This document shows positions 1 to 64,000 of a stretch of 64,000 nucleotides of DNA, piece after piece. Position 1 is the first letter of the stretch, and each line of letters opens with the position of its first letter. Under the pieces are notes generated by a model, which was given only the letters and a program-made list of their open reading frames with translations, did no database searches and had not been told where the DNA came from. The translations under genes and the position numbers were made by a program. The DNA is from Antitrichia curtipendula (taxonomy: Eukaryota > Streptophyta > Bryopsida > Hypnales > Leucodontaceae), in NCBI GenBank assembly GCA_951230915.1, contig OX579638.1, positions 19,858,696 through 19,922,695 of the forward strand, given 5' to 3'.

Positions 1-414
1 TGTTTCAAAAAGTTGTTTGTTTTCCATGCTTGCTTGATTCCATTTACAACCATGTTTTCAATTGGTCCATCAGATATATTGTCCATGGAGTCAGTTTTCT
101 GAGAAGATTCTCCAGAGAACCGGTTGCTTGCATCCCGATTTGGCTCCTAATGTGGCTCTGTTCCAATTATAGTGATATGGTGAATTCTGATAGTTTTGGA
201 CTTCTTAGATTCCGGGTTTGAAGTTTGATTGATCACATTTCGGCATGAGAGCATTCATTTTCCAAATAATTGTTTCAGATTATGGTTGTTGAGGGATCAT
301 GTTGGTTGGAATTAGCTGGCTAATATGTAGTAAGTTCTTAAATGTTGTAGTGCACAGGTCTCTTGTGAGTTCTTCTTGGTTTGATTTGGGACTAGATACT
401 TACTTGCAAGTAAA
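1..414. other. Unassigned AT-rich sequence
   Basis: I see no coding region, structured repeat or recognisable element here. It lies immediately before the 4.1-kb duplicated segment, and the similarity to the second copy fades out at about position 415. Confidence 0.4.
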
Positions 415-1914
415 TATTTTTCATCTTTTCTTGTTAGCATATAGTATTATTTACTTGTAGACATTTTGAATTCAATTTAGGAATCACCTTTCATTCATTG
501 ATGCCATCCTCTTTTGTTCTATTAATATATAATCCAATATTATCTTTTAAACATAAATTCTACAATGGTGGGGGCAAACAATCTTAATTTCTATCTTCTT
601 TATAGTGATTGCAAATGCTATGAAACTCTCTGTTAATAAAATCTAAGGTGAAGCCATATATTTTTAGAACATCCTAATTTGATTTGAGACTTTGATTAAA
701 GTAAAATCTATTTGGAAATTTTTATAAGGTCTTCAACATTTAGTTCAAAAAAACATTCATACAATGACAAAACTATTTTAAAATAATAATCATACTTCGT
801 AGATAGAGTTTTTGATAATCTATTGATTTTTATTATTTATTTTGCAAAGATGTAATTACTTTTCATCTATAAGTCATAATTTTTTTTATTATTTTGATGA
901 ATATTTAGAATTTCTATAAAACAAGATTCATATCAAATGCAAAATATGCTCCAAAACTCTAAAATTTTCTACATATATAACAGTAATATTAATATCATTA
1001 TTATTAAACATCATAACGTTGAAAATTATTTACCATGTCATTCAAAAAATAAAAAATAAACACTTCAAAGTAATAGGCCCAAAATTAAAACTGCTAGAAA
1101 AATATTCAAAATGTTAGTAGGTCCAAAGCTCCTAATTCTCTAAAATCCTTAAAAACCCATTGCAATACACCAAACCTTTTAGGTTGAAGGAAATCCATTT
1201 TAGGACTAGGAAGAAAAACAACTCATGCATTCCATCACCTTATTGCCATCTAAGGAAAAGTCTTAGAGTGCTTGCTGTTTTGGAAGTTGCATTTTTGGAT
1301 CATGTTGGATTTTAATCCAAATTTGTTAAATACAAATACTAGAGCATGATTTGTTTCTTGAAGAAAAGCAGAATGGAGATAGATTTTACTCCCGATTTGA
1401 TTCCCAAATTGAAAGCAAATAAGAATATTGTCACGAATTTCATATAGAAAATGAGATGAACCCTTTGACAAATTCTTTTAAAAACTACAATAACATTCTT
1501 GAACCTTACGGTAGAAGGATTTTTGCATCCCATGAGCTTCAAAGTACAAGACTTTTTGCCGTTTCCATGAGTCATGACCCCTTTTACAATTTAAAATCTT
1601 GAATGCAAACTTAGCTATGAAATGTGCTTCAATGGAAGAAGATCTTTTTCTTGTTGTAGTAATATTCATTAGTAGAAGAACTCACCAACCTTTCTATTCA
1701 AAATTGCTAGGACTCTATACATGTGCTCTAAGGTCCAGATTAATTGGTGGATAAATGTAATTTTTCTAAATTTTTCTTAAATGAACGTAAAGGTAAAAAA
1801 ACATTTTTTCCAACCAATACATGCACATTGATATCTATGTCATTCTACAACTCCATACACATGGCTATACATAATAAATATTGAATGGAGCAAATAAACT
1901 AAGACAACCAAAAT

Positions 1915-2636
1915 TTAAGGTGATGTTAGACATAAATCCAAAAAGTCTCCCCCTCCATCATATACATTTAATTCTTCCTCTAACTTCCTAACTTCTCCCT
2001 CAACTTTCCTAGTGTCTTCTTTAGGCATCCTAACTTCTTCTTCACACATCCTAGCTTCTTCCTTCGCGTTCTTATACTCATACACATAGTGTTTAAGAAT
2101 TTTTACAATTTCTTCATATGGTGGCCTCATTGAAGGATCCTTGTGCCAATACCTATTCACCAAAATCCACCAAATGGAGTCACATTGCTTTAAACAAACT
2201 CCCAAACTTCAGGAGTACCATCATCATGATACATCTATTTGGGTAATTGTTGAGTAGAATTAGGTCTAGAATCGTTTTCATCAATGAAGAACCGTCTAGG
2301 ATATTTCTCCTGCGGACTATATAGAACACGCATGTTGTCCTCCACAACTTCTTGATTCCACTCCAATGTCCCCTCTTCATTAACCCACTCACGTTGGGAG
2401 GTGGAACACGAGTCCGCAATTAGACCCTCTAGAGCTATGACATAAGCGCTTGCCAACTCACTCCAATGCACTTTAGACAATTCAATCTCCGCCTTCACCT
2501 TTGCCTTCTCATCGTTCACATCCAACATCTCCATAGCGGCCCTCACACTCTCACTATGCATCGAGTGAAACTTTGTAGAGATTGGGGCTACATCTAGATT
2601 GGGCTCATTTGCCATGGCTACTTTCTTGAAGAACAC
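1915..2636 (-). pseudogene. Kinase pseudogene, catalytic domain deleted (copy I)
   Basis: Read from 2636 downwards, the first 133 codons match the N-terminal region of the kinase gene at 20194-21528 (ESVRAAMEMLDVNDEKAKVK, then the LSKVHWSELASAY region). Here the tryptophan and glutamine codons that are stops in the other copy are still sense codons. At about 2235 the frame breaks, and the next recognisable block (2205-1915) is the C-terminal tail RYWHKDPSMRPP, followed by a charged coiled coil rich in EEE and RKLEEE. About 900 bases coding for the kinase lobes are missing, and the two pieces are in different frames. It is therefore dead as a kinase. Confidence 0.8.
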
Positions 2637-4503
2637 ACGGCTTCTAGGCCATTGTTAAATGGAAGGCTTCATGTGGACACAAATTGCACGCCCATTAGAT
2701 GTGCTTCACAAGAAACCACTTCATTTGGTGGAATGTGCATTTTAACAAGGTAGGCTAACGACACCAAATTAGGTCCACAGAGGCAATTGAAGCTGAGCTC
2801 ACGAGAATAATTTGTGGGGTACAAGAAATGCTACCAAATGGACACCAAAACGAATGGCAATGTAGTATGGGAAGCAAACCAACCCCCCCAAAAGTTAATA
2901 AACAAAACCAAACGGAGAAGACAACTGGTGCTAGGAATCAAATTCGGGGAGTTCACTTAGAGTATCCATTAGAAACCACTTGCGAACAAAACTTTGGACC
3001 TGGGCATATATATTTTTTGAATTTAAATATAAATAAATAAATAAAATAAGAACAGATTTTCCTACTTTGAAAGTTTATGTTTTGAATTATGGATATTTTT
3101 ATTTTTTAATAATATTTAGTTACAAATTTTTGAAGTAAAAAGATACACTGTAGTCTTGTAGAACTAAAAAATAACTTTCACACCCCTATATTATATAAGA
3201 AAAAATTGTCTAAAAAATGAAAAAATAATTCCTAAAAATAATTCTCTATTAAAAGATCATTTTGAGTTGAATATTGAGTCAATGGTCATCTAAATGTGTT
3301 TTCTACAATTATTTCAGTTGAAAACATGCCAATTTAGTTCATTTTCAACCTCTTCTAGAAATCATTTCATATTTTATTTGAGTTGAAATTTTTTGCAATT
3401 TAAACCTATAGTCATTATTAAACAATGCTCAAAATTTTAGGTTGAAATTGTAGTTTATTAGAAACCACTTGTTCGCACATGGTTTGTTGTAGTAGAACTA
3501 AGTGCACCCCCCGAGGTACTATTTGGTATTTGATATTTGCAAGGGAATAGGGAGAAGCTAAAACAATGACAATGCAAACTCCCATCGCTTGCTTGCATGT
3601 AACACTCTCAAGTCTAAATCCTAGACTAAATGTTCCAAACTTACCTCCAATTCCACAAGATGCTACAATATGCAGCCTCCATGCCAACCAAAGCTTTCAA
3701 CCAATCTTAGGAACTAGCGCCAAGCACTTGATTTGTTGGATCAATTTTGTGCATCATGAATTCTATTTTTTGGATAAAAAGATTAAAATAAAAAATGTAT
3801 TATATGGTTGTGAAATATAAATTGAATGCATTGCCCAATTTCAACAAATATTTCAAATGCAAGGACATTAAGATGTGAAAATGATCCATATTGCAACCTA
3901 TACTCTCTCTACAATGGTTAATGCTACCCCATGCTCTCAATTCCAAAAAAAGATTCAAATATTGTGAGAATTGGCATCATTTGAATGTTTGTCAAACTAT
4001 TGTTGTTTTAAATTCCATAAATGTCAATTTTCTTCATTTTTTGTGTACAACAATCCGAAATGATGTATACCAACATGCTAAGGCACAAGAAGTTTTTTTG
4101 AGTTCTAAGAAAAATCTGGCATAAGATAAAGTAATTCCAAATCATGTTGAACAAAATTGAGTGTTTGACATGGCTAACTTTGAAATTGATTTTCTTTCAA
4201 ATCACAACTAATTTTTTCTTCAAACTTCCATAGTGATGTGTAGCATGTCACACACTACAACTTTTGTATATATCTACTTTTGGATGCTCACAGTATGGTT
4301 GTTTGAATGAAAACATTTCAACTTTGTACATAGTTTCGTAAGTCGTTGTACATAATTTGGGGCCTCTAATTGAAAATATAATTTCAGAATTTCAACATAT
4401 TATCAAATGTTGCAAGTAAAAAAATTCCCAATGTTCACCCCTGTGGGGCAATGAGGGGGTCAATTCACTCTGGCCGTGTGGACCTGGCTGACCCTAAACT
4501 TGG
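2637..4503. other. Non-coding part of duplication copy I
   Basis: This is the upstream flank of the kinase pseudogene, followed by AT-rich sequence. It is collinear with 45483-47340. The short open frames it contains are not conserved as proteins between the two copies. Nothing else is recognised. Confidence 0.5.
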
Positions 4504-5023
4504 CACACTCATGGACAGAGTTTTGTGACAATTTTGGACTATGGCAGACGACCCATTTCCAACCACTTTAAAATCCCCATCATTCGCCATTGTCCCTTCC
4601 GAAGACAAAATGGATTTTGGGCTAGCTCCTATGGTCTCAATGTTTGTTGTGATTCTTGAATTTTTTTTGTTGAGAAGCTTAACCCCTAAAGGCCTGTTTG
4701 TCCCCTCGGAGGATAATTTGAATCTGGGTAGGTTCCTATAACCTCAATTTGTAGTAAAATTTTGTGGGATTTTTTGAGGTTGTGTAGTTTTCTTAGAGCT
4801 TTGTGGATATATAATTCTTTTTGAAAGTGGATGCCGGATGAAAAAGTTATTTGCATTTTTTTGAGGGAGGGAGAGATTGGGCACCAAAATTTCTTTTGAC
4901 TTTGGTGGGGTGGGGTGGGGCAGGAGGGGGCAGGAGTGCACCAGCCTGGATGGGCAACGGGTGAAGCCCTTGCCCCCCCCGCGCCTCACAGTGTCGCACT
5001 GTCATAGCTATTGGATTCTATAT

Positions 5024-7114
5024 TGAGCCCACGCACATGCCACATTTTCGTGGCGGGTGCCGGCGTTTCACACCGTTTCACGGCCTGCGCCTGGCGGAAC
5101 TGGGCCTGGCGGACTTGAGCCCCGCCAACGCCAGCGCTGGCTAAATCCGCTCAAATTTTTTTTCTCGTGGTGGGACAGCCACCACCGCAAATTTTACTTC
5201 TTTTTTTTTTTTTTTAATTTGTGGTTTCCTCAAAGCTACTACTGTAATGTAAGTGATGTTTTCTTTTCAGTATTGTTTTAATTAAGAGTTAGGAAACAAA
5301 TTGAAGATTAATTTACTTTGTTGTTGAAGCGACCACCTAAGAACTAATTGCCTCTTGGAGGAAGCTAAACTCCTTAAAACAATTTCCAATAAATTTTTGT
5401 AGAAAGTAAAATGGAATTGACATTTGTACAAATTCGTTTCATATATTTTGGACCTACATAGAATTGGTTAAGAATTGTTGAACTTGAAAGGCAATGGTTT
5501 TGATCATTCATGAATTTGCTCTAAATTCAACAAACAAACATTGAAATAAGTTTTATCAATTTTTTTAAGAATTATAACCATACAAATTCAAAGTAGACAA
5601 GTTTGAGATCACATTAGAAAAAAACCTACCACAATATTACTTATGGATTCAAAAATTAATGTTTGATATTGGAAACTCTAAAATTGTAAAAGTGTTTTGA
5701 AGTCTTTCAAAACTCTTCACATGTTAAATCTAAGAAATTGGTCACCAAAAAAATATGAGTTTCTATGCATGATCCATATCAATTTACAGGTTCTCAAAAT
5801 CTACTTTGCAATTTTTTAAAATAAATTTCTAATGCATTTTTTTCCCAAAATAATGCGGATTTCAAGCTCATTTTCAAGAACAGTGAACACTAGGAATTAA
5901 GATTTGCATTTAATGCCCTTGCACGCAATTGTGAATAGAAAAAATCATAATCATTTGTTTTCAAAATAGGATTTCATATATTAGATTTAGACTTCAAATT
6001 TTTATGGGTATAGATTTTTTAGAGTTGGCATGTCAAGAGAGGATTGGAAGACTTGAAATCACCTGTAAAATGACTATTACAATTTTAACACCCTCACAAT
6101 CGAACATTATAATCTTTCAATCCATAACTGATATTGTTGGTTAATTTTTCCCATGTGTTCTCCACCATGTTCAATTTCATTTAGGATGTTGTTTATAAAG
6201 TGGTCAAATGTTGAGGCTTCTTGTTCAATTCATTGGAATTTCTATTATCAAGGAAATTCTTTTTATTTAAATTGCAAGAAAATACCTAATACTTGGAAAT
6301 GTAGAGAGGAATGAAAATTGAATTTTGTGTTCAATACATTTTGAATTTCTTATAAAGTTTTGAAGTGTATTTTCCAATGGATCTTTGACTTTCTATTTGT
6401 ACCAATTTCTAACATTTGGACCTATGGTGTGAAAGTTATATAGAATTTTTTAAATAAAAAAATTGAATTAAGTTATCTTAAGTTTTATTTTTGAAAAACC
6501 ATAGTTTTCACATCACATGTTTTAACACCACAAAACAAAGCCTTTGCACTTGTTCGTGCATAGAGCTTTCTATTTGTATCGATTTTGTGGCATTTGGACC
6601 TATGATGTGAAAGTTATGTATTTTTTTAATTAAAAAATTAAATTAAATTATTTTCTATTTTGGAAAAATCACCACTTTCACATTGCATGTTCAAGAGCCA
6701 CAAAACAAAGCTCTTGGCTCTTGCACTGTGCACAAAGCTTTCTATTTGTAATCTATTGATATGCAACCTCTCACACTGTAACAAAGTCCTTGCACTCCTT
6801 TGTGCATTAAATTTTAATTTTTTAATTTAAAAAATTAAAAAATTTCTATTATTTTTATTTGAGTTGTAACAACGTGACACTAATATGTCCTTAAAATTGT
6901 TTTGAACTTCAATTTTAGCATCAAGAATTTGATTTTGAAGGCAGCTCTGCGTATTTTTTCCCCTGCCTTGGAGTGGCGTGGAGTGGCGTGGAGTGGGCTC
7001 ATGTACGTGGGGAGCTCCTCCAACTGCCCGACAATTCCGGACCAGCCTGTGTTGATCCGCCACCTGGCCAGGCGGATGGCGGGGCGGTAATGTGGCATGT
7101 GCACTGGCTCATTC
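5024..7114. mobile_element. Probable 2.1-kb inverted-repeat element
   Basis: The sequence around 5025-5046 (GAGCCCACGCACATGCCACA and flank) reappears inverted around 7089-7111 (TGTGGCATGTGCACTGGCTC), inside two GC-rich patches that stand out from the AT-rich surroundings. Between them lie a decayed MITE-like fragment (5320-5480), AT-rich filler and a short tandem repeat. The arms are imperfect and I cannot define the exact ends or a target duplication, so the class is unknown. Confidence 0.4.
6320..6850. repeat. Diverged ~175-bp tandem repeat
   Basis: The word CTTTCTATTTGTA (or a close variant) recurs at 6389, 6566 and 6738, each followed by a variant of CCTATGGTGTGAAAGTTAT or its remnant. 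The spacing is therefore 172-177 bp. Related units occur at 60.6-61.8 kb and in part near 57.97 kb. Confidence 0.65.
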
Positions 7115-7188
7115 CCGGTCTGTCAAGTCCAGTCCTCCAACCCTCGGCAGAGCCACCAACACACGCACCACCACCAGGATAGCCAGTA

Positions 7189-7480
7189 AGGTAAGGGGCT
7201 GTAAAAGCAACCTGTCTCTAAAAGCGATCTAGTAGATTTTGCCTCGAACATGTACGAGAAGTGTACATTTCAAGAGGGGGTCGCTTTTAGAAACCACTGT
7301 TTTTCAACTTCAAAAATTCATAACTAATTCCATGAAGGTCCAAAAAATATGAAACCACTTGGGTTAGATGTCAATTCTATTTTTCTTACCATGAAAATTT
7401 ACTGAAAATTGTTTTAAGGAGTTTAGCTTCCCCAAATTGCAAATCAGCTGGTAAAGGGTTGCTTTTACATCCCTTTACCT
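7189..7480. mobile_element. 292-bp pogo-type MITE (AGGTAAGGGG family)
   Basis: The ends are AGGTAAGGGGCTGTAAAAGC and, inverted, AGGTAAAGGGATGTAAAAGC, flanked by TA at 7187-7188 and 7481-7482. TA flanks and an AGGTA start match the 9.2-kb pogo-like element. It has no coding capacity. A diverged full copy is at 58542-58829, and internal fragments lie near 5330 and 7800. Confidence 0.85.
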
Positions 7481-7549
7481 TACCACCAATAACTTATCCG
7501 GTTCTCCAACCCGGTCACTGATGGCATCTGATGTAGATGGCACACATTA

Positions 7550-7706
7550 AGGTAACTCTGCCTATGACAGGCAGAGTTTTGGACCAGCCTAATGCAGGCA
7601 AAAAATTTCATGAGCAGTACATTTCACAACACACATGTACTGCTCATGAATTTTTTTGCCTGCATTAGGCTGGTCCAAAGTTGGCCTGTCAGAGGCAGAG
7701 TTACCT
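7550..7706. mobile_element. 157-bp foldback MITE
   Basis: This is an almost perfect palindrome. It starts AGGTAACTCTGCC, ends GGCAGAGTTACCT, and is flanked by TA at 7548-7549 and 7707-7708. The two arms match nearly to the centre, with a spacer around CATTTCACAACACAC. A transcript would fold into a long hairpin, so it is a possible small-RNA source. It has no open frame. Confidence 0.88.
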
Positions 7707-9313
7707 TAGTCTTGACCAGAGCCATCCCAAGGAAAAAATGAATGGAACAACACCATCTGGATGCAGTATGCTGCTTTCAGGAGCTGATTGGGTTTTAGGG
7801 GAAGGTAAAGTCTTTGAATCAATTTTCAGTAATTTTTCACAGGGAGAGAAATGAAATTCACACCTAACCCAAGTCGTTTCATATTTTTTGGACCTTTGTG
7901 GAATTAGTTACGAATTTTTGAAGTTGATAGGGAAGTAGGTGGACGGATGGATGGAGTGCATTGGAAGAAGAGGATGTTGTGAGGTGGAGTTTTCATGCAA
8001 TGGAACGCAGTAGGGAACATACCGGGAACGCAGGGGAACATATTGGGTCCCTTTTTTTCCCATTGCCCACAAGATGTTACCTCACCGTGGTCTTCTAAAT
8101 TCAATAGAAATTAGAACTTTAAAAATAAATAAAAAATTTATTGGGGGAGTTTGTTAAAGATAAACAAATGTTTCAATGCACAGTTGGGATTTTGGAGTAT
8201 TGAAATTATGAGGTAGAAAACTTGTTAGCAAAAAAAGATAGTGTATTTGTCATTTCTCTTGACATTGCGTCATTGCAAGATTTTTTGGGATGTGTTCCAC
8301 ATAGTTTTTTTGATTGAAATTTGGAAGACATGTGTGTAGCATTACCTTCATTATGGTAGGTTATTAATTTCAAAGTCTTTAGTGCAAAAAAAACCCACAA
8401 ATGGCGGTCAAAGGCAGCTGAAATTGTAGGGCAGACTTCAAAAAAACTTTTTCTTCAACTTTGAGTGCTCATATCTTCCAATCCGTATGGTCAAATTTGA
8501 TGAAATTTTTACCACATGTTCTCAAACAAGTTAGGTACAAGATCCTACGGTTAGATTTCAAGAAAATTTATTTTTTTGATTTTTTTAGGTGAACGTAGCA
8601 GAAGTGGCATTTTTGAGTGGTTCTTAGCATAAAACACCCTCGGGGCTTTAGGGGTTAAAAACACATTATCTTTCCAAAAATATAATTTTTATTTCAACTG
8701 AAGCTCGGGAACAAAAATTATGCCACAAAGAGCCCTTTTCTTAAAAGTACAACAGGCAAAAAAAACACCTTCAAGAATAATTAAAGTAAATTTATTTTTA
8801 TTTTTTTTTATTTTTATAGATTATATTTTTATGTACATGGGAAGCTTTGGCGCATTCCACTTGGATTTGTTATGTGAAAGTTATGGACAATCTTGTTTTT
8901 TCGGCAATTAGAGCATTTTCTAGAAAAATAACTTGTAGGATTCATTTCAAACTGCAATTTTCACAATTTTCCAACAAAAGAAAGTTTCACAAGGTTAAAA
9001 TCTCTTGCTAGAACAATCTCACTATTGAGAAAAGTGTGTTTCAATTCCATCTTAGAGTCATTAACAATTTAGGTTTTCCTTCAATCTTGAAGCTATTTCT
9101 ACTTAACAATTTTTTATTGAGTGAAAATTAAGTATGTGTTTTTTGAATTTTTTTCCTAGACTTTCAACTCATTTCTTTATCATAAGAAATTAGATTTTCA
9201 AAATCAATAGAGTAAAAATTTTAAGTTACAAAGGTTCAAAGCCAAAAAATGTAATTGAGCAAGGTATAAAAAACTTGTTTTTTTCACTTTAAACACGAAT
9301 ATCTTGCAATCAG

Positions 9314-10148
9314 GGTAGTTGCAAGAAACACTTCACGGTTCTTGGCCAAAAACATGTTTTGGGGGCATAGGACTAGCAATACTATCGCTACTACAAGTAT
9401 TGCGTCGACGCGGTGCAACGGCAATCATCACCATCAATTTCAAATTTCAGTCGGGCTACAATTTCGACAAGTGGCAGGTACAATAGTAAGTGCATTAAAG
9501 CGGAGTGGCGTACAAGGATGAAGTCCCACTGCGGAGCACTTACTAGTACTCAATAGTCCTATGGACTCTTGCGGGGTACTACCAAAGGCACTATCGTCCG
9601 AAATTGCCAAAAAATAGCAGAAAAAGAGTTTGTGTCACTCTTCATTTTTTTAAATGAAAAAAGAATTCAGAAAATCCCCCCCTCAAAAGCCATTTTTATT
9701 GACAACAAAAGCCTCTTATTGCACCAAAAAAATTTGTAGAATTTTTTTTCCCTCTCTGGGACTTTTGTGCAAAGGATGGTCACATTGAGCTCCTATGAGC
9801 AACTCTAGTATTCTTTTTTTCACAAAATCTCCTCGTCAATCCTTGTAAGGACCTTAAACCTCCCTCATGTACAATTTGTGGCTTCCAATTTGCATTTTTG
9901 GGTCGAGAATAAGACTACATCCCACCCACCCACCCAAATGCCTAAGGTAGACAACCAATCCAAGGCAGCTTAAATATAGTAAACTAGTTTTTAAAAAATT
10001 CAAAAAATTACGGAATGTTTGAGACCTTTGTAACTACCTTCACTCCAAGTTTCACACCAACTGGACAAAGTATGCAAAAGTTATGAGCCAAAAAGTACCT
10101 GTCCAAGGGCAAGAGGACAGAATAGGACAAGTGTTTCTTGCAACTACC
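9314..10148. mobile_element. 835-bp element with 20-bp inverted repeats, unclassified
   Basis: GGTAGTTGCAAGAAACACTT at 9314-9333 is repeated exactly, inverted, at 10129-10148. I cannot find a clear target duplication. The interior is partly GC-richer (9400-9620) and has no recognisable protein. A related pair of ends brackets 40962-41663. The insertion truncates MITE A on its left. Confidence 0.65.
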
Positions 10149-10849
10149 GTTAATGTTGAAATTATTGATTTACACATCCAATTCTTGTTGCAATAATTTT
10201 TGTCATTTGGAGTAAATTTGTGAGATTTATAGTGGACTTCGAACTAGACTTGGTTTTATTAGATGAAGTCAAGTTGAAAACCTATGAAAATTCTAAAATA
10301 ATACATAATATTCAAATGAATAGAATTTTTTGAGCAACTGTACATAATTGGGCTATGCATCTAATATTCCTTCAAATTGTTGGAAAATTTTGCCATTCTT
10401 CATTGGCAAATTTGACTTGCTTTAGAAATAATCAATTTATAGTCCATATCCTCATTTGAGATTGAAATGGTTATGGACTCATGGTAAGGAATGAAAATAG
10501 ACATTCAAATTGCAATGCTGTGACATATATATTGCTAACAACTTGCAAATGAAATTTTATCTGTAGAGGAGTGGAATACTCTAAAAAAAAATTTAATAAT
10601 TAATTTAGTCAAAGATTTAGTTTTGATAAATACTACAAAACGGTACATTAGTAGGATTCCATTGTCTATTTGAGCTTATTAGGAAGTGTTGGAATTGAGA
10701 TACTAAATCTTTAAACCCTTAAAAGACAAGCTGATCAGTATGGAAATCATATGTTTGGGTACCACGTGAATTGTTGGCTTAAAAAAATGCAAAAGCACTC
10801 ATTGGAAGTCAAAATACTATAAAAGACCTTCCGTTCTCACACAAAACTT
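10149..10849. other. AT-rich sequence, no feature recognised
   Basis: There is no convincing gene or bounded element. Parts resemble 26.86-27.30 kb, for example a shared run near 10.23 and 26.88 kb that includes AGATGAAGTCAA, so this is an old dispersed repeat. Confidence 0.4.
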
Positions 10850-11400
10850 GGAAGATAAATAGTTGCACTTCTGCAACTATTGATGTGGAATCTAACACAA
10901 AGGATTCCATATTTTTTTGGAGCATTCATGAATCACTCATGAATTTCCAAAGAATTATGCAATAGGCACCTATTATTGATCATAGGCCTTACAAAATCCA
11001 TACACGTGCAATTTGAAAAAAGATATGGCTTGACGAAAAATAAGCATTGCAACATGTAGAAAACAATACACAAGGTTTCTAAATGTGACCATTACTAACC
11101 TTAAGCGGATCCTACATTCTTTTAACATTTGTAAAAAGGCAATTGGCCAATCAATTTTTCATTTAGGAAAATTAATTGGACACACCATAACTTTGACATG
11201 GACACATTGTGTCTCTTATTCCATCCATTGGTGAAGTATGAATCAATATCTGACTAATTATTCTTATTGTGCTCTTACTTTGTAGACACTCCATTTCAGA
11301 ACCATTTATTATCCATCATTGCAAAAGGACCTTCCAACTTTCCCATTTCAAAATATTATAACCCTACACATTTATCTAGTTTAATAAATAATATTACAAG
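10850..11400. repeat. Dispersed repeat holding an empty piggyBac-MITE site
   Basis: This is collinear with 56290-56546 joined to 57458-57600. The uninterrupted TTAA lies at 11122-11125 (CCTACATTCTTTTAACATTT). At the other locus a 908-bp MITE sits at exactly this TTAA, so this copy preserves the pre-insertion sequence. Confidence 0.8.
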
Positions 11401-11756
11401 AAATTTAGATCTTTAGAAGGATACTCCAAAGTTGACAAACATAGCTATTAAAATGTGGGTCTAATTTTTGCGAAAGTGGCAAAAGTGAGCAGTCAACTGG
11501 TCTAACTTTCACGAAAATAGTCAAGCCTTGACTATTTTTGTGACTATAAAATGTATCCATAATTTTTAATTTTTTTGAAACATATGAACCATTGTGTTTA
11601 CAGTTTTTAAAGTTCCAAATGTGTTTAATTGACAGTTGTTTCAATAATTTGACTTGATTAGGTTTAATTTGACTCAATTGAAACAAATTAAGTCTCAAAT
11701 AAGTCAAATGAAGTGGTTGTTGAAGCTAGCTTAAATAGCCACTTAATTTGACTTAA

Positions 11757-12675
11757 CCCCTAAAGTTCCTTGACTATGTTATCATCAAAAACGCTCAAGA
11801 ACTACCACTTCTAGTACAAGTACCAAATTTTTGAAAAATATCTTTTTGGGACACATGTAACCATAGGATCTTGTAGTACGTTAGATTGAGAATATGTGGA
11901 AAAAAATTCCAAAATTTCCACCACGTAGATTGCAAGATATTAGTGTTCAAAGTTACAAAATCCCTTTTCTTGGTCCCTGCAAAAAAGCGGACAGCTGCAC
12001 TTCACAAGGTCACATTTGTATAAAAAAATGTCCAAAATGGTGGTGCTTCATTAGATTCATTCTTCTAGGCAAGTTGTCTACATGCTTGAAAATTTTCAGA
12101 TCATTTAGAATTGTACAACATATAGGAAAAAAAGTAATAAGTAGAAAATGTAGGGAATGATTCACAATACAAAATTGTTAACAATTTATTTATGGAATTG
12201 AAAAATCCCAGTGTTTGCAATATTGTAATAAACAATCTACATCCTATGTTGTTGTTGTTTTCAAAAATATTAAAAATTGACTAAAATAGAGGACTTCAAA
12301 GTTTATTTTAGAGTAGAAAATCTATAACTTCTCGTAAACTAAAACACCTCATAACGTTTGACTCATTGATCAAAATGGAATGATTCAAAGCTTTCTATGT
12401 ATATAAAAATCTAAAAAATCAATTTTAAATTTTTATTTTTGAAAAAAGTAATTTTTTCAGTCCTACCCAGACTGCCCAAGTTAAAAAATAAACCACAAAT
12501 TAGGCCATAACTTTTGGTTCATATTTCCAAATGTCCTGAAATTTAGTGCATATGAAAGATACTCCTTGCCCAAACCTTGTAATAAAATTTCAGCCTAAAT
12601 TATGGAAATCTCCACTCACAGGTACCTGCCCAAGAAAGTTATATTGTCAAAAAACAAAGTTTGGTCCTTTAGGGG
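11757..12675. mobile_element. 919-bp piggyBac-type MITE
   Basis: It starts CCCCTAAAGTTCCTTGACTA and ends TTTGGTCCTTTAGGGG, with TTAA on both sides (11753-11756 and 12676-12679). It is the same element as 23480-24406 in inverted orientation; in both, the end near GTTCCTTGACTATG continues with CAAAAACGCTC. No protein is coded. It has landed between two mutually inverted stretches (about 11630-11752 and 12680-12770), probably arms of an older foldback. Confidence 0.88.
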
Positions 12676-12826
12676 TTAATTGAAACTTAATTTGTTTCAA
12701 TTAAGCTAAATTAAGTAAGTGGCTCTTGAAGCTAGTAGCCAATGGTTACTAGCTTCAATAAGCACTTAATCAATTTGTGTATTAGAAAATGAAAAGAAGA
12801 GCTCTCATGGAAGTGGAGTAGTGGGA

Positions 12827-12908
12827 GGATTAACTATCCATGTGGGGTATGTATCTTCACTCATTGTTCAATGAGTGAAGATGCATATGCCACATGGATT
12901 GTTAATCC
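12827..12908. repeat. 82-bp foldback hairpin
   Basis: GGATTAACTATCCATGTGG pairs with CCACATGGATTGTTAATCC, and the pairing continues to the central CAATGAGTGAAGAT. It is a compact near-perfect palindrome without open frames, probably a small MITE. Confidence 0.7.
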
Positions 12909-13559
12909 CTCAGTTTACACAGTCTAAAATATGGCTTCTCAAATTTTGATTTTGGACAAGCAAGGTCTATATCCAGTGGGTACTACTAGGAAAATTGTAC
13001 AAGAGGGGAGTGGAGTACATCTCGAACTTCCTGTGGCACTGAATGTCCATTTTTGTCGTACGGATTCCGGAAATTCATACCTGCGTACCACTATTGCACT
13101 GATTTCATGCGTTAAAAAAATCCACGACTTTCGTGCGATTAATGTATTAGATTGATATGAATGGAAGTCGTGCCACTTCTGTATTATTGAATCATGCATT
13201 GTAATCGTGCAAATTTGACACTTTTGTACACCATTGTATCCGTGTATTTTCTTCATGGAATAAATGTTATTTTGCACAAATTTTAAAAATAATAATAATA
13301 AAAAAATAAAAATCTAAGATTTAAAAAAATAAATAAAAAATTAAAAAATCCAACCCCAATACTAGACTTGGGCGACCCCGATACCCGGGCATCCCACCAA
13401 CTAAGTGGGCAGTCGTGTTCGAACCCTTGACCTTCTAAATGGGAGATCAAATACTTATGGTCAGTACACCATGTTATAATTATTGTGTAATGTAGGAATA
13501 GAAATTTACTTGTATACTTCTTGCGATTTTTTTTTCATTTCATTTGTTAGTTCAGCAGA

Positions 13560-13880
13560 CTTTGGTGGCCGTTTAGGCATAGTAGAAATGTATTTTTCAG
13601 AAAACTTTGAAATAATAATAATTGTTAAATCAAGTCACATTCCATCTCCAAAAATCCGTTTTCAATTTTAAGTTTCCCTTAAAAAGTTATGGACAAAAAT
13701 CAGAGGGGGTGTTTAAAAATGTCAAAGAAAATTTCCATTTAAACCCTTCTCTGAACTTTGCTCATAACTTATGACTGGAGACTTAAAATTGCAAGAGGAT
13801 TTTTGGAGATACAATTTAGCTTGATTTTACAACTTTTTTTAGTTCAAAGTTTCTTAAAAAATGTTATTCTACTAAGCCTA
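13560..13880. repeat. ~320-bp foldback element, copy 1
   Basis: The sequence reads outward from a centre near 13720 as an inverted repeat (CCAAAAATCCGTTTTCAATT against its diverged complement near 13795). It is clearly related to the foldback at 47938-48270, which has the same words CAAAAATCCGTTT and GTTATTCTACTA. It is non-coding. Confidence 0.65.
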
Positions 13881-13989
13881 AACCGTCACCAAAGTGTACT
13901 GACTTTAAAAAATACGGGATTGTGAATGATCTAGTTTGAAAAGAAAATTCCATTTCACATAGAAATCCAACATTGGTGATTTTAACAAT

Positions 13990-15030
13990 GCTCAACTGAA
14001 ATGCCAAAAAATTATTTGAAAATCTTTGAAGTCAATATGAACAAAATGAACAAAAAAGTATTGATTTTTTGGTTGATGTAGACGTTGTACAATGGGGTAC
14101 AATTCATTTACAAATTGTCTATTGTGCCATTCCAATTTTGTTTGCATAGTATAGAGAAATTTTGGAATTTCTTGTCTTGCATAATTAATACTCAATTCTT
14201 ATGCAATCCCAATCAAGCATACCAAACTTGAGTTCTGAAAATGCAAAATTCTATTTCTGGTGAATTTTTTAAGCCAATTTGCATAGTTATACATGATATT
14301 TTATTGAAAACAATTGGTGATGATAATTCAATTGTATAGATATGTAGGAAACATTCATATGCACATCTTTCATATTAAAAAACACCCCCTTAAGTAACAA
14401 AAATATTATCTAGGACAAGTTCTATATGAGACGTCATATGACCAAACTTTGTAAAATAGATATTTTTATATTTCAAGTAGATTTTGGCAAAGTAATTGTA
14501 CCATCATATTCACATTTACAAAATTAGTCACAATGTGCGGGTCAAATAGCAAAATCTAGTTAAAACATATAAATATGTATTTGACAAAGTTTGGTCATGT
14601 ATTGCCTCACATTTAACTCTTCCTTGCTCATATTTTTGTTACTTAAGGGATGTTTTTTAATATGAAAGACGTGCATACGGATGTTCTTTATATATCTAAG
14701 CAATTGAATTAAAAAATTCATCACCAATTATTTTTTATAAAATATTACATATAATCATACAAATTGGCTTTAAAAATTCACCAAAAATGATATTTTGCAT
14801 TTTTTGGAACAGAAATTTGGTATACTTGATTGGAATTGCGTAAGAATTGAGTATTAATTATGCAAGACAAAAATTTCCAATTTTTCTCTATACTGTGCAA
14901 AGAAAATTTGAATGGCACAATAGGCAATTTGGAAATGGACTGTACTCCATTGTACTATCCGAATCAACAAATTTCTTTGACCATTTTGTTAACTTGTGCC
15001 AAATCAACAAAAAATTATAAAAGAAAGATC
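13990..15030. repeat. ~1-kb palindrome (long foldback)
   Basis: The left arm (about 13990-14500) is repeated inverted as the right arm (about 14520-15030). Matching words include AATTAATACTCAATTCTTA on the left with TAAGAATTGAGTATTAATT on the right, and GACCAAACTTTGT on the left with ACAAAGTTTGGTC on the right. The arms pair almost to the centre. The short open frames in the two arms are mirror images and are not genes. It could transcribe into a long hairpin RNA. Confidence 0.8.
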
Positions 15031-15852
15031 AAAGCAATACCTGTGAACTAGATTTTGTACTAACAAAACCCAGGAAACAATAGTATAGGGGTTCTTTGTT
15101 CTAGGGAAAGGTTAAATCAGTCTAACGTTTTATGACTAAAAGTCACATACAAATAGATTTACATTTACAAGTTTAGTGTTATGTCATATCACTCTTATTC
15201 CCATGTAAAATTTGTTGGCCAGTCCGTTACCAATGTATAAAGTTCTGGTCCTATATAGTATTCTAAGGGATGTCAAATCATTCTTTGTCAAATAGTTCAG
15301 GTTTTGTCAAATGAATCTTATACAATGCATGCACTAGGACCTAATCACACAAGATAGTATTGATAATATAGTTCATTCATTATATACTTTTTTTTTTATG
15401 TTTTTATGTCAAATATGTCTAGTCAATCTACAGCTAGTACGATCGTGCAAGAATGTCTAGCGTGTCCGTATTCTATGTCAAATAATTCTCAGTTGTGAGT
15501 GTATGATGATGTCAAATAGTTCTTTTAATTCTTTTCTCCAATTATGTCAAATGAGTCCAAAACCACATTATTAATCTTTGAATTTATACAAAACATACAT
15601 TGGAACAATTTACAATTCACACACACAAAGGAACACATAAACACATAACCAAGGCTTAAATAATTTATTTATAATATAATATTATAAATTCTAAAATTAA
15701 ATCACCACAATACACCATGATTTTTAAAACATAAAACAATCCAAGAAATAAATTAATAATTAATTAAATTAATAATCAATTAATAAATTTTAAATTAATT
15801 AAATTAATAACTTGATTTTATTTATTTTTAATTTATTTAATTAAACTTACCC
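15031..15852. other. AT-rich sequence, no feature recognised
   Basis: The word GTCAAAT recurs irregularly (about 15270-15550) without a clear period. I see no gene. Confidence 0.35.
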
Positions 15853-17650
15853 GTGCTCGAACCCAAGACTGAAGACCGTGCGCCTTGGTTCCTTGACCGT
15901 GCATTCGAGCGGACTGCCCAAGCCCTTGACCGCCCGAACGAACCTTCAGTCAGCCCGTGCGATCGGGACCGATCACCTCCGACTGGGTTGGAATCCCGAA
16001 TTCAGCGAGCAGGCTCCGCAGCGCTGCAACTCACGCCTGCTGCGTTTTGATGAATCCGTCCAAGATTCTTCCCCTTTCAAACTTGATTCTCTCGAATTCC
16101 AACTCAATTTGAAACTCGCAATCAGTTGCAGCACCGAGATGCAGGTGAGAAAATGTCCTCAATCCTTGTGAGCAGAATTAGCGACCAGATTTTCCCACAC
16201 AAGGCGTGCTTCCCGAAAATCCTTCTGTATTCAGTGAAATTTCCCAAATTTGCCGCAGACTCAGTTGTTTCGACATTCATACGAACGCACTCTTCATCAC
16301 CACCCCCTTTTCTTTGTGAAATTGATTAAGAGAGATGAGATCATGGAGTTGATACCGAATTAGGGTTGCGCTCCTGGAAAATTCGGTTTTTTTTTATAAA
16401 ATTGCTCAGTTACAGGAGCTTGAGAGAAAGGGAGTGGTTTCAATCGGCTTCACAAACAGCGGCGCCTTTGAAATTGATCAGTGGGTCATCAACCTGCTTG
16501 AGCCAACATAATCGGTGTTAGCCCCGACATGACATTCGGGAGGCATTGCTTGCACAAAATCCAGGAGCAACTCGGCGCTCAATGTCGAACAAAATCTTCA
16601 ATTCCCTCTCCGCCTGATCACGAATTGTGCTGCTCCCAACGCTGCGACACTCCCGATTCAACGTCGCCGCTTCTTCTCATGAAACTCCGAGCCGAAATAC
16701 CAATCGATGTGAACTTCCCCCATTCATCATCTCTTCCTTGGGTTGCATTGTAATACCCTGTCTGTCAATTGATCGATCCTCCAGTTCAGATCTGGAAATA
16801 AATTTGGGTTTGGAATCTGTCCAATCAAGGATCAACCCTAATGTTTGAAATTCAGCGCCGAATCCTGCATCTTGCCACTTTGGATCGAAGAGGCTCGATT
16901 CTCCAACCAATCAGAAAAGAATCGGTCTTACAGACCATGCCGACAATTCTTTAAGCAGGAAATGGTATGTCGTTGACACATCCAAATTCTGATCTCCTTC
17001 AATTCCACACATATCCGCCAATCGATCAATTGGCCGATCCAAAAATTTTGACTGCTGGGTAATAAAACTCTAATTATCAAAACGATCAAGTGTTGCAGGG
17101 ACTGATCAATCGTGCGAAGCGATGCTGGATACAGATATCCCCAACTATAAGAATTAATCTTGAAGTTTATTTAAATTCGACTAAGGATTCAATGTATGTC
17201 ATCCTGGCACTGCTTCTGATCAAGCTCAAACTCCAGCGCAATCAATCGTAACATACGCAACAATGAAACATGCACAATGAATTTTCTTCCAAATTCTTTA
17301 GTATGAATCCAAAACAGGAATTAAGCCTCCATAATTTTTCCCAGCACCCACGGTCCTGTTGAATTCAAATTCGTCCTGGATCTGCTTCTCCTGCGTGTCT
17401 TTCACAAGCTGCAGCCTACACCAACAGATCGAAGAATTGGGTCGTTTTGAAATACGCGGAGATCAATCAACAGCGTCACCGTATTTCCTTCTGCTTGAAT
17501 ACAGTCCATAGTTCCCACAACAATTCCAAAAACTCACAGATAAAATAATAATGCACAATTCTAATTTACAACAAACACAATCTTTGCTCAAAACATGTAT
17601 AACAATAATGCACAATATATATATTATAAAAATATTGGGTCTTACAAATG
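15853..17650. other. GC-richer core, no gene recognised
   Basis: Base composition changes sharply from about 15850: the preceding AATTAATTAA-rich DNA gives way to balanced sequence with CpG. Open frames of 65-97 codons overlap on both strands, but none resembles a protein family I know. A retroelement or promoter-derived fragment is more likely than an intact gene. Confidence 0.4.
16749..17646. mobile_element. Possible solo LTR
   Basis: The segment begins TGTAATACCC and ends GGGTCTTACA, the TG...CA inverted ends typical of plant LTR retrotransposons, and is 898 bp long. However, the 5 bp on each side do not match (TGCAT and AATGC), and no primer-binding site or coding region is adjacent, so the call is weak. 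Confidence 0.3.
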
Positions 17651-18227
17651 CCGATTTTTATTTTGTTTTTTTTCAGTTTTTATAGTTTTCAAAAAAAAAT
17701 CAAACCGGTGCGAGTGAAGGGGTGCGACCTAAGTCGCACCTCATTCATCCTTTTTAATTTTTTAATTTTAATTTTAATTTTAATTTTTTTTTTCATCCAT
17801 CCACCTATTAGTCCTATTTACATTTAGAACTAATTTTAGACCTTAAAATAGCTTTTACTTCTATTTTTAAACACTAAGGGGCCCCTAATAGACTACAATA
17901 CTCTAAATTTATTTATTTATTTATTTTTTCTTTCTACAATACCCAATGAACAAAAATTTGGTTTTCTATCCTATCCGGAATATTCTAGATTGCACTCACT
18001 ATTAGTTGCCCAATCTTGCTTCACGGTGGCCAATTTTAAACCTACAATCTCGCATTTACAAAGGTTATTTTTTACCAAAACATCACATGAATCACTTATT
18101 GAAATGGTTGTAAATTTTTCATACTTAAAACTATTCATTGTTCTTAGGGATTTATGTTAAAAAGAATATTAAAAAATTAAAAAAAATTCTTTATTTGCAT
18201 TAGATCGTTTGGTGCATCCAAAAGAAT

Positions 18228-18670
18228 TCAAAAATTTTGTAATTTGGTTTTACAAAATTGAGATAGTTGAAAATTGTTTTCTTTTCCACAATGGACTTTG
18301 GATATTTTTAGCGATGTAATTTTTTTTTTCAATTTCCTTTTGGTAATATATAATTCAAGCATTGTTATGTATCTAGGAAAAAATTTGAAAAATTTGAAAA
18401 ATATTTTTTTTGACAAAATTGTAATGGCTGGAAGTTGGATTTTTCCCAAATCGGACTTTGGATATTTTTAGTGATGTTAAAAGCTTTTTTTCCATTTTTT
18501 TGTAGCAAATTATGCAAGCTCTTATGTATTTCTAAAAAAATATTTGTAAAAAATTTCAGAATTTTTTTTTTTGACAAAATCATGATGGTTAGGTTGAAGT
18601 TGTACATTTTTCAAAGAGGATTGCGGATATTTTTAGCAATGTTAAAAACTGCTTTTTCTCGCAAATAAAT
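18228..18670. repeat. ~160-bp tandem repeat, 2.5 units
   Basis: The motif GGACTTTGGATATTTTTAG occurs at 18293 and 18453, with a variant (GGATTGCGGATATTTTTAG) at 18618. Each is followed by a poly-T stretch and a TGACAAAAT block. The period is about 160-165 bp. Open frames here are repeat artefacts. Confidence 0.7.
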
Positions 18671-19010
18671 TTTACAACTTTCCTTTCAATTTTTTAAGAA
18701 ATGCCTTCAATCAATGTCCATGTCACATGGATTCCGTACAAGTTGATTCATGACGTAATCAGTGACGCTTTCGTCAAGCATTACTTAGACATTGAATCCG
18801 CACGGAATTGGTTACACATGGTTTTCGTGCAACATTAACATGATGGTAATATACACGAAAGAGACACGATATACATATTGTCATAATGGATAATGTTTAC
18901 GTGCAAATGGGACACTTTGAAGCCCACGTAATCCGTACGTTTGTATGAACCAATGGAATCCGTACGACAAAAATAGACATTCAGTCATATAGGAAGTTCG
19001 AGATGTACAT

Positions 19011-20193
19011 GAAATAGGCCCAGGAGTTGGGGATCGTGATAAAATTTAGTGGATAGCCGCATGGATGCCTGGAAGAGGTGTGTTGTAAAAAATAGACGAG
19101 TTTTTGGCAACTATGTCAAAAAAACTAACGACCATGACCATTGGCAGGATCTTCGGAAAAAGATCCAAGTTCCTCAACATATGGCTTTTGAATTGTGCCC
19201 TCCCGATGTAAAGAAATTTTGAAAACTTGCAGGTTCTTAGATACTTGCTTCTAGCACCATTTGCTGAAGTTTTAGAGCATTTGGAAGTCTCTTAAGGTAA
19301 TTAGAAATTTTTGAAGCTCAAAACCCTCCAAAATTTTGCTCCTTCCCAAATATTCAGTGGGTCTTTGACTATTTTAATGCCCATATCCAGGTGGTGAAAA
19401 GTTTCCAAAATTTCAAGATAAGCTACAATCTATAATCAACTCGCGGTTTCATCACTGAAGTCTCTTGGATCTTAGTTTTGGACCATTGTTTGCCTTTTCT
19501 TGAGTAGGGTGTCCCTCGTGGGAAGATTTTGTGTTTTAAAGTAGACGTCACTCAAGGGTTAGCTATCCCACTACCCCACTTTCATAAAAGACCTCCTCTT
19601 CTCGTCTTGTTGCACATCAAATGTCAATGAAGGTAGTCCTTCACATTGCCACCAAAAAAAGATTGGATTTTTAATGGCCATTGGATTATTTTTGGACATT
19701 TGTTTTTATAAGCAAAATTTGGTTTGAGTGCAAGGTACATCCAAATACAAAGTGTTACAAAATTAGGGTTAAAGTGCATTAGAATACTTTAACCTTGATT
19801 TTTAATATTTTGGATATGGATTTTAAACCATTGCATAGCATTGACATTGCAACTTTAGGTGAGCAGTTTTAGAGAAAAAAACGTGGAAAAAAACAAATTT
19901 TAAACCAAAAATTAACTAATATGTGGAGTCTTTGAAGGGTTGTCAAACAACCTTCCAAAAGCCCTATTTTTTCTCTAATGGATGTTCTCCAAATTCCTCT
20001 TAAATCCACATAAAGGTAGGTAACAAATAAATTTCAACCAATAAATGCATATCAATATCCATGTCAATCTACAACTCTATACATGTGGCTAAAACATGAT
20101 AGACAACAAAAAAGCTAATACAATCAAAATCGAGAGTAATGTCAAATATAATTCCTAGGAATCTTCTTCTTCACTTTCTTCTTCTTCCTCTTT
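19011..20193. other. Repeat-like flank downstream of the kinase pseudogene
   Basis: No gene is visible. From about 20000 the sequence becomes collinear with 1780-1930 and 44630-44780, the 3' flank of the other two kinase copies. Confidence 0.4.
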
Positions 20194-21528
20194 TCAAACA
20201 TAAGGTTCAAGAATCTTCACAATTTCTTCAAATGGCGGCCTCATTGAAGGATCCTTGTGCCAACACCTATTCACCAAATCCACCATCCAAGGTGTTGTTT
20301 GGTTAGGCAATATGGGCCTCGCACCACCAATTACACTGTCATAGTCATTTGCTCGTAGCTCTTCAAATGGCATACCACCTGATAAGATCTCATAGCACGT
20401 CATTCCAAAACTATAGACATCTGCTTGTTTGGTGAACAATTCTGGCTTTTGGAAAATATTCCGGTTCTTCACAACTTCTAATATTTCAGGTGCCCTCCAA
20501 AATCCCGTCCCCACAACCCCAACCGAGCATTCAAAATCTGCTACCAAGCAATAAAATTCATGTGGTTGCAATTGACTTAGATCTTGTAAAGTTACGAAAG
20601 GTATATCACCATTCTCCCCAAAGATCAATACATTTGCAGCTTTAAGGTCCCGGTGTATAATATCTCTTTCATGCAAACTTTGCATACCCATGGCAATTTG
20701 GTGAATGATGTAAAAAGCTACATAGTCTTCAAATGATTGGCCTTGGGTGTTGAAATGTAACATTCTTTCATCGATAAGCTTTCGCAAGTCCCCCCTAGCT
20801 CTAGCCATAAGAAAAGCAAATCTTCTAGAGGACTTCAATAATCGAGCACCCAATATAATGTTTAAATTATATGTGTCTTGTCTAAAGATGCCTTGAATGC
20901 ATGTTCCATCATTAGAGAGCATGGCAATGGGAAAGAGGTTGAGGAGGTCTCTCAATGGTGTCTCCTCCTTAAACACCTTCATAACCAAAACCTCTTTTTT
21001 CTCACCATCAATCATACAAATCACATGAGCATAGAAGAGTTTTGCTTGCCCTCCCTCCGCAAATGGAGTGTCGCTGCTCAACCCAAACTCCACATCCTCA
21101 GGAGTACCATCATCAGCAACCAACCACTTGGGTAACTGTTGACTAGAACCAGGTCCCAAATCGTTTTCATCAATGAAGAACCCTCCAGGATATTTCTCCT
21201 ACAGACTACGTAATACATGCATGTTGTCCTCTGCAACCTCTTGCTTCTACTCCAATGTTCCCTCTTCATTAACCCACTTTGGCAACAAGGAGGAACATAA
21301 GTCCAAGACTGGACCCTCCAAAGCTGTGTCGTAAGCACTTTTCAACTCACTCCAATGCACTTTGGATAATTCAATCTCCGCCCTCACCTTTGCTTGTTCA
21401 TCGTTCACATCCAACGTCTCCATGGCGGCCCTCACACTCTCAATATGCATTGAGTGAAACTTTGTAGAGTTTGGGGCTACATTTGGGTTGGGCTCATCAG
21501 CCATAGCTACTTTCTTGAAGAAATACAC
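20194..21528 (-). pseudogene. Serine/threonine kinase-like pseudogene (copy III)
   Basis: Read from 21528, codons 1-93 give the family N-terminus (from about 21507, MADEPNPNVAPNSTKF). In-frame TAG codons follow at 21247-21249 and 21199-21201; copy I has TGG and CAG there. An uninterrupted 321-codon frame (21159-20194) then carries a protein-kinase fold: lysine in VLVMKVF (residue 61), catalytic loop HRDLKAAN (169-176), WRAPE (221-225) and the C-lobe RCWHKDPSMRPP. The magnesium motif is DFE (208-210) instead of DFG, and the glycine loop is weak (AEGGQAKL), so even the parent may have been catalytically unusual. The frame opens with TTG, and its first ATG (21015) lies inside the N-lobe. It ends in a short acidic tail. 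With two stops it is probably inactive, unless an intron removes about 90 bases. Confidence 0.75.
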
Positions 21529-22191
21529 AACTTCTAGGCCCTTATCAAATGGAAGGCTTCCTTAGAAATTGCACAATCATTAGATGTGCTTCACAAGAAA
21601 CCACTTCATTTGGTGGAATGCGCATTATAACGAGGTAGGCTAACCACACCAAATTAGGTCCACAGAGGCAATTGAAGTTGAACTCACGAGAATAACCGGT
21701 GGGGTACAAGAAATGCTACCAAATAGACACCAAAACAAATGGCATCATAATATGGGAAGCAGACCAAACCTCAAAGAAGCTAACAAACAAAATCAAACGG
21801 AGAACACAACCGGTGCTAGGAATCAAAGCGCCTTTGATAGGAAAGTTGCATATAAGGAAGGAGAAGCTGAAACAGTGACAGCGCAAACTCCCATCGCCTG
21901 CTTGCATGTAACACTCTCAAGTGTTTAAGTCCTAGATAGAACGTTCCAAACTCACCTCCAATTCCCACAAGATGCCACAAAATGCAGCCTCCACGCCAAC
22001 CAAAGGCTTCGAACCAATCTCAGGAACTAGCGCCGAGCACCTGAAACAAAACGGGGATCGATCATGAATCAGTGACAGCCAAAGTGGCGTACAGACAGAA
22101 ACAACGAGGAGAATCGAGTTCACTTATGCTGGACCATCGCTTCAAACAGAAACTCACAAACAAATGAAATCGAGAACACAACCGATGCTGG
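21529..22191. repeat. 5' flank shared by the kinase copies
   Basis: The first part is collinear with 2640-2940 and 45485-45790 (for example AGAAACCACTTCATTTGGTG). The stretch to about 22060 matches the 3.55-3.72 kb and 46.4-46.56 kb parts of the duplication, with the intervening piece missing. Short open frames on both strands are not conserved. Confidence 0.55.
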
Positions 22192-23020
22192 GATGCATCC
22201 TTTCCAAGATAGTTGCAAGGAAGGAAGGAGAAAATGATAGAGCAAACTCGCATCACGTGCATGCATAGATGCCATTCTCCCAAGCACAATCAAAGTCTTT
22301 CTACAACGTTCGCAATGAAACTCACCGCAAATTGAGCAAGATGCCCCCAAGAAAGCAGCCTCCACGCAATCCGCATGCAGCTTTCGAACACACCACGGGA
22401 GCTAGCGACGTGCATGTATTTGAGCGTACAAAACTGGGATCATGAATATATCGATCCCTGATTGCAACCGGATGTCCCGTTCAGATTGTCCCCAAACTCT
22501 TGTGAGAAGCATGCACGACCCCTCGTTCAAGATCAACGCTCCCAAGCCAAGGCGCGCGAATCCAGTCGAAGCTGCGTGGCGTACAGACAGACGAACTTGA
22601 AGCTCTGGCATGGGGTGTAGGCAGAAGGCCAGAAGCGCAAGAAGGAAAGACGTACGCTGGAGAACCATAAATGCTTGGAAGCTGAAGTTGTAGCAGGCAG
22701 AGTTCAACTTGAATGAGGGACGCTTCTTCCACCAAGTCCGTGTGGACCTGGCTGACCCAAAACGCGGCATTGCGACAGAATGTTGCAAAGGAACTGCTTG
22801 CTGAATTTCTTCAAGGCGCTGAATTTTGTGGTTCAGTTGTGTCCATATGAAGTGCTTCAAATGCACGTTCATCTAGTGCCCGAAGGAGTTTTCTTTAGAA
22901 GAAGTGATGACTTTTCAAGTGATGATGAGTTCCTCATATCCAACGGCTGAATTATCACCCCCCAAAATGACTCTATAAAGCCACCAAAAGTGCATTTAAT
23001 CAAGATTACCTCTGTAAAAT
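22192..23020. repeat. Gene-derived duplicated segment, copy A
   Basis: This is similar over most of its length to 27302-28030, in direct orientation (shared word GCCATTCTCCCAAGCACAAT). It is GC-richer than its surroundings, and overlapping frames of 84-156 codons lie on the minus strand. The frames differ between the two copies, no protein family is recognised, and I treat it as debris of an unknown gene. Confidence 0.5.
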
Positions 23021-23240
23021 TATGGCAGAGAAAACCGAAATTGCAAAGGAACCGCTTGCTGACACTGTTCCCAGGATAATGGGACCGTCGAGTATCGGTG
23101 ACTCACATGGGCCAATTCCCTCGGAAGTATGGAGCCCCATCCACATCTCTAGATTCTGGAATCTAGGCATCTGTGCACACTTTTCTAAGGTGAGGACACC
23201 CAAAATCGTCACAGTAAGCAATTCAACGTAGGCAATGGCA
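23021..23240. repeat. Short duplicated block (GACACTGTTCCCAGG), copy A
   Basis: It is nearly identical to 29090-29290, including GGGCCAATTCCCTCGGAAGT. A third, diverged version is split between 50610-50668 and 57701-57830, where a transposon interrupts it. This copy therefore shows that locus without the insertion. Confidence 0.75.
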
Positions 23241-23475
23241 ACTTCTTCTTTTTTTTATAGAAAAAAACATTTTGTAGTATTGAAATAATTACAAATATAG
23301 TTTTAATTTGAAAATTGTGATTGATGTTTTTATGTTTTTTTTAAATTAAAATTTCTGGACAAGACATGTAGTTAATATATAATTTCAAAGTGGAAACTCC
23401 CTAGGCCACAAAATCCATCACATAGCTTGGTCATCAAATGAAAATCTAGAAAATGAGCAGTGCACCAAGTACAAT
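23241..23475. repeat. Dispersed AT-rich repeat, left flank of MITE
   Basis: It is collinear with 58190-58383 (shared GGACAAGA, AATTTCAAAGT and ACATAGCTTGGTCAT). The similarity resumes beyond the MITE at 24407. Confidence 0.6.
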
Positions 23476-23479
23476 TTAA

Positions 23480-24406
23480 CCCCTAAAGGAACATCATGCG
23501 TTTTTTGGTAACATAGAAATTTTGTGCAGTTACCTGTGATTGGAGAATTTCGTATTCCAGGTTGAAATTTTAATAGAAGGTGGGGACAAGGAATATCTTT
23601 CATGTGCACTAAATTTCAGGACATTTGGAAATACGAGTCAAAAGTTATGGCCAACTATGTTACTTCCTTCACTAGCTGAGGACTCTGGGCAGATTTTGAA
23701 AAATCAATTTCTTCATAAACAAAAATTTGAAATTATTTTTTTAGATTTATATATGCGTGGAAATCTTTGAATCATTCTCATTTGGTCAATGAGTCAAAAG
23801 TTATGAGGAGTTTTAGTTTGCAAGCAAGTTATGGATTTTCTACTCTAAAATAAACTTTGAAGTCCTTTATATTAGTCAATTGAAAAAAAAAACTGAAAAT
23901 AATAAAATCATTGGATGTAGATTGTTTACTACAACATTGCAAGCATTGGGATTGACATTTTTCAATTCCATCACTAAATTCTTAACAGTTTTGAATATTG
24001 AATCACTCTCTACATCTTTCTGCTTAGTATTTGTTTCCTATATGTTGTACAATTCTAAATGATGTGAAAATTTTCAAGCATGTAGCCAAATTGTCTAGAA
24101 AAAAGAATCCAAAGAAGCACTACCATTTTGGACATTTCTTCATAGAAAAGTGAAATTGTGAAGTGCAGCTGCCCTGTTTTTTGCAGGGCCCCAAAAAAGA
24201 TTTAAGTGAATTTGAATGCTTATATCTTGCAATCCATGTGGTGGACATTTCTGAAGTTTTTCCCACGTGTTCTCAAGTCAGTGTCCTACAAGATCCTATG
24301 GTTACAAGTTTCAAGAAAATTCAAAAGCTCAAAAATTTGGTATTTGCACTAGAAATGGCAGTTTTAGAGCGTTTTTGGTGAAAACATAGTCAAGGAACTT
24401 AAGGGG
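23480..24406. mobile_element. 927-bp piggyBac-type MITE with empty-site partner
   Basis: It starts CCCCTAAAGGAACATC, ends AAGGAACTTAAGGGG, and is flanked by TTAA at 23476-23479 and 24407-24410. The surrounding repeat is uninterrupted at 58384-58387 (CAGTTTAAGTACAGGGATGG), so the insertion duplicated a single TTAA. It is the same family as 11757-12675, inverted, and codes for no protein. Confidence 0.9.
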
Positions 24407-24410
24407 TTAA

Positions 24411-24866
24411 GTATTGGAATGGTTTGATTACACTTTGGAGGACTCTTTTCAATAGAAAGTCTACTTGTGAAGAATTCATACATTGATAGTTTTGAGTGAT
24501 TGTTTTCACCTTAAATTCCTTGGACCGTTCTCAAATTTTTTACAAGCATAATTGAAAGTTAGCTACAGCATATTCACCCAACAGCAAAGCGCCGTCCAAT
24601 TAAATTAGTATGTGCTAACCTTTCAAATTTTGTGACATTTTGAATTGTTGAGGTCAGTTCTTGTTACAAGAGAGATTCGTCCAGTACAAACACTGTGGTA
24701 CACAGTATACCATTTTCCTTCATGGCTATTTTTTTATCATTTCAGATTGGAAATGCAGCCAATTTGCAAAGTAATAGCTTGTTTCGAGGATAATCCACCC
24801 GCCAATGTCACTGAACGTGTGCACTAAACTAAGCTGGAGTGACTTGTAAACAATCAGCAATTGGTA
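24411..24866. other. Repeat flank, no gene recognised
   Basis: The first ~90 bp continue the dispersed repeat shared with 58388-58470. The rest holds nothing I can identify. Confidence 0.35.
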
Positions 24867-25195
24867 AGGCAGGAGGTTCATAAATTGCCCACCGAAATGC
24901 TGAAACTGAATTTGGGAGGATTTGAAACTTTTTGAAATATTTTTCAGTTAAGCTTTCCTTGAAAGACAAGTGAAATTGGCATCTAACCCAAGTCATTTCA
25001 TATTTTTTTGAGCTTTATGGAATTAGTTATGAAATTTTGAAGTTGAAATGGCATTGGGCTCTAAAATTGTCCACCTCCTAAAATGTGCAGTGTTTGTACA
25101 TTGCTCAAGGCTATGAAGAAGAAACATGTACAAATAGTGTACAATTGAGCAAGTGGGCGATTTTAAAGCGTATGGACATTTAGAACCTCCTGTCT
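24867..25195. mobile_element. 329-bp pogo-type MITE (AGGCAGGAGG)
   Basis: The ends are AGGCAGGAGGTTC and, inverted, AGACAGGAGGTTC, with TA at 24865-24866 and 25196-25197. The interior (CATCTAACCCAAGTCATTTC, with AGTTATGAA about 40 bp further on) is shared with 7189-7480, 50017-50340 and 58542-58829, so these are subfamilies of one MITE. It is non-coding. Confidence 0.8.
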
Positions 25196-25197
25196 TA

Positions 25198-25892
25198 AAC
25201 CAGACAAAGCAAGCAATGCCAAACCTAAAATGCGCTACAAGCAGAGCACACAAATTGAATAGTACACTAATCAGTGAAGTAGATTGCCTAAGAAATTAGG
25301 TTGTGTTATCCCAAGAAAAAATTACTACAAGCCATCAAAGCCAACAAATTCTTCTAGAGATATTTTCATTTGTACGCATGAATTTTGGGCTTTTTGAGAA
25401 CTTGGGCAAATTATATTGACTTCATAATTTGGAACTTTTGCATGGATTTTTTAGGTTGGATGCTCCTCATCATACATTACATGTTTTTTAGCCTATGTGG
25501 AGGACTGCAAGTTTCCCATGGTTCCTATACTCTAGAGTTGTCTAGAACTGCGCCACAGCAACTGCACGACGTGGCAAAGGGACTAACACATCATATAAAT
25601 TTATTTATTTTTCAAAAATATACAAAAATTTGTTCATCTTTTTAATTCATTTCAAAAAAAAAATTATTTTTCAAAAAAAAATTGTATCAAGAACTGTTCT
25701 TTTATTGCTGGGGGAACAACGTCGGAAATAGGCTCGAAATAACCCTCCAGACCCCCAAAAAACACATCTAATGATTTATTTGTGATCTAATGACCTATTT
25801 GTTTCATGTCATTTCAATAAATATTGCAAAAGTTAGAAGGGATTTTCAATTTCAATATCAAACCATGCAGCAAAAATATATGTTCTAACAAA
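25198..25892. other. AT-rich sequence, no feature recognised
   Basis: I see no gene or bounded element. An 86-codon frame (25385-25645) has no recognisable motif. Confidence 0.35.
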
Positions 25893-26860
25893 ATATTAAT
25901 AATATTTTTGGAATTAAGTAGATTGATACCTCTAAAAAGAATTGAACAATTGAATTCCAAATAAAGAGGTAAAAGTTATGAAATTTTTTATATTGCGGGC
26001 ACTACAGGTAGAAAAAACATATGAAGTTATCTTTTGCTCTCAATTTTCAAAATTTTCAAGTAAAAATTAAGGATATTAGTTGTTTATTGAAACAATATCA
26101 CCATTGGAATTAGCATTTCCCACTTTCTTCCAAAAGTTATTAGCATATTAGTTATATCTTTCGTTCAATAACACCTTCCCCTTTACAATTTAAAAAAAAA
26201 TGAATATGAAAGTCCTTTTTGTTGAAATTTTTATTATATATCGTCAACCCGTTTTCCAACATATTGACTAAAATGCACATGTTATAGGACATACATGTTT
26301 TCTCTTTAAAATGTTGAAACAAAAAATTTCACCTTTTAGAAGGACTAGAGAAACCTACATTTTGAAGTTTAGGCACATTGAACTTGCAATCAATGAAAAT
26401 ATGCACTCTAAAACTTTGAAACAATGTACTTGAACTAATTAATCAAAATAACATACGGTTGGTTTTGTTAGAAAATAAATATTGATGAAGATATTGACCT
26501 TGCTTTGGAGACAAGTATTTTGAAGTGTTTTTGGGCTTCTAAACGCAATGGTCCTTTAGGGGTTTAAAAGCAGTGTATTTTTGTAACAAAAAATATTGAT
26601 ATAGTATCAAATGTTGAGAGCTTAGTGTGGAGCAACCTAATTTTATTATTTAATATAATATAGACAAAATCCAAATAGATCCAATACAATTTGCAGCTCC
26701 TATTCTTATTTTTGTGCAAGGAAATGTTATGGAAGTAATTCCATGTATGTCACTAGTAGTAATAACACCTCCACATAGTTGCTATAATTCAACATTTATT
26801 ATTTTGTAGAAACTCATTGCCAATTGAAGGAGAACTCATTGGCAAGTGAAGGAATAATTT
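25893..26860. repeat. Dispersed repeat with intact (empty) TTAA site
   Basis: This is collinear with 29405-29840 joined directly to 40195-40735. At the junction it reads TCTTTAAAATG, with one TTAA at 26306-26309. The second locus has 10.35 kb inserted at this point. It is the key internal control for the nested CAND1/pogo structure. Confidence 0.85.
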
Positions 26861-27301
26861 TCTGAGTTGTATAGTGGAGTTCAAACTAGACGTGGGCGAC
26901 ATTTTTTTATAAGATGAAGTCAATTTGAAAACCTATGAGAATTCTGAAATAATATTCAAGTGAATAGAATTTTTTTATCACACATACAAAATTGGACTAT
27001 CCTTTTGAAAGTTGGAATCTATTTTATATTTTTTGTTGCCAAATTTGATTTGCTTTAGAAGTTATCAAAATTAAAGTTTGAAATCTCATTTGAGGTTGAA
27101 ATGATCATGGACTTATGGTAAGGAATGAAAATAGGCAATGAAATTGCCATGCAATGACATAATTATATATTACCAACAACTTACAAATTAAATCAGTGTA
27201 TCTAGAGAGGCAAGGATTGGTCTAAATTTTGTTGTTAGTTTAGTTAAAGATTCCATTCATTTGTGTATTTGAGCTAATTATTGAGTTGTTAGAATTGAAA
27301 T
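26861..27301. other. AT-rich dispersed repeat
   Basis: It is partly similar to 10200-10690. No coding or bounded feature is seen. Confidence 0.35.
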
Positions 27302-28240
27302 GAAGGATGCACCCTTTCCAAGATACATAGTTGCAAGGAAGGAAGAAGAAGTTGATAGAGCAAATTCGAATCACTTGCATGCATAGATGCCATTCTCCCA
27401 AGCACAATCAAAGTCTTTCTACAAAGTTCGAAATGAAACTCACCGCAAATTCGGAACAAGATGCCCCCAGGAAGCAGCCTCCACGCAATCCGCATGCAGC
27501 TTTCGAAAGCATTACGGGAGCTAGCGTCGTGCGCTTGAGCGTCCAAAACTTGGATCATGAATATATCGATCAGTGACTGCAACCGGATGTCCCGTTCAGA
27601 TTGTCCCCAAACTCTTGTGAGAAGCAATGCACGACCCCTCGTTCAAGCTCGGCGCTCCGAAGCCAAGGCGCGCAAATCCAGTCGAAGCTGCGTGGCAGAC
27701 AGACAGACGCGTACAGACAGACAGGCACGTACAGACAAATGAACTTGAAGCTTGTACAGACAGATAAACTTGAAACTCTGGCATGAGGTGCTGGCAGAAG
27801 GTCAGAAGCGCAAGAAGGAATGATGTACGCTGGAGAACCATAATTGCTTGAAAGCTGCAGTTATAGCAGGCAGAGTTCAACTTGAATGAGGGACGCGTCT
27901 TCGACGAAGTCAATGTGGACCTGTCTGACTCTACACGCGGCAACGCAGTGAAATCTCCAGTTGCTTGCCTGATTCTGTGGGTGCGATTCTTGTCCAGTTG
28001 GGCATTCACTAGTTTTAATGGTGACTGTGTGCGCTGGGAAGATGTCCCGAGCAGAGACTCGTGCCGTAGGATTCTTCGCATCCATGTACAGTACTGTAAG
28101 ATACAGGCCACCAAGTTCCAAGTTCAATACCTGCACAAACGTATTGTGTGTTCTCTGGCAATGAAATCTCGTTTCATTTGTCTCAAGAAAAAAAAAAATA
28201 CCTGCATAGGCACACTCATGGACAGAGTTTCGTGACATTT
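27302..28240. repeat. Gene-derived duplicated segment, copy B
   Basis: It is collinear with 22192-23020. It also carries, near 27700-27770, a local expansion of ACAGACAGAC-type sequence that copy A lacks. Long overlapping frames occur on both strands, but they diverge from copy A, so a conserved protein is unlikely. Confidence 0.5.
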
Positions 28241-28808
28241 TGCACTATCTCATACATAATGGCAAGTCCGGTTCTCAATGTAGAGTTGTCACCACTCCAT
28301 TGGATAGTGGGAAAATCGTTATAACTCACATCATAGACACTCTTTCTACACCCTTGGATTTGCAAAAAGCATAGATACGTATATTTGTGTTGGACTATTA
28401 GACTTGGCATTATGGGACTTGATGCTCTCAAGCCTCTTGGCTCTCGAGCTTTTATTTTGTCCACTTTGGACGGACTGGTGACTATGGAGATCATCCATTT
28501 TGGTATCTTGTAAATCATTGGTTTAAAAAAAATCCAAAAGTATTCATACTCTTGTAGAAGACCTCTTTTTTTCACACAAAAATTGGAAAATGAATAGTTG
28601 CGCTTCTGTCCCACATAAAAGGATTCTTGGTCATTCATCAACTGAAAAATGGTTGCAACGGCATTCATGGGTTAAGCCACTGTCATTGAATCGAACTACT
28701 TGAGCAGTATTGAGTAACTTATTTGTTTCTAGAATAGATGAGGAATAACCATTGGATTCTAAATTCGTGTAGGCTAAAAATTTGTTGTTTCTGGTTGGGA
28801 ATAAGTTA
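28241..28808. other. No gene recognised
   Basis: It contains a 150-codon minus-strand frame (28216-28668) without recognisable motifs. The last ~120 bp match 50400-50600, the flank of an uninterrupted MITE site. Confidence 0.3.
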
Positions 28809-29080
28809 AGGTAGGTACACCCCAATGTGCCACTAACCTTAAACCGCCATCTTTACTCTGTGTACATCTCCAAAATCAATTCCGTATCTATGTGGAAGAA
28901 ACCATTTTAGAACCATACTTTGTTCCTTAATAACTTTTGCATACAGTATCCAAATGCCACGTTCTTTGGTGCGTTGGAACCTCCTTTCACTTGCCAACAA
29001 GAACATATGAAAAGTTGGCCAGTCTAATAATAGTAACTAGGCTCAGTACAAAAAAACGGCGGTTTTGGGTGTACCCAGCT
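28809..29080. mobile_element. 272-bp pogo-type MITE (AGGTAGGTACACCC)
   Basis: The left end is AGGTAGGTACACCCC, the inverted right end is AGCTGGGTACACCC, and TA lies at 28807-28808 and 29081-29082. The flanks (TTGGGAATA and CCGCCAGTTTG) are adjacent at 50593-50610, which shows the site without the element. Confidence 0.7.
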
Positions 29081-29089
29081 TACCCGCCA

Positions 29090-29290
29090 GTTTGCAAAGG
29101 AACCGCTTGCTAACACTGTTCCCAGGATAATGGGACCATCGAGTATCGGTGACTCACATGGGCCAATTCCCTCGGAAGTATGGAACATCTCTAGATTCTG
29201 GATATTAGGCATCTGTGTACACTTTTCTAAGGTGAGAACACCCAAAATCGTCACAGTAAGCAATTCAACGTAGGCAATGGCAACTTTTTT
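29090..29290. repeat. Short duplicated block (GACACTGTTCCCAGG), copy B
   Basis: It is nearly identical to 23040-23240. A small deletion removes the CCCCATCCAC words present in copy A. Confidence 0.75.
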
Positions 29291-29404
29291 TTTTTAATTT
29301 ATAGAATTTTTCTTTTTGGTAGAATTGAAATAATTAAAAATAAGATTCTAATTTAAAAAACATCATTTTTATTTTATTTTATATATTTAAATCAAAAAAA
29401 TTGG

Positions 29405-29836
29405 ACAAGACATTAATAATTTATTTGGAATTGTGTAGATTGATACCTACTAGAGAAAAATTGAACCATTGAATTTGAAATAAAGAGGTAAAAGCCGTGA
29501 TGAGTTTTATTTTGCAGGCTTTAAAGGTAGAAAAAACATATGAAGTCATCTTTTGCTATCAATTTTCAAAATTCTCAAATAAAAATAAAAATTAAGGATA
29601 TCATTATATCAATTGTTTATTAAAACATTATCATCATTGGAATTAGCATTTCTCACTTTCTTCCAAAAGTTATTAGCATGTTAGTTATATCTTTCATTAG
29701 TAATACCTTCCACTTTATAATTTTTTTTAAATGAATATGAAAGTGTTTTTGGTTAAATTTTTTAATATGTATCTTCAACCCTTTTTTCAACATATTGACT
29801 AAAATGCACAAGTTATAGGACATACACGTTTTTTCC
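29405..29836. repeat. Left half of interrupted dispersed repeat
   Basis: It matches 25893-26305. The right half resumes at 40195 after a 10.35-kb insertion. Confidence 0.85.
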
Positions 29837-30505
29837 TTAACTCCTAAAGTCCCATTGTCCCTACAAGGGACAAAATGGATTTGGATAGGCTTGTTTAGCC
29901 TCAAATTGTATCACATATATAAGAAACTTTTATCCAAGATGCAGTTTTTGAAGGGCTTCAAGCACATATAATTTTTATGTGAAACGGACCTTTAATGCAA
30001 AAGTTATGTTATTTTTTAGTGAAAATGGGGGAGAGGGGGCTTGGGCAGGGTTTATTCCTTTGACTCTCTAAAGTTTGAGTTCCGGTCCAAGTTTGCAGGG
30101 CAGTGGGTTCTCGAAGGACGGAGAAGGGAGCAGATGGGAGGAGAAGATGGGATTGAGGGGAACAAATGGGGAATAAGGGGAACTTATGTGAACTAAATTT
30201 GTTAAAACTATGGCTTGTACTGTGACCACAGGCTTTGAAGTCATTGCTGTCCTTGTTGGGTAGCTTCATGAACTCGATTGGAACACGGGGAAAAATTGGG
30301 AAACTTTGGGAATAGGGGAACAAGTTGGAAACGGAAGAGTAACATCCCGGGCTATGTGGGGAACCAATTATTCAGGAGCTGCCCCATGTCTTGAAGCTCA
30401 CATTGAGTTACAAACTGACATAGAAACTAGAGATTTTTCAATTTTCAATTTTCAATTTTACTGTCTTGTTCATTACGATTAAGGTAAACCAGCCCATTGT
30501 GGTCA

Positions 30506-31200
30506 GAATTGCTATTGTACCATGTGAAAGGAGTTTGTAAATTCCGATAGTATTTTTCAAAGATAGCTAACCTTAGACAAAAGAGACAGCAAGTGAAATT
30601 GAAAATGTTGCACCCACCAAAAATTTGATATAAATTATACAAACAGCCAACCGTCATCCACCCAAGACAGCCAGTAGGTGGGGCCAAAAGCGTCAGATAC
30701 TGTCCTAATGCGGTCACTGAAGCTTCTTAATACCACTGACATTGGTATCCAATGGGATTTAGGACAATGCCCAATGCCCCCAAGTTTAAGTGGTTCAAGG
30801 TTTGCATTTCAGCCCATAATGGACAGCAAATAATCCTATTTCAGCCACCTGACTCACGCATTGTAGCCCTAATTACTATTACTACCGTTTTAAAAGATTC
30901 AATCTGAAATTCTGACAAGCCAACGGCTCCTACGCCACATGACAGCCTGGGACCATGTGGGAAGCTTGGTGCCATCGACCCGCACATCGTTGAGGCGGAT
31001 CCAGATTTGCACTTAGGGTTTAGTCGCTTCTCCTCTGCAGGCCGCCTTCCTACTAGTTGTCCCGCACTTCCCATCCCTACACTCTCCTCTCGATCTCTGA
31101 TCCTTTGAATCTTTCACCTTCTCATTTTGTTCGTGTTTGCTTCAATCTGCATCTTGTCCGTGTTTGCATAGCAGATTTTAAAAAGTATTCTTGTCCGTGT
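30506..31200. other. Leader region upstream of the captured CAND1 exons
   Basis: This is GC-richer from about 30840. It contains a pyrimidine-rich stretch (31020-31110) resembling a plant 5' untranslated region. I cannot find the N-terminal CAND1 exons here. It could be a captured promoter and leader fused to the downstream exons, or unrelated filler. Confidence 0.3.
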
Positions 31201-31225
31201 TTTGTTTGTAAATCGTCCTCATGGG

Positions 31226-34200
31226 AGGAAACAAGCCTTTCTATGCATGGATGCTCTTGTTATTTCCATTCTTGGAGATCATCTCAAGAAGGAGCTTGGC
31301 ACATGCTTGCCACTGTTGTTGGAGCGATTGCGCAATGAAATTACAAGACTTACAGCTGTTAAGGTTGAAGCTTCATTGACTCTGGATTTTATCGTCCTTG
31401 TCTGATCATAGCATGCTCAGACATTTTTGTTGACTTTAGCATGATACTATGTTTCTTTCTTTGACATAACTGTATTGGAATGCAGGCCTTTGCAACTATT
31501 GCAGAGTCGCCTTTGAATATTGACTTATCTTCAGTCTTAGAGCAAGTTGTTACGGAACTGACAACGTTCTTGCACAAGGTATGCATAGTGTAGAAACTCT
31601 TTCAGGAGCTATTCCTTGAAGTGCTTCACACTTGATTGTGGAAGATGTCATCTTGTTGCCATGATTTGATCAGGGCATGTTTGGACAGGCAAACCGAGCT
31701 ATGAGACAGGCCTCATTGGGCACATTGAATTCGCCGCTGACTGCTTACAACAATAAAATAAGTCCAGCCAGCTACAAATCCATTGTGATGGAGTTATCCT
31801 CTCTTATTAGGTGGGTAATCTATCTGAGATCTTTCTTCATTTGACCACCAAAGACATTGAAGTGCGCAGTAATTAGAGTGAAAATTGTCGCAGTCAAAAC
31901 GAAACATAGATGGTATAGCTTTCCCTGCGGCAAGTAACATTTTTTCAAAGGTTTCACCTGTAGCTTATGACTGAGTTCGAAGTCTTCAAAGGGCTTTTGG
32001 ATGTATGCAAGCCTTTCTGACAGTGCTTTTTTGTGACTGGTTTTGCAGTGACGTAGACTTGCACATGACAGCTTTAACATTGGAATTATGTTGCACCATG
32101 ATGGTTGATAAAAAACACCACTCCAATGCTGGTGCTGCTGTTAGGGAACGCGTTCTACCACAAGCACTTGTCCTTGTAAAAAGTTCTTTATTGCAGGGTC
32201 AAGCGTTGCAAGTAAGATTGCTAACTATTTTGAATCTGCAATGTGCCGATTATCTATCTAATGAACCAGTGTTTGATTATCGCGTAAAGGATGCCTAGGC
32301 TGATTGGTTATCTACATAATGTGCTGTCATTTTCTTCTTGTAAATACAAGATATGGTTCTGTCTAATGTGGGTGTGACCTGGGAAAACCTGGATGTCAGA
32401 CACTTCAAGCCTTTTTTGCGGCACTGGTACAATCAGCAAATACAAGTTTTGACACATTATTAGAAGCTTTACTTTCTACTGCAAGAAGTGCTTCTCTTGG
32501 TGGGCCTGCTAGCAAGCAGGCTTTCCATTCTACTGCTCAATGTGCGGCTGTATTGTGTCTGGCAGCTAGGGAAGCAATGTGCTCCCAGACTGTGAGCATG
32601 TTGGTTACTACTCTAAGGACTAGCAATGGCACGGATGCAGTAAGTTATAGACCTTCATACCTAGTCTTTGGTTCTCAATTATTGTTGCTTGCTTCAATTC
32701 TTCTTGATGCTTTAACAATTACTTTTGATAAATTTTGAAGGATTTGACATGCATGACAGTATGTTCTGCATTTTTGTAACGTGACTCTTGCTGCTCATAG
32801 ACCATTTCATTGTTCAATTTATTTTTTCATTTCAAATTCTCAATCACGTTAACTTATTGCAGACCCAGCTATTATCTTTATTGTGCCTTGGTGAAATTGG
32901 AAGAAGAAAGGACCTACGTATACACTCCAACATTGAAAGCGTTGTGATTAGATCTTTTCAGTCCCCATCCGAGAAGATTAAGGCTGCCGCGTCATATGCA
33001 TTGGGTAATATTGCCGTTGGAAACTTGACTCTGTATCTGCCTTTCATCCTCAACCAAATCGACCGCCAAGCAAAACTTCAATATCTACTTCTACATTCCT
33101 TGAAGGAGGTAAAAATCTCTTCTCTCTTCAAACAATTTATTCCTGTTGTTCATTTCATTGTGAGCTGTGTTGATTTTAAAGGTTGGTTCCAGATCATAGC
33201 ACGCCAATCTATGGATGGTGAAGCAAAAGGAAATATAGTTCTGTAAGACGCAGATGTTCAGAAGATCCTGAGTTTGTCGTTTACACATTGCGAGAGTGAA
33301 GAGGAAGGGGTTCGGAATGTCATAGCGGAGTGTCTGGGAAAGTTGGCGCTTATCGAGCCTGAGAAATTGGTGCCTGCTTTGAAGGTTGGCCCTGCCTTTT
33401 CTATATTTCTGAGTTAATTGGAGTCTTGTTGCAATTATTACTATTTTCTGTTGCTTTGGCTGATATTTATCTTGATCCTGTATTTAAGCACCTTTTGATG
33501 CATGTCTGTCTGATATCGTTTCAGGAACGCGCAGCGAGTCCCTCAGCTTATACTAGAGCCACAACGGTTATTGCGATTAAATATACTATTGTCGAGCGAC
33601 CGCAACCTATTGACTCTTACGTTAAGTCATGTATCTCGTCGTTTTTGCTTCTCATCAAGGATGAAGACAGGGTAAGATTTTTCTGCCTCTGTTGAACAGA
33701 AAAATGAATATTGTTCGAATGATTAGTGATTTGAGATTTTGCAAACGAATCTAGGAAAGCTTGTGTGGCTTCTCAATAGTTGTTGTAGTCTTTGCAGTAC
33801 GCTGTGAATCGCATGGCCATGCTGAAGTGCTCATGCTTCTTGTTTCTCTAATTAGAGCTTGATCAGGAGCTTGATGTGTGATATGTGTTCCAGTATGATC
33901 CGGAATTGAAAATTCTCACGTATGGATAATAATGCAGCATGTAAGGAGGGCTGTAGTGTCAGCTTTGAGTACGGCAGCGCACAACAAGCCTGCACTGGTG
34001 AAGGAATTACTGCCTACATTGTTGCCACTCCTCTACGACCAAACAGTAGTCAAGGTGCATCAACTCACTCTAGATCTATGTTTTTCCGGTACTTGGGGAT
34101 TGCTTAGTCCCTGTTTGGTTGGTTCTTTGCGCTTTTCATCTGTGAAGATAAAAAATTGGAATGACTCTGAGTAATTGCTCGCTAATCTTATCGCTCGAAT

Positions 34201-35095
34201 GTGCAGAAAGAGTTGATCAGAACCGTGGATCTTGGCCCTTTCAAACATATTGTGGATGATGGTTTGGAACTCAGAAAGAGAGCCTTTGAATGTGTGGATA
34301 CCCTGCTCGACAATTGCTTAGACAAGATTGATCCTTCACTTTTCATCACCCCTCATCTGTTGTCTGGTTTAGCAGGTCTGTCCTTGGGTCTCTGATGATC
34401 AATGTTTTTGCTTATGAATCCATCAGCAAGGCATGTGCACAAGATGTTTCAGATTGCGGGCTCGAATTGAAGTTATATGTGGTAATGTAGTACATCAAGT
34501 TTATAGTACATATTGGATTCAGAACAAATAATGTTACCGCTTTCTGTTGTTTGTGCAGATCACTATGATGTGAAAATGCCATGCCATCTCATTCTATCGA
34601 AGTTGGCTTCCAAGTGTGGGGGTGCAGTTTTAGCCGGTAAATTCTGACTTCTAGCTTCTAATCGAGAGACATATCCAAGTTTTTGATTGCTGGTTTTGCC
34701 TCGATTTGACGGGAATGCAAGTAACAACTGGCGTATTGCCAATGTTAGTGAAATGAAGTACAAAGTGACTTTTTTGATACAATGATGGATGCGCTTGTCG
34801 AGCCCCTGGAGAAGACAATCCAGCACAAGACAAAACCCGATGCTGTGAAGCAAGAGGTAGACCGCAATGAGGACATGATCCGGAGTGCTCTTCGTGCAAT
34901 TGACTCTCTAAACCGGATAAGGTAGGTCTTCAAGTCCTATTCAATTTCTATTTTTAGCTTCAGGAGAGAAGACAAAGATGTGAGGTGACGGAAACAAGAA
35001 CCTTTGTTATCGGGTCTAGAATGCTTCTAAGTGTGCATTTGGTGATGTTTACAAGATTGATGAATCCCAGAACTGTAGCCTGGGATCGTTGTTGA
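31226..35095 (+). pseudogene. CAND1: CAND1 (cullin regulator) C-terminal fragment
   Basis: Thirteen exons encode about 640 residues matching the C-terminal half of plant CAND1, a HEAT-repeat protein of about 1,220 residues that binds cullins lacking NEDD8 and exchanges SCF adaptors. Exon ends: 31363; 31486-31578; 31689-31810; 32049-32211; 32400-32639; 32863-33108; 33193-33384; 33525-33671; 33938-34054; 34207-34375; 34559-34636; 34783-34921; about 35020-35095. Signature stretches are [49 protein letters not shown] and DRNEDMIRSALRAI. Phases fit across junctions. Two lesions are visible: an in-frame TAA at 33244-33246, and AA instead of AG at the acceptor before 34783. The N-terminal half is absent. 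The first exon start and the last exon are approximate. It lies inside the pogo-like element, on the strand opposite the transposase. Confidence 0.85.
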
Positions 35096-36228
35096 ACCTT
35101 TACTTTAAGGTATGCTGATCTTGGTGCCATTTTCCAAAAGAATGTTGTTATTGTTAGCAGTTGTGGAAAGAGCAATTTTATACTCAACTCTAATAAATGA
35201 GTTTCATGCATTCTTATTTTCTGCTAACATATAATGATAGGATACAATTTGTATTAATGGATTTCAAAGTCGATTGCTGTTAATTAGAAGTGACTGAGCA
35301 ATTTCATTCAAAGATCACAGATATTTAGCAAATTCCTGCTTACATCACTTGCAAATAAGTCCAATCAAATTTTGCTAATGGATTAGTTGGTTAGTACACA
35401 AGATGAAATCAAATTTCCAAAGGTTTCATAATCCTCTCTTGCTCTACCTATTTGTTACGACTCATATAAGTTTCTTTCTTTCTCTCCTTCAAGTGCATGG
35501 TGTGCCCAAGACAATTTGTATTAATGGATTTCAAAGTCAGCTCTAATGAAGAAGAATCACGTGGGTCTCTCAGCAATTTATGAGCAGTCCTGCCATATAT
35601 TGGTGTTGTATCTTGGTTAAGCAAGATATATACATTAGGAAGTGATCTCTAGTGGTGAGATGCCTACACTGATAAGCAAGAGGTTTTTGTACAAGATTAT
35701 GTGTACATTATGCAATTTGATTCATTCCTGTGATTGTTGTCTTTAGAGGCCACGCACAATAATTTGTCTCTTTAAAATTATATCTGTGAATAGTTGTAAC
35801 ATTGAAGACATAAGGTAAAACAAATTCAGTATAATTGTTTTATAATTTAAGACTTTTTACTGCTCTAACAAAGCGTTGTAAGAGAAATTGACAGAGTACA
35901 ACAATGAATAAATAGGAGAAAATAACAAAATGTGGAGAGATGAAGTATTTGATTGTCAGCAGATTCTAAAATTCTCACTTCCATATTGTTTGTTGTTGAG
36001 AATGTGCAAAGATTATGTATATCACAATGAATACAAACTAAACCATAGACTTCTATATTGTATGTTAGGCCTAGTGTTAAAGGTTGAATTATAATGTTCA
36101 CAGAACACATCAATAGAAACACTTTAGAAAATTGTCTTTCTTAAAAGGCCTAGGCTACTTTAGACAGTTTAACTTGATTGATTTGTCTATGTAGGCCCCT
36201 CTCCCATTGCATGTTGATGAAGAACTGC
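35096..36228. other. Spacer between CAND1 fragment and transposase
   Basis: No gene is recognised. A word of about 29 bp (ACAATTTGTATTAATGGATT and following bases) occurs twice, near 35243 and 35510, as a local direct repeat. Near 35815 TAAGGTAAAAC partly resembles the element end but matches only about eight bases, so I do not take it as a second terminus. Confidence 0.4.
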
Positions 36229-39200
36229 TTACATCAAAGGAACTGCTGGATTTGTTCTTGCAGCTTGAAAATTGATGCTGCCACTGTTGTAATTTGCTTC
36301 TTGCTCTGAGTATGGGAGTTGAACAGCTATCCCCCTTCTAAGGTATGATCCTCCTCCAAGTGTGTTTGGACATTTCCAAGTTCCGTATGTCCAAGGCAAA
36401 TGTTGAATTGGAGGAAAGAGTGGAAGGGGAGTACCATGTGTTTGTAACCTCCGTTTTGCTCTTAGTCTTTCAATTGCAATTTTCTGATTAGACTTGCATT
36501 CTTGTGGTTGATAACCATAGTGGGGGGCCACATAGATACTCACCACAACATGCTCCCTGATGTTCTTGTGTAATTTTTCTCCTGCCTCCTTCACTGCTTT
36601 ATTTGACCATTGTTCTTTGAATGTCTTCAATGCAGTTCTTTCTGCCTTCTTCTTGAACTTGAAGGCTTCCAGTTGCAGCTTTTCTTCAAACTTCTTCAAC
36701 TTGGTGAGTTCCCTTTCTGCCTTTTTTCTTTGGATTTCTTCCAATGCCTTGCTCTTCTTTTCTGCTGCAGCTGTCACACTCTCTACATGTTGGGTGCTTG
36801 TCAAGATATGAGATGAAGAGTAGTCTATTCTAGCTTCACTATAAATTTTTTTTGACTTCATCACTTTTTGAGGTAATCTAAGGAATTTAGAGTAATGTTC
36901 TTCATTGGTATCTAGAGAAGCCTCTACATGATTTGTACAGACATCTTGAACATGAACTTCATCCTCCAAATCTACATAGTAATGAATCATGTTTTCTTGT
37001 GTGCTAGGTACATCTTCATCCATGATTTCTTGAATTTGGACATCTAGAGGTTTATCCACAAACCCTTCACTTGGTCCCATTTTTTTGTTGACTCTTGATG
37101 GATCTAGTGGCCAAATTCCAGTAGCTGCAAAACCAGATTTGATGTTTGCAGATGTCATTGCTTTTTGTAACCCTAGACTAACCCACTGAGCCAAGTCTTC
37201 TTTTCTAACATTTTGTCCCCTGTTTTGCATGTTCCAAATGTCTCTGTAGGCTTTGAAGGCTGTCTTGAAGGGCTTGAAAACAGAAACATCAAGGGGCTGA
37301 AGTGCATGGCTAGTGTGTGAAGGTAAGGAAACCAAATCTAACCCAGCTGCCCCTGCTTTTTGAATGACTTCCAAGGTGACATGGGAGTTGTGCCCATCTA
37401 ATACCATCAAATGTCTTTGGGTTGGACTCAAATTTCCTTTTTTTCCCACATTAGCAAGGAAATGATCCATCCACTTAGAGAAAAGGAAAGAAGTCATCCA
37501 TGCATTAGGTTGCATTGCCATAGTAGCATCATTTTCACATAGGCTCACATAATCCCTCATCCTATATAATCCCTTGAAGATGTAGAAGTTGGGAATTGTT
37601 TCTTCCCCTGCATTTATGGCTGATAGAACTGTTATGGACTCTCTTTGATTAGCCACTAATGAGTGAATTGTTTTGGTTCCCTTTTTTGCAAGGACCCTGC
37701 CTCCTCCTTTTCCAGCTTGGGTGCCACTTTCATCTGCATTCCAGATTTGATCTGGAGAGTAGGCATGTTTGGAATACATAGTTGCTAAATTTTCATAAAA
37801 AGTTTTGACATGGGGTGGACACAATCCTTAGGCCCTATTTACTTCCAAACCTTGTGCAACTCTAAGAGTATATTGTGGATTCCTTTTTTTGAACCACTTC
37901 AGCCAACTATCTCCAGGTATACCATTAGTAAATGGATTTGGTCTTTCTTGGACCATCTCAGCCACCTTTTCTTTGAGATCTTTGGTAGTTAGTGGAAGGC
38001 CCCAAGCTACCATGTTGTCCAAATATTTCAAGAGGGCTGCTTCTTCATTTTTGCTGAGGGTGCCTTGTCTTCCTCTTTTTCTTGATGTCCTCTTCCCATC
38101 AGCATGATTTACTAAGCTTGTTCTAGGTATTTTGTAAAATTCACTAACTTGTTGGATTTTGTGACCATCTTCTATTGCTTGGATTGCTAATTGGAGGGCT
38201 TCATCTGTCCAAGTTCCTCTTGCAGCTGTAGAGGTTTTTGTCTTTTTAGGTATTGACATCTTTTGAGCAACATCTATCAAAGGTCTCACAGAAGATGGTG
38301 GTTTGATTACCTCTTCTGTTCTTGATGCTTGCCTTGTGTTGTGTGTAGGATGACCTATGTTGGCTCCTTCTCCTTTGCTCCACAATGCCTTGCTTGTTGG
38401 TTCTCCAATCTCCAAGTTTAATTTGCCTTTCTTGTATTGTTGTTCTTCTTCATTGCCACTGCTGCCAGGTACATCTGGAAATGTTGGTATTCTTCTCTTC
38501 CCTTCCTCTGTTTTCTTGGCTGAAGTAATCTTCTTCTTGGCAGCCTTTGCTTGAATTTCTTTCATTTTGCAGAGGTCACCTTCATTTTCTTCACCATGGA
38601 CACTTGATTCAGAACTAGTGGACCCTTCACTTTTCCAACTTCTGTTGTAAGACCTCTCACTACTACTACTCTCTATGTCTGAGTTATTGTGTTGGCTAGA
38701 ATTGCTTGTTTCAAAAAAAGCTTTTGCCTCTAATATGGCTTTTCCTCTTTTGAATCTAGTACTACGACGTAGTGTCACATCTTCTCTTTCTTCAAGAGCC
38801 TTAACTTCTTGCAACTTTGGGTTGGATTGTATTGTAGTTTGCTGTGACTTCATTGTGGCAAGTTTTGGCTGGAACTTGGAGCTGTATTGCTGATCTTGTT
38901 CAATGCTCTTGCTCAAGCATACTGCTGGTGGTTGTAGGTTGTGAAGTTGGCCCTCCTTTCTTGAAGCATGCTGCTTAGACGTTGTAGGCTCTTCCTCCAT
39001 TTTTGGTGTAGAAATTGCATGCTGCATTCTCCTTCCACCAAGAACTCAAACTCCCCTCTGATATGCTCTAGCTGAATCTGGAATACCAAAAATGTCAATT
39101 AGTAGCTCTTCATACTCTTCTTCTTCACCTAGATAGCCTTGGTCCTCACTTTCTTCTTGTGAACCACTATTGTTGTTCAAGCTGTAGTACTCAATCATCC

Positions 39201-39309
39201 TCATCATCAACTCTTTCATACAAATCTTTGCTACTAGATGTAGCCATTGTATTCTGTGTACCAATATTCTACTGCAAGATTGTACTTTTCTAAACAAGAA
39301 TGTTGCCAC
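36229..39309 (-). pseudogene. pogo/Tigger-family transposase pseudogene
   Basis: One reading frame runs from 39309 to 36229 and is broken by TGA at 39046-39048 and TAA at 37828-37830. Order: an acidic leader (39309-39046); a ~265-residue serine-rich region from ATG 39027; a psq-type helix-turn-helix (RGTWTDEALQLAI); a CENP-B-type DNA-binding domain (DSWLKWFKKRNPQYTLRVAQ); then, past the TAA, the DDE domain. Catalytic aspartates are visible in WNADESG, VLDGHNSH and LQPLDVSVF, with 35 residues between the last two (DD35D). A lysine- and glutamate-rich coiled coil and a proline-rich tail follow. All DDE residues are kept, and the TAA lies precisely between binding and catalytic halves. It could once have mobilised this element and the AGGTA-ended MITEs, but now needs readthrough or is dead. 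Confidence 0.85.
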
Positions 39310-40198
39310 TCAAAACAAAACACTCACTTCTTCACTACCGAATTGCAAAGGGTGCTAGCAACTGCCCCACTTAACTCTAATGGTGGTCTAATTCGGTTTT
39401 TCTTCAACCTTGGAGCGCCAATTCTCAACCCAATTGTCATTTTTCAATTCCCAATGCGGTAACACTGACAGCTTAATGTGACCTTTACTTCAATACAAAA
39501 CCATCGTTTTACCTCTTTCATTGGATGTACTTTTGATGTATACCAAACATAAATGAGGTGTAATACAAACTATTTTTTGTTGAAAACGGTTAATTATTTT
39601 TATGAATGATTTGTACTTTTTTGACTTGCCTCTGACCGAATTGGGGCCTGATTCTAGGTGACCGGAATAGGCGAAATGACCACAATGGGCTGGTTTACCT
39701 TACTTCAATCTACTGTTTGGATTACTAGGTTTTTGAACTATGTGAGTGGAAAATGTGTGCAAAAATTGGACAATGTATTGTCAAATCTTGAAACATAGTC
39801 GCATTGCAAGATTTTTTTAATATGTTTCATGTCTTAGATTGACTTGAAAATTGGTAGATGTATGCTTGGCAAGATATTGATTATGGAAAAAATTAAATTT
39901 GTTGTTCATAGAGTAAAAATTGATCACAAGAGGTGGTCAAAGTCATCTGAAATTTTTGGATAAGGCCCCTCCAAAATAAAAGTTGTCACTTTAAATGCAA
40001 TTATCCTTAAATCTATGCGGTCAAATTACATAAATTTTTTACCACATTATCTCATATAGACTTAGTACAAGATCCTATGGTTACATTTTGGAAAAATTCA
40101 TCTTGTGCGTTTTTTCGATCAATGCATTAAAAATGGCAGTTTTCAGTGTTTTTTGAGGCAGAAAATCCTAGGAAATGTCTTGGGACTTTAGGGGTTAA

Positions 40199-40735
40199 AA
40201 TGTTGAAATACATAATTTCACCTTTCGGAAGGACTAAAAAAACCTACATTTTGAAGTTTAGGCACACTGTTGAACTTGCAATTGGTGAAAATATTCACTC
40301 TAAAATTTTGGGACAATGTACTTGAATTAATTAATTAATTAATTAATCAAAAGATCATACAATTTGTTTTATTAGAAAATAAATATTGATGAAGATTTTG
40401 ACCTTGCTTTGGAGACAAGTATTTTGAAGCGGTTTTGGGCCTCTAAACGCAATGGTCCTTTAGGGATTTAAAAGTAGTGTATTTTTGTAACAATAAATAT
40501 TGATATAGTGTCAAATGTTGAGAACTTAGTGTGGAGCATTCTAGTTTTACTATTTAATATAATATAGACAAAATCCAAATAGACCCAACACAATTTGCAA
40601 CCCCTACTCTTACTTTGGTGCAAGGAAATGTTATGGAAGTAATCCCACGTATGTCACTGATAGTAACAACACTTCCACATAGTTGCTATAATTCAACATT
40701 TATTATTTTATGGGATCTCATTGGCAAGTGAAGGA
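40199..40735. repeat. Right half of interrupted dispersed repeat
   Basis: It matches 26310-26860 (for example CATTTTGAAGTTTAGGCACA and CTAAACGCAATGGTCCTTTA), completing the repeat begun at 29405. Confidence 0.85.
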
Positions 40736-40961
40736 GGACTCTAATGCATTTTAGAATGCATTATTTGGTTCCATGTATGAAAAAGTTGTAAATTTACATA
40801 GTTTTGTTTATAAGTATATCCAAATTGATTGCCTCTCAATTTTGGATTGTGCACATCTTGTTTAATCAATATCTAATCGTTGTGTTGCTTTTTTGTTCCA
40901 ATGCATGTGATATTGTTTTGAAACTTGATTATAGGTGCATGTATCTTACTGAGAACTATAG

Positions 40962-41663
40962 GATGATTGCAAGAAAGATTGGTCCTATTTTGCGTCACAA
41001 TTGGAGTGATGGAATTGTCATTACCCGTAACTTTTGGAAAATGAGCCACTATATTTGGAAATTTTACTGAAGATGAAAACTTTGAAAATGTTGAGATTCT
41101 TTATTTTTCAAAAAAATTGAAAAAAAATTAATAATTAAATTTTAGTTTAGCTTATTTGTCACACTTTATGGTTTAGAATTTTTTACTACTATGGAGTATC
41201 CAAAAATAATGATGTAGACTTGAAATTTTTGAGGGCTATTTTCACACTAGATGGAGCATGTGCCTACCAAAGGAAACTTATAAAAAAGCAATTTTATGTT
41301 CTCCACATACATGCTAATAGGACACCCTTGCATGCACACATCTGAACATTGAAGATGGTTTTGAGATCATACTTTTCATGAAATCTTTTCATCACAAAGT
41401 TCTATCAAATGGAAAATTGTTAGTTTCTTTAAAAATTATTTTTCCTATTCTCTTACAATTTAAAACACCAAATTTGCATCCTTTTCTAGTTCTCCTATTT
41501 AGAAAACAATTCTATGGTTTTTCCTTCCTAGGATAATTTTTTTTAAAGGTGTATACATTTGACATATTTGACATTTAAAAAAAAATTATTTTTCTAATTT
41601 TAAAGTATTTCCAGAGTATTATGCAAACGCTACCAAAATTAGTTGGTCTTTCTTGCAACCACC
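40962..41663. mobile_element. ~700-bp element related to the one at 9314
   Basis: The ends GGATGATTGCAAGAAAG and, inverted, GGGTGGTTGCAAGAAAG resemble GGTAGTTGCAAGAAAC of the 9314-10148 element. TATA flanks both sides, a possible target duplication. Part of the interior (41220-41450) reappears inverted at about 62280-62430. It is non-coding. Confidence 0.5.
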
Positions 41664-43234
41664 CTATATGTATGGTTGGATTTTGACAACATAGTGGAAA
41701 AATGGGGCAATATACAAGATTGGAAGGAGTTGAAAAGTAACTATTTTGCAAATTTTATGAACACATCCAAGCAATTTATTTGCATGGCAAACGGTTTGTT
41801 CATTATACATTCATCTGTCTAGAAGTATAAATGCTTGTAGATTATTATTGCTTCCATACAGGGAATTTATAGTCACATTAGCATCCATTTGGATAAGAAT
41901 TTTTTCCTCAAAGAAAAAAATGGGAAAACATATGTTTTGGAATTTACTACCTATTAATAGCATATCACTAGATTTTTCAAAAATAAATTGACCACTTCTA
42001 TACATGTTAAAATTTTTCCAATTTCCCGTTCAATGCAAAAGAAAATTGTGAATCTAACAATTCTAAATATTGATGTCAAAACAAGGATTACCTTACAATA
42101 GCACAAATATGGTTCACATGTCAAGGAGCATCCTACTTATTTTCATTAGCTTCCCTAAAGCTCACTAAATGTTTAATTCTAACTCCTACACAAATGGACT
42201 TTTGCCACATAAGGCTACTTTGGACACTTCATTTTGGAAGTACTTGTGTCCTTGTTGTCAAACTAAAAGCCACTAAAAAGTTCAAGTTCAATGCTTCACT
42301 CAATTGTATTTGAGTGGAATGGAGAGGAGTTTGTCGCAATATTTGACTCCAAATTGCACCATTTTAAGGAAATTGAAGAATAATATTTTCATTTATTTTA
42401 CATAGATTGAAATTTTACTATAAACTGGTTTTTGATTTTTTTTGAAAAATAAGGGATCTATCAAGTTAGACATCTCTAATAAAAATTTCAAGTTAATCAA
42501 GTTCATGCTTCAAAAGTTATAGCAGATGACAACTTTGTCATTTCAAATGCAATACAAAATCAAGTACCTATCTTTCTTGCAATCATCCATTAGTGAATGC
42601 AAAGATATTTCCAATTTGATATATTTTTTTCTCAACATGACCACATTGAAAAACATTTTTTTTTTAATGTTTGAATTTTTCTTTAAAAAAATTTCCATGG
42701 ATTTCCAAACTAATTTTTAAAGTAAGTCAATAGCTTGAAGAAATTTTTCTACAAATTCCTATATTTATCTCATACAAGTTTGTATATTTGAAAAGTATTT
42801 GTATATTTTAGATAATGATTAGTTTGGTTTTCTGGTAGATTTTGGTCCCATGGACGATAATATATTGAGTTTACTAAAGTATAATGTTGGTGTTGTGTAA
42901 TATTATTGACTAGTGTCTAAGCGAAGGGGTAATTCTTTATGATAGTGCCCATGGCCTATAACATTATTTGAGCAATCACATCCCTTAAGTAATGACAACA
43001 CAATGTTTGTCATTCAAAGCTTGGAAAATTGAGAAAGAAAATATTTATTCATGAAAAATAATATTAATTTAACTTTGCCATTCATGTTTTATGACAAATT
43101 TATTGGTCTCATAACCAACTACCAATATTGGTCTCCTTCTCTCTTTCATAGTGAGTTTTGAGTCTCAAAACTTGCAAGATCCATTTTTGTCCACCTTATT
43201 TACTTGCATGTTGAGTTTCAAATCATTGCTAGAG
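41664..43234. other. AT-rich sequence, no feature recognised
   Basis: I see no coding sequence or bounded element in these 1.6 kb. Short open frames are low-complexity. Confidence 0.4.
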
Positions 43235-46200
43235 AGACAATATTTTCCATCTTTTCATGTTAGCACATAGTATTCTTTGCTTCTAGACATTTTGAATTCA
43301 ATTTAGGAATCACCTTTCATTCATTGATGCCATCCTCTTTTGTTCTATTAATATATAATCCAATATTATCTTTTAAACATAAATTCTACAATGGTGGAGG
43401 CAAACGATCTTAATTTCTATCTTCTTTATAGTGATTGCAACACTATAAAACTCTTTGTTAATAAAATCAAAGGTGAAGCCATGTATTTTTAGAACATCCT
43501 AATTTTATTTGAGAATTTGAATAAAGTGAAAAATATTTGGAAATTCTTATAAGGTCTTGAACATTTAGTTCAAAAAAATATTCATACAATGACAAAACTA
43601 TTTTAAAATAATAATCATACTTTGTAGATAGACTTTTTGATAATCTATTGATTTTTTATTATTTATTTTGCAAAGATGTAATACTTGTCATCTATAAGTC
43701 ATAAACTTTTTTATTATTTTGATGAATATTTGGAATTTCTATGAAACAAGATTCATATCAAATGCAAAATATGCTCTAAAATTCTAAAATTTCCTATATA
43801 TATAACAATAATAATAAAAACAACAATTATTATTGTTATTATATTATTTTAGAACATCATGATGTTGAAAATTGTTTACCATGTCATTTGAAAAATAAAA
43901 AAATAAACACCTCAAGGTAATAGGCCCAATATTAAAATTGCTAAGAAAATTATTCAAAATGTTAGTAGGTCCAAAGCTCCTACCCTCCTGAAATCCTTAA
44001 AAAGCCATTGCAAGACATCAAACCTTTTAGGTTGAGTGAAATCCATTTTAGGACTAAGAAGAAAAACAACTCATGCATTCCATCATCCTATTGCCAGCCA
44101 AGGAAAAGTCTTGGAGTTCTTGTTGTTTCGTAAGTTGTATTTTGGATCATGTTGGACTTTGAACCAAATTCGTTAAATACAAATACTAAAGTAGGATTTA
44201 TTTCTTGAAGAAAAGCAGAATGAAGATAGATTTTACTTCCGATTTTATTCCCCAATTTGAAAGCAAATAAGAATATCGCCACGGATTTCATATTGAAAAT
44301 GAGATGAAACCTTTGACAAATTCTTTTAAAAAGTACAACAACATTATTGAACCTTGCGGTACGGGGATTTCTGCATCCCACGAGCTTCAAGGTAAAAGAC
44401 TTTTTGCCGTTTCCATGAATCATGACCCCTTTTACAATTCAAAATCTTGAATGCAAACTTAGCTATAAAATGTGCTTCAATGGAAGAAGATTTTTTTTTT
44501 GTTGTAGTAACATTCATTAGTAGAAGGACTCACCAACCTTTCTATTCAAAATTGTTAGGACCCTATACATGTGCTCTAAGGTCTAGATTAATCAATGGAT
44601 AATTTTATTTTTTCTAATTTTTTCTTAAATGAATGTAAAGGTAAAAAAATATTTTTTCCAACCAATGCATGCACGTTGATATCCATGTCATTCTATAGCT
44701 CCATACACATGGCTATACATGATAAATATTGATTGTAGCAAATAAACTAAGATAATCAAAATTTAAGGTGATGTTAGACATAAATCCAAAGAGTCTCCCT
44801 CTCCATCATATACATTTAATTCTTCCTCTAACTTCCTAACTTCTCCTCAACCTTCCTAGTGTCTTCTCTAGACATCCAAAATTATTCTTCACACATCCTA
44901 ACTTCTTCTTTTGCATTCTTGTATTCATACACATAATGTTTAATAATCTTCATAATTTCTTCAAATGGTGGCCTCATTGAAGGATCCTTGTGCCAACACC
45001 TATTCACCAAATCCACCAAATGGAGTCGCACTGCTTAAAACAAACTCCCAAACCTCAGAAGTACCACCAGTACAATACATCCACTTGGGTAATTATTGAA
45101 TAGAATCAAGTCCCAAATCATTTTCATCAATGAAAAACCGTCTAGGATATTTATCCTGCGGACAACATAAAATATGCACGTTGTCCTCTGCAACCTCTTA
45201 ATTCCACTCTGATGTCCCCTTTTTGTTAACCTACTCATGTTGAGAGGTGGAACACGAGTCCACAACTAGATCCTCTAGAGTTGTGTCAGAAGCGCTTGCC
45301 AACTCACTCCAATGCACTTTGGATAATTCAATCTCCGCCCTCACCTTTGCCTGCTCATCATTCACATCCAACATCTCCATGGCGGCCCTCACACTCTCAA
45401 TATGCATTGAGTGAAACTTTGTAGAGTTTGGGGCTACATCTGGATTGGGTTCATCAGCCATGGCTACTTTCTTGAAGAACACACGGCTTCTAGGCCCTTA
45501 TCAAATGGAAGGCTTCCTTAGAAATTGCACAACCATTAGATGCGCTTCACAAGAAACCACTTCATTTGGTGGAATGCGCATTATAACGAAGTAGGCTAAT
45601 GACACCAAATTAGGTCCACAGAGGCAATTGAAGTTGAGTTCACGAGAATAATTTGTGGAGTACAACACATGCTACCAAATAGACACCAAAACAAATGGCG
45701 ACATAGTATGGGAAGCAGACCAAACCCCCCAAAAGCTAACAAATAAGACCAAATGGAGAATACAACCGGTGCTAGGAATCAAACTCGAGGAGTTCACTTA
45801 GAGTATCCATTAGAAACCACGTGCGAACAAAACTTTGGACTCCATATATACTTTTTGAAATTTAAATATAAATAAATAAATAAAAATAAGAATAGATTTT
45901 TCTACTTTGAAATTTTATGTTTTGAATAATTGATATTTTATTTGTTAATCATAATTAGTTACAAATTTTTGAAGTAAAAAGATGCACTGGAGAACTGAAA
46001 AAAATAACTTTCACACCCCTATATTATATTAAAAAAAAAATTCTAAAAGATGAACAAAAAAATTCTAAAAATAACTCTCTATTGAAAGCTCATTTTGAAT
46101 TGAATATTGAGTCAATGGTCATCTAAATGTGTTCTCTATAATTATTTGAGTTGAAGAACATGTCATTTTAATTCATTTTCAACCTCTTCTAGAAATCATT

Positions 46201-47340
46201 TCATATTTTATTTGAGTTGAAATTTTTTGCAATAGAAACCTATCGTCATTATTAAACAATTCTCAAATATTTAGGTTGAAATTATAGTTTATTAGAAACC
46301 ACTTGTTCGGACGTAGTTTGTTGTAGTAGAACTAAGTGCACCCTCCGAAGTACTATTTGGTATTTGATATTTGCAAGGGAATAGGAAAAAGCTAAAACAA
46401 TGATAACGCAAACTCCCATCGCTTGCTTGCATGTAACACTCTCAAGTGCGAATCCTAGATTGAACATTCGAAACTCACCTCCAATTCCACAAGATGCCAC
46501 AATATGCAGCCTCCACGCCAACCAAAGCTTTTGTACCAATCTTAGGAACTAGCACCAAGCACCTGATTTGTTGGATCAATTATGTGCATCATGAACTCTA
46601 TTTTTTGGACAAAAAGATTACAGTTAGAAACGCTTATATGGTTGTGAAATATAAATTGAATGCATTGCCCAATTTCAACAAATACTTCAAATGCAAGGAC
46701 ATTAAGATGTAAGAATGATCCATATTGCAACCTATACTCTCTCTACAATGGCTAATGCTACCCCATGCTCTCAATTCCAAAAAAAGATCCAGATATTGTG
46801 AGAACCAACATCATTTGCATGTTTGTCAAACTGTTGTTGTTTTAAATTCCATAAATGTCAATTTCCTTCATTTTTTGTGTACAACAACCCGAAATGATGT
46901 ATGCCAACATGCTAAGGCACAAGAAGTTTTTTTGAAGTTCTAAGAAAAAGCCGGCAAAAGATAAAGTAATTTCAAATCATGTTGAACAAAATTGAGTGTA
47001 TGACATGGCTAACTTTGAAATTGATTTTCTTTCAAATCACAACTCATTTTTTCTTCAAACTTCCATAGTGATGTGTAGTTTGTCACACACTACAACTTTC
47101 GTATATCTACTTTTGGATGCTCACGATAAAGTTGAATTTGAGGCCTAATTTGTACATAACTTTATACTCAGTTTTGTCAGTCACTTACATAATTTGGGGC
47201 CTCTAATTGAGAATATAAATTCAGAATTTCAACATATTATCAAATGTTGCAAGTAAAAAATTCCCAATGGTCACCCCTGTGGGGCAATGAGGGGGTCAAT
47301 TCACTCTGGCCGTGTGGACCTGGCTGACCCTAAACTTGGC
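43235..47340 (+). repeat. 4.1-kb segmental duplication, copy II
   Basis: It is collinear with 415-4503 in direct orientation, with scattered substitutions and small indels. After the shared end at CTAAACTTGGC, this copy continues into a block (47341-47420) related to 22740 and 27920, whereas copy I continues into MITE A. Confidence 0.85.
44790..45482 (-). pseudogene. Kinase pseudogene, catalytic domain deleted (copy II)
   Basis: From 45482 the frame reads the same N-terminus as the other copies (about 80 codons including ESVRAAMEMLDVNDEQAKVR), then stops at 45231-45233. The same deletion junction as in copy I (CACCAAATCCACCAAATGGA) joins the N-terminal part to the C-terminal tail near 45000, and further frameshifts are present. 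It is not functional. Confidence 0.8.
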
Positions 47341-47937
47341 AACCCAACGGAATCTCCGGTTGGTCCGGTGGGTGCGATTCTTCGCCAGTTAAGCCTTCGT
47401 TAATTTCTTTGTTATGGTAAGTCACTATTGGTGACTATGCAGGCTTGGCACACATAACATAAGCAGAGTCTGCCTTCCCTCTGACAGAATGGTGCCGAAT
47501 ATTCGGCACCATCAGTAGCTAACAAACACGCGTCGAAATTTGTCTGACGAACTCTGTTCAGAAGCAAGCAAGAGGGGGTTGGTGAACAAACTAGAGAACA
47601 CTCAAGGCTAACCCAAGCTGGGTTACTAAAAAATAATGCACTCAACCGGGTTAGTAAAAAAATTGCACTTAACTAGGTTAGCAACAGAATAAATATTTTG
47701 AATAAAATTTTCAAGATAAAAGCATTAAACTTTGAACTCTAAGTTGCAATTTCCTCTCAACATTTTGAAAGCCACTCGATTCATGACTTTACAATGAGAA
47801 GACAACTCTTTACATACATATGGGGTGTTAGGAGGTAAAACAAACAATGTGGGACATATAAATTAAAATTAGTAGGAGCTCAATCACTCATAGTTAAGTC
47901 AAATTAAAACAAGAATTGTATTTAAAATAGAATTTCA
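47341..47937. other. Gene-derived debris and AT-rich sequence
   Basis: 47341-47420 resembles a piece of the 27.9-kb segment (GGTGGGTGCGATTCTTCGCC). A 77-codon minus-strand frame (47412-47645) is not recognised. Confidence 0.35.
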
Positions 47938-48270
47938 GACCTCATTTAGTCATAGTAGAATAACTTTTTTCAAAAAAATTTGAACTAAAAAAAGTTAAAA
48001 CATCAAGTTAAATTGCATATCCAAAAATCCGTTTGATATTTCAAGCCTCCAATTAAAAGTTATAGATAAATTTCAAAGAGGAGTTGGAAGGGACGTTTTC
48101 TTTTACATTTTCAAACATCCTCTTTGAATTTTGTCCATAACTTTTGATTGGAGGCTTGAAATATCAAACGGATTTTTGGAGATAAAATTTAAATTGATTT
48201 AACAACTTTTACTTGTCCAAAATATTTTGAGAAAAGTTATTCTACTATGACTAAATAAGGTCTAAAATTC
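47938..48270. repeat. ~330-bp foldback element, copy 2
   Basis: The arms TAGTCATAGTAGAATAACTT and AAGTTATTCTACTATGACTA are exact complements at the ends. CAAAAATCCGTTTGATATTT pairs with AAATATCAAACGGATTTTTG further in. It is the same family as 13560-13880 and non-coding. Confidence 0.82.
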
Positions 48271-48755
48271 TACATCAAACATGATTTTTACATTTTGACA
48301 ATGAGTGGTCAAGCTCTCATTTTCAAATTATCCCATATCCTTTGAGGAATCATGATTGACAATTGATTTCAATATAAAAATGACAGCTCCAACCTTCCAT
48401 ACTACAAATGTCCTTATCGATCCATCAAAATTATTTTTGTTGGCTAATTAGGATAAAATGACATTGGGATAGGGTTTTCAAGATTCTCGGCAAATCATCT
48501 TAAGAATTTTGATGGCCCAATTTGAATTGTTTGGCTGGTTCAAGGTTTTGCAAAAAGAATAGTGTACAGAAATCTGCTGCCACGATCTTGGTGGTGGGTA
48601 CTGAAACTTACTTTAATTCTCAGATTGATGTTTTTTGTGGATGAGGCCTCCAAAGAGGAAAAGGCAGGCTCTCTGAAGGCTACTGAATGTTATGCACTCA
48701 TGGGCAGAGTTTCGTGACAATTTTGCATTACGGCAGACGAACCATTTCCAACCAC
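48271..48755. other. No feature recognised
   Basis: The last ~70 bp (CTCATGGGCAGAGTTTCGTG and following) also occur before MITE A at 4.5 kb and near 28.21 kb, so this is part of a dispersed unit. No gene is seen. Confidence 0.35.
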
Positions 48756-48759
48756 TTAA

Positions 48760-49702
48760 TCCTTAAAGTCCGCCGTTGTCCCTTCTGGAGACAAAATGGA
48801 TTTTGGGTAGGCTCCTATGGTCTCAATGTTTGTTGTGATTCTTTGAATTTTTTTTTTGAGAAAATACAAAAAATATATTACTTTTCCAAAAATATAATTT
48901 TTATTTCAATCGGAGTTCGGGAACAAAAGTTATGCCACAAAAGAGTCCTTTTTTAAAAGAGTTTAGAAGGCAAAAAAAACACCTTCAAGAGTACTTAAAA
49001 GAGATTATTTTAAATTTTTTGTTCATTTTTATAGATTATATTTTTATGTACATGGAAAGCTTTGATGCATTCCACTAGGATTTGTTATGTGAAAGTTATG
49101 AACAATCTTGTTTTTCGGGCAATTAGAGCATTTTCTTGGAAAAATAACTTGTAGGATTCATTTCAGACTTCAATTTTCACAATTTTTCAACAAAAAAAAG
49201 TTTCACAAGGTGAAGATCTCTTGCTTGAACAATCTCACTATTGAGATTAGTATATTTCAATTCCATCTTAGAGTCATTAACAATTTAGGTTTTCGTTCAA
49301 TCTTGACTCTATTTCTACTTAACAATTTTTTATTGAATGAAAACTAAGTGTGAGTTTTTTGAATTTTTTTCCTAGGCTCTCAACTCAATTCTTTATCATA
49401 AGAAACTAGATTTTCAAAATCAATAGAGTAAAAATTATAAGTTATAAAGGTTCAAAGCCAAAAAATGTAGTTGAGCAAGGTATAAAAAACTTGTTTCCTA
49501 CACTTTAAATGCAAATATCTTGCAATCTACATGGTCAAATTTTGTGAAATTTTTCCCATACATTTTCATATTGTTCTAGTACAAGACGATATAGAAAAAT
49601 ACGCAAAAAAAAAAAACATTTTAAAACATTTCTTGCTCTTTGCTATAGAAATGGTAGTTTTGAGTGGATTTTGATGGAAAAGAAGTCTTGGGACTTCAAG
49701 GG
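48760..49702. mobile_element. 943-bp piggyBac-type MITE
   Basis: It starts TCCTTAAAGTCC after TTAA (48756-48759) and ends GGGACTTCAAGGG before TCAA (49703-49706, one base off TTAA). It is the full-length relative of MITE A and of the piece at 59515-60550. No protein is coded. Confidence 0.75.
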
Positions 49703-50016
49703 TCAAGCAATTAGGCATATTTGGAGCACATGATTTTTGAGTGCCAAATTTTTCCCATGTATAGAAATAGAATTTGGAAGGATTGTATATTTTTCCAAAC
49801 TTTCATTACACAAAACGTAACTACTATGAATTTTTTTAGTGGAAGATTCTCTTTGACCTATATTGGTCATGTAGTTTTTTTGTTTTTTTAACCATAGGCT
49901 AATTGCAGAATTGATCAAAGGTTGGTTGCAGTATTGACAGCCTTGCAGCCAATTAGAATGCACCACAACTACTCCTCAAACTAAGCCACAACTTCAAGAA
50001 AACAGAACAATATATA

Positions 50017-50340
50017 AGGTAATAGGTCCAAAAATTGCCCACCTAAGAGTTGAAATTGAATTTTGGGAAGGCGAAACTTCTTGAAATATTTTTAGTAAAT
50101 TCTCCTTGAAAGAGAAGTGGATTTGGCATCCAACCTACATCGTTTCATATTTTTGAAGCTTTTTGAAATTAGTTATGAATTTTTGAAGTTGAACTGGCAT
50201 AGAGCTCCAAAATCATCCACCCCTTAAATGTACATTGTATGTACATCAATGAAGGCTATGAAAAAATAGCATGTACAAATTGTGTACATTTTACAGGTGA
50301 GCGGTTCTTAATGCCCGACCTATTCTCGACCCTTCTACCT
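50017..50340. mobile_element. 324-bp pogo-type MITE (AGGTAATAGG)
   Basis: It begins AGGTAATAGGTCC, ends inverted as AGGTAGAAGGGTC, and is flanked by TA at 50015-50016 and 50341-50342. The interior matches the 24867-25195 copy (GAAATTAGTTATGAATTTTT). Confidence 0.75.
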
Positions 50341-50714
50341 TAGATTGGAAATAGGAGTGTGGTTGGAAATGGGTAGGCTACTATATTTGGTACATTTTGG
50401 ACTTCTAGACACTTTCATTGAACAGAACCACTTGAGTAATAACTTACTGAGTAACTTATTTGTTTCCCAAATAGATGAGGAATGGTCATCAGATTCTAAA
50501 TCAGTAATTATATAAAACCAAGAATTAAATGGCGATGTGTGGTTGCAGTATAGCATGTGCTTATGTAGGTAAAATGTTTGTTGTTCCCTATTGGGAATAC
50601 CGCCAGTTTGTTAAGGAACAACTTGCTGACACTGTTTGGAGGAAAATGGGACCATCTAGTATTGATGGTAAGGTAGGTGGCTCAAATGTGACACTTTAAC
50701 CCCAAAGCGTCATA

Positions 50715-50733
50715 GCGGACAGAAAGTGTCCGC
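50715..50733. repeat. Subterminal hairpin of the piggyBac element
   Basis: Seven-base perfect stem GCGGACA/TGTCCGC with loop GAAAG, 15 bp from the left terminus. A position just inside the end suits a transposase-binding or end-recognition element; that role is inference. Confidence 0.5.
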
Positions 50734-51762
50734 GCGGGTTTTGAAGTGCTGAAATTTTAGGGTTCCGTGTGTCAATCGGGAAAACGTTCAACATTGGACT
50801 TGTAGCTTTCTGGGAGACCTTTGCAGGAAGATCGTTTCTTCACCAATTCGATAACTTATGAGTTCTGTATGTTAATTTGAGTTTGGTGATGATCGAGAAA
50901 TCAGAGTGCTGAGACTCTCGATGTACCCTCCAGGTGTGACGTCACCGGATAAATTGACGGGTTTAGCAGTGCGGCCGCCCGGAGAGAGACCGTTGGGGAG
51001 TGTCGTCGTGGAGGGTGGGTTGGCGTAAGAGAAAGAGTTTTGGCACGAAGGACTTGAGTCGGCTGAATCGATTTCGAGAGAGACAGGGGCATCGGATTCT
51101 TGTCCTGCAGGAGTTGTGGAGAAAGTAGTGGGGCGTCGCCTGTAAGGATTTGCTGTAGGGTTTTGTGAGAGAGAAGAATCATTACCAATAGCGGTCTGTT
51201 GCTGTTGCACGAAAACGCCGCAATCAGGGACTAAAGGTACTTGCACAATTTTGCCACCATGGTTGGCCAAAGCTGGGTGCCTCCACTTGCAATCACAGAT
51301 AGCCGCCCGCAAAAATCGATCGCCAAGGACAAGTAGTGGAGGTCCATTCTATCGAGCAGACGTGGGAAACAATCACCACAAGACGAGGATCTGAGAGGGA
51401 GCTTGAATTCTGTTCAGCGTTGCAATTGCCCTGGGGAAACACAGTGGGAATGGAGGTCATAAGAAGAACGCCGCTGGGAGACTTCCCGAAGCACTTGCAT
51501 GAAGAAGCCTCTGTGATTGATGACTGGCTCCTAGAGCGTAAGTGCACTCCACGACAGAGGAGGAAGATTGTGAGTTGCTTGAATGTTGAGTACTTGAGGC
51601 GCCTCCCTTTACTTGGAAAGAGTCGGCCTTGGCCATAGACTCCCGCCAATCGGAATTATCAGTATAACTTCAGGGCTCAAGCAAGTCGTGTTCTCGGGTG
51701 GCGAGAGCGAACTCCATTTCCGGAGTACATAGACGCAGTGATTCGAAGGGTGTGGCCGGATC

Positions 51763-52692
51763 ATGTCGTCACAAATGAACGTGAAGGAGGCCGGAAGGGC
51801 AGCTGCCAAATTCAGACTTGCGTTGCGAAGCCCCGGCACCAAGCGACGAGTGAAGCGGAAGATGCAGGCTGTGGCGACACAAAATGTAGCCGAATTGGAG
51901 CGCCGACCTGTGGCAACCGAGAATGCTGGGGCAAGTCCAACGAGGTGTTTGGAGCCACTGTCGCCGCAAGGAAGATCTACGTTGCCGTCGCTGCGAGGGA
52001 GACTACTGGTGGGCCACCAATCCCCAGTGGATCCAATTTGCACAGATGCAAGCGACCGCGGTGGTATACAGTCTCCTCCACGGATGAATCAGACCACTCC
52101 ACCACCGGGACCTCAGCACATGGTGCAATTCACGGAAGACATATCAAGAATGAATCCAGCTTTAGGGATGAATTCACAGAAGGGGAGGGGTCGGGGACGA
52201 GGGCGCAAGGGTCGAAGAAGGAACGAACATCCTCTCATGCCGGATCCGAAAGCATGTAGTGAATTAGAAGAGGGGAGCCTGCGCGGCCATGGAGGGGCCC
52301 GGGGTAGATTAGGCCGAGGAGATGGAGTGAAGAATGCTAGAGGAAGGGGCAGAGGAAAAGGGAAATTACAGAAGATGCCCAAATTTTTTATTATGCCACC
52401 CGGTTGGGTACCACCACTCATCGGATTGGAGAATCATGTTTCTCCACTGACTTTGAGGCCCAGCACGCAGAGGCGAAGGGTGGTACGCAACCTCATAGAT
52501 GCTGTAGATGCTGCGGTGCTTGCTCATGGCGCACATAGTCTCACTAGATTGGAAGGACACGGGAGTGACAGCACCGATAGTGACAAACACAAACCGCACT
52601 TGAGAATGTCATTGAGCCCTCGCGATTGTAAGGAAGCTCCTCAGCTATCGCAATGCAGTAACAGAAAGAAAGCGATTGCTTGTAAGCAATGA
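51763..52692 (+). CDS. RG-rich open frame upstream of the transposase
   Basis: This is an ATG-initiated frame of 309 codons inside the piggyBac element. Its middle is rich in arginine and glycine (GRGRGRGRKGRRR, residues about 143-155, and GRGRGKGKLQK), resembling nucleic-acid-binding RG tracts. The first third is basic, and the end is serine-rich. It ends at 52690-52692, shortly before the transposase frame, which is shifted by one. No family is recognised. It may be an extra element protein, or a 5' exon of the transposase joined by splicing or a lost frame. A further in-frame stretch (51336-51638, then on to 51760) lies upstream in another frame. Confidence 0.35.
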   Translation: MSSQMNVKEAGRAAAKFRLALRSPGTKRRVKRKMQAVATQNVAELERRPVATENAGASPTRCLEPLSPQGRSTLPSLRGRLLVGHQSPVDPICTDASDRGGIQSPPRMNQTTPPPGPQHMVQFTEDISRMNPALGMNSQKGRGRGRGRKGRRRNEHPLMPDPKACSELEEGSLRGHGGARGRLGRGDGVKNARGRGRGKGKLQKMPKFFIMPPGWVPPLIGLENHVSPLTLRPSTQRRRVVRNLIDAVDAAVLAHGAHSLTRLEGHGSDSTDSDKHKPHLRMSLSPRDCKEAPQLSQCSNRKKAIACKQ

Positions 52693-52858
52693 TTCGGCAG
52701 GGTGGTATACAAGTTGCGATTTGGAAGACTGCCTACACGAACGAAGATCTGTGCTGGGTCTCAACAGTTTGAGCGAATGGGAAGACGGACCAACACAACT
52801 AGCGAGTGTGCAACCAACAATTCTAGGACTGAGTCCTACCTCGAATGGAGGCACGGCC

Positions 52859-54967
52859 ATGACTGGCAAGATTATCCGGGAGTTTGTGCATGCGATCACA
52901 GGCGAGGATATGCTCCTTCTGTACTTCTCAAGCACCATCGGGGAACGAGCTGTACCGAAGAGGCATTGCTGCGTAGAGGGTGGAGATGGCGCCGGACCGT
53001 CTACAACATTTCCTGGTCCGGCCAAGCGCCAGTTGATGTGTCTGTCTCCGTTGGGCTTTGGAGCAACGCATACTTCCCCAATTTCAGATCCTGAGGAAGG
53101 GCTCACACCATTTTTAATTGGTGGAGATCTAGAGTTGCCTCCTCTAACTGGGGAGGATTCGCCTTTGGTGCCATCATATGAACCAACGGTTGGTGTAACC
53201 TTCCCTGGGTATTTGTTGTCGATCCTGTCAAGCCAGAGTGAGGAGTCTTCAGAAGATGCGGTCAGCGAAGATCCAGATTGGGCGGTGCATTACGAGGACT
53301 TCGCGTGCGACTCGGACACAGCTAATTCTGATTGGGTGCTGGATGAACCTGACGTCTTCGAAGAGGTGGGTCCCATGTCCGATGTCGTTTTAGCTGAGTG
53401 TTCATTTGAAGCCCAATATGGAGAAGGTAGTTGGGACTCAGTAGAAACTACGCTTCTTGGAAATAGGGAAACGTTTACGGGGCCGCGTCCTGGCCCCAGC
53501 CGTAGACAAAGCCGCCGTAAGATGAAGGTGCATGATTTTTTTGAATTGTTTTGGACGGAGGGTGATCTCGACACCATATGTAGAGAAACCAATGCCTACG
53601 CTGTTCAAGAAAGTGTAGAACACCCTGGTGTCCTGAATGGCCAGGGGAAGTGGCGAACCCTAACCATTCCGGAGTTGAGAGCTTGGCTAGGTGTTTGCAT
53701 TCTTATGGGATTGAAGCAACAACCCAGTATCAGATCCTACTGGTCCAAACAAAATTTTTATGCTTGTCCGTTAGTGAAGCAGGTTATGAAACGACCACGA
53801 TTTGAGCAGATCCTTTTGTGCATTCACTTAGTAGATAATGCTTCGCTAGTTACAGATAAAATTGCAGCAGGCTATGACAAAATAGGGAAGTGTAGGTGGT
53901 TGATAGAAAATTTTGTAGCACGGTCAAAAGAGAACTACAACTGTGAGAAGCACCTCGCTTGTGACGAAATAATGGTAGCATATAAAGGTAGAAGGTGTGA
54001 TATCAAACAATACATGAAAGACAAGCCAGTCAAGTACGGGATCAAAATATGGGCTTGTGCAAGTAGCAAGTCTTGGTACTTGTACAATCTCATTGTCTAT
54101 GAGGGACGAAAACATCAAAAGCCAGAGAAGGACCTTGGAGCAAAGGTCGTTTTGAAATTAGTAGCTGACCTTACAAGCTTGGGACACGTAGTGGTCACGG
54201 ACCGTTATTTCACCTCTCCTCATCTAGCAGACGCTTTGTTGTCTGCTGAAACCTGGTTCACTGGGACAGTGAAACCTAATCGTGTAGGCATGCCTAAACA
54301 CCTTGCTCAGTATGCAAGAGAAGACCTTCCTAGAGGCACTGCAGTTGTAGCTATGCATAGATCACGTAGAATGACCGCGTGTGTGTGGTATGACGGTTGC
54401 CCTGTGCATTTCCTTAGTACGTCATCCAACCCCATAGCCAGTGCATGCACAACATGGAGGTGGGTTAGTGGCGAATGTCGCGAGTATCCAACGTCCCCCA
54501 TCCAAAAAGAATATCAAGAGATGATGAGAGGGGTAGATGTAGTGGACCAGTGCCGCGTCGAATATACTGCTCAGATTATGTCCCACAAGTGGTGGCATCG
54601 CCTCTTGTTTCTTGTGCTTGACAGTTCGTTGGGTAATGCATATATATTGTATAAAGCACACTGGGAGGGCCGGAAGGACAAACATCAGCCCAAACGTGCT
54701 CTGTCGTGAGCTGACTTCCACTACGAGGTTGCGTGTTGGCTAACTGGACCAACGTTTCAATTAGGTTGAACAGGGGGGAGCTTTAACATGTCAGACAGAG
54801 GCATCCATGAGTGTCGCTCCGCAGGAATGCAGCGAAAACAATGCCGGTTGTGTGGTTGTAAACAAAACCGCTTCTGCCCAGGGTGTGGAGGTGCATTTTT
54901 ATGTCAGGGCAGTTGCTATCGTCTAGTTCATACACAAGCAAAGTATGCTGCGAAGATATGGGTTTGA
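52859..54967 (+). CDS. piggyBac transposase (DDD catalytic domain)
   Basis: It should catalyse cut-and-paste transposition into TTAA. The frame is open from 52616 with no ATG until 52859; that start gives 616 codons to the stop at 54707. An acidic N-terminus (about residues 75-195) precedes the DDE_Tnp_1_7-type domain. Catalytic aspartates are visible in LACDEIMVAYKGR (D369), VVTDRYFTSPHL (D448) and MRGVDVVDQ (D560, D563), numbered from 52859. A cysteine-rich C-terminal domain of pattern C-x2-C-x-C-x5-C-x2-C-x5-C-x3-C-x4-H lies in the same frame at 54788-54967, beyond two stops. A GTGAGC donor at 54706 and an AG at 54779-54780 would remove a 75-base intron and restore the frame. No lesion is seen in the domain, so it may be active. 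The intron and the start codon are inferred. Confidence 0.88.
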
Positions 54968-56222
54968 TGCAGTGCTCCCAGTTGAACTTTTAGCCCAATT
55001 TTGCAGGGGGAGCGGCGGCCAGCACAAGTGAAAGGTCAATCAGCACCTCCTCGGCAGACCAGCGATGTGTCAAGCGTGATTGTGGGTCACCTGGAGGGTC
55101 ACTTCAGTGAGGACTTACTAGCGTATTTGGCCTGGTTGGCGTCGGATTGATTAGTTGTACGCAGATTTGCTTAGTTCTCAGTGGCTGCATGGGTGATCGG
55201 TAGTTGTATGCAGTTTTTAGTGTGTGTCCACTAGTCATTGGTAGCGTCTGTTAATTGTATCTAAGTTCTGTGGTAGACATTATGTCCGAGGCAGGTACTT
55301 GTTTGTTGTAGTCGCTTTGAACTTTGACTGTGCACATTTTTGTAAGTGCACGGTGACTTTGTAATTTCATCGAGTGAGTGACAAATTGTTTTACAAACGC
55401 CACTTCGTTCTGTGTATTCTGTTCTGATTGAAAGTTCAGGGAATTTCCCTCAAACTGTTGCAACCGCTTCACTTCACAGCGGCAGGAATCTCTCCTTGAC
55501 CTGCAGTCGGCGCTTCTGACCGGTGGGTGTTGCCTGTGTGTCAGTACATTGTGTAGCCTCCTGCATTCTTCTGCAGCTGTGGCCCGTCCGACGCGGCACC
55601 TCAAACTGAGGGCAGCCCGACAGAACGTCGGGTGTCTTTTGAAAATGCATGAATTGCCTCTTTGTGTTGGTCGCAGGGAAAATCGCGGCGGTAATTTCAG
55701 TCAAAATTTTTTTGGTACACCACTAATTACAAGAGAGTGTGAATGAGCCGAGTTGATTTCTCCAAAACTGTGATTTCATTTTCTGTCTAATTTTCTCCAT
55801 TCCAGGACTTGAACTTCCGCCCCTTGACATGGTTGTACAACATACCTCGAGTACAATAGGCCTTTGCAATTTTTTCAGTTTTTTCAATTTAGGTGTGGAG
55901 AGTATGTCTTTGTGCACAACTTTGTAGTTCATTGTCAGTGCAACATCGGACTCATGTGTGGGTCAATCGGCCTCCAAAGTCATTTTTCTTAGTTTTCCGC
56001 ATGGATTTTTGCAGTACTGTACCTTGTCTTACGGGAAAGGCTCGGCATTGAAAAGGCTGAATGAACGGCTGATTTTTTGTGAGAATATCCGTAGACAACT
56101 TGGCTGATGGATTGTACGATTGGATGTATTCCTATCGTCTACGATGCTCTCCAATTAATTGCCAAATCCGGGCAGCTTTCACGAGTTTTCTGGCTGCACG
56201 AAAACTGAATGTCACTTTGGGG
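54968..56222. other. 3' region of the piggyBac element
   Basis: No coding region is supported. The GC- and CpG-rich character continues to the right terminus. A 117-codon minus-strand frame (55251-55604) has no recognised motif. This stretch is presumably the 3' untranslated and subterminal part. Confidence 0.5.
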
Positions 56223-56549
56223 TTAAGGGCTGTTGGACCTGGGTCTTTTAAATGGTTTTCAGATGCCCAAAAATATTTCCCCTTGTTTTTCACTTGAAGA
56301 AAAATTGATGCGGAATCTAACACAAGTGGTTTCATATTTTTTGGAGCATTTATGAATTACTTATGAATTTTCAAAGAATTCTGCCATAGGCACCTATTTG
56401 TGATCCTAGGTCTTACAAAACTAACTCATGTGCAGTTTGAAATAAGATATGGCTTGACCAAAAACAAACATTGCGGCATTCAAAAAATAATACACAAGGT
56501 TCCTAAATGCGACCTTTACTATACTTAAACGGATCCTACATTCTTTTAA

Positions 56550-57457
56550 CCCCTACAGGCCCAAAGCCTTTTTTCTGCCCCAAAACACTCAAAATTGCCA
56601 TTTCTATAGCAAAAAGTAGAAAAATTGAAAAATATTTTTTTTCCACATCCAACCGTAGGATCTTACATCTAATGAGTATAAGAATGTGTGGAAATGTTTT
56701 TAGAATTTTTGACCGCACAGATTGCAAGATATCTGCAATTAAAGTGAAAAAAACAAGTTTTTCAGCACATTTCGGGACTAGATTTTCTTACTTCAAACAT
56801 TTTTAACTTAAAATTTTTGCACTACAACATTTTAAGCTTTAAATCTTTATAGTAGAGAATTGAGTTGAAAGTTTAGGGGGAAAAAAAGTTCAAAAAAACT
56901 TAATTATCATTCTTAAAAAAATTGTTAAGTAGAAATAGGTACAAGATAGAAGGAAAATCTAAAATATTCATATATTTTAGATGCACTAATCCCAATGGTG
57001 AGATTGTTTTAGCAAGTAAATTAAACCATGCTAAAAAGAAAAATTTGAAAAATTGCATTCAGAAATGAATCCTAGAAGTTATTTTTTTCAAGAAGATGCT
57101 CTAACTGCCCGAAAAACAAGAATGTCCATAACTTTCTCATAACAAATCCAAATGAAATGAATCAAAGACTTCCAGAATAGATAAAAATATACTCTATGAA
57201 AAATAAATATTAAAAAAAAGAAAAAAAACTGCAATTTTTTTTTTGCTGTCCAAGCTGCCCCCCAACCCTTATTTTGAGCTTACTTGGTCATAACTATTGT
57301 TCCCGGGCACTAACTGTGAAAAAAATTATATTCCCACAAATCTTATCAATTTTTCTATCTTCAAAAAAAGTTTCAAAAAATCACAACAAAAATTCAGCCT
57401 GTAGGTACTTGTCCGAAATTCCATTTGTCCCCCGTAGGGACAACAATCATTTAGGGG
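56550..57457. mobile_element. 908-bp piggyBac-type MITE with empty-site partner
   Basis: It starts CCCCTACAGGCCC, ends CATTTAGGGG, and is flanked by TTAA at 56546-56549 and 57458-57461. The host repeat is uninterrupted at 11122-11125. No protein is coded. Confidence 0.9.
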
Positions 57458-57700
57458 TTAACATTTGTAAAAAGGCAATTGGGCAATTAATTTCCATTTC
57501 AAAAAATTAAATGGACATATTCTAGCTTTGAAATGGAGTCTTCCTGGCTCTTGTTCCATCCATTGACGACCCTTAATTATGCAACACTATGCACTAAGAG
57601 AGGTTGACAATCCATTTTAGAACCAATTAGTTTCCATTTCATAACTCCTGACAAGTCGAGTGTCTGAAGAAGAGGGTTACATTTCAAGCCACCTACCTTA

Positions 57701-58541
57701 TGGGCCAATTGATTTCCCTTGAACATTGAGTCCCATCCACACCTCTACATTCCAGAAATAGGCATCTATGTACACTTTTCTAAGGTGAATACACCCAAAA
57801 ACTTCATAGCAAGCACTTCAACGTAGTTGAAGCTACCTTCTTTTAAAGAAAAACCATCAATCCATTAAGTAAGGTTGTTTGCTTTGTTTGTTACTTTGAG
57901 AGCTCTTACACCACGCGTCTCCTGGACGCGTTTTTTATAAAGTCAAAAAGGTCTCTCTGAGAGGGGTGCACAAGCTTTGTTTGGGCCTACGGTGTGAAAG
58001 TTATGGATTTTTTCAAGTTTTTATAAATTTAATTTTAAAAAGAACAACTACTTCTTGACATAGATAGCAACATCATAGGACACACTAGGCTATTTGTTTG
58101 CTTTGTTTTTATGATTTAGAAAATCAAAAAATTATTTTTACTTTTAGTCTATTATACTATGGCAATGGCACATGACATATTAGTTTTTGTTGTACTAGCA
58201 ATTGAAAATCATGACTTCTGGTTTATTTTTAAATTATATTTTTTGGACAAGAAATGTAGTTACTATGAATTTCAAAGTAGAAACTCCATAGACCACTGAA
58301 ACCATTACATAGCTTGGTCATAAAAAAAAGTGCCATGAATTGCTAATATGTGATGATGTCATGAGCTGTCCACCCATTACAGTTTAAGTACAGGGATGGT
58401 TTGATTTGCCGTTTTGCGGACACTTTCAATAGGAAGCCTACTCGTCTCTTGTAAAACTTGACCACGGCCTTCCTTCCACTCAGCTCTTGCAAGCTGCAGA
58501 TCCTGGCAATGGAGGAGGCCTGGACTGTAACTTAAAGTTTA
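57701..58541. repeat. Dispersed repeat flank with empty TTAA site
   Basis: 57701-57840 continues the block shared with 23108-23240. 57870-58180 carries degraded pieces of the 170-bp tandem family. 58190-58470 matches the flanks of the MITE at 23480-24406, with an uninterrupted TTAA at 58384-58387. Confidence 0.6.
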
Positions 58542-58829
58542 AGTTAGGGGGGCTGTTAAAGCAACCCTTTAAGAACTGATTGCATTTTCAGGGAAGCTAA
58601 ACTCCTTGAAACAATTTTCAGTAAACTTTATTAGGGAGAAAAATGAAATTGGCATCTAATCCAAGTCGTTTTATATTTTTTGGACCTACTTGGAATTAGT
58701 TACAAATTTTTGAAGTTGAAACGCAGTGGTTTCTAAAAGCGCCCCCCTCTTGAAATGTCCAACGTTGGTACATTGAAGAGAGTAAGATGTACCTCTATGT
58801 TAGGGGTCACTTTTAGAGACCCCTACCTT
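58542..58829. mobile_element. 288-bp pogo-type MITE, relative of 7189-7480
   Basis: The left end AGTTAGGGGGGCTGTTAAAG and the inverted right end AGGTAGGGGTCTCTAAAAGT correspond to those of 7189-7480, with TA flanks at 58540-58541 and 58830-58831. It is more diverged than that copy. Confidence 0.7.
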
Positions 58830-58936
58830 AGCTCGTGAAGCTTCCATCTCTGTTCCAACTTCCTTGTCATGTCATCGAAGGGAATGTTATTGCAATCTTT
58901 CCACAAATTCAGAGGAGGCTTAGTACCCCCACTCAA

Positions 58937-59514
58937 CCCTGAAAGTCCCAAGGCCATTTTTTGAGGGTCAGAAACACTCAAAATTATCACTTTTCTACAT
59001 TCACCTACACAAAAAATTTAAAAATTTAAGTTTTAGAATCTAACCATAGGATCCTATTCCTAACTTGTCTTAGATCATGCGATAAAAAAATTGTGATTTT
59101 TGACTGTACGGACTGAAAGATATTAGCATTCAAAGTGAAAGAATTTTTTTTTTCAAGAAGTTGTTCTAATTGCCCGCATAATAAGAAGCTCCATAACTTT
59201 CACATCACCAATCCAAAGGAAATTGAATCGAAGCTCTCCAATGAGACAAACACATAATCTAAAAGAAAAACAAATATTAAAAATATTATTTCAGTTTTTT
59301 GTGGATTTTTTTTGCTACCCAGTCTCCCCCAATTTGAGGTTATTGTGGCATAACTTTCGCTTCTAGGCACTGATTGAAATAAAATTATAATCCTAGAGAG
59401 CTAATAAGTTTTTCTATCATATGAAAAAGTTTCAAAAAGTTTCAGTAAAAATTGAGATCATAGGAGCCTGACCAAAATCCATTTTGTTCCCTTTAGGCAC
59501 AATGGGACTTTAGG
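58937..59514. mobile_element. Diverged piggyBac-type MITE
   Basis: It begins near CTCAACCCTGAAAGTCCCAA and ends GGGACTTTAGGGG before TTAA (59515-59518). The left end is decayed. The interior shares ACCATAGGATC-type words with the other members. It is shorter than the ~0.9-kb norm. Confidence 0.55.
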
Positions 59515-59518
59515 GGTT

Positions 59519-60550
59519 AAATTGTTTGTTCCCTGGGGAACAATTTGGGGCTGAATAGGTTCCTAGAACCTCAGTTTTTAGTGATTTTTCTAAATTTTTT
59601 TTGAGGATGTGCAGATTTGCAAGAGCTTTCAGGATATATAATATTTATTTTATTATTTTAATCGGTGCCTGGGACAAGAAATTATGGCACAATAAGCCAA
59701 AAATGGAAGTGTTCGGCAGCACAAAAAAATCACAAAAAGTCAAAGTATATATAATATGTATATATTATTTTAAATATTTTAAAATCACAAAATTTCAAAA
59801 TATTATACTATGTATATTAAAAAAGAAAAGTATAAATATTATATACAAAAAGTCAAAGTATTTTACATTATGTATGTTGTTTTTAAATCTATATACTTTT
59901 GTCTACATTCGAAGCTTTGATTCATTCTATTTGGACTAGTGATGAGAAAGTTATAGACAATCATAGTTTTTCGGGCCATCTAAGCATCTTCTTGAAAAAA
60001 TAACTTATAGGATTCATTTTTTAATGCATTTTTTGTAATTTTCCAAGAAAAATAATTAGATAGGGTTGTATTTGCTTGCTAGAACAATCTCACCTTTGGG
60101 ATTATTGTATTTCAATTTCATCTTAGAGCTATTGGCAATTTAGTTTTTCCTTCAATCTTGAACCTACTTTTACTTAACAATTTTTTAATTAGTAAAAATT
60201 AAGTGTTTTTTTCTTGATTTTTTTTCTAGAGTCTCAACTCAAGTATTCAACATAAAAACTTAGAAAACAAAATTGGTGGTACAAAAAATTCAAGATAAGG
60301 AGATTCAAAGCCAAAAAATCTAATTAAGCAAGGTGCAAAAAAACTTGTTTTCTTCACTTTGGATACAAATATTTTGCAATCTATGCAATCAAAGTTTTTG
60401 AAATTTCTTGCATACATTCTTATACTAGTCTAATATAAGATCCTACATGTAGATATGCAAAACAAAAATTACATTAAAATTTTGCTTTTTGCAATAGAAG
60501 TGGCGGTTTTGAGTGTGTTTTGATGGAGAAAAGGCCTCGGTCCTTTAGGG
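59519..60550. mobile_element. piggyBac-type MITE, left end unclear
   Basis: The right end reads GGTCCTTTAGGGATTAAG. The interior matches MITE A and 48760-49702 (GGTTCCTAGAACCTCA and the later block around CTTGTTTTCTTCACTTT). The left terminus is lost or merged with the neighbouring MITE. A 112-codon frame at 59601-59939 is low-complexity and not a gene. Confidence 0.5.
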
Positions 60551-60554
60551 ATTA

Positions 60555-61850
60555 AGTTAGGTTGTTTGTTTTATTTTGTTTTGTTTATTTGATATATTGA
60601 GGTTTAAGAAACTAGGAGGCGTCTAGTGATATTCTTTGGTATTGTTGGAAAGCTCTTCACAAGGAAGGGTGTACGGACTTTGTTTCATGGCATTTGGACC
60701 TACAACATAGAAATGATAGAATTTCAAATTTTTATAACTTCAAATTTTTTATTAAATTATCTTTTATTTTGGAATAATTATAACTTTCACATCACATGTC
60801 CAAACTTCACAAAACAAAGCCTTTACACTATTTCATGCATGAAGCTTTCTATTTGTTATGTTTAGACCTATGGTGTGAAAGTTATGATTTATTTAAATTA
60901 AAAAGATAAAATTGGATAATATTTCATTTTGGGAAAACCATAACTTTTATATGGCATGTTGAAACGCCACCCAACAAAGTCTTTGCACTCCTTTATGAAT
61001 AAAACTTTCTATTTGTGTCAAAAATGCAACTTCTTACACTATGGTGAGAAAATTATTGAATTTCAAAGTTTTAATGGATCAGAAAACTATAATTAATTTT
61101 TAATGAATTAAGACATTATGATTAATTTTTATTAATGAATTAAAAAAATGGAATAGTATTCTACTTTTACTTTTGGTTTTGGCAATGGCACAAAGCACAC
61201 TAGTCTATACCTTAAAATTAAGTTAGATTGTTTGTATGTTTTCTTTTGTTTGATACGTTGAAATCTAAAAAATTGTGAGGCTTCTGGCAACGTTTGTGGT
61301 ACCATTGGAAAGCTCTTTGCAACAAGGGATGCACAAACTTTGTTTTGTGAGATTTAAACCTACTATGTAGAAGTTATTGAATTTCAAAATATTTATGATT
61401 TTAAAAATTGAAATAAATTAGTTTTTATTTTAGAAAAATCATAGCTTTCAGGTCACATGTCCAAATGCCACAAAACAAAGCTTTTGCCCTCCTACATGCA
61501 TAAAACTTTCTATTTGTGCCACTCTTGTGGCGTTTGGATCTACAATGAGAAAGTTATGAATTTTTTTTAATTGAAAAATTGAATGAAATTATTTTTACTT
61601 TGGAAAAAATATAAGTTTCACATTGCATGTCCAAACGCCACAAACAAAGCCCTTGCACTCCTTTGTGATTCATGCTTTCTCTTTGTACCAAGAACACAAC
61701 CTCTCACATTGCAACAAAGCTCTTGCACTCCTTAGTTTGTGGATAAAAAATATTGAGTTTCAAAATTTTTATAAACTAAAAAATTACTTTTACTTTTATT
61801 TTAGGTTGTGGCAACAACACGAGGCACACTAATGTTAGTAATAGTAATTG
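60555..61850. repeat. Higher-order tandem repeat (2 x ~660 bp)
   Basis: Two ~660-bp units start near 60555 and 61215 with TTAAGTTAGGTTGTTTGT-like words. Each contains ~170-bp subunits marked by CTTTCTATTTGT (60845, 61015, 61506, 61675) and GTGAAAGTTATG-like words. The same subunit occurs at 6320-6850. It is satellite-like and non-coding. Confidence 0.65.
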
Positions 61851-64000
61851 TACCTCAAACATAGTTGCTATTATTGAACATTTATTATTTTATTGAATTT
61901 TATTGCCAACTCCAATATAGATTTCAACACACTTTAGAATGCATTATTAAGGTCATTGCAAAAAAGATCATGCATTTTTTGTAGCATTTAACACAATATT
62001 CATTTTGGGGGGGATTACTTTATATTTAGAAAAGTAATTTTTTTTAAAGTGAAAAATATGTATAATGTATACACCTTTAAGAAGAAGGCACCCTAGAAAG
62101 GAAAAGTATAGAAAGTTCCTCTAAGTAGGAAAATTAGAAATGTGCAAAATCTCATGAAAATAAGTACTATCACAATAGTTTTATATTTTAATTTGTACAA
62201 AATAGGAAAAGATTTTGTTTCTTAAAACTAAAAATTGATCATTTGGAAAGAATTCATAATGATGAGATTTCACCAAAATATTGATCTTAAAACCATCTTC
62301 ATTGTTTAGAAATTGCGTGCAATAGGACTGATGTTTGCACTCATGTGGAGGACACAAAATAATATAATTTTAGATTCACTTTGGTAGGAGTATGCTTTCC
62401 TACTATGCAAATAGACCATAAAAATTTCAGCTCCATATCATTAAATTTGGGGACTCCTAACATAGTAATAATTCCTAAACCTCATAGTGTGACAAGTAAA
62501 CAAAAATGGTTTTTAATAACCACGCCAAATTTCAAAACATGCAAGTCTCTTTATTGATGTGGAAAAAGATTTTAATTTAGTCTGTGCAGTGATTGAAAAA
62601 TTTAGTATATTAGTGGTTTCGATAGTTTGCTTTGCCAAGTATTTCAACAATTTAGATTAGAAGACTTTGCAGTATCTTTGGGTCATCACACTGGCCCTTT
62701 TTTAATGGTAGCCACACGGGATTCTCTCTTAATCCACAATATTCAGCTTCTCTCAAATGTGTTTGAATGGGATGGAGGAGTTGCTGTGGGGAACTGTATA
62801 TATTTTATCATATTTGATTCCTAGAAAATAAATTTTGTACTAAAATGTGGATATGTGGTAAGCCATGCATTAGATTGAAAATTCAACTAGTAGTGTCTTT
62901 CATTTGGATGTCACTTCTGAAACCTACACCTTAAAATGTTCAAATACGTCACCATACACATAGAATATGTGATCATTTGGTAGCTTCTAAGACATGTTGG
63001 AAGTGCAATAGTGATTCAAATTGGGCATGAATACAAAACCTAGTCACTACCACATACCTCAATTGATCCACCTTCTATGTCAAATACACAAGAACACCAT
63101 GTTGAATTAGAAATTGGCCGTCCTTGACCTTTCACTCCTAATGGAGTAAAGGACTAGCTAGACATTCAAATTACAAACACCGGATGAAGGCAAAGATGTC
63201 CTAAACACATAGAAACTTGTATGCTTCATCCATCTAAATGGTTGCAGATTCTTGTGTTATACTTCAAGCGGCACAAGTAAGTATAGGGTAAAAGATAGCT
63301 TTTCCAATTCAACAAGTGATTATGAAAAAACGACTTCAACAAAGAAAGCATCATTATAATTATAGTTATTATAAATAATAGATTTGAACATTTTGAACTC
63401 AAGGTAAAAATATTTATTTGAAAATTACAAATATTCAATCTATAACTATCCATTTCAGAAGGAATTATCGATTTTGGGTTTCAAATTTTACTGCAAAATA
63501 TTGGCTAGTGTGGGACATGATCTTTTAGTACATGCAAGGTGTAATTCAATAACACAGTAAGCTTAATGGGTGTTATTTGCAACCGCCCAATGATTCCATC
63601 CCAAGTGTCCCAGAAATCAAAAGAGACCTTCAATTCATGAGTTTTAGCAATTTTTACTAGTTACTGATTTTGAACTTGGGTCCCACACAATCCGGTGAAA
63701 AGAGGCAATACAGTTGTATGTGACCCCCACCACACACACAAACCACAAAAAACAGGAGCCGTCCGATTTTTTTCAAAAAATATTCCCCTCCCAAGAAAAA
63801 TCAATAGCCATCAGATGTACAAATGGAATACGATACAAATATGCATACAAATACGATACAACCATATATGGATATGGATGACGGGATATGGATTCGACAA
63901 TATGAAATTATCACATACTGATTGTTTGCAATCCCACCCTCCCAAAATTATAAGAGGGGGATGAGAGTGGGGTTATAATTAAAATTTTAATATAAAAAAC
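61851..64000. other. AT-rich sequence, largely unassigned
   Basis: 62280-62430 contains an inverted, diverged copy of part of 41220-41450. Beyond that I recognise no gene, bounded element or structural RNA. Short frames (62627-62824 and 63695-63964) have no recognisable motif. Confidence 0.4.

Follow-up and report, generated by a model that had tools for sequence, protein, structure and literature searches.

A pogo-family transposon of a moss that probably carries an intron-bearing fragment of a CAND1 gene

Topography of the locus and its pogo-family transposase

We have analysed a 64,000-nt stretch of Antitrichia curtipendula DNA, referred to here as the window, which holds one copy of a 9.2-kb unit (30482-39700) that lies between the two arms of a larger TTAA-ended element of 10.36 kb (29837-40198). 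The features delimited, and the basis for each, are as follows.

25888-26837, plus: paralogous stretch without the insertion, single TTAA at 26306-26309 (85% identity)
29837-30481, plus: left arm of TTAA-ended element, TTAA at 29837-29840 (outer-part alignments)
30480-30481: TA beside the left end, paired with TA 39701-39702 as putative target-site duplication (sequence)
30482-30505, plus: left terminal inverted repeat, 24 bp (24/24 identity with right end)
30506-31235: non-coding, from left end to first recognisable CAND1 exon; no match elsewhere in window (self-comparison)
31236-34921, plus: putatively captured CAND1 fragment, C-terminal half, 12 exons and 11 introns of 84-266 bp (exon delimitation, protein match)
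34922-36228: AT-richer stretch, GC 0.34, with a 28-bp perfect direct repeat, 35244-35271/35511-35538 (sequence)
36229-37827, minus: pogo transposase, second open piece, 532 aa, catalytic domain DDE_1, DD35D (Pfam, 2.5e-20)
37828-39045, minus: pogo transposase, first open piece, 405 aa, DNA-binding domain HTH_Tnp_Tc5 (Pfam, 4.4e-7)
39046-39309, minus: further open piece, 87 aa, same frame upstream past another stop (open reading frame)
39677-39700, minus: right terminal inverted repeat, 24 bp (24/24 identity with left end)
39701-39702: TA beside the right end (sequence)
39703-40198, plus: right arm of TTAA-ended element, TTAA at 40195-40198 (alignment to 8172-8658)

The inverted repeat is exact over 24 bp, or over 26 bp when the TA is included, and a search of the whole window for the 24-bp end at up to 3 mismatches found only these two sites, compared with none in 100 shuffles. 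A TA duplication by itself carries little information. In exact scans, neither the 24-bp end in the viral_contigs collection nor its 22-bp core in genome_contigs gave a match; both collections are viral/prokaryotic, and a plant copy was not expected in either.

The transposase gene spans positions 39045 to 36229 of the minus strand, its two pieces being split by one in-frame stop at 37828-37830. We observed that the three D residues of the catalytic triad are present, with 35 residues separating the second from the third, and DD35D is the spacing given for pogo groups 33-40 in a portion of PMC7325037. Both an HTH/CENP-B-type DNA-binding domain and a DDE catalytic domain are thus found in the transposase, and the short terminal repeats, with TA on each side, are likewise a pogo-family trait. 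The N-terminal HTH domain PF05225, which is annotated in some of the matches, gave no match here at E values up to 0.01, and the 87-aa piece had no Pfam match. A search of viral_contigs for relatives gave 42 pattern matches and no confirmed one, plant relatives not being expected in that collection. A sequence-only reading of this DNA had described perfect 24-bp repeats with TA flanks enclosing a pogo-family transposase and CAND1 exons, and in these respects our observations bear it out.

The CAND1 fragment and adjoining non-coding DNA

When spliced, the 3.7-kb cargo matches residues 591-1183 of the 1230 residues of human CAND1 (5e-149), and a CAND1 of Diphasiastrum was a named match at 78% in a listing without full-length CAND1 proteins. 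A Pfam scan of 6 open reading frames in the CAND1 frame found TIP120 in one (5.4e-22) and no match in the other 5. The gene fragment (plus strand) and the transposase gene (minus strand) are convergent, tail to tail. All 11 introns begin with GT and 10 end with AG, the acceptor of intron 11 having been lost; exon 12, read from 34783, is open and continuous in frame with exon 11. One in-frame stop occurs in exon 7, at about 33244. The cargo is a pseudogene, with one stop and one lost acceptor. The presence of exons with their introns had been foreseen by the earlier reading, which counted about thirteen; we count 12, and a thirteenth, last exon, sought in 34922-35251, was not convincingly found.

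As a proxy for constraint, we picked 15 homologues by hand from the 120 listed, out of 395 found, and scored the 170 columns that were covered by at least 8 of the 15 and invariant among those. The cargo departs from the invariant state in 9 of 170 columns, and six homologues treated alike depart in 5/175, 3/173, 7/125, 2/133, 0/170 and 4/174. By this crude substitute, which does not settle the age of the fragment, the cargo lies at the upper edge of the homologues and is just slightly relaxed. Relatives of CAND1 were also sought in viral_contigs, a collection in which plant relatives are not expected, with 50 pattern matches and none confirmed.

The segment 30506-31235 resembles a promoter or 5' leader, as judged by eye only. 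The AT-richer segment on the other side of the cargo, 34922-36228, is perhaps the 3' end or 3' flank of CAND1 plus element sequence. These two segments may count in favour of the possibility that some other vector, a Helitron, a Mutator-like element or similar, captured CAND1 first and then entered the pogo element. Helitrons and Mutator-like elements are among the plant gene-capture classes named in the sequence-only reading, capture by several superfamilies with terminal inverted repeats is described in a portion of PMC8903248, and the cargo is bracketed by three AT-rich inverted pairs, all of them weak (12-19 nt, 79-92%): 30620-30638/35355-35373, 30631-30642/35838-35849 and 31118-31131/35924-35937. 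However, these pairs are short, imperfect and of a kind that chance might supply in AT-rich DNA. A search of both strands of 30482-36300 for a Helitron-type 3' end with a perfect stem found none; the scan has little power, as chance also gives none (mean of 0.18 over 60 shuffles), and decayed ends could escape both scans. We regard prior capture by another vector as very unlikely.

Insertion history and a proposed route of capture

We observed that the segment 25888-26837, which sits 3.5 kb upstream, aligns at 85% (836/981) to the sequences 29405-29840 and 40199-40741 joined to each other. There is one TTAA at each end of the element here and a single one in the insertion-free paralogue. Because a stretch that is 85% identical lacks the insertion and has the single TTAA, this comparison argues strongly that CAND1 arrived in inserted DNA. 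It largely refutes the notion that CAND1 is a resident gene, or a local pseudogene, around which transposon ends lie by chance. The exons are in order, with GT..AG borders in 10 of 11 introns, as a resident gene would have them, but exon 7 contains a stop, intron 11 lacks its acceptor, and the N-terminal half of CAND1, sought across the 64-kb window, was not found. We consider residence scarcely credible. The earlier reading had named, as an outcome that would count against capture, CAND1 being single-copy here and having its N-terminal exons close by; within the 64 kb no such exons were found, and the C-terminal half lies in the 10.36-kb stretch that the paralogue lacks.

With regards to the arms of the surrounding element, the outer part of the left arm (29837 to about 30040-30065) aligns to 59520-59318, 4679-4901, 48756-48934 and 57461-57321, and the right arm, from 39704 to 40198, aligns to 8172-8658 at 66%. 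The latter alignment starts two bases past the TA and supports the predicted right border of the pogo element. For the inner left arm (30040-30481), six candidate places were compared and no convincing homology was found. A weak match of 30385-30445 with about 5505-5564 scored 44, where 20 mononucleotide shuffles reached at most 39; it falls within an apparent TTAA unit, 4679-8658, and is too weak for use. The left arm also showed no match to the sequence past 8171 in the copy that backs the right border, with a score of 43 against shuffle maxima of 35 for the whole arm and 58 for its inner part, and this copy therefore provides no empty site for the pogo unit itself. The TTAA end motif occurs at 13 sites in the window, the element's own two included, where 0.15 were expected, and an open reading frame for a DDE_Tnp_1_7 transposase is present at 52616-54706. 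Elsewhere in the window, a kinase open reading frame (20197-21198) has as its best named matches proteins of Ceratodon (51%) and Physcomitrium (47%), its top matches being metagenome proteins.

We infer that the ends at 30482 and 39677 belong to one element. It could be argued that a CAND1 pseudogene has a distinct pogo copy on either side of it and that later deletion of the inner ends of these copies mimics a single element, particularly since the TA flanks are uninformative, the ends of two copies from the same family could be identical and the left border is without homology backing. Yet the two ends are identical at 24/24 positions, the best internal match to a pogo end is 15/24, within the shuffle range of 14-16, and the unit as a whole is framed by the two arms of a TTAA element as part of an insertion missing from the paralogous stretch. 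We judge the two-copy explanation improbable; the sequence-only reading, which had pointed to repeats from separate elements as a way in which it might fail, is in this respect favoured by the identity of the ends, the lack of any inner end that stands out and a right border close to the start of homology.

In the aggregate, these comparisons of sequence make it highly probable that 30482-39700 represents a single cut-and-paste transposon of the pogo family (DD35D), now inactivated, which acquired a genomic, intron-bearing fragment of CAND1 beside its own transposase and resides inside a TTAA-ended (piggyBac-type) element. It appears to be a clear instance, though the sole one seen, of gene-fragment capture by a transposon. 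Since the introns are kept, the fragment would have entered the pogo element at the DNA level, most likely when the gap left by excision of an element was repaired and the repair switched template to the CAND1 locus. Alternatively, two neighbouring ends may have mobilised whatever lay between them. Once it had its cargo, the 9.2-kb unit, of which a single copy was seen, would have moved as any element with two good ends does, the transposase binding both ends and inserting the unit at TA. Inactivation of the composite element would have come later, and neither the transposase nor the CAND1 piece is expected to work, because both now contain stops. Possibly, a pogo lineage with transposase repeatedly captures multi-kb, intron-bearing gene pieces and spreads them in this moss, with some copies still giving rise to a truncated CAND1 from the C-terminal half, or to small RNAs, with an effect on the control of cullin ligases, but we think this broader proposal unlikely.

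Comparison with known systems

The unit is similar to pogo elements (Tc1/mariner, or a superfamily of their own) of the DD35D groups, as described in part of PMC7325037, in its HTH_Tnp_Tc5 and DDE_1 domains, DD35D spacing, short terminal repeats and TA target; it differs from them in its 9.2-kb length and its host-type gene fragment. One size table in PMC4994206 gives 1.9-2.9 kb for the pogo elements of a fungal plant pathogen. The surrounding unit resembles piggyBac-type elements in having TTAA at both ends and a shared end motif. As we read it, that unit is the landing site and not the vehicle of capture, and action of the 52616-54706 transposase on these ends is putative.

Pack-Mariner elements of rice and maize contain a gene fragment between terminal repeats of a mariner-kind element (PMC8903248). 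The relevant portion of that paper covers capture by CACTA, hAT, PIF and mariner-type elements of flowering plants; it defines Pack-TYPE elements as non-autonomous, hence without transposase, and places elements with a transposase match in another class. The present unit has a host gene fragment between two matching repeats and would share this arrangement with them if both repeats, including the one at the left border, are parts of one element; it keeps its own transposase gene, though stop-broken, and so falls outside the definition of non-autonomy. A cargo-bearing Tc1/mariner element is also known in the fungus Pyrenophora tritici-repentis; those elements, as described in part of PMC3538342, are fungal and multicopy and carry open reading frames, whereas the cargo here is 3.7 kb long with 11 introns and was seen once. 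Pack-Mariner and the transposase-bearing cargo elements are thus precedents for this element, and the view of the earlier reading that capture by a pogo/Tigger element is unusual should be softened, although capture itself is supported. A pogo element that retains its transposase next to half of a gene, 3.7 kb long and with its introns, would extend the range of capture vehicles. Should other copies exist, the mechanism of capture could be tested well on this example, since the order of events can be read from the outer TTAA insertion and the insertion-free paralogous stretch.

Ends and cargo of the pogo unit

The pogo unit (30482-39700) contains a fragment of CAND1 and a transposase gene, arranged as follows.

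30482-30505, plus strand: left terminal inverted repeat, 24/24 bases identical to the right repeat, TA outside
31236-34921, plus strand: CAND1 fragment, 12 exons and 11 introns of 84-266 bp
adjoining the right end inside the unit, minus strand: transposase gene in two open pieces, 405 and 532 aa
39677-39700, minus strand: right terminal inverted repeat, 24/24 bases identical to the left repeat, TA outside

At up to 3 mismatches, the 24-bp end occurred at these two sites only in the whole window and nowhere in 100 shuffles, which bears out the perfect, TA-flanked repeats described in the sequence-only reading. Alternatively, CAND1 might lie between two separate pogo elements, each supplying one end. 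However, the best internal matches to the end reached 15/24 bases, compared with 14-16 in shuffles, so that a second element would have had to lose its inner end.

Cargo introns began with GT in all 11 cases and ended with AG in 10, the exception preceding exon 12. Exons 1-11 shared a single frame with one stop (exon 7), and exon 12, from 34783, continued that frame stop-free. The spliced reading matched residues 591-1183 of human CAND1 (1u6g chain C, 1230 residues) at 5e-149. Highest identity among the 120 homologues listed was to the metagenome protein P0046 (84.0% over 362 aligned residues); that to Diphasiastrum P0001 was 78.6% over 608. A tblastn comparison of the window with six CAND1 proteins, including P0002, P0011 and P0023, which extend well upstream of the cargo part, detected no N-terminal CAND1 exons in the window (upstream parts of these three, E at least 1.9). 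The earlier proposal of about half a CAND1 gene captured with its introns was thus supported within the window; the piece is the C-terminal half, with 12 exons rather than about thirteen. The first matches of P0001 and P0002 started at 31175, 61 bases upstream of the assigned exon 1 start, with 54-55% identity across the entire match; the exact left cargo breakpoint may therefore differ from 31236.

A nested vector might have brought CAND1 into the pogo element, and a repeat finder listed three weak, AT-rich inverted pairs around the cargo:

30620-30638/35355-35373, no strand: 79%
30631-30642/35838-35849, no strand: 92% over 12 nt
31118-31131/35924-35937, no strand: 86%

These pairs are probably chance matches. 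No Helitron-type 3' end was detected around the cargo, where its chance expectation is also almost zero. The nested-vector explanation is thus unsupported and appears unlikely.

The surrounding TTAA element

When the window was compared with itself, 29405-29840 and 40195-40741 both matched one unbroken stretch, 25888-26837, with 85% identity when joined (836/981). This paralogue has a single TTAA (26306-26309), as against one at each end around 29841-40198. The latter segment is therefore most probably an insertion of 10.36 kb that duplicated the TTAA; precise deletion from 25888-26837 is less likely. A resident CAND1 gene at the locus is contradicted by this paralogue, which lacks the insertion.

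The end motif TTAACYCCTAAAGTCCCA was found at 13 places in the window at up to 3 mismatches, including the TTAA element's own two (0.15 expected). Alignments at 62-69% link the left arm's outer portion with four further TTAA-ended places, and the right arm with seven places. In one such copy, 8172-8658, homology with 39704-40198 sets in at the second base past the right TA. The pogo unit thus sits within a TTAA element, and its right border is supported independently of the unit's own ends. The left border lacks such homology support, because 30040-30481 (inner left arm) had no convincing match to any TTAA copy and, in the copy that supports the right border, sequence past 8171 did not match the left arm.

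The segment 4679-8658 resembles a further TTAA element (left end 4679, right end 8658), perhaps enlarged by nested insertions. A piggyBac-type transposase ORF of 697 aa (DDE_Tnp_1_7, 1.3e-75) lies at 52616-54706 in this window rich in TTAA-ended copies. A 4.1-kb direct repeat (413-4505 and 43239-47341, 89.6% identity) may represent either gene duplication or a further mobile unit; its parts 2084-2942 and 44931-45783 also match 20198-20285 and 21060-21827, around a kinase-like ORF (20197-21198). The best named relatives of this ORF are from the mosses Ceratodon and Physcomitrium, which makes a moss host likely. Long imperfect palindromes (self reverse-complement match 71-82%) occur at 14087-14955, 7304-7927, 13552-13902 and 47928-48272.

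The transposase gene and the probable route of capture

The enclosed transposase, assigned earlier to the pogo family, matched HTH_Tnp_Tc5 and DDE_1 in Pfam and retained all three catalytic aspartates. The second is separated from the third by 35 residues, a spacing that the consulted portion of PMC7325037 includes among those of pogo. One in-frame stop divides its 405-aa and 532-aa pieces; an 87-aa open piece upstream in the same frame, past another stop, had no Pfam match. With scoring confined to the 7993 candidates sharing most words, the best of 115 protein matches was 53% identical (92% of the searched part covered), and hence no close relative was found among those scored. The interval that separates the CAND1 piece from the transposase contains a perfect 28-bp direct repeat (35244-35271 and 35511-35538).

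Since introns were kept, the CAND1 piece was presumably captured from DNA rather than messenger RNA. Gap repair with template switching after excision has been proposed for other DNA transposons, and would be the likeliest route here; alternatively, two ends may have jointly mobilised the stretch between them. The composite unit would then have been moved by its own transposase. Stops in both genes make present activity of either unlikely. In the aggregate, the sequence lends good support to one instance in which a pogo-family element, since inactivated, captured part of a gene.

Pogo gene capture did not appear in the consulted portions of PMC4994206, PMC12550479 and PMC9033089, nor a plant pogo element with a host gene fragment among the literature titles and abstract openings listed; most subscription journals lie outside that coverage, so that absence is unproven. 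Transduplication is covered by the review PMC8616336, as far as its consulted portion indicates. Pack-Mariner elements are described from rice and maize in the consulted part of PMC8903248, where Pack-TYPE elements are non-autonomous by definition, whereas the pogo unit described here carries a transposase gene, albeit one broken by a stop.
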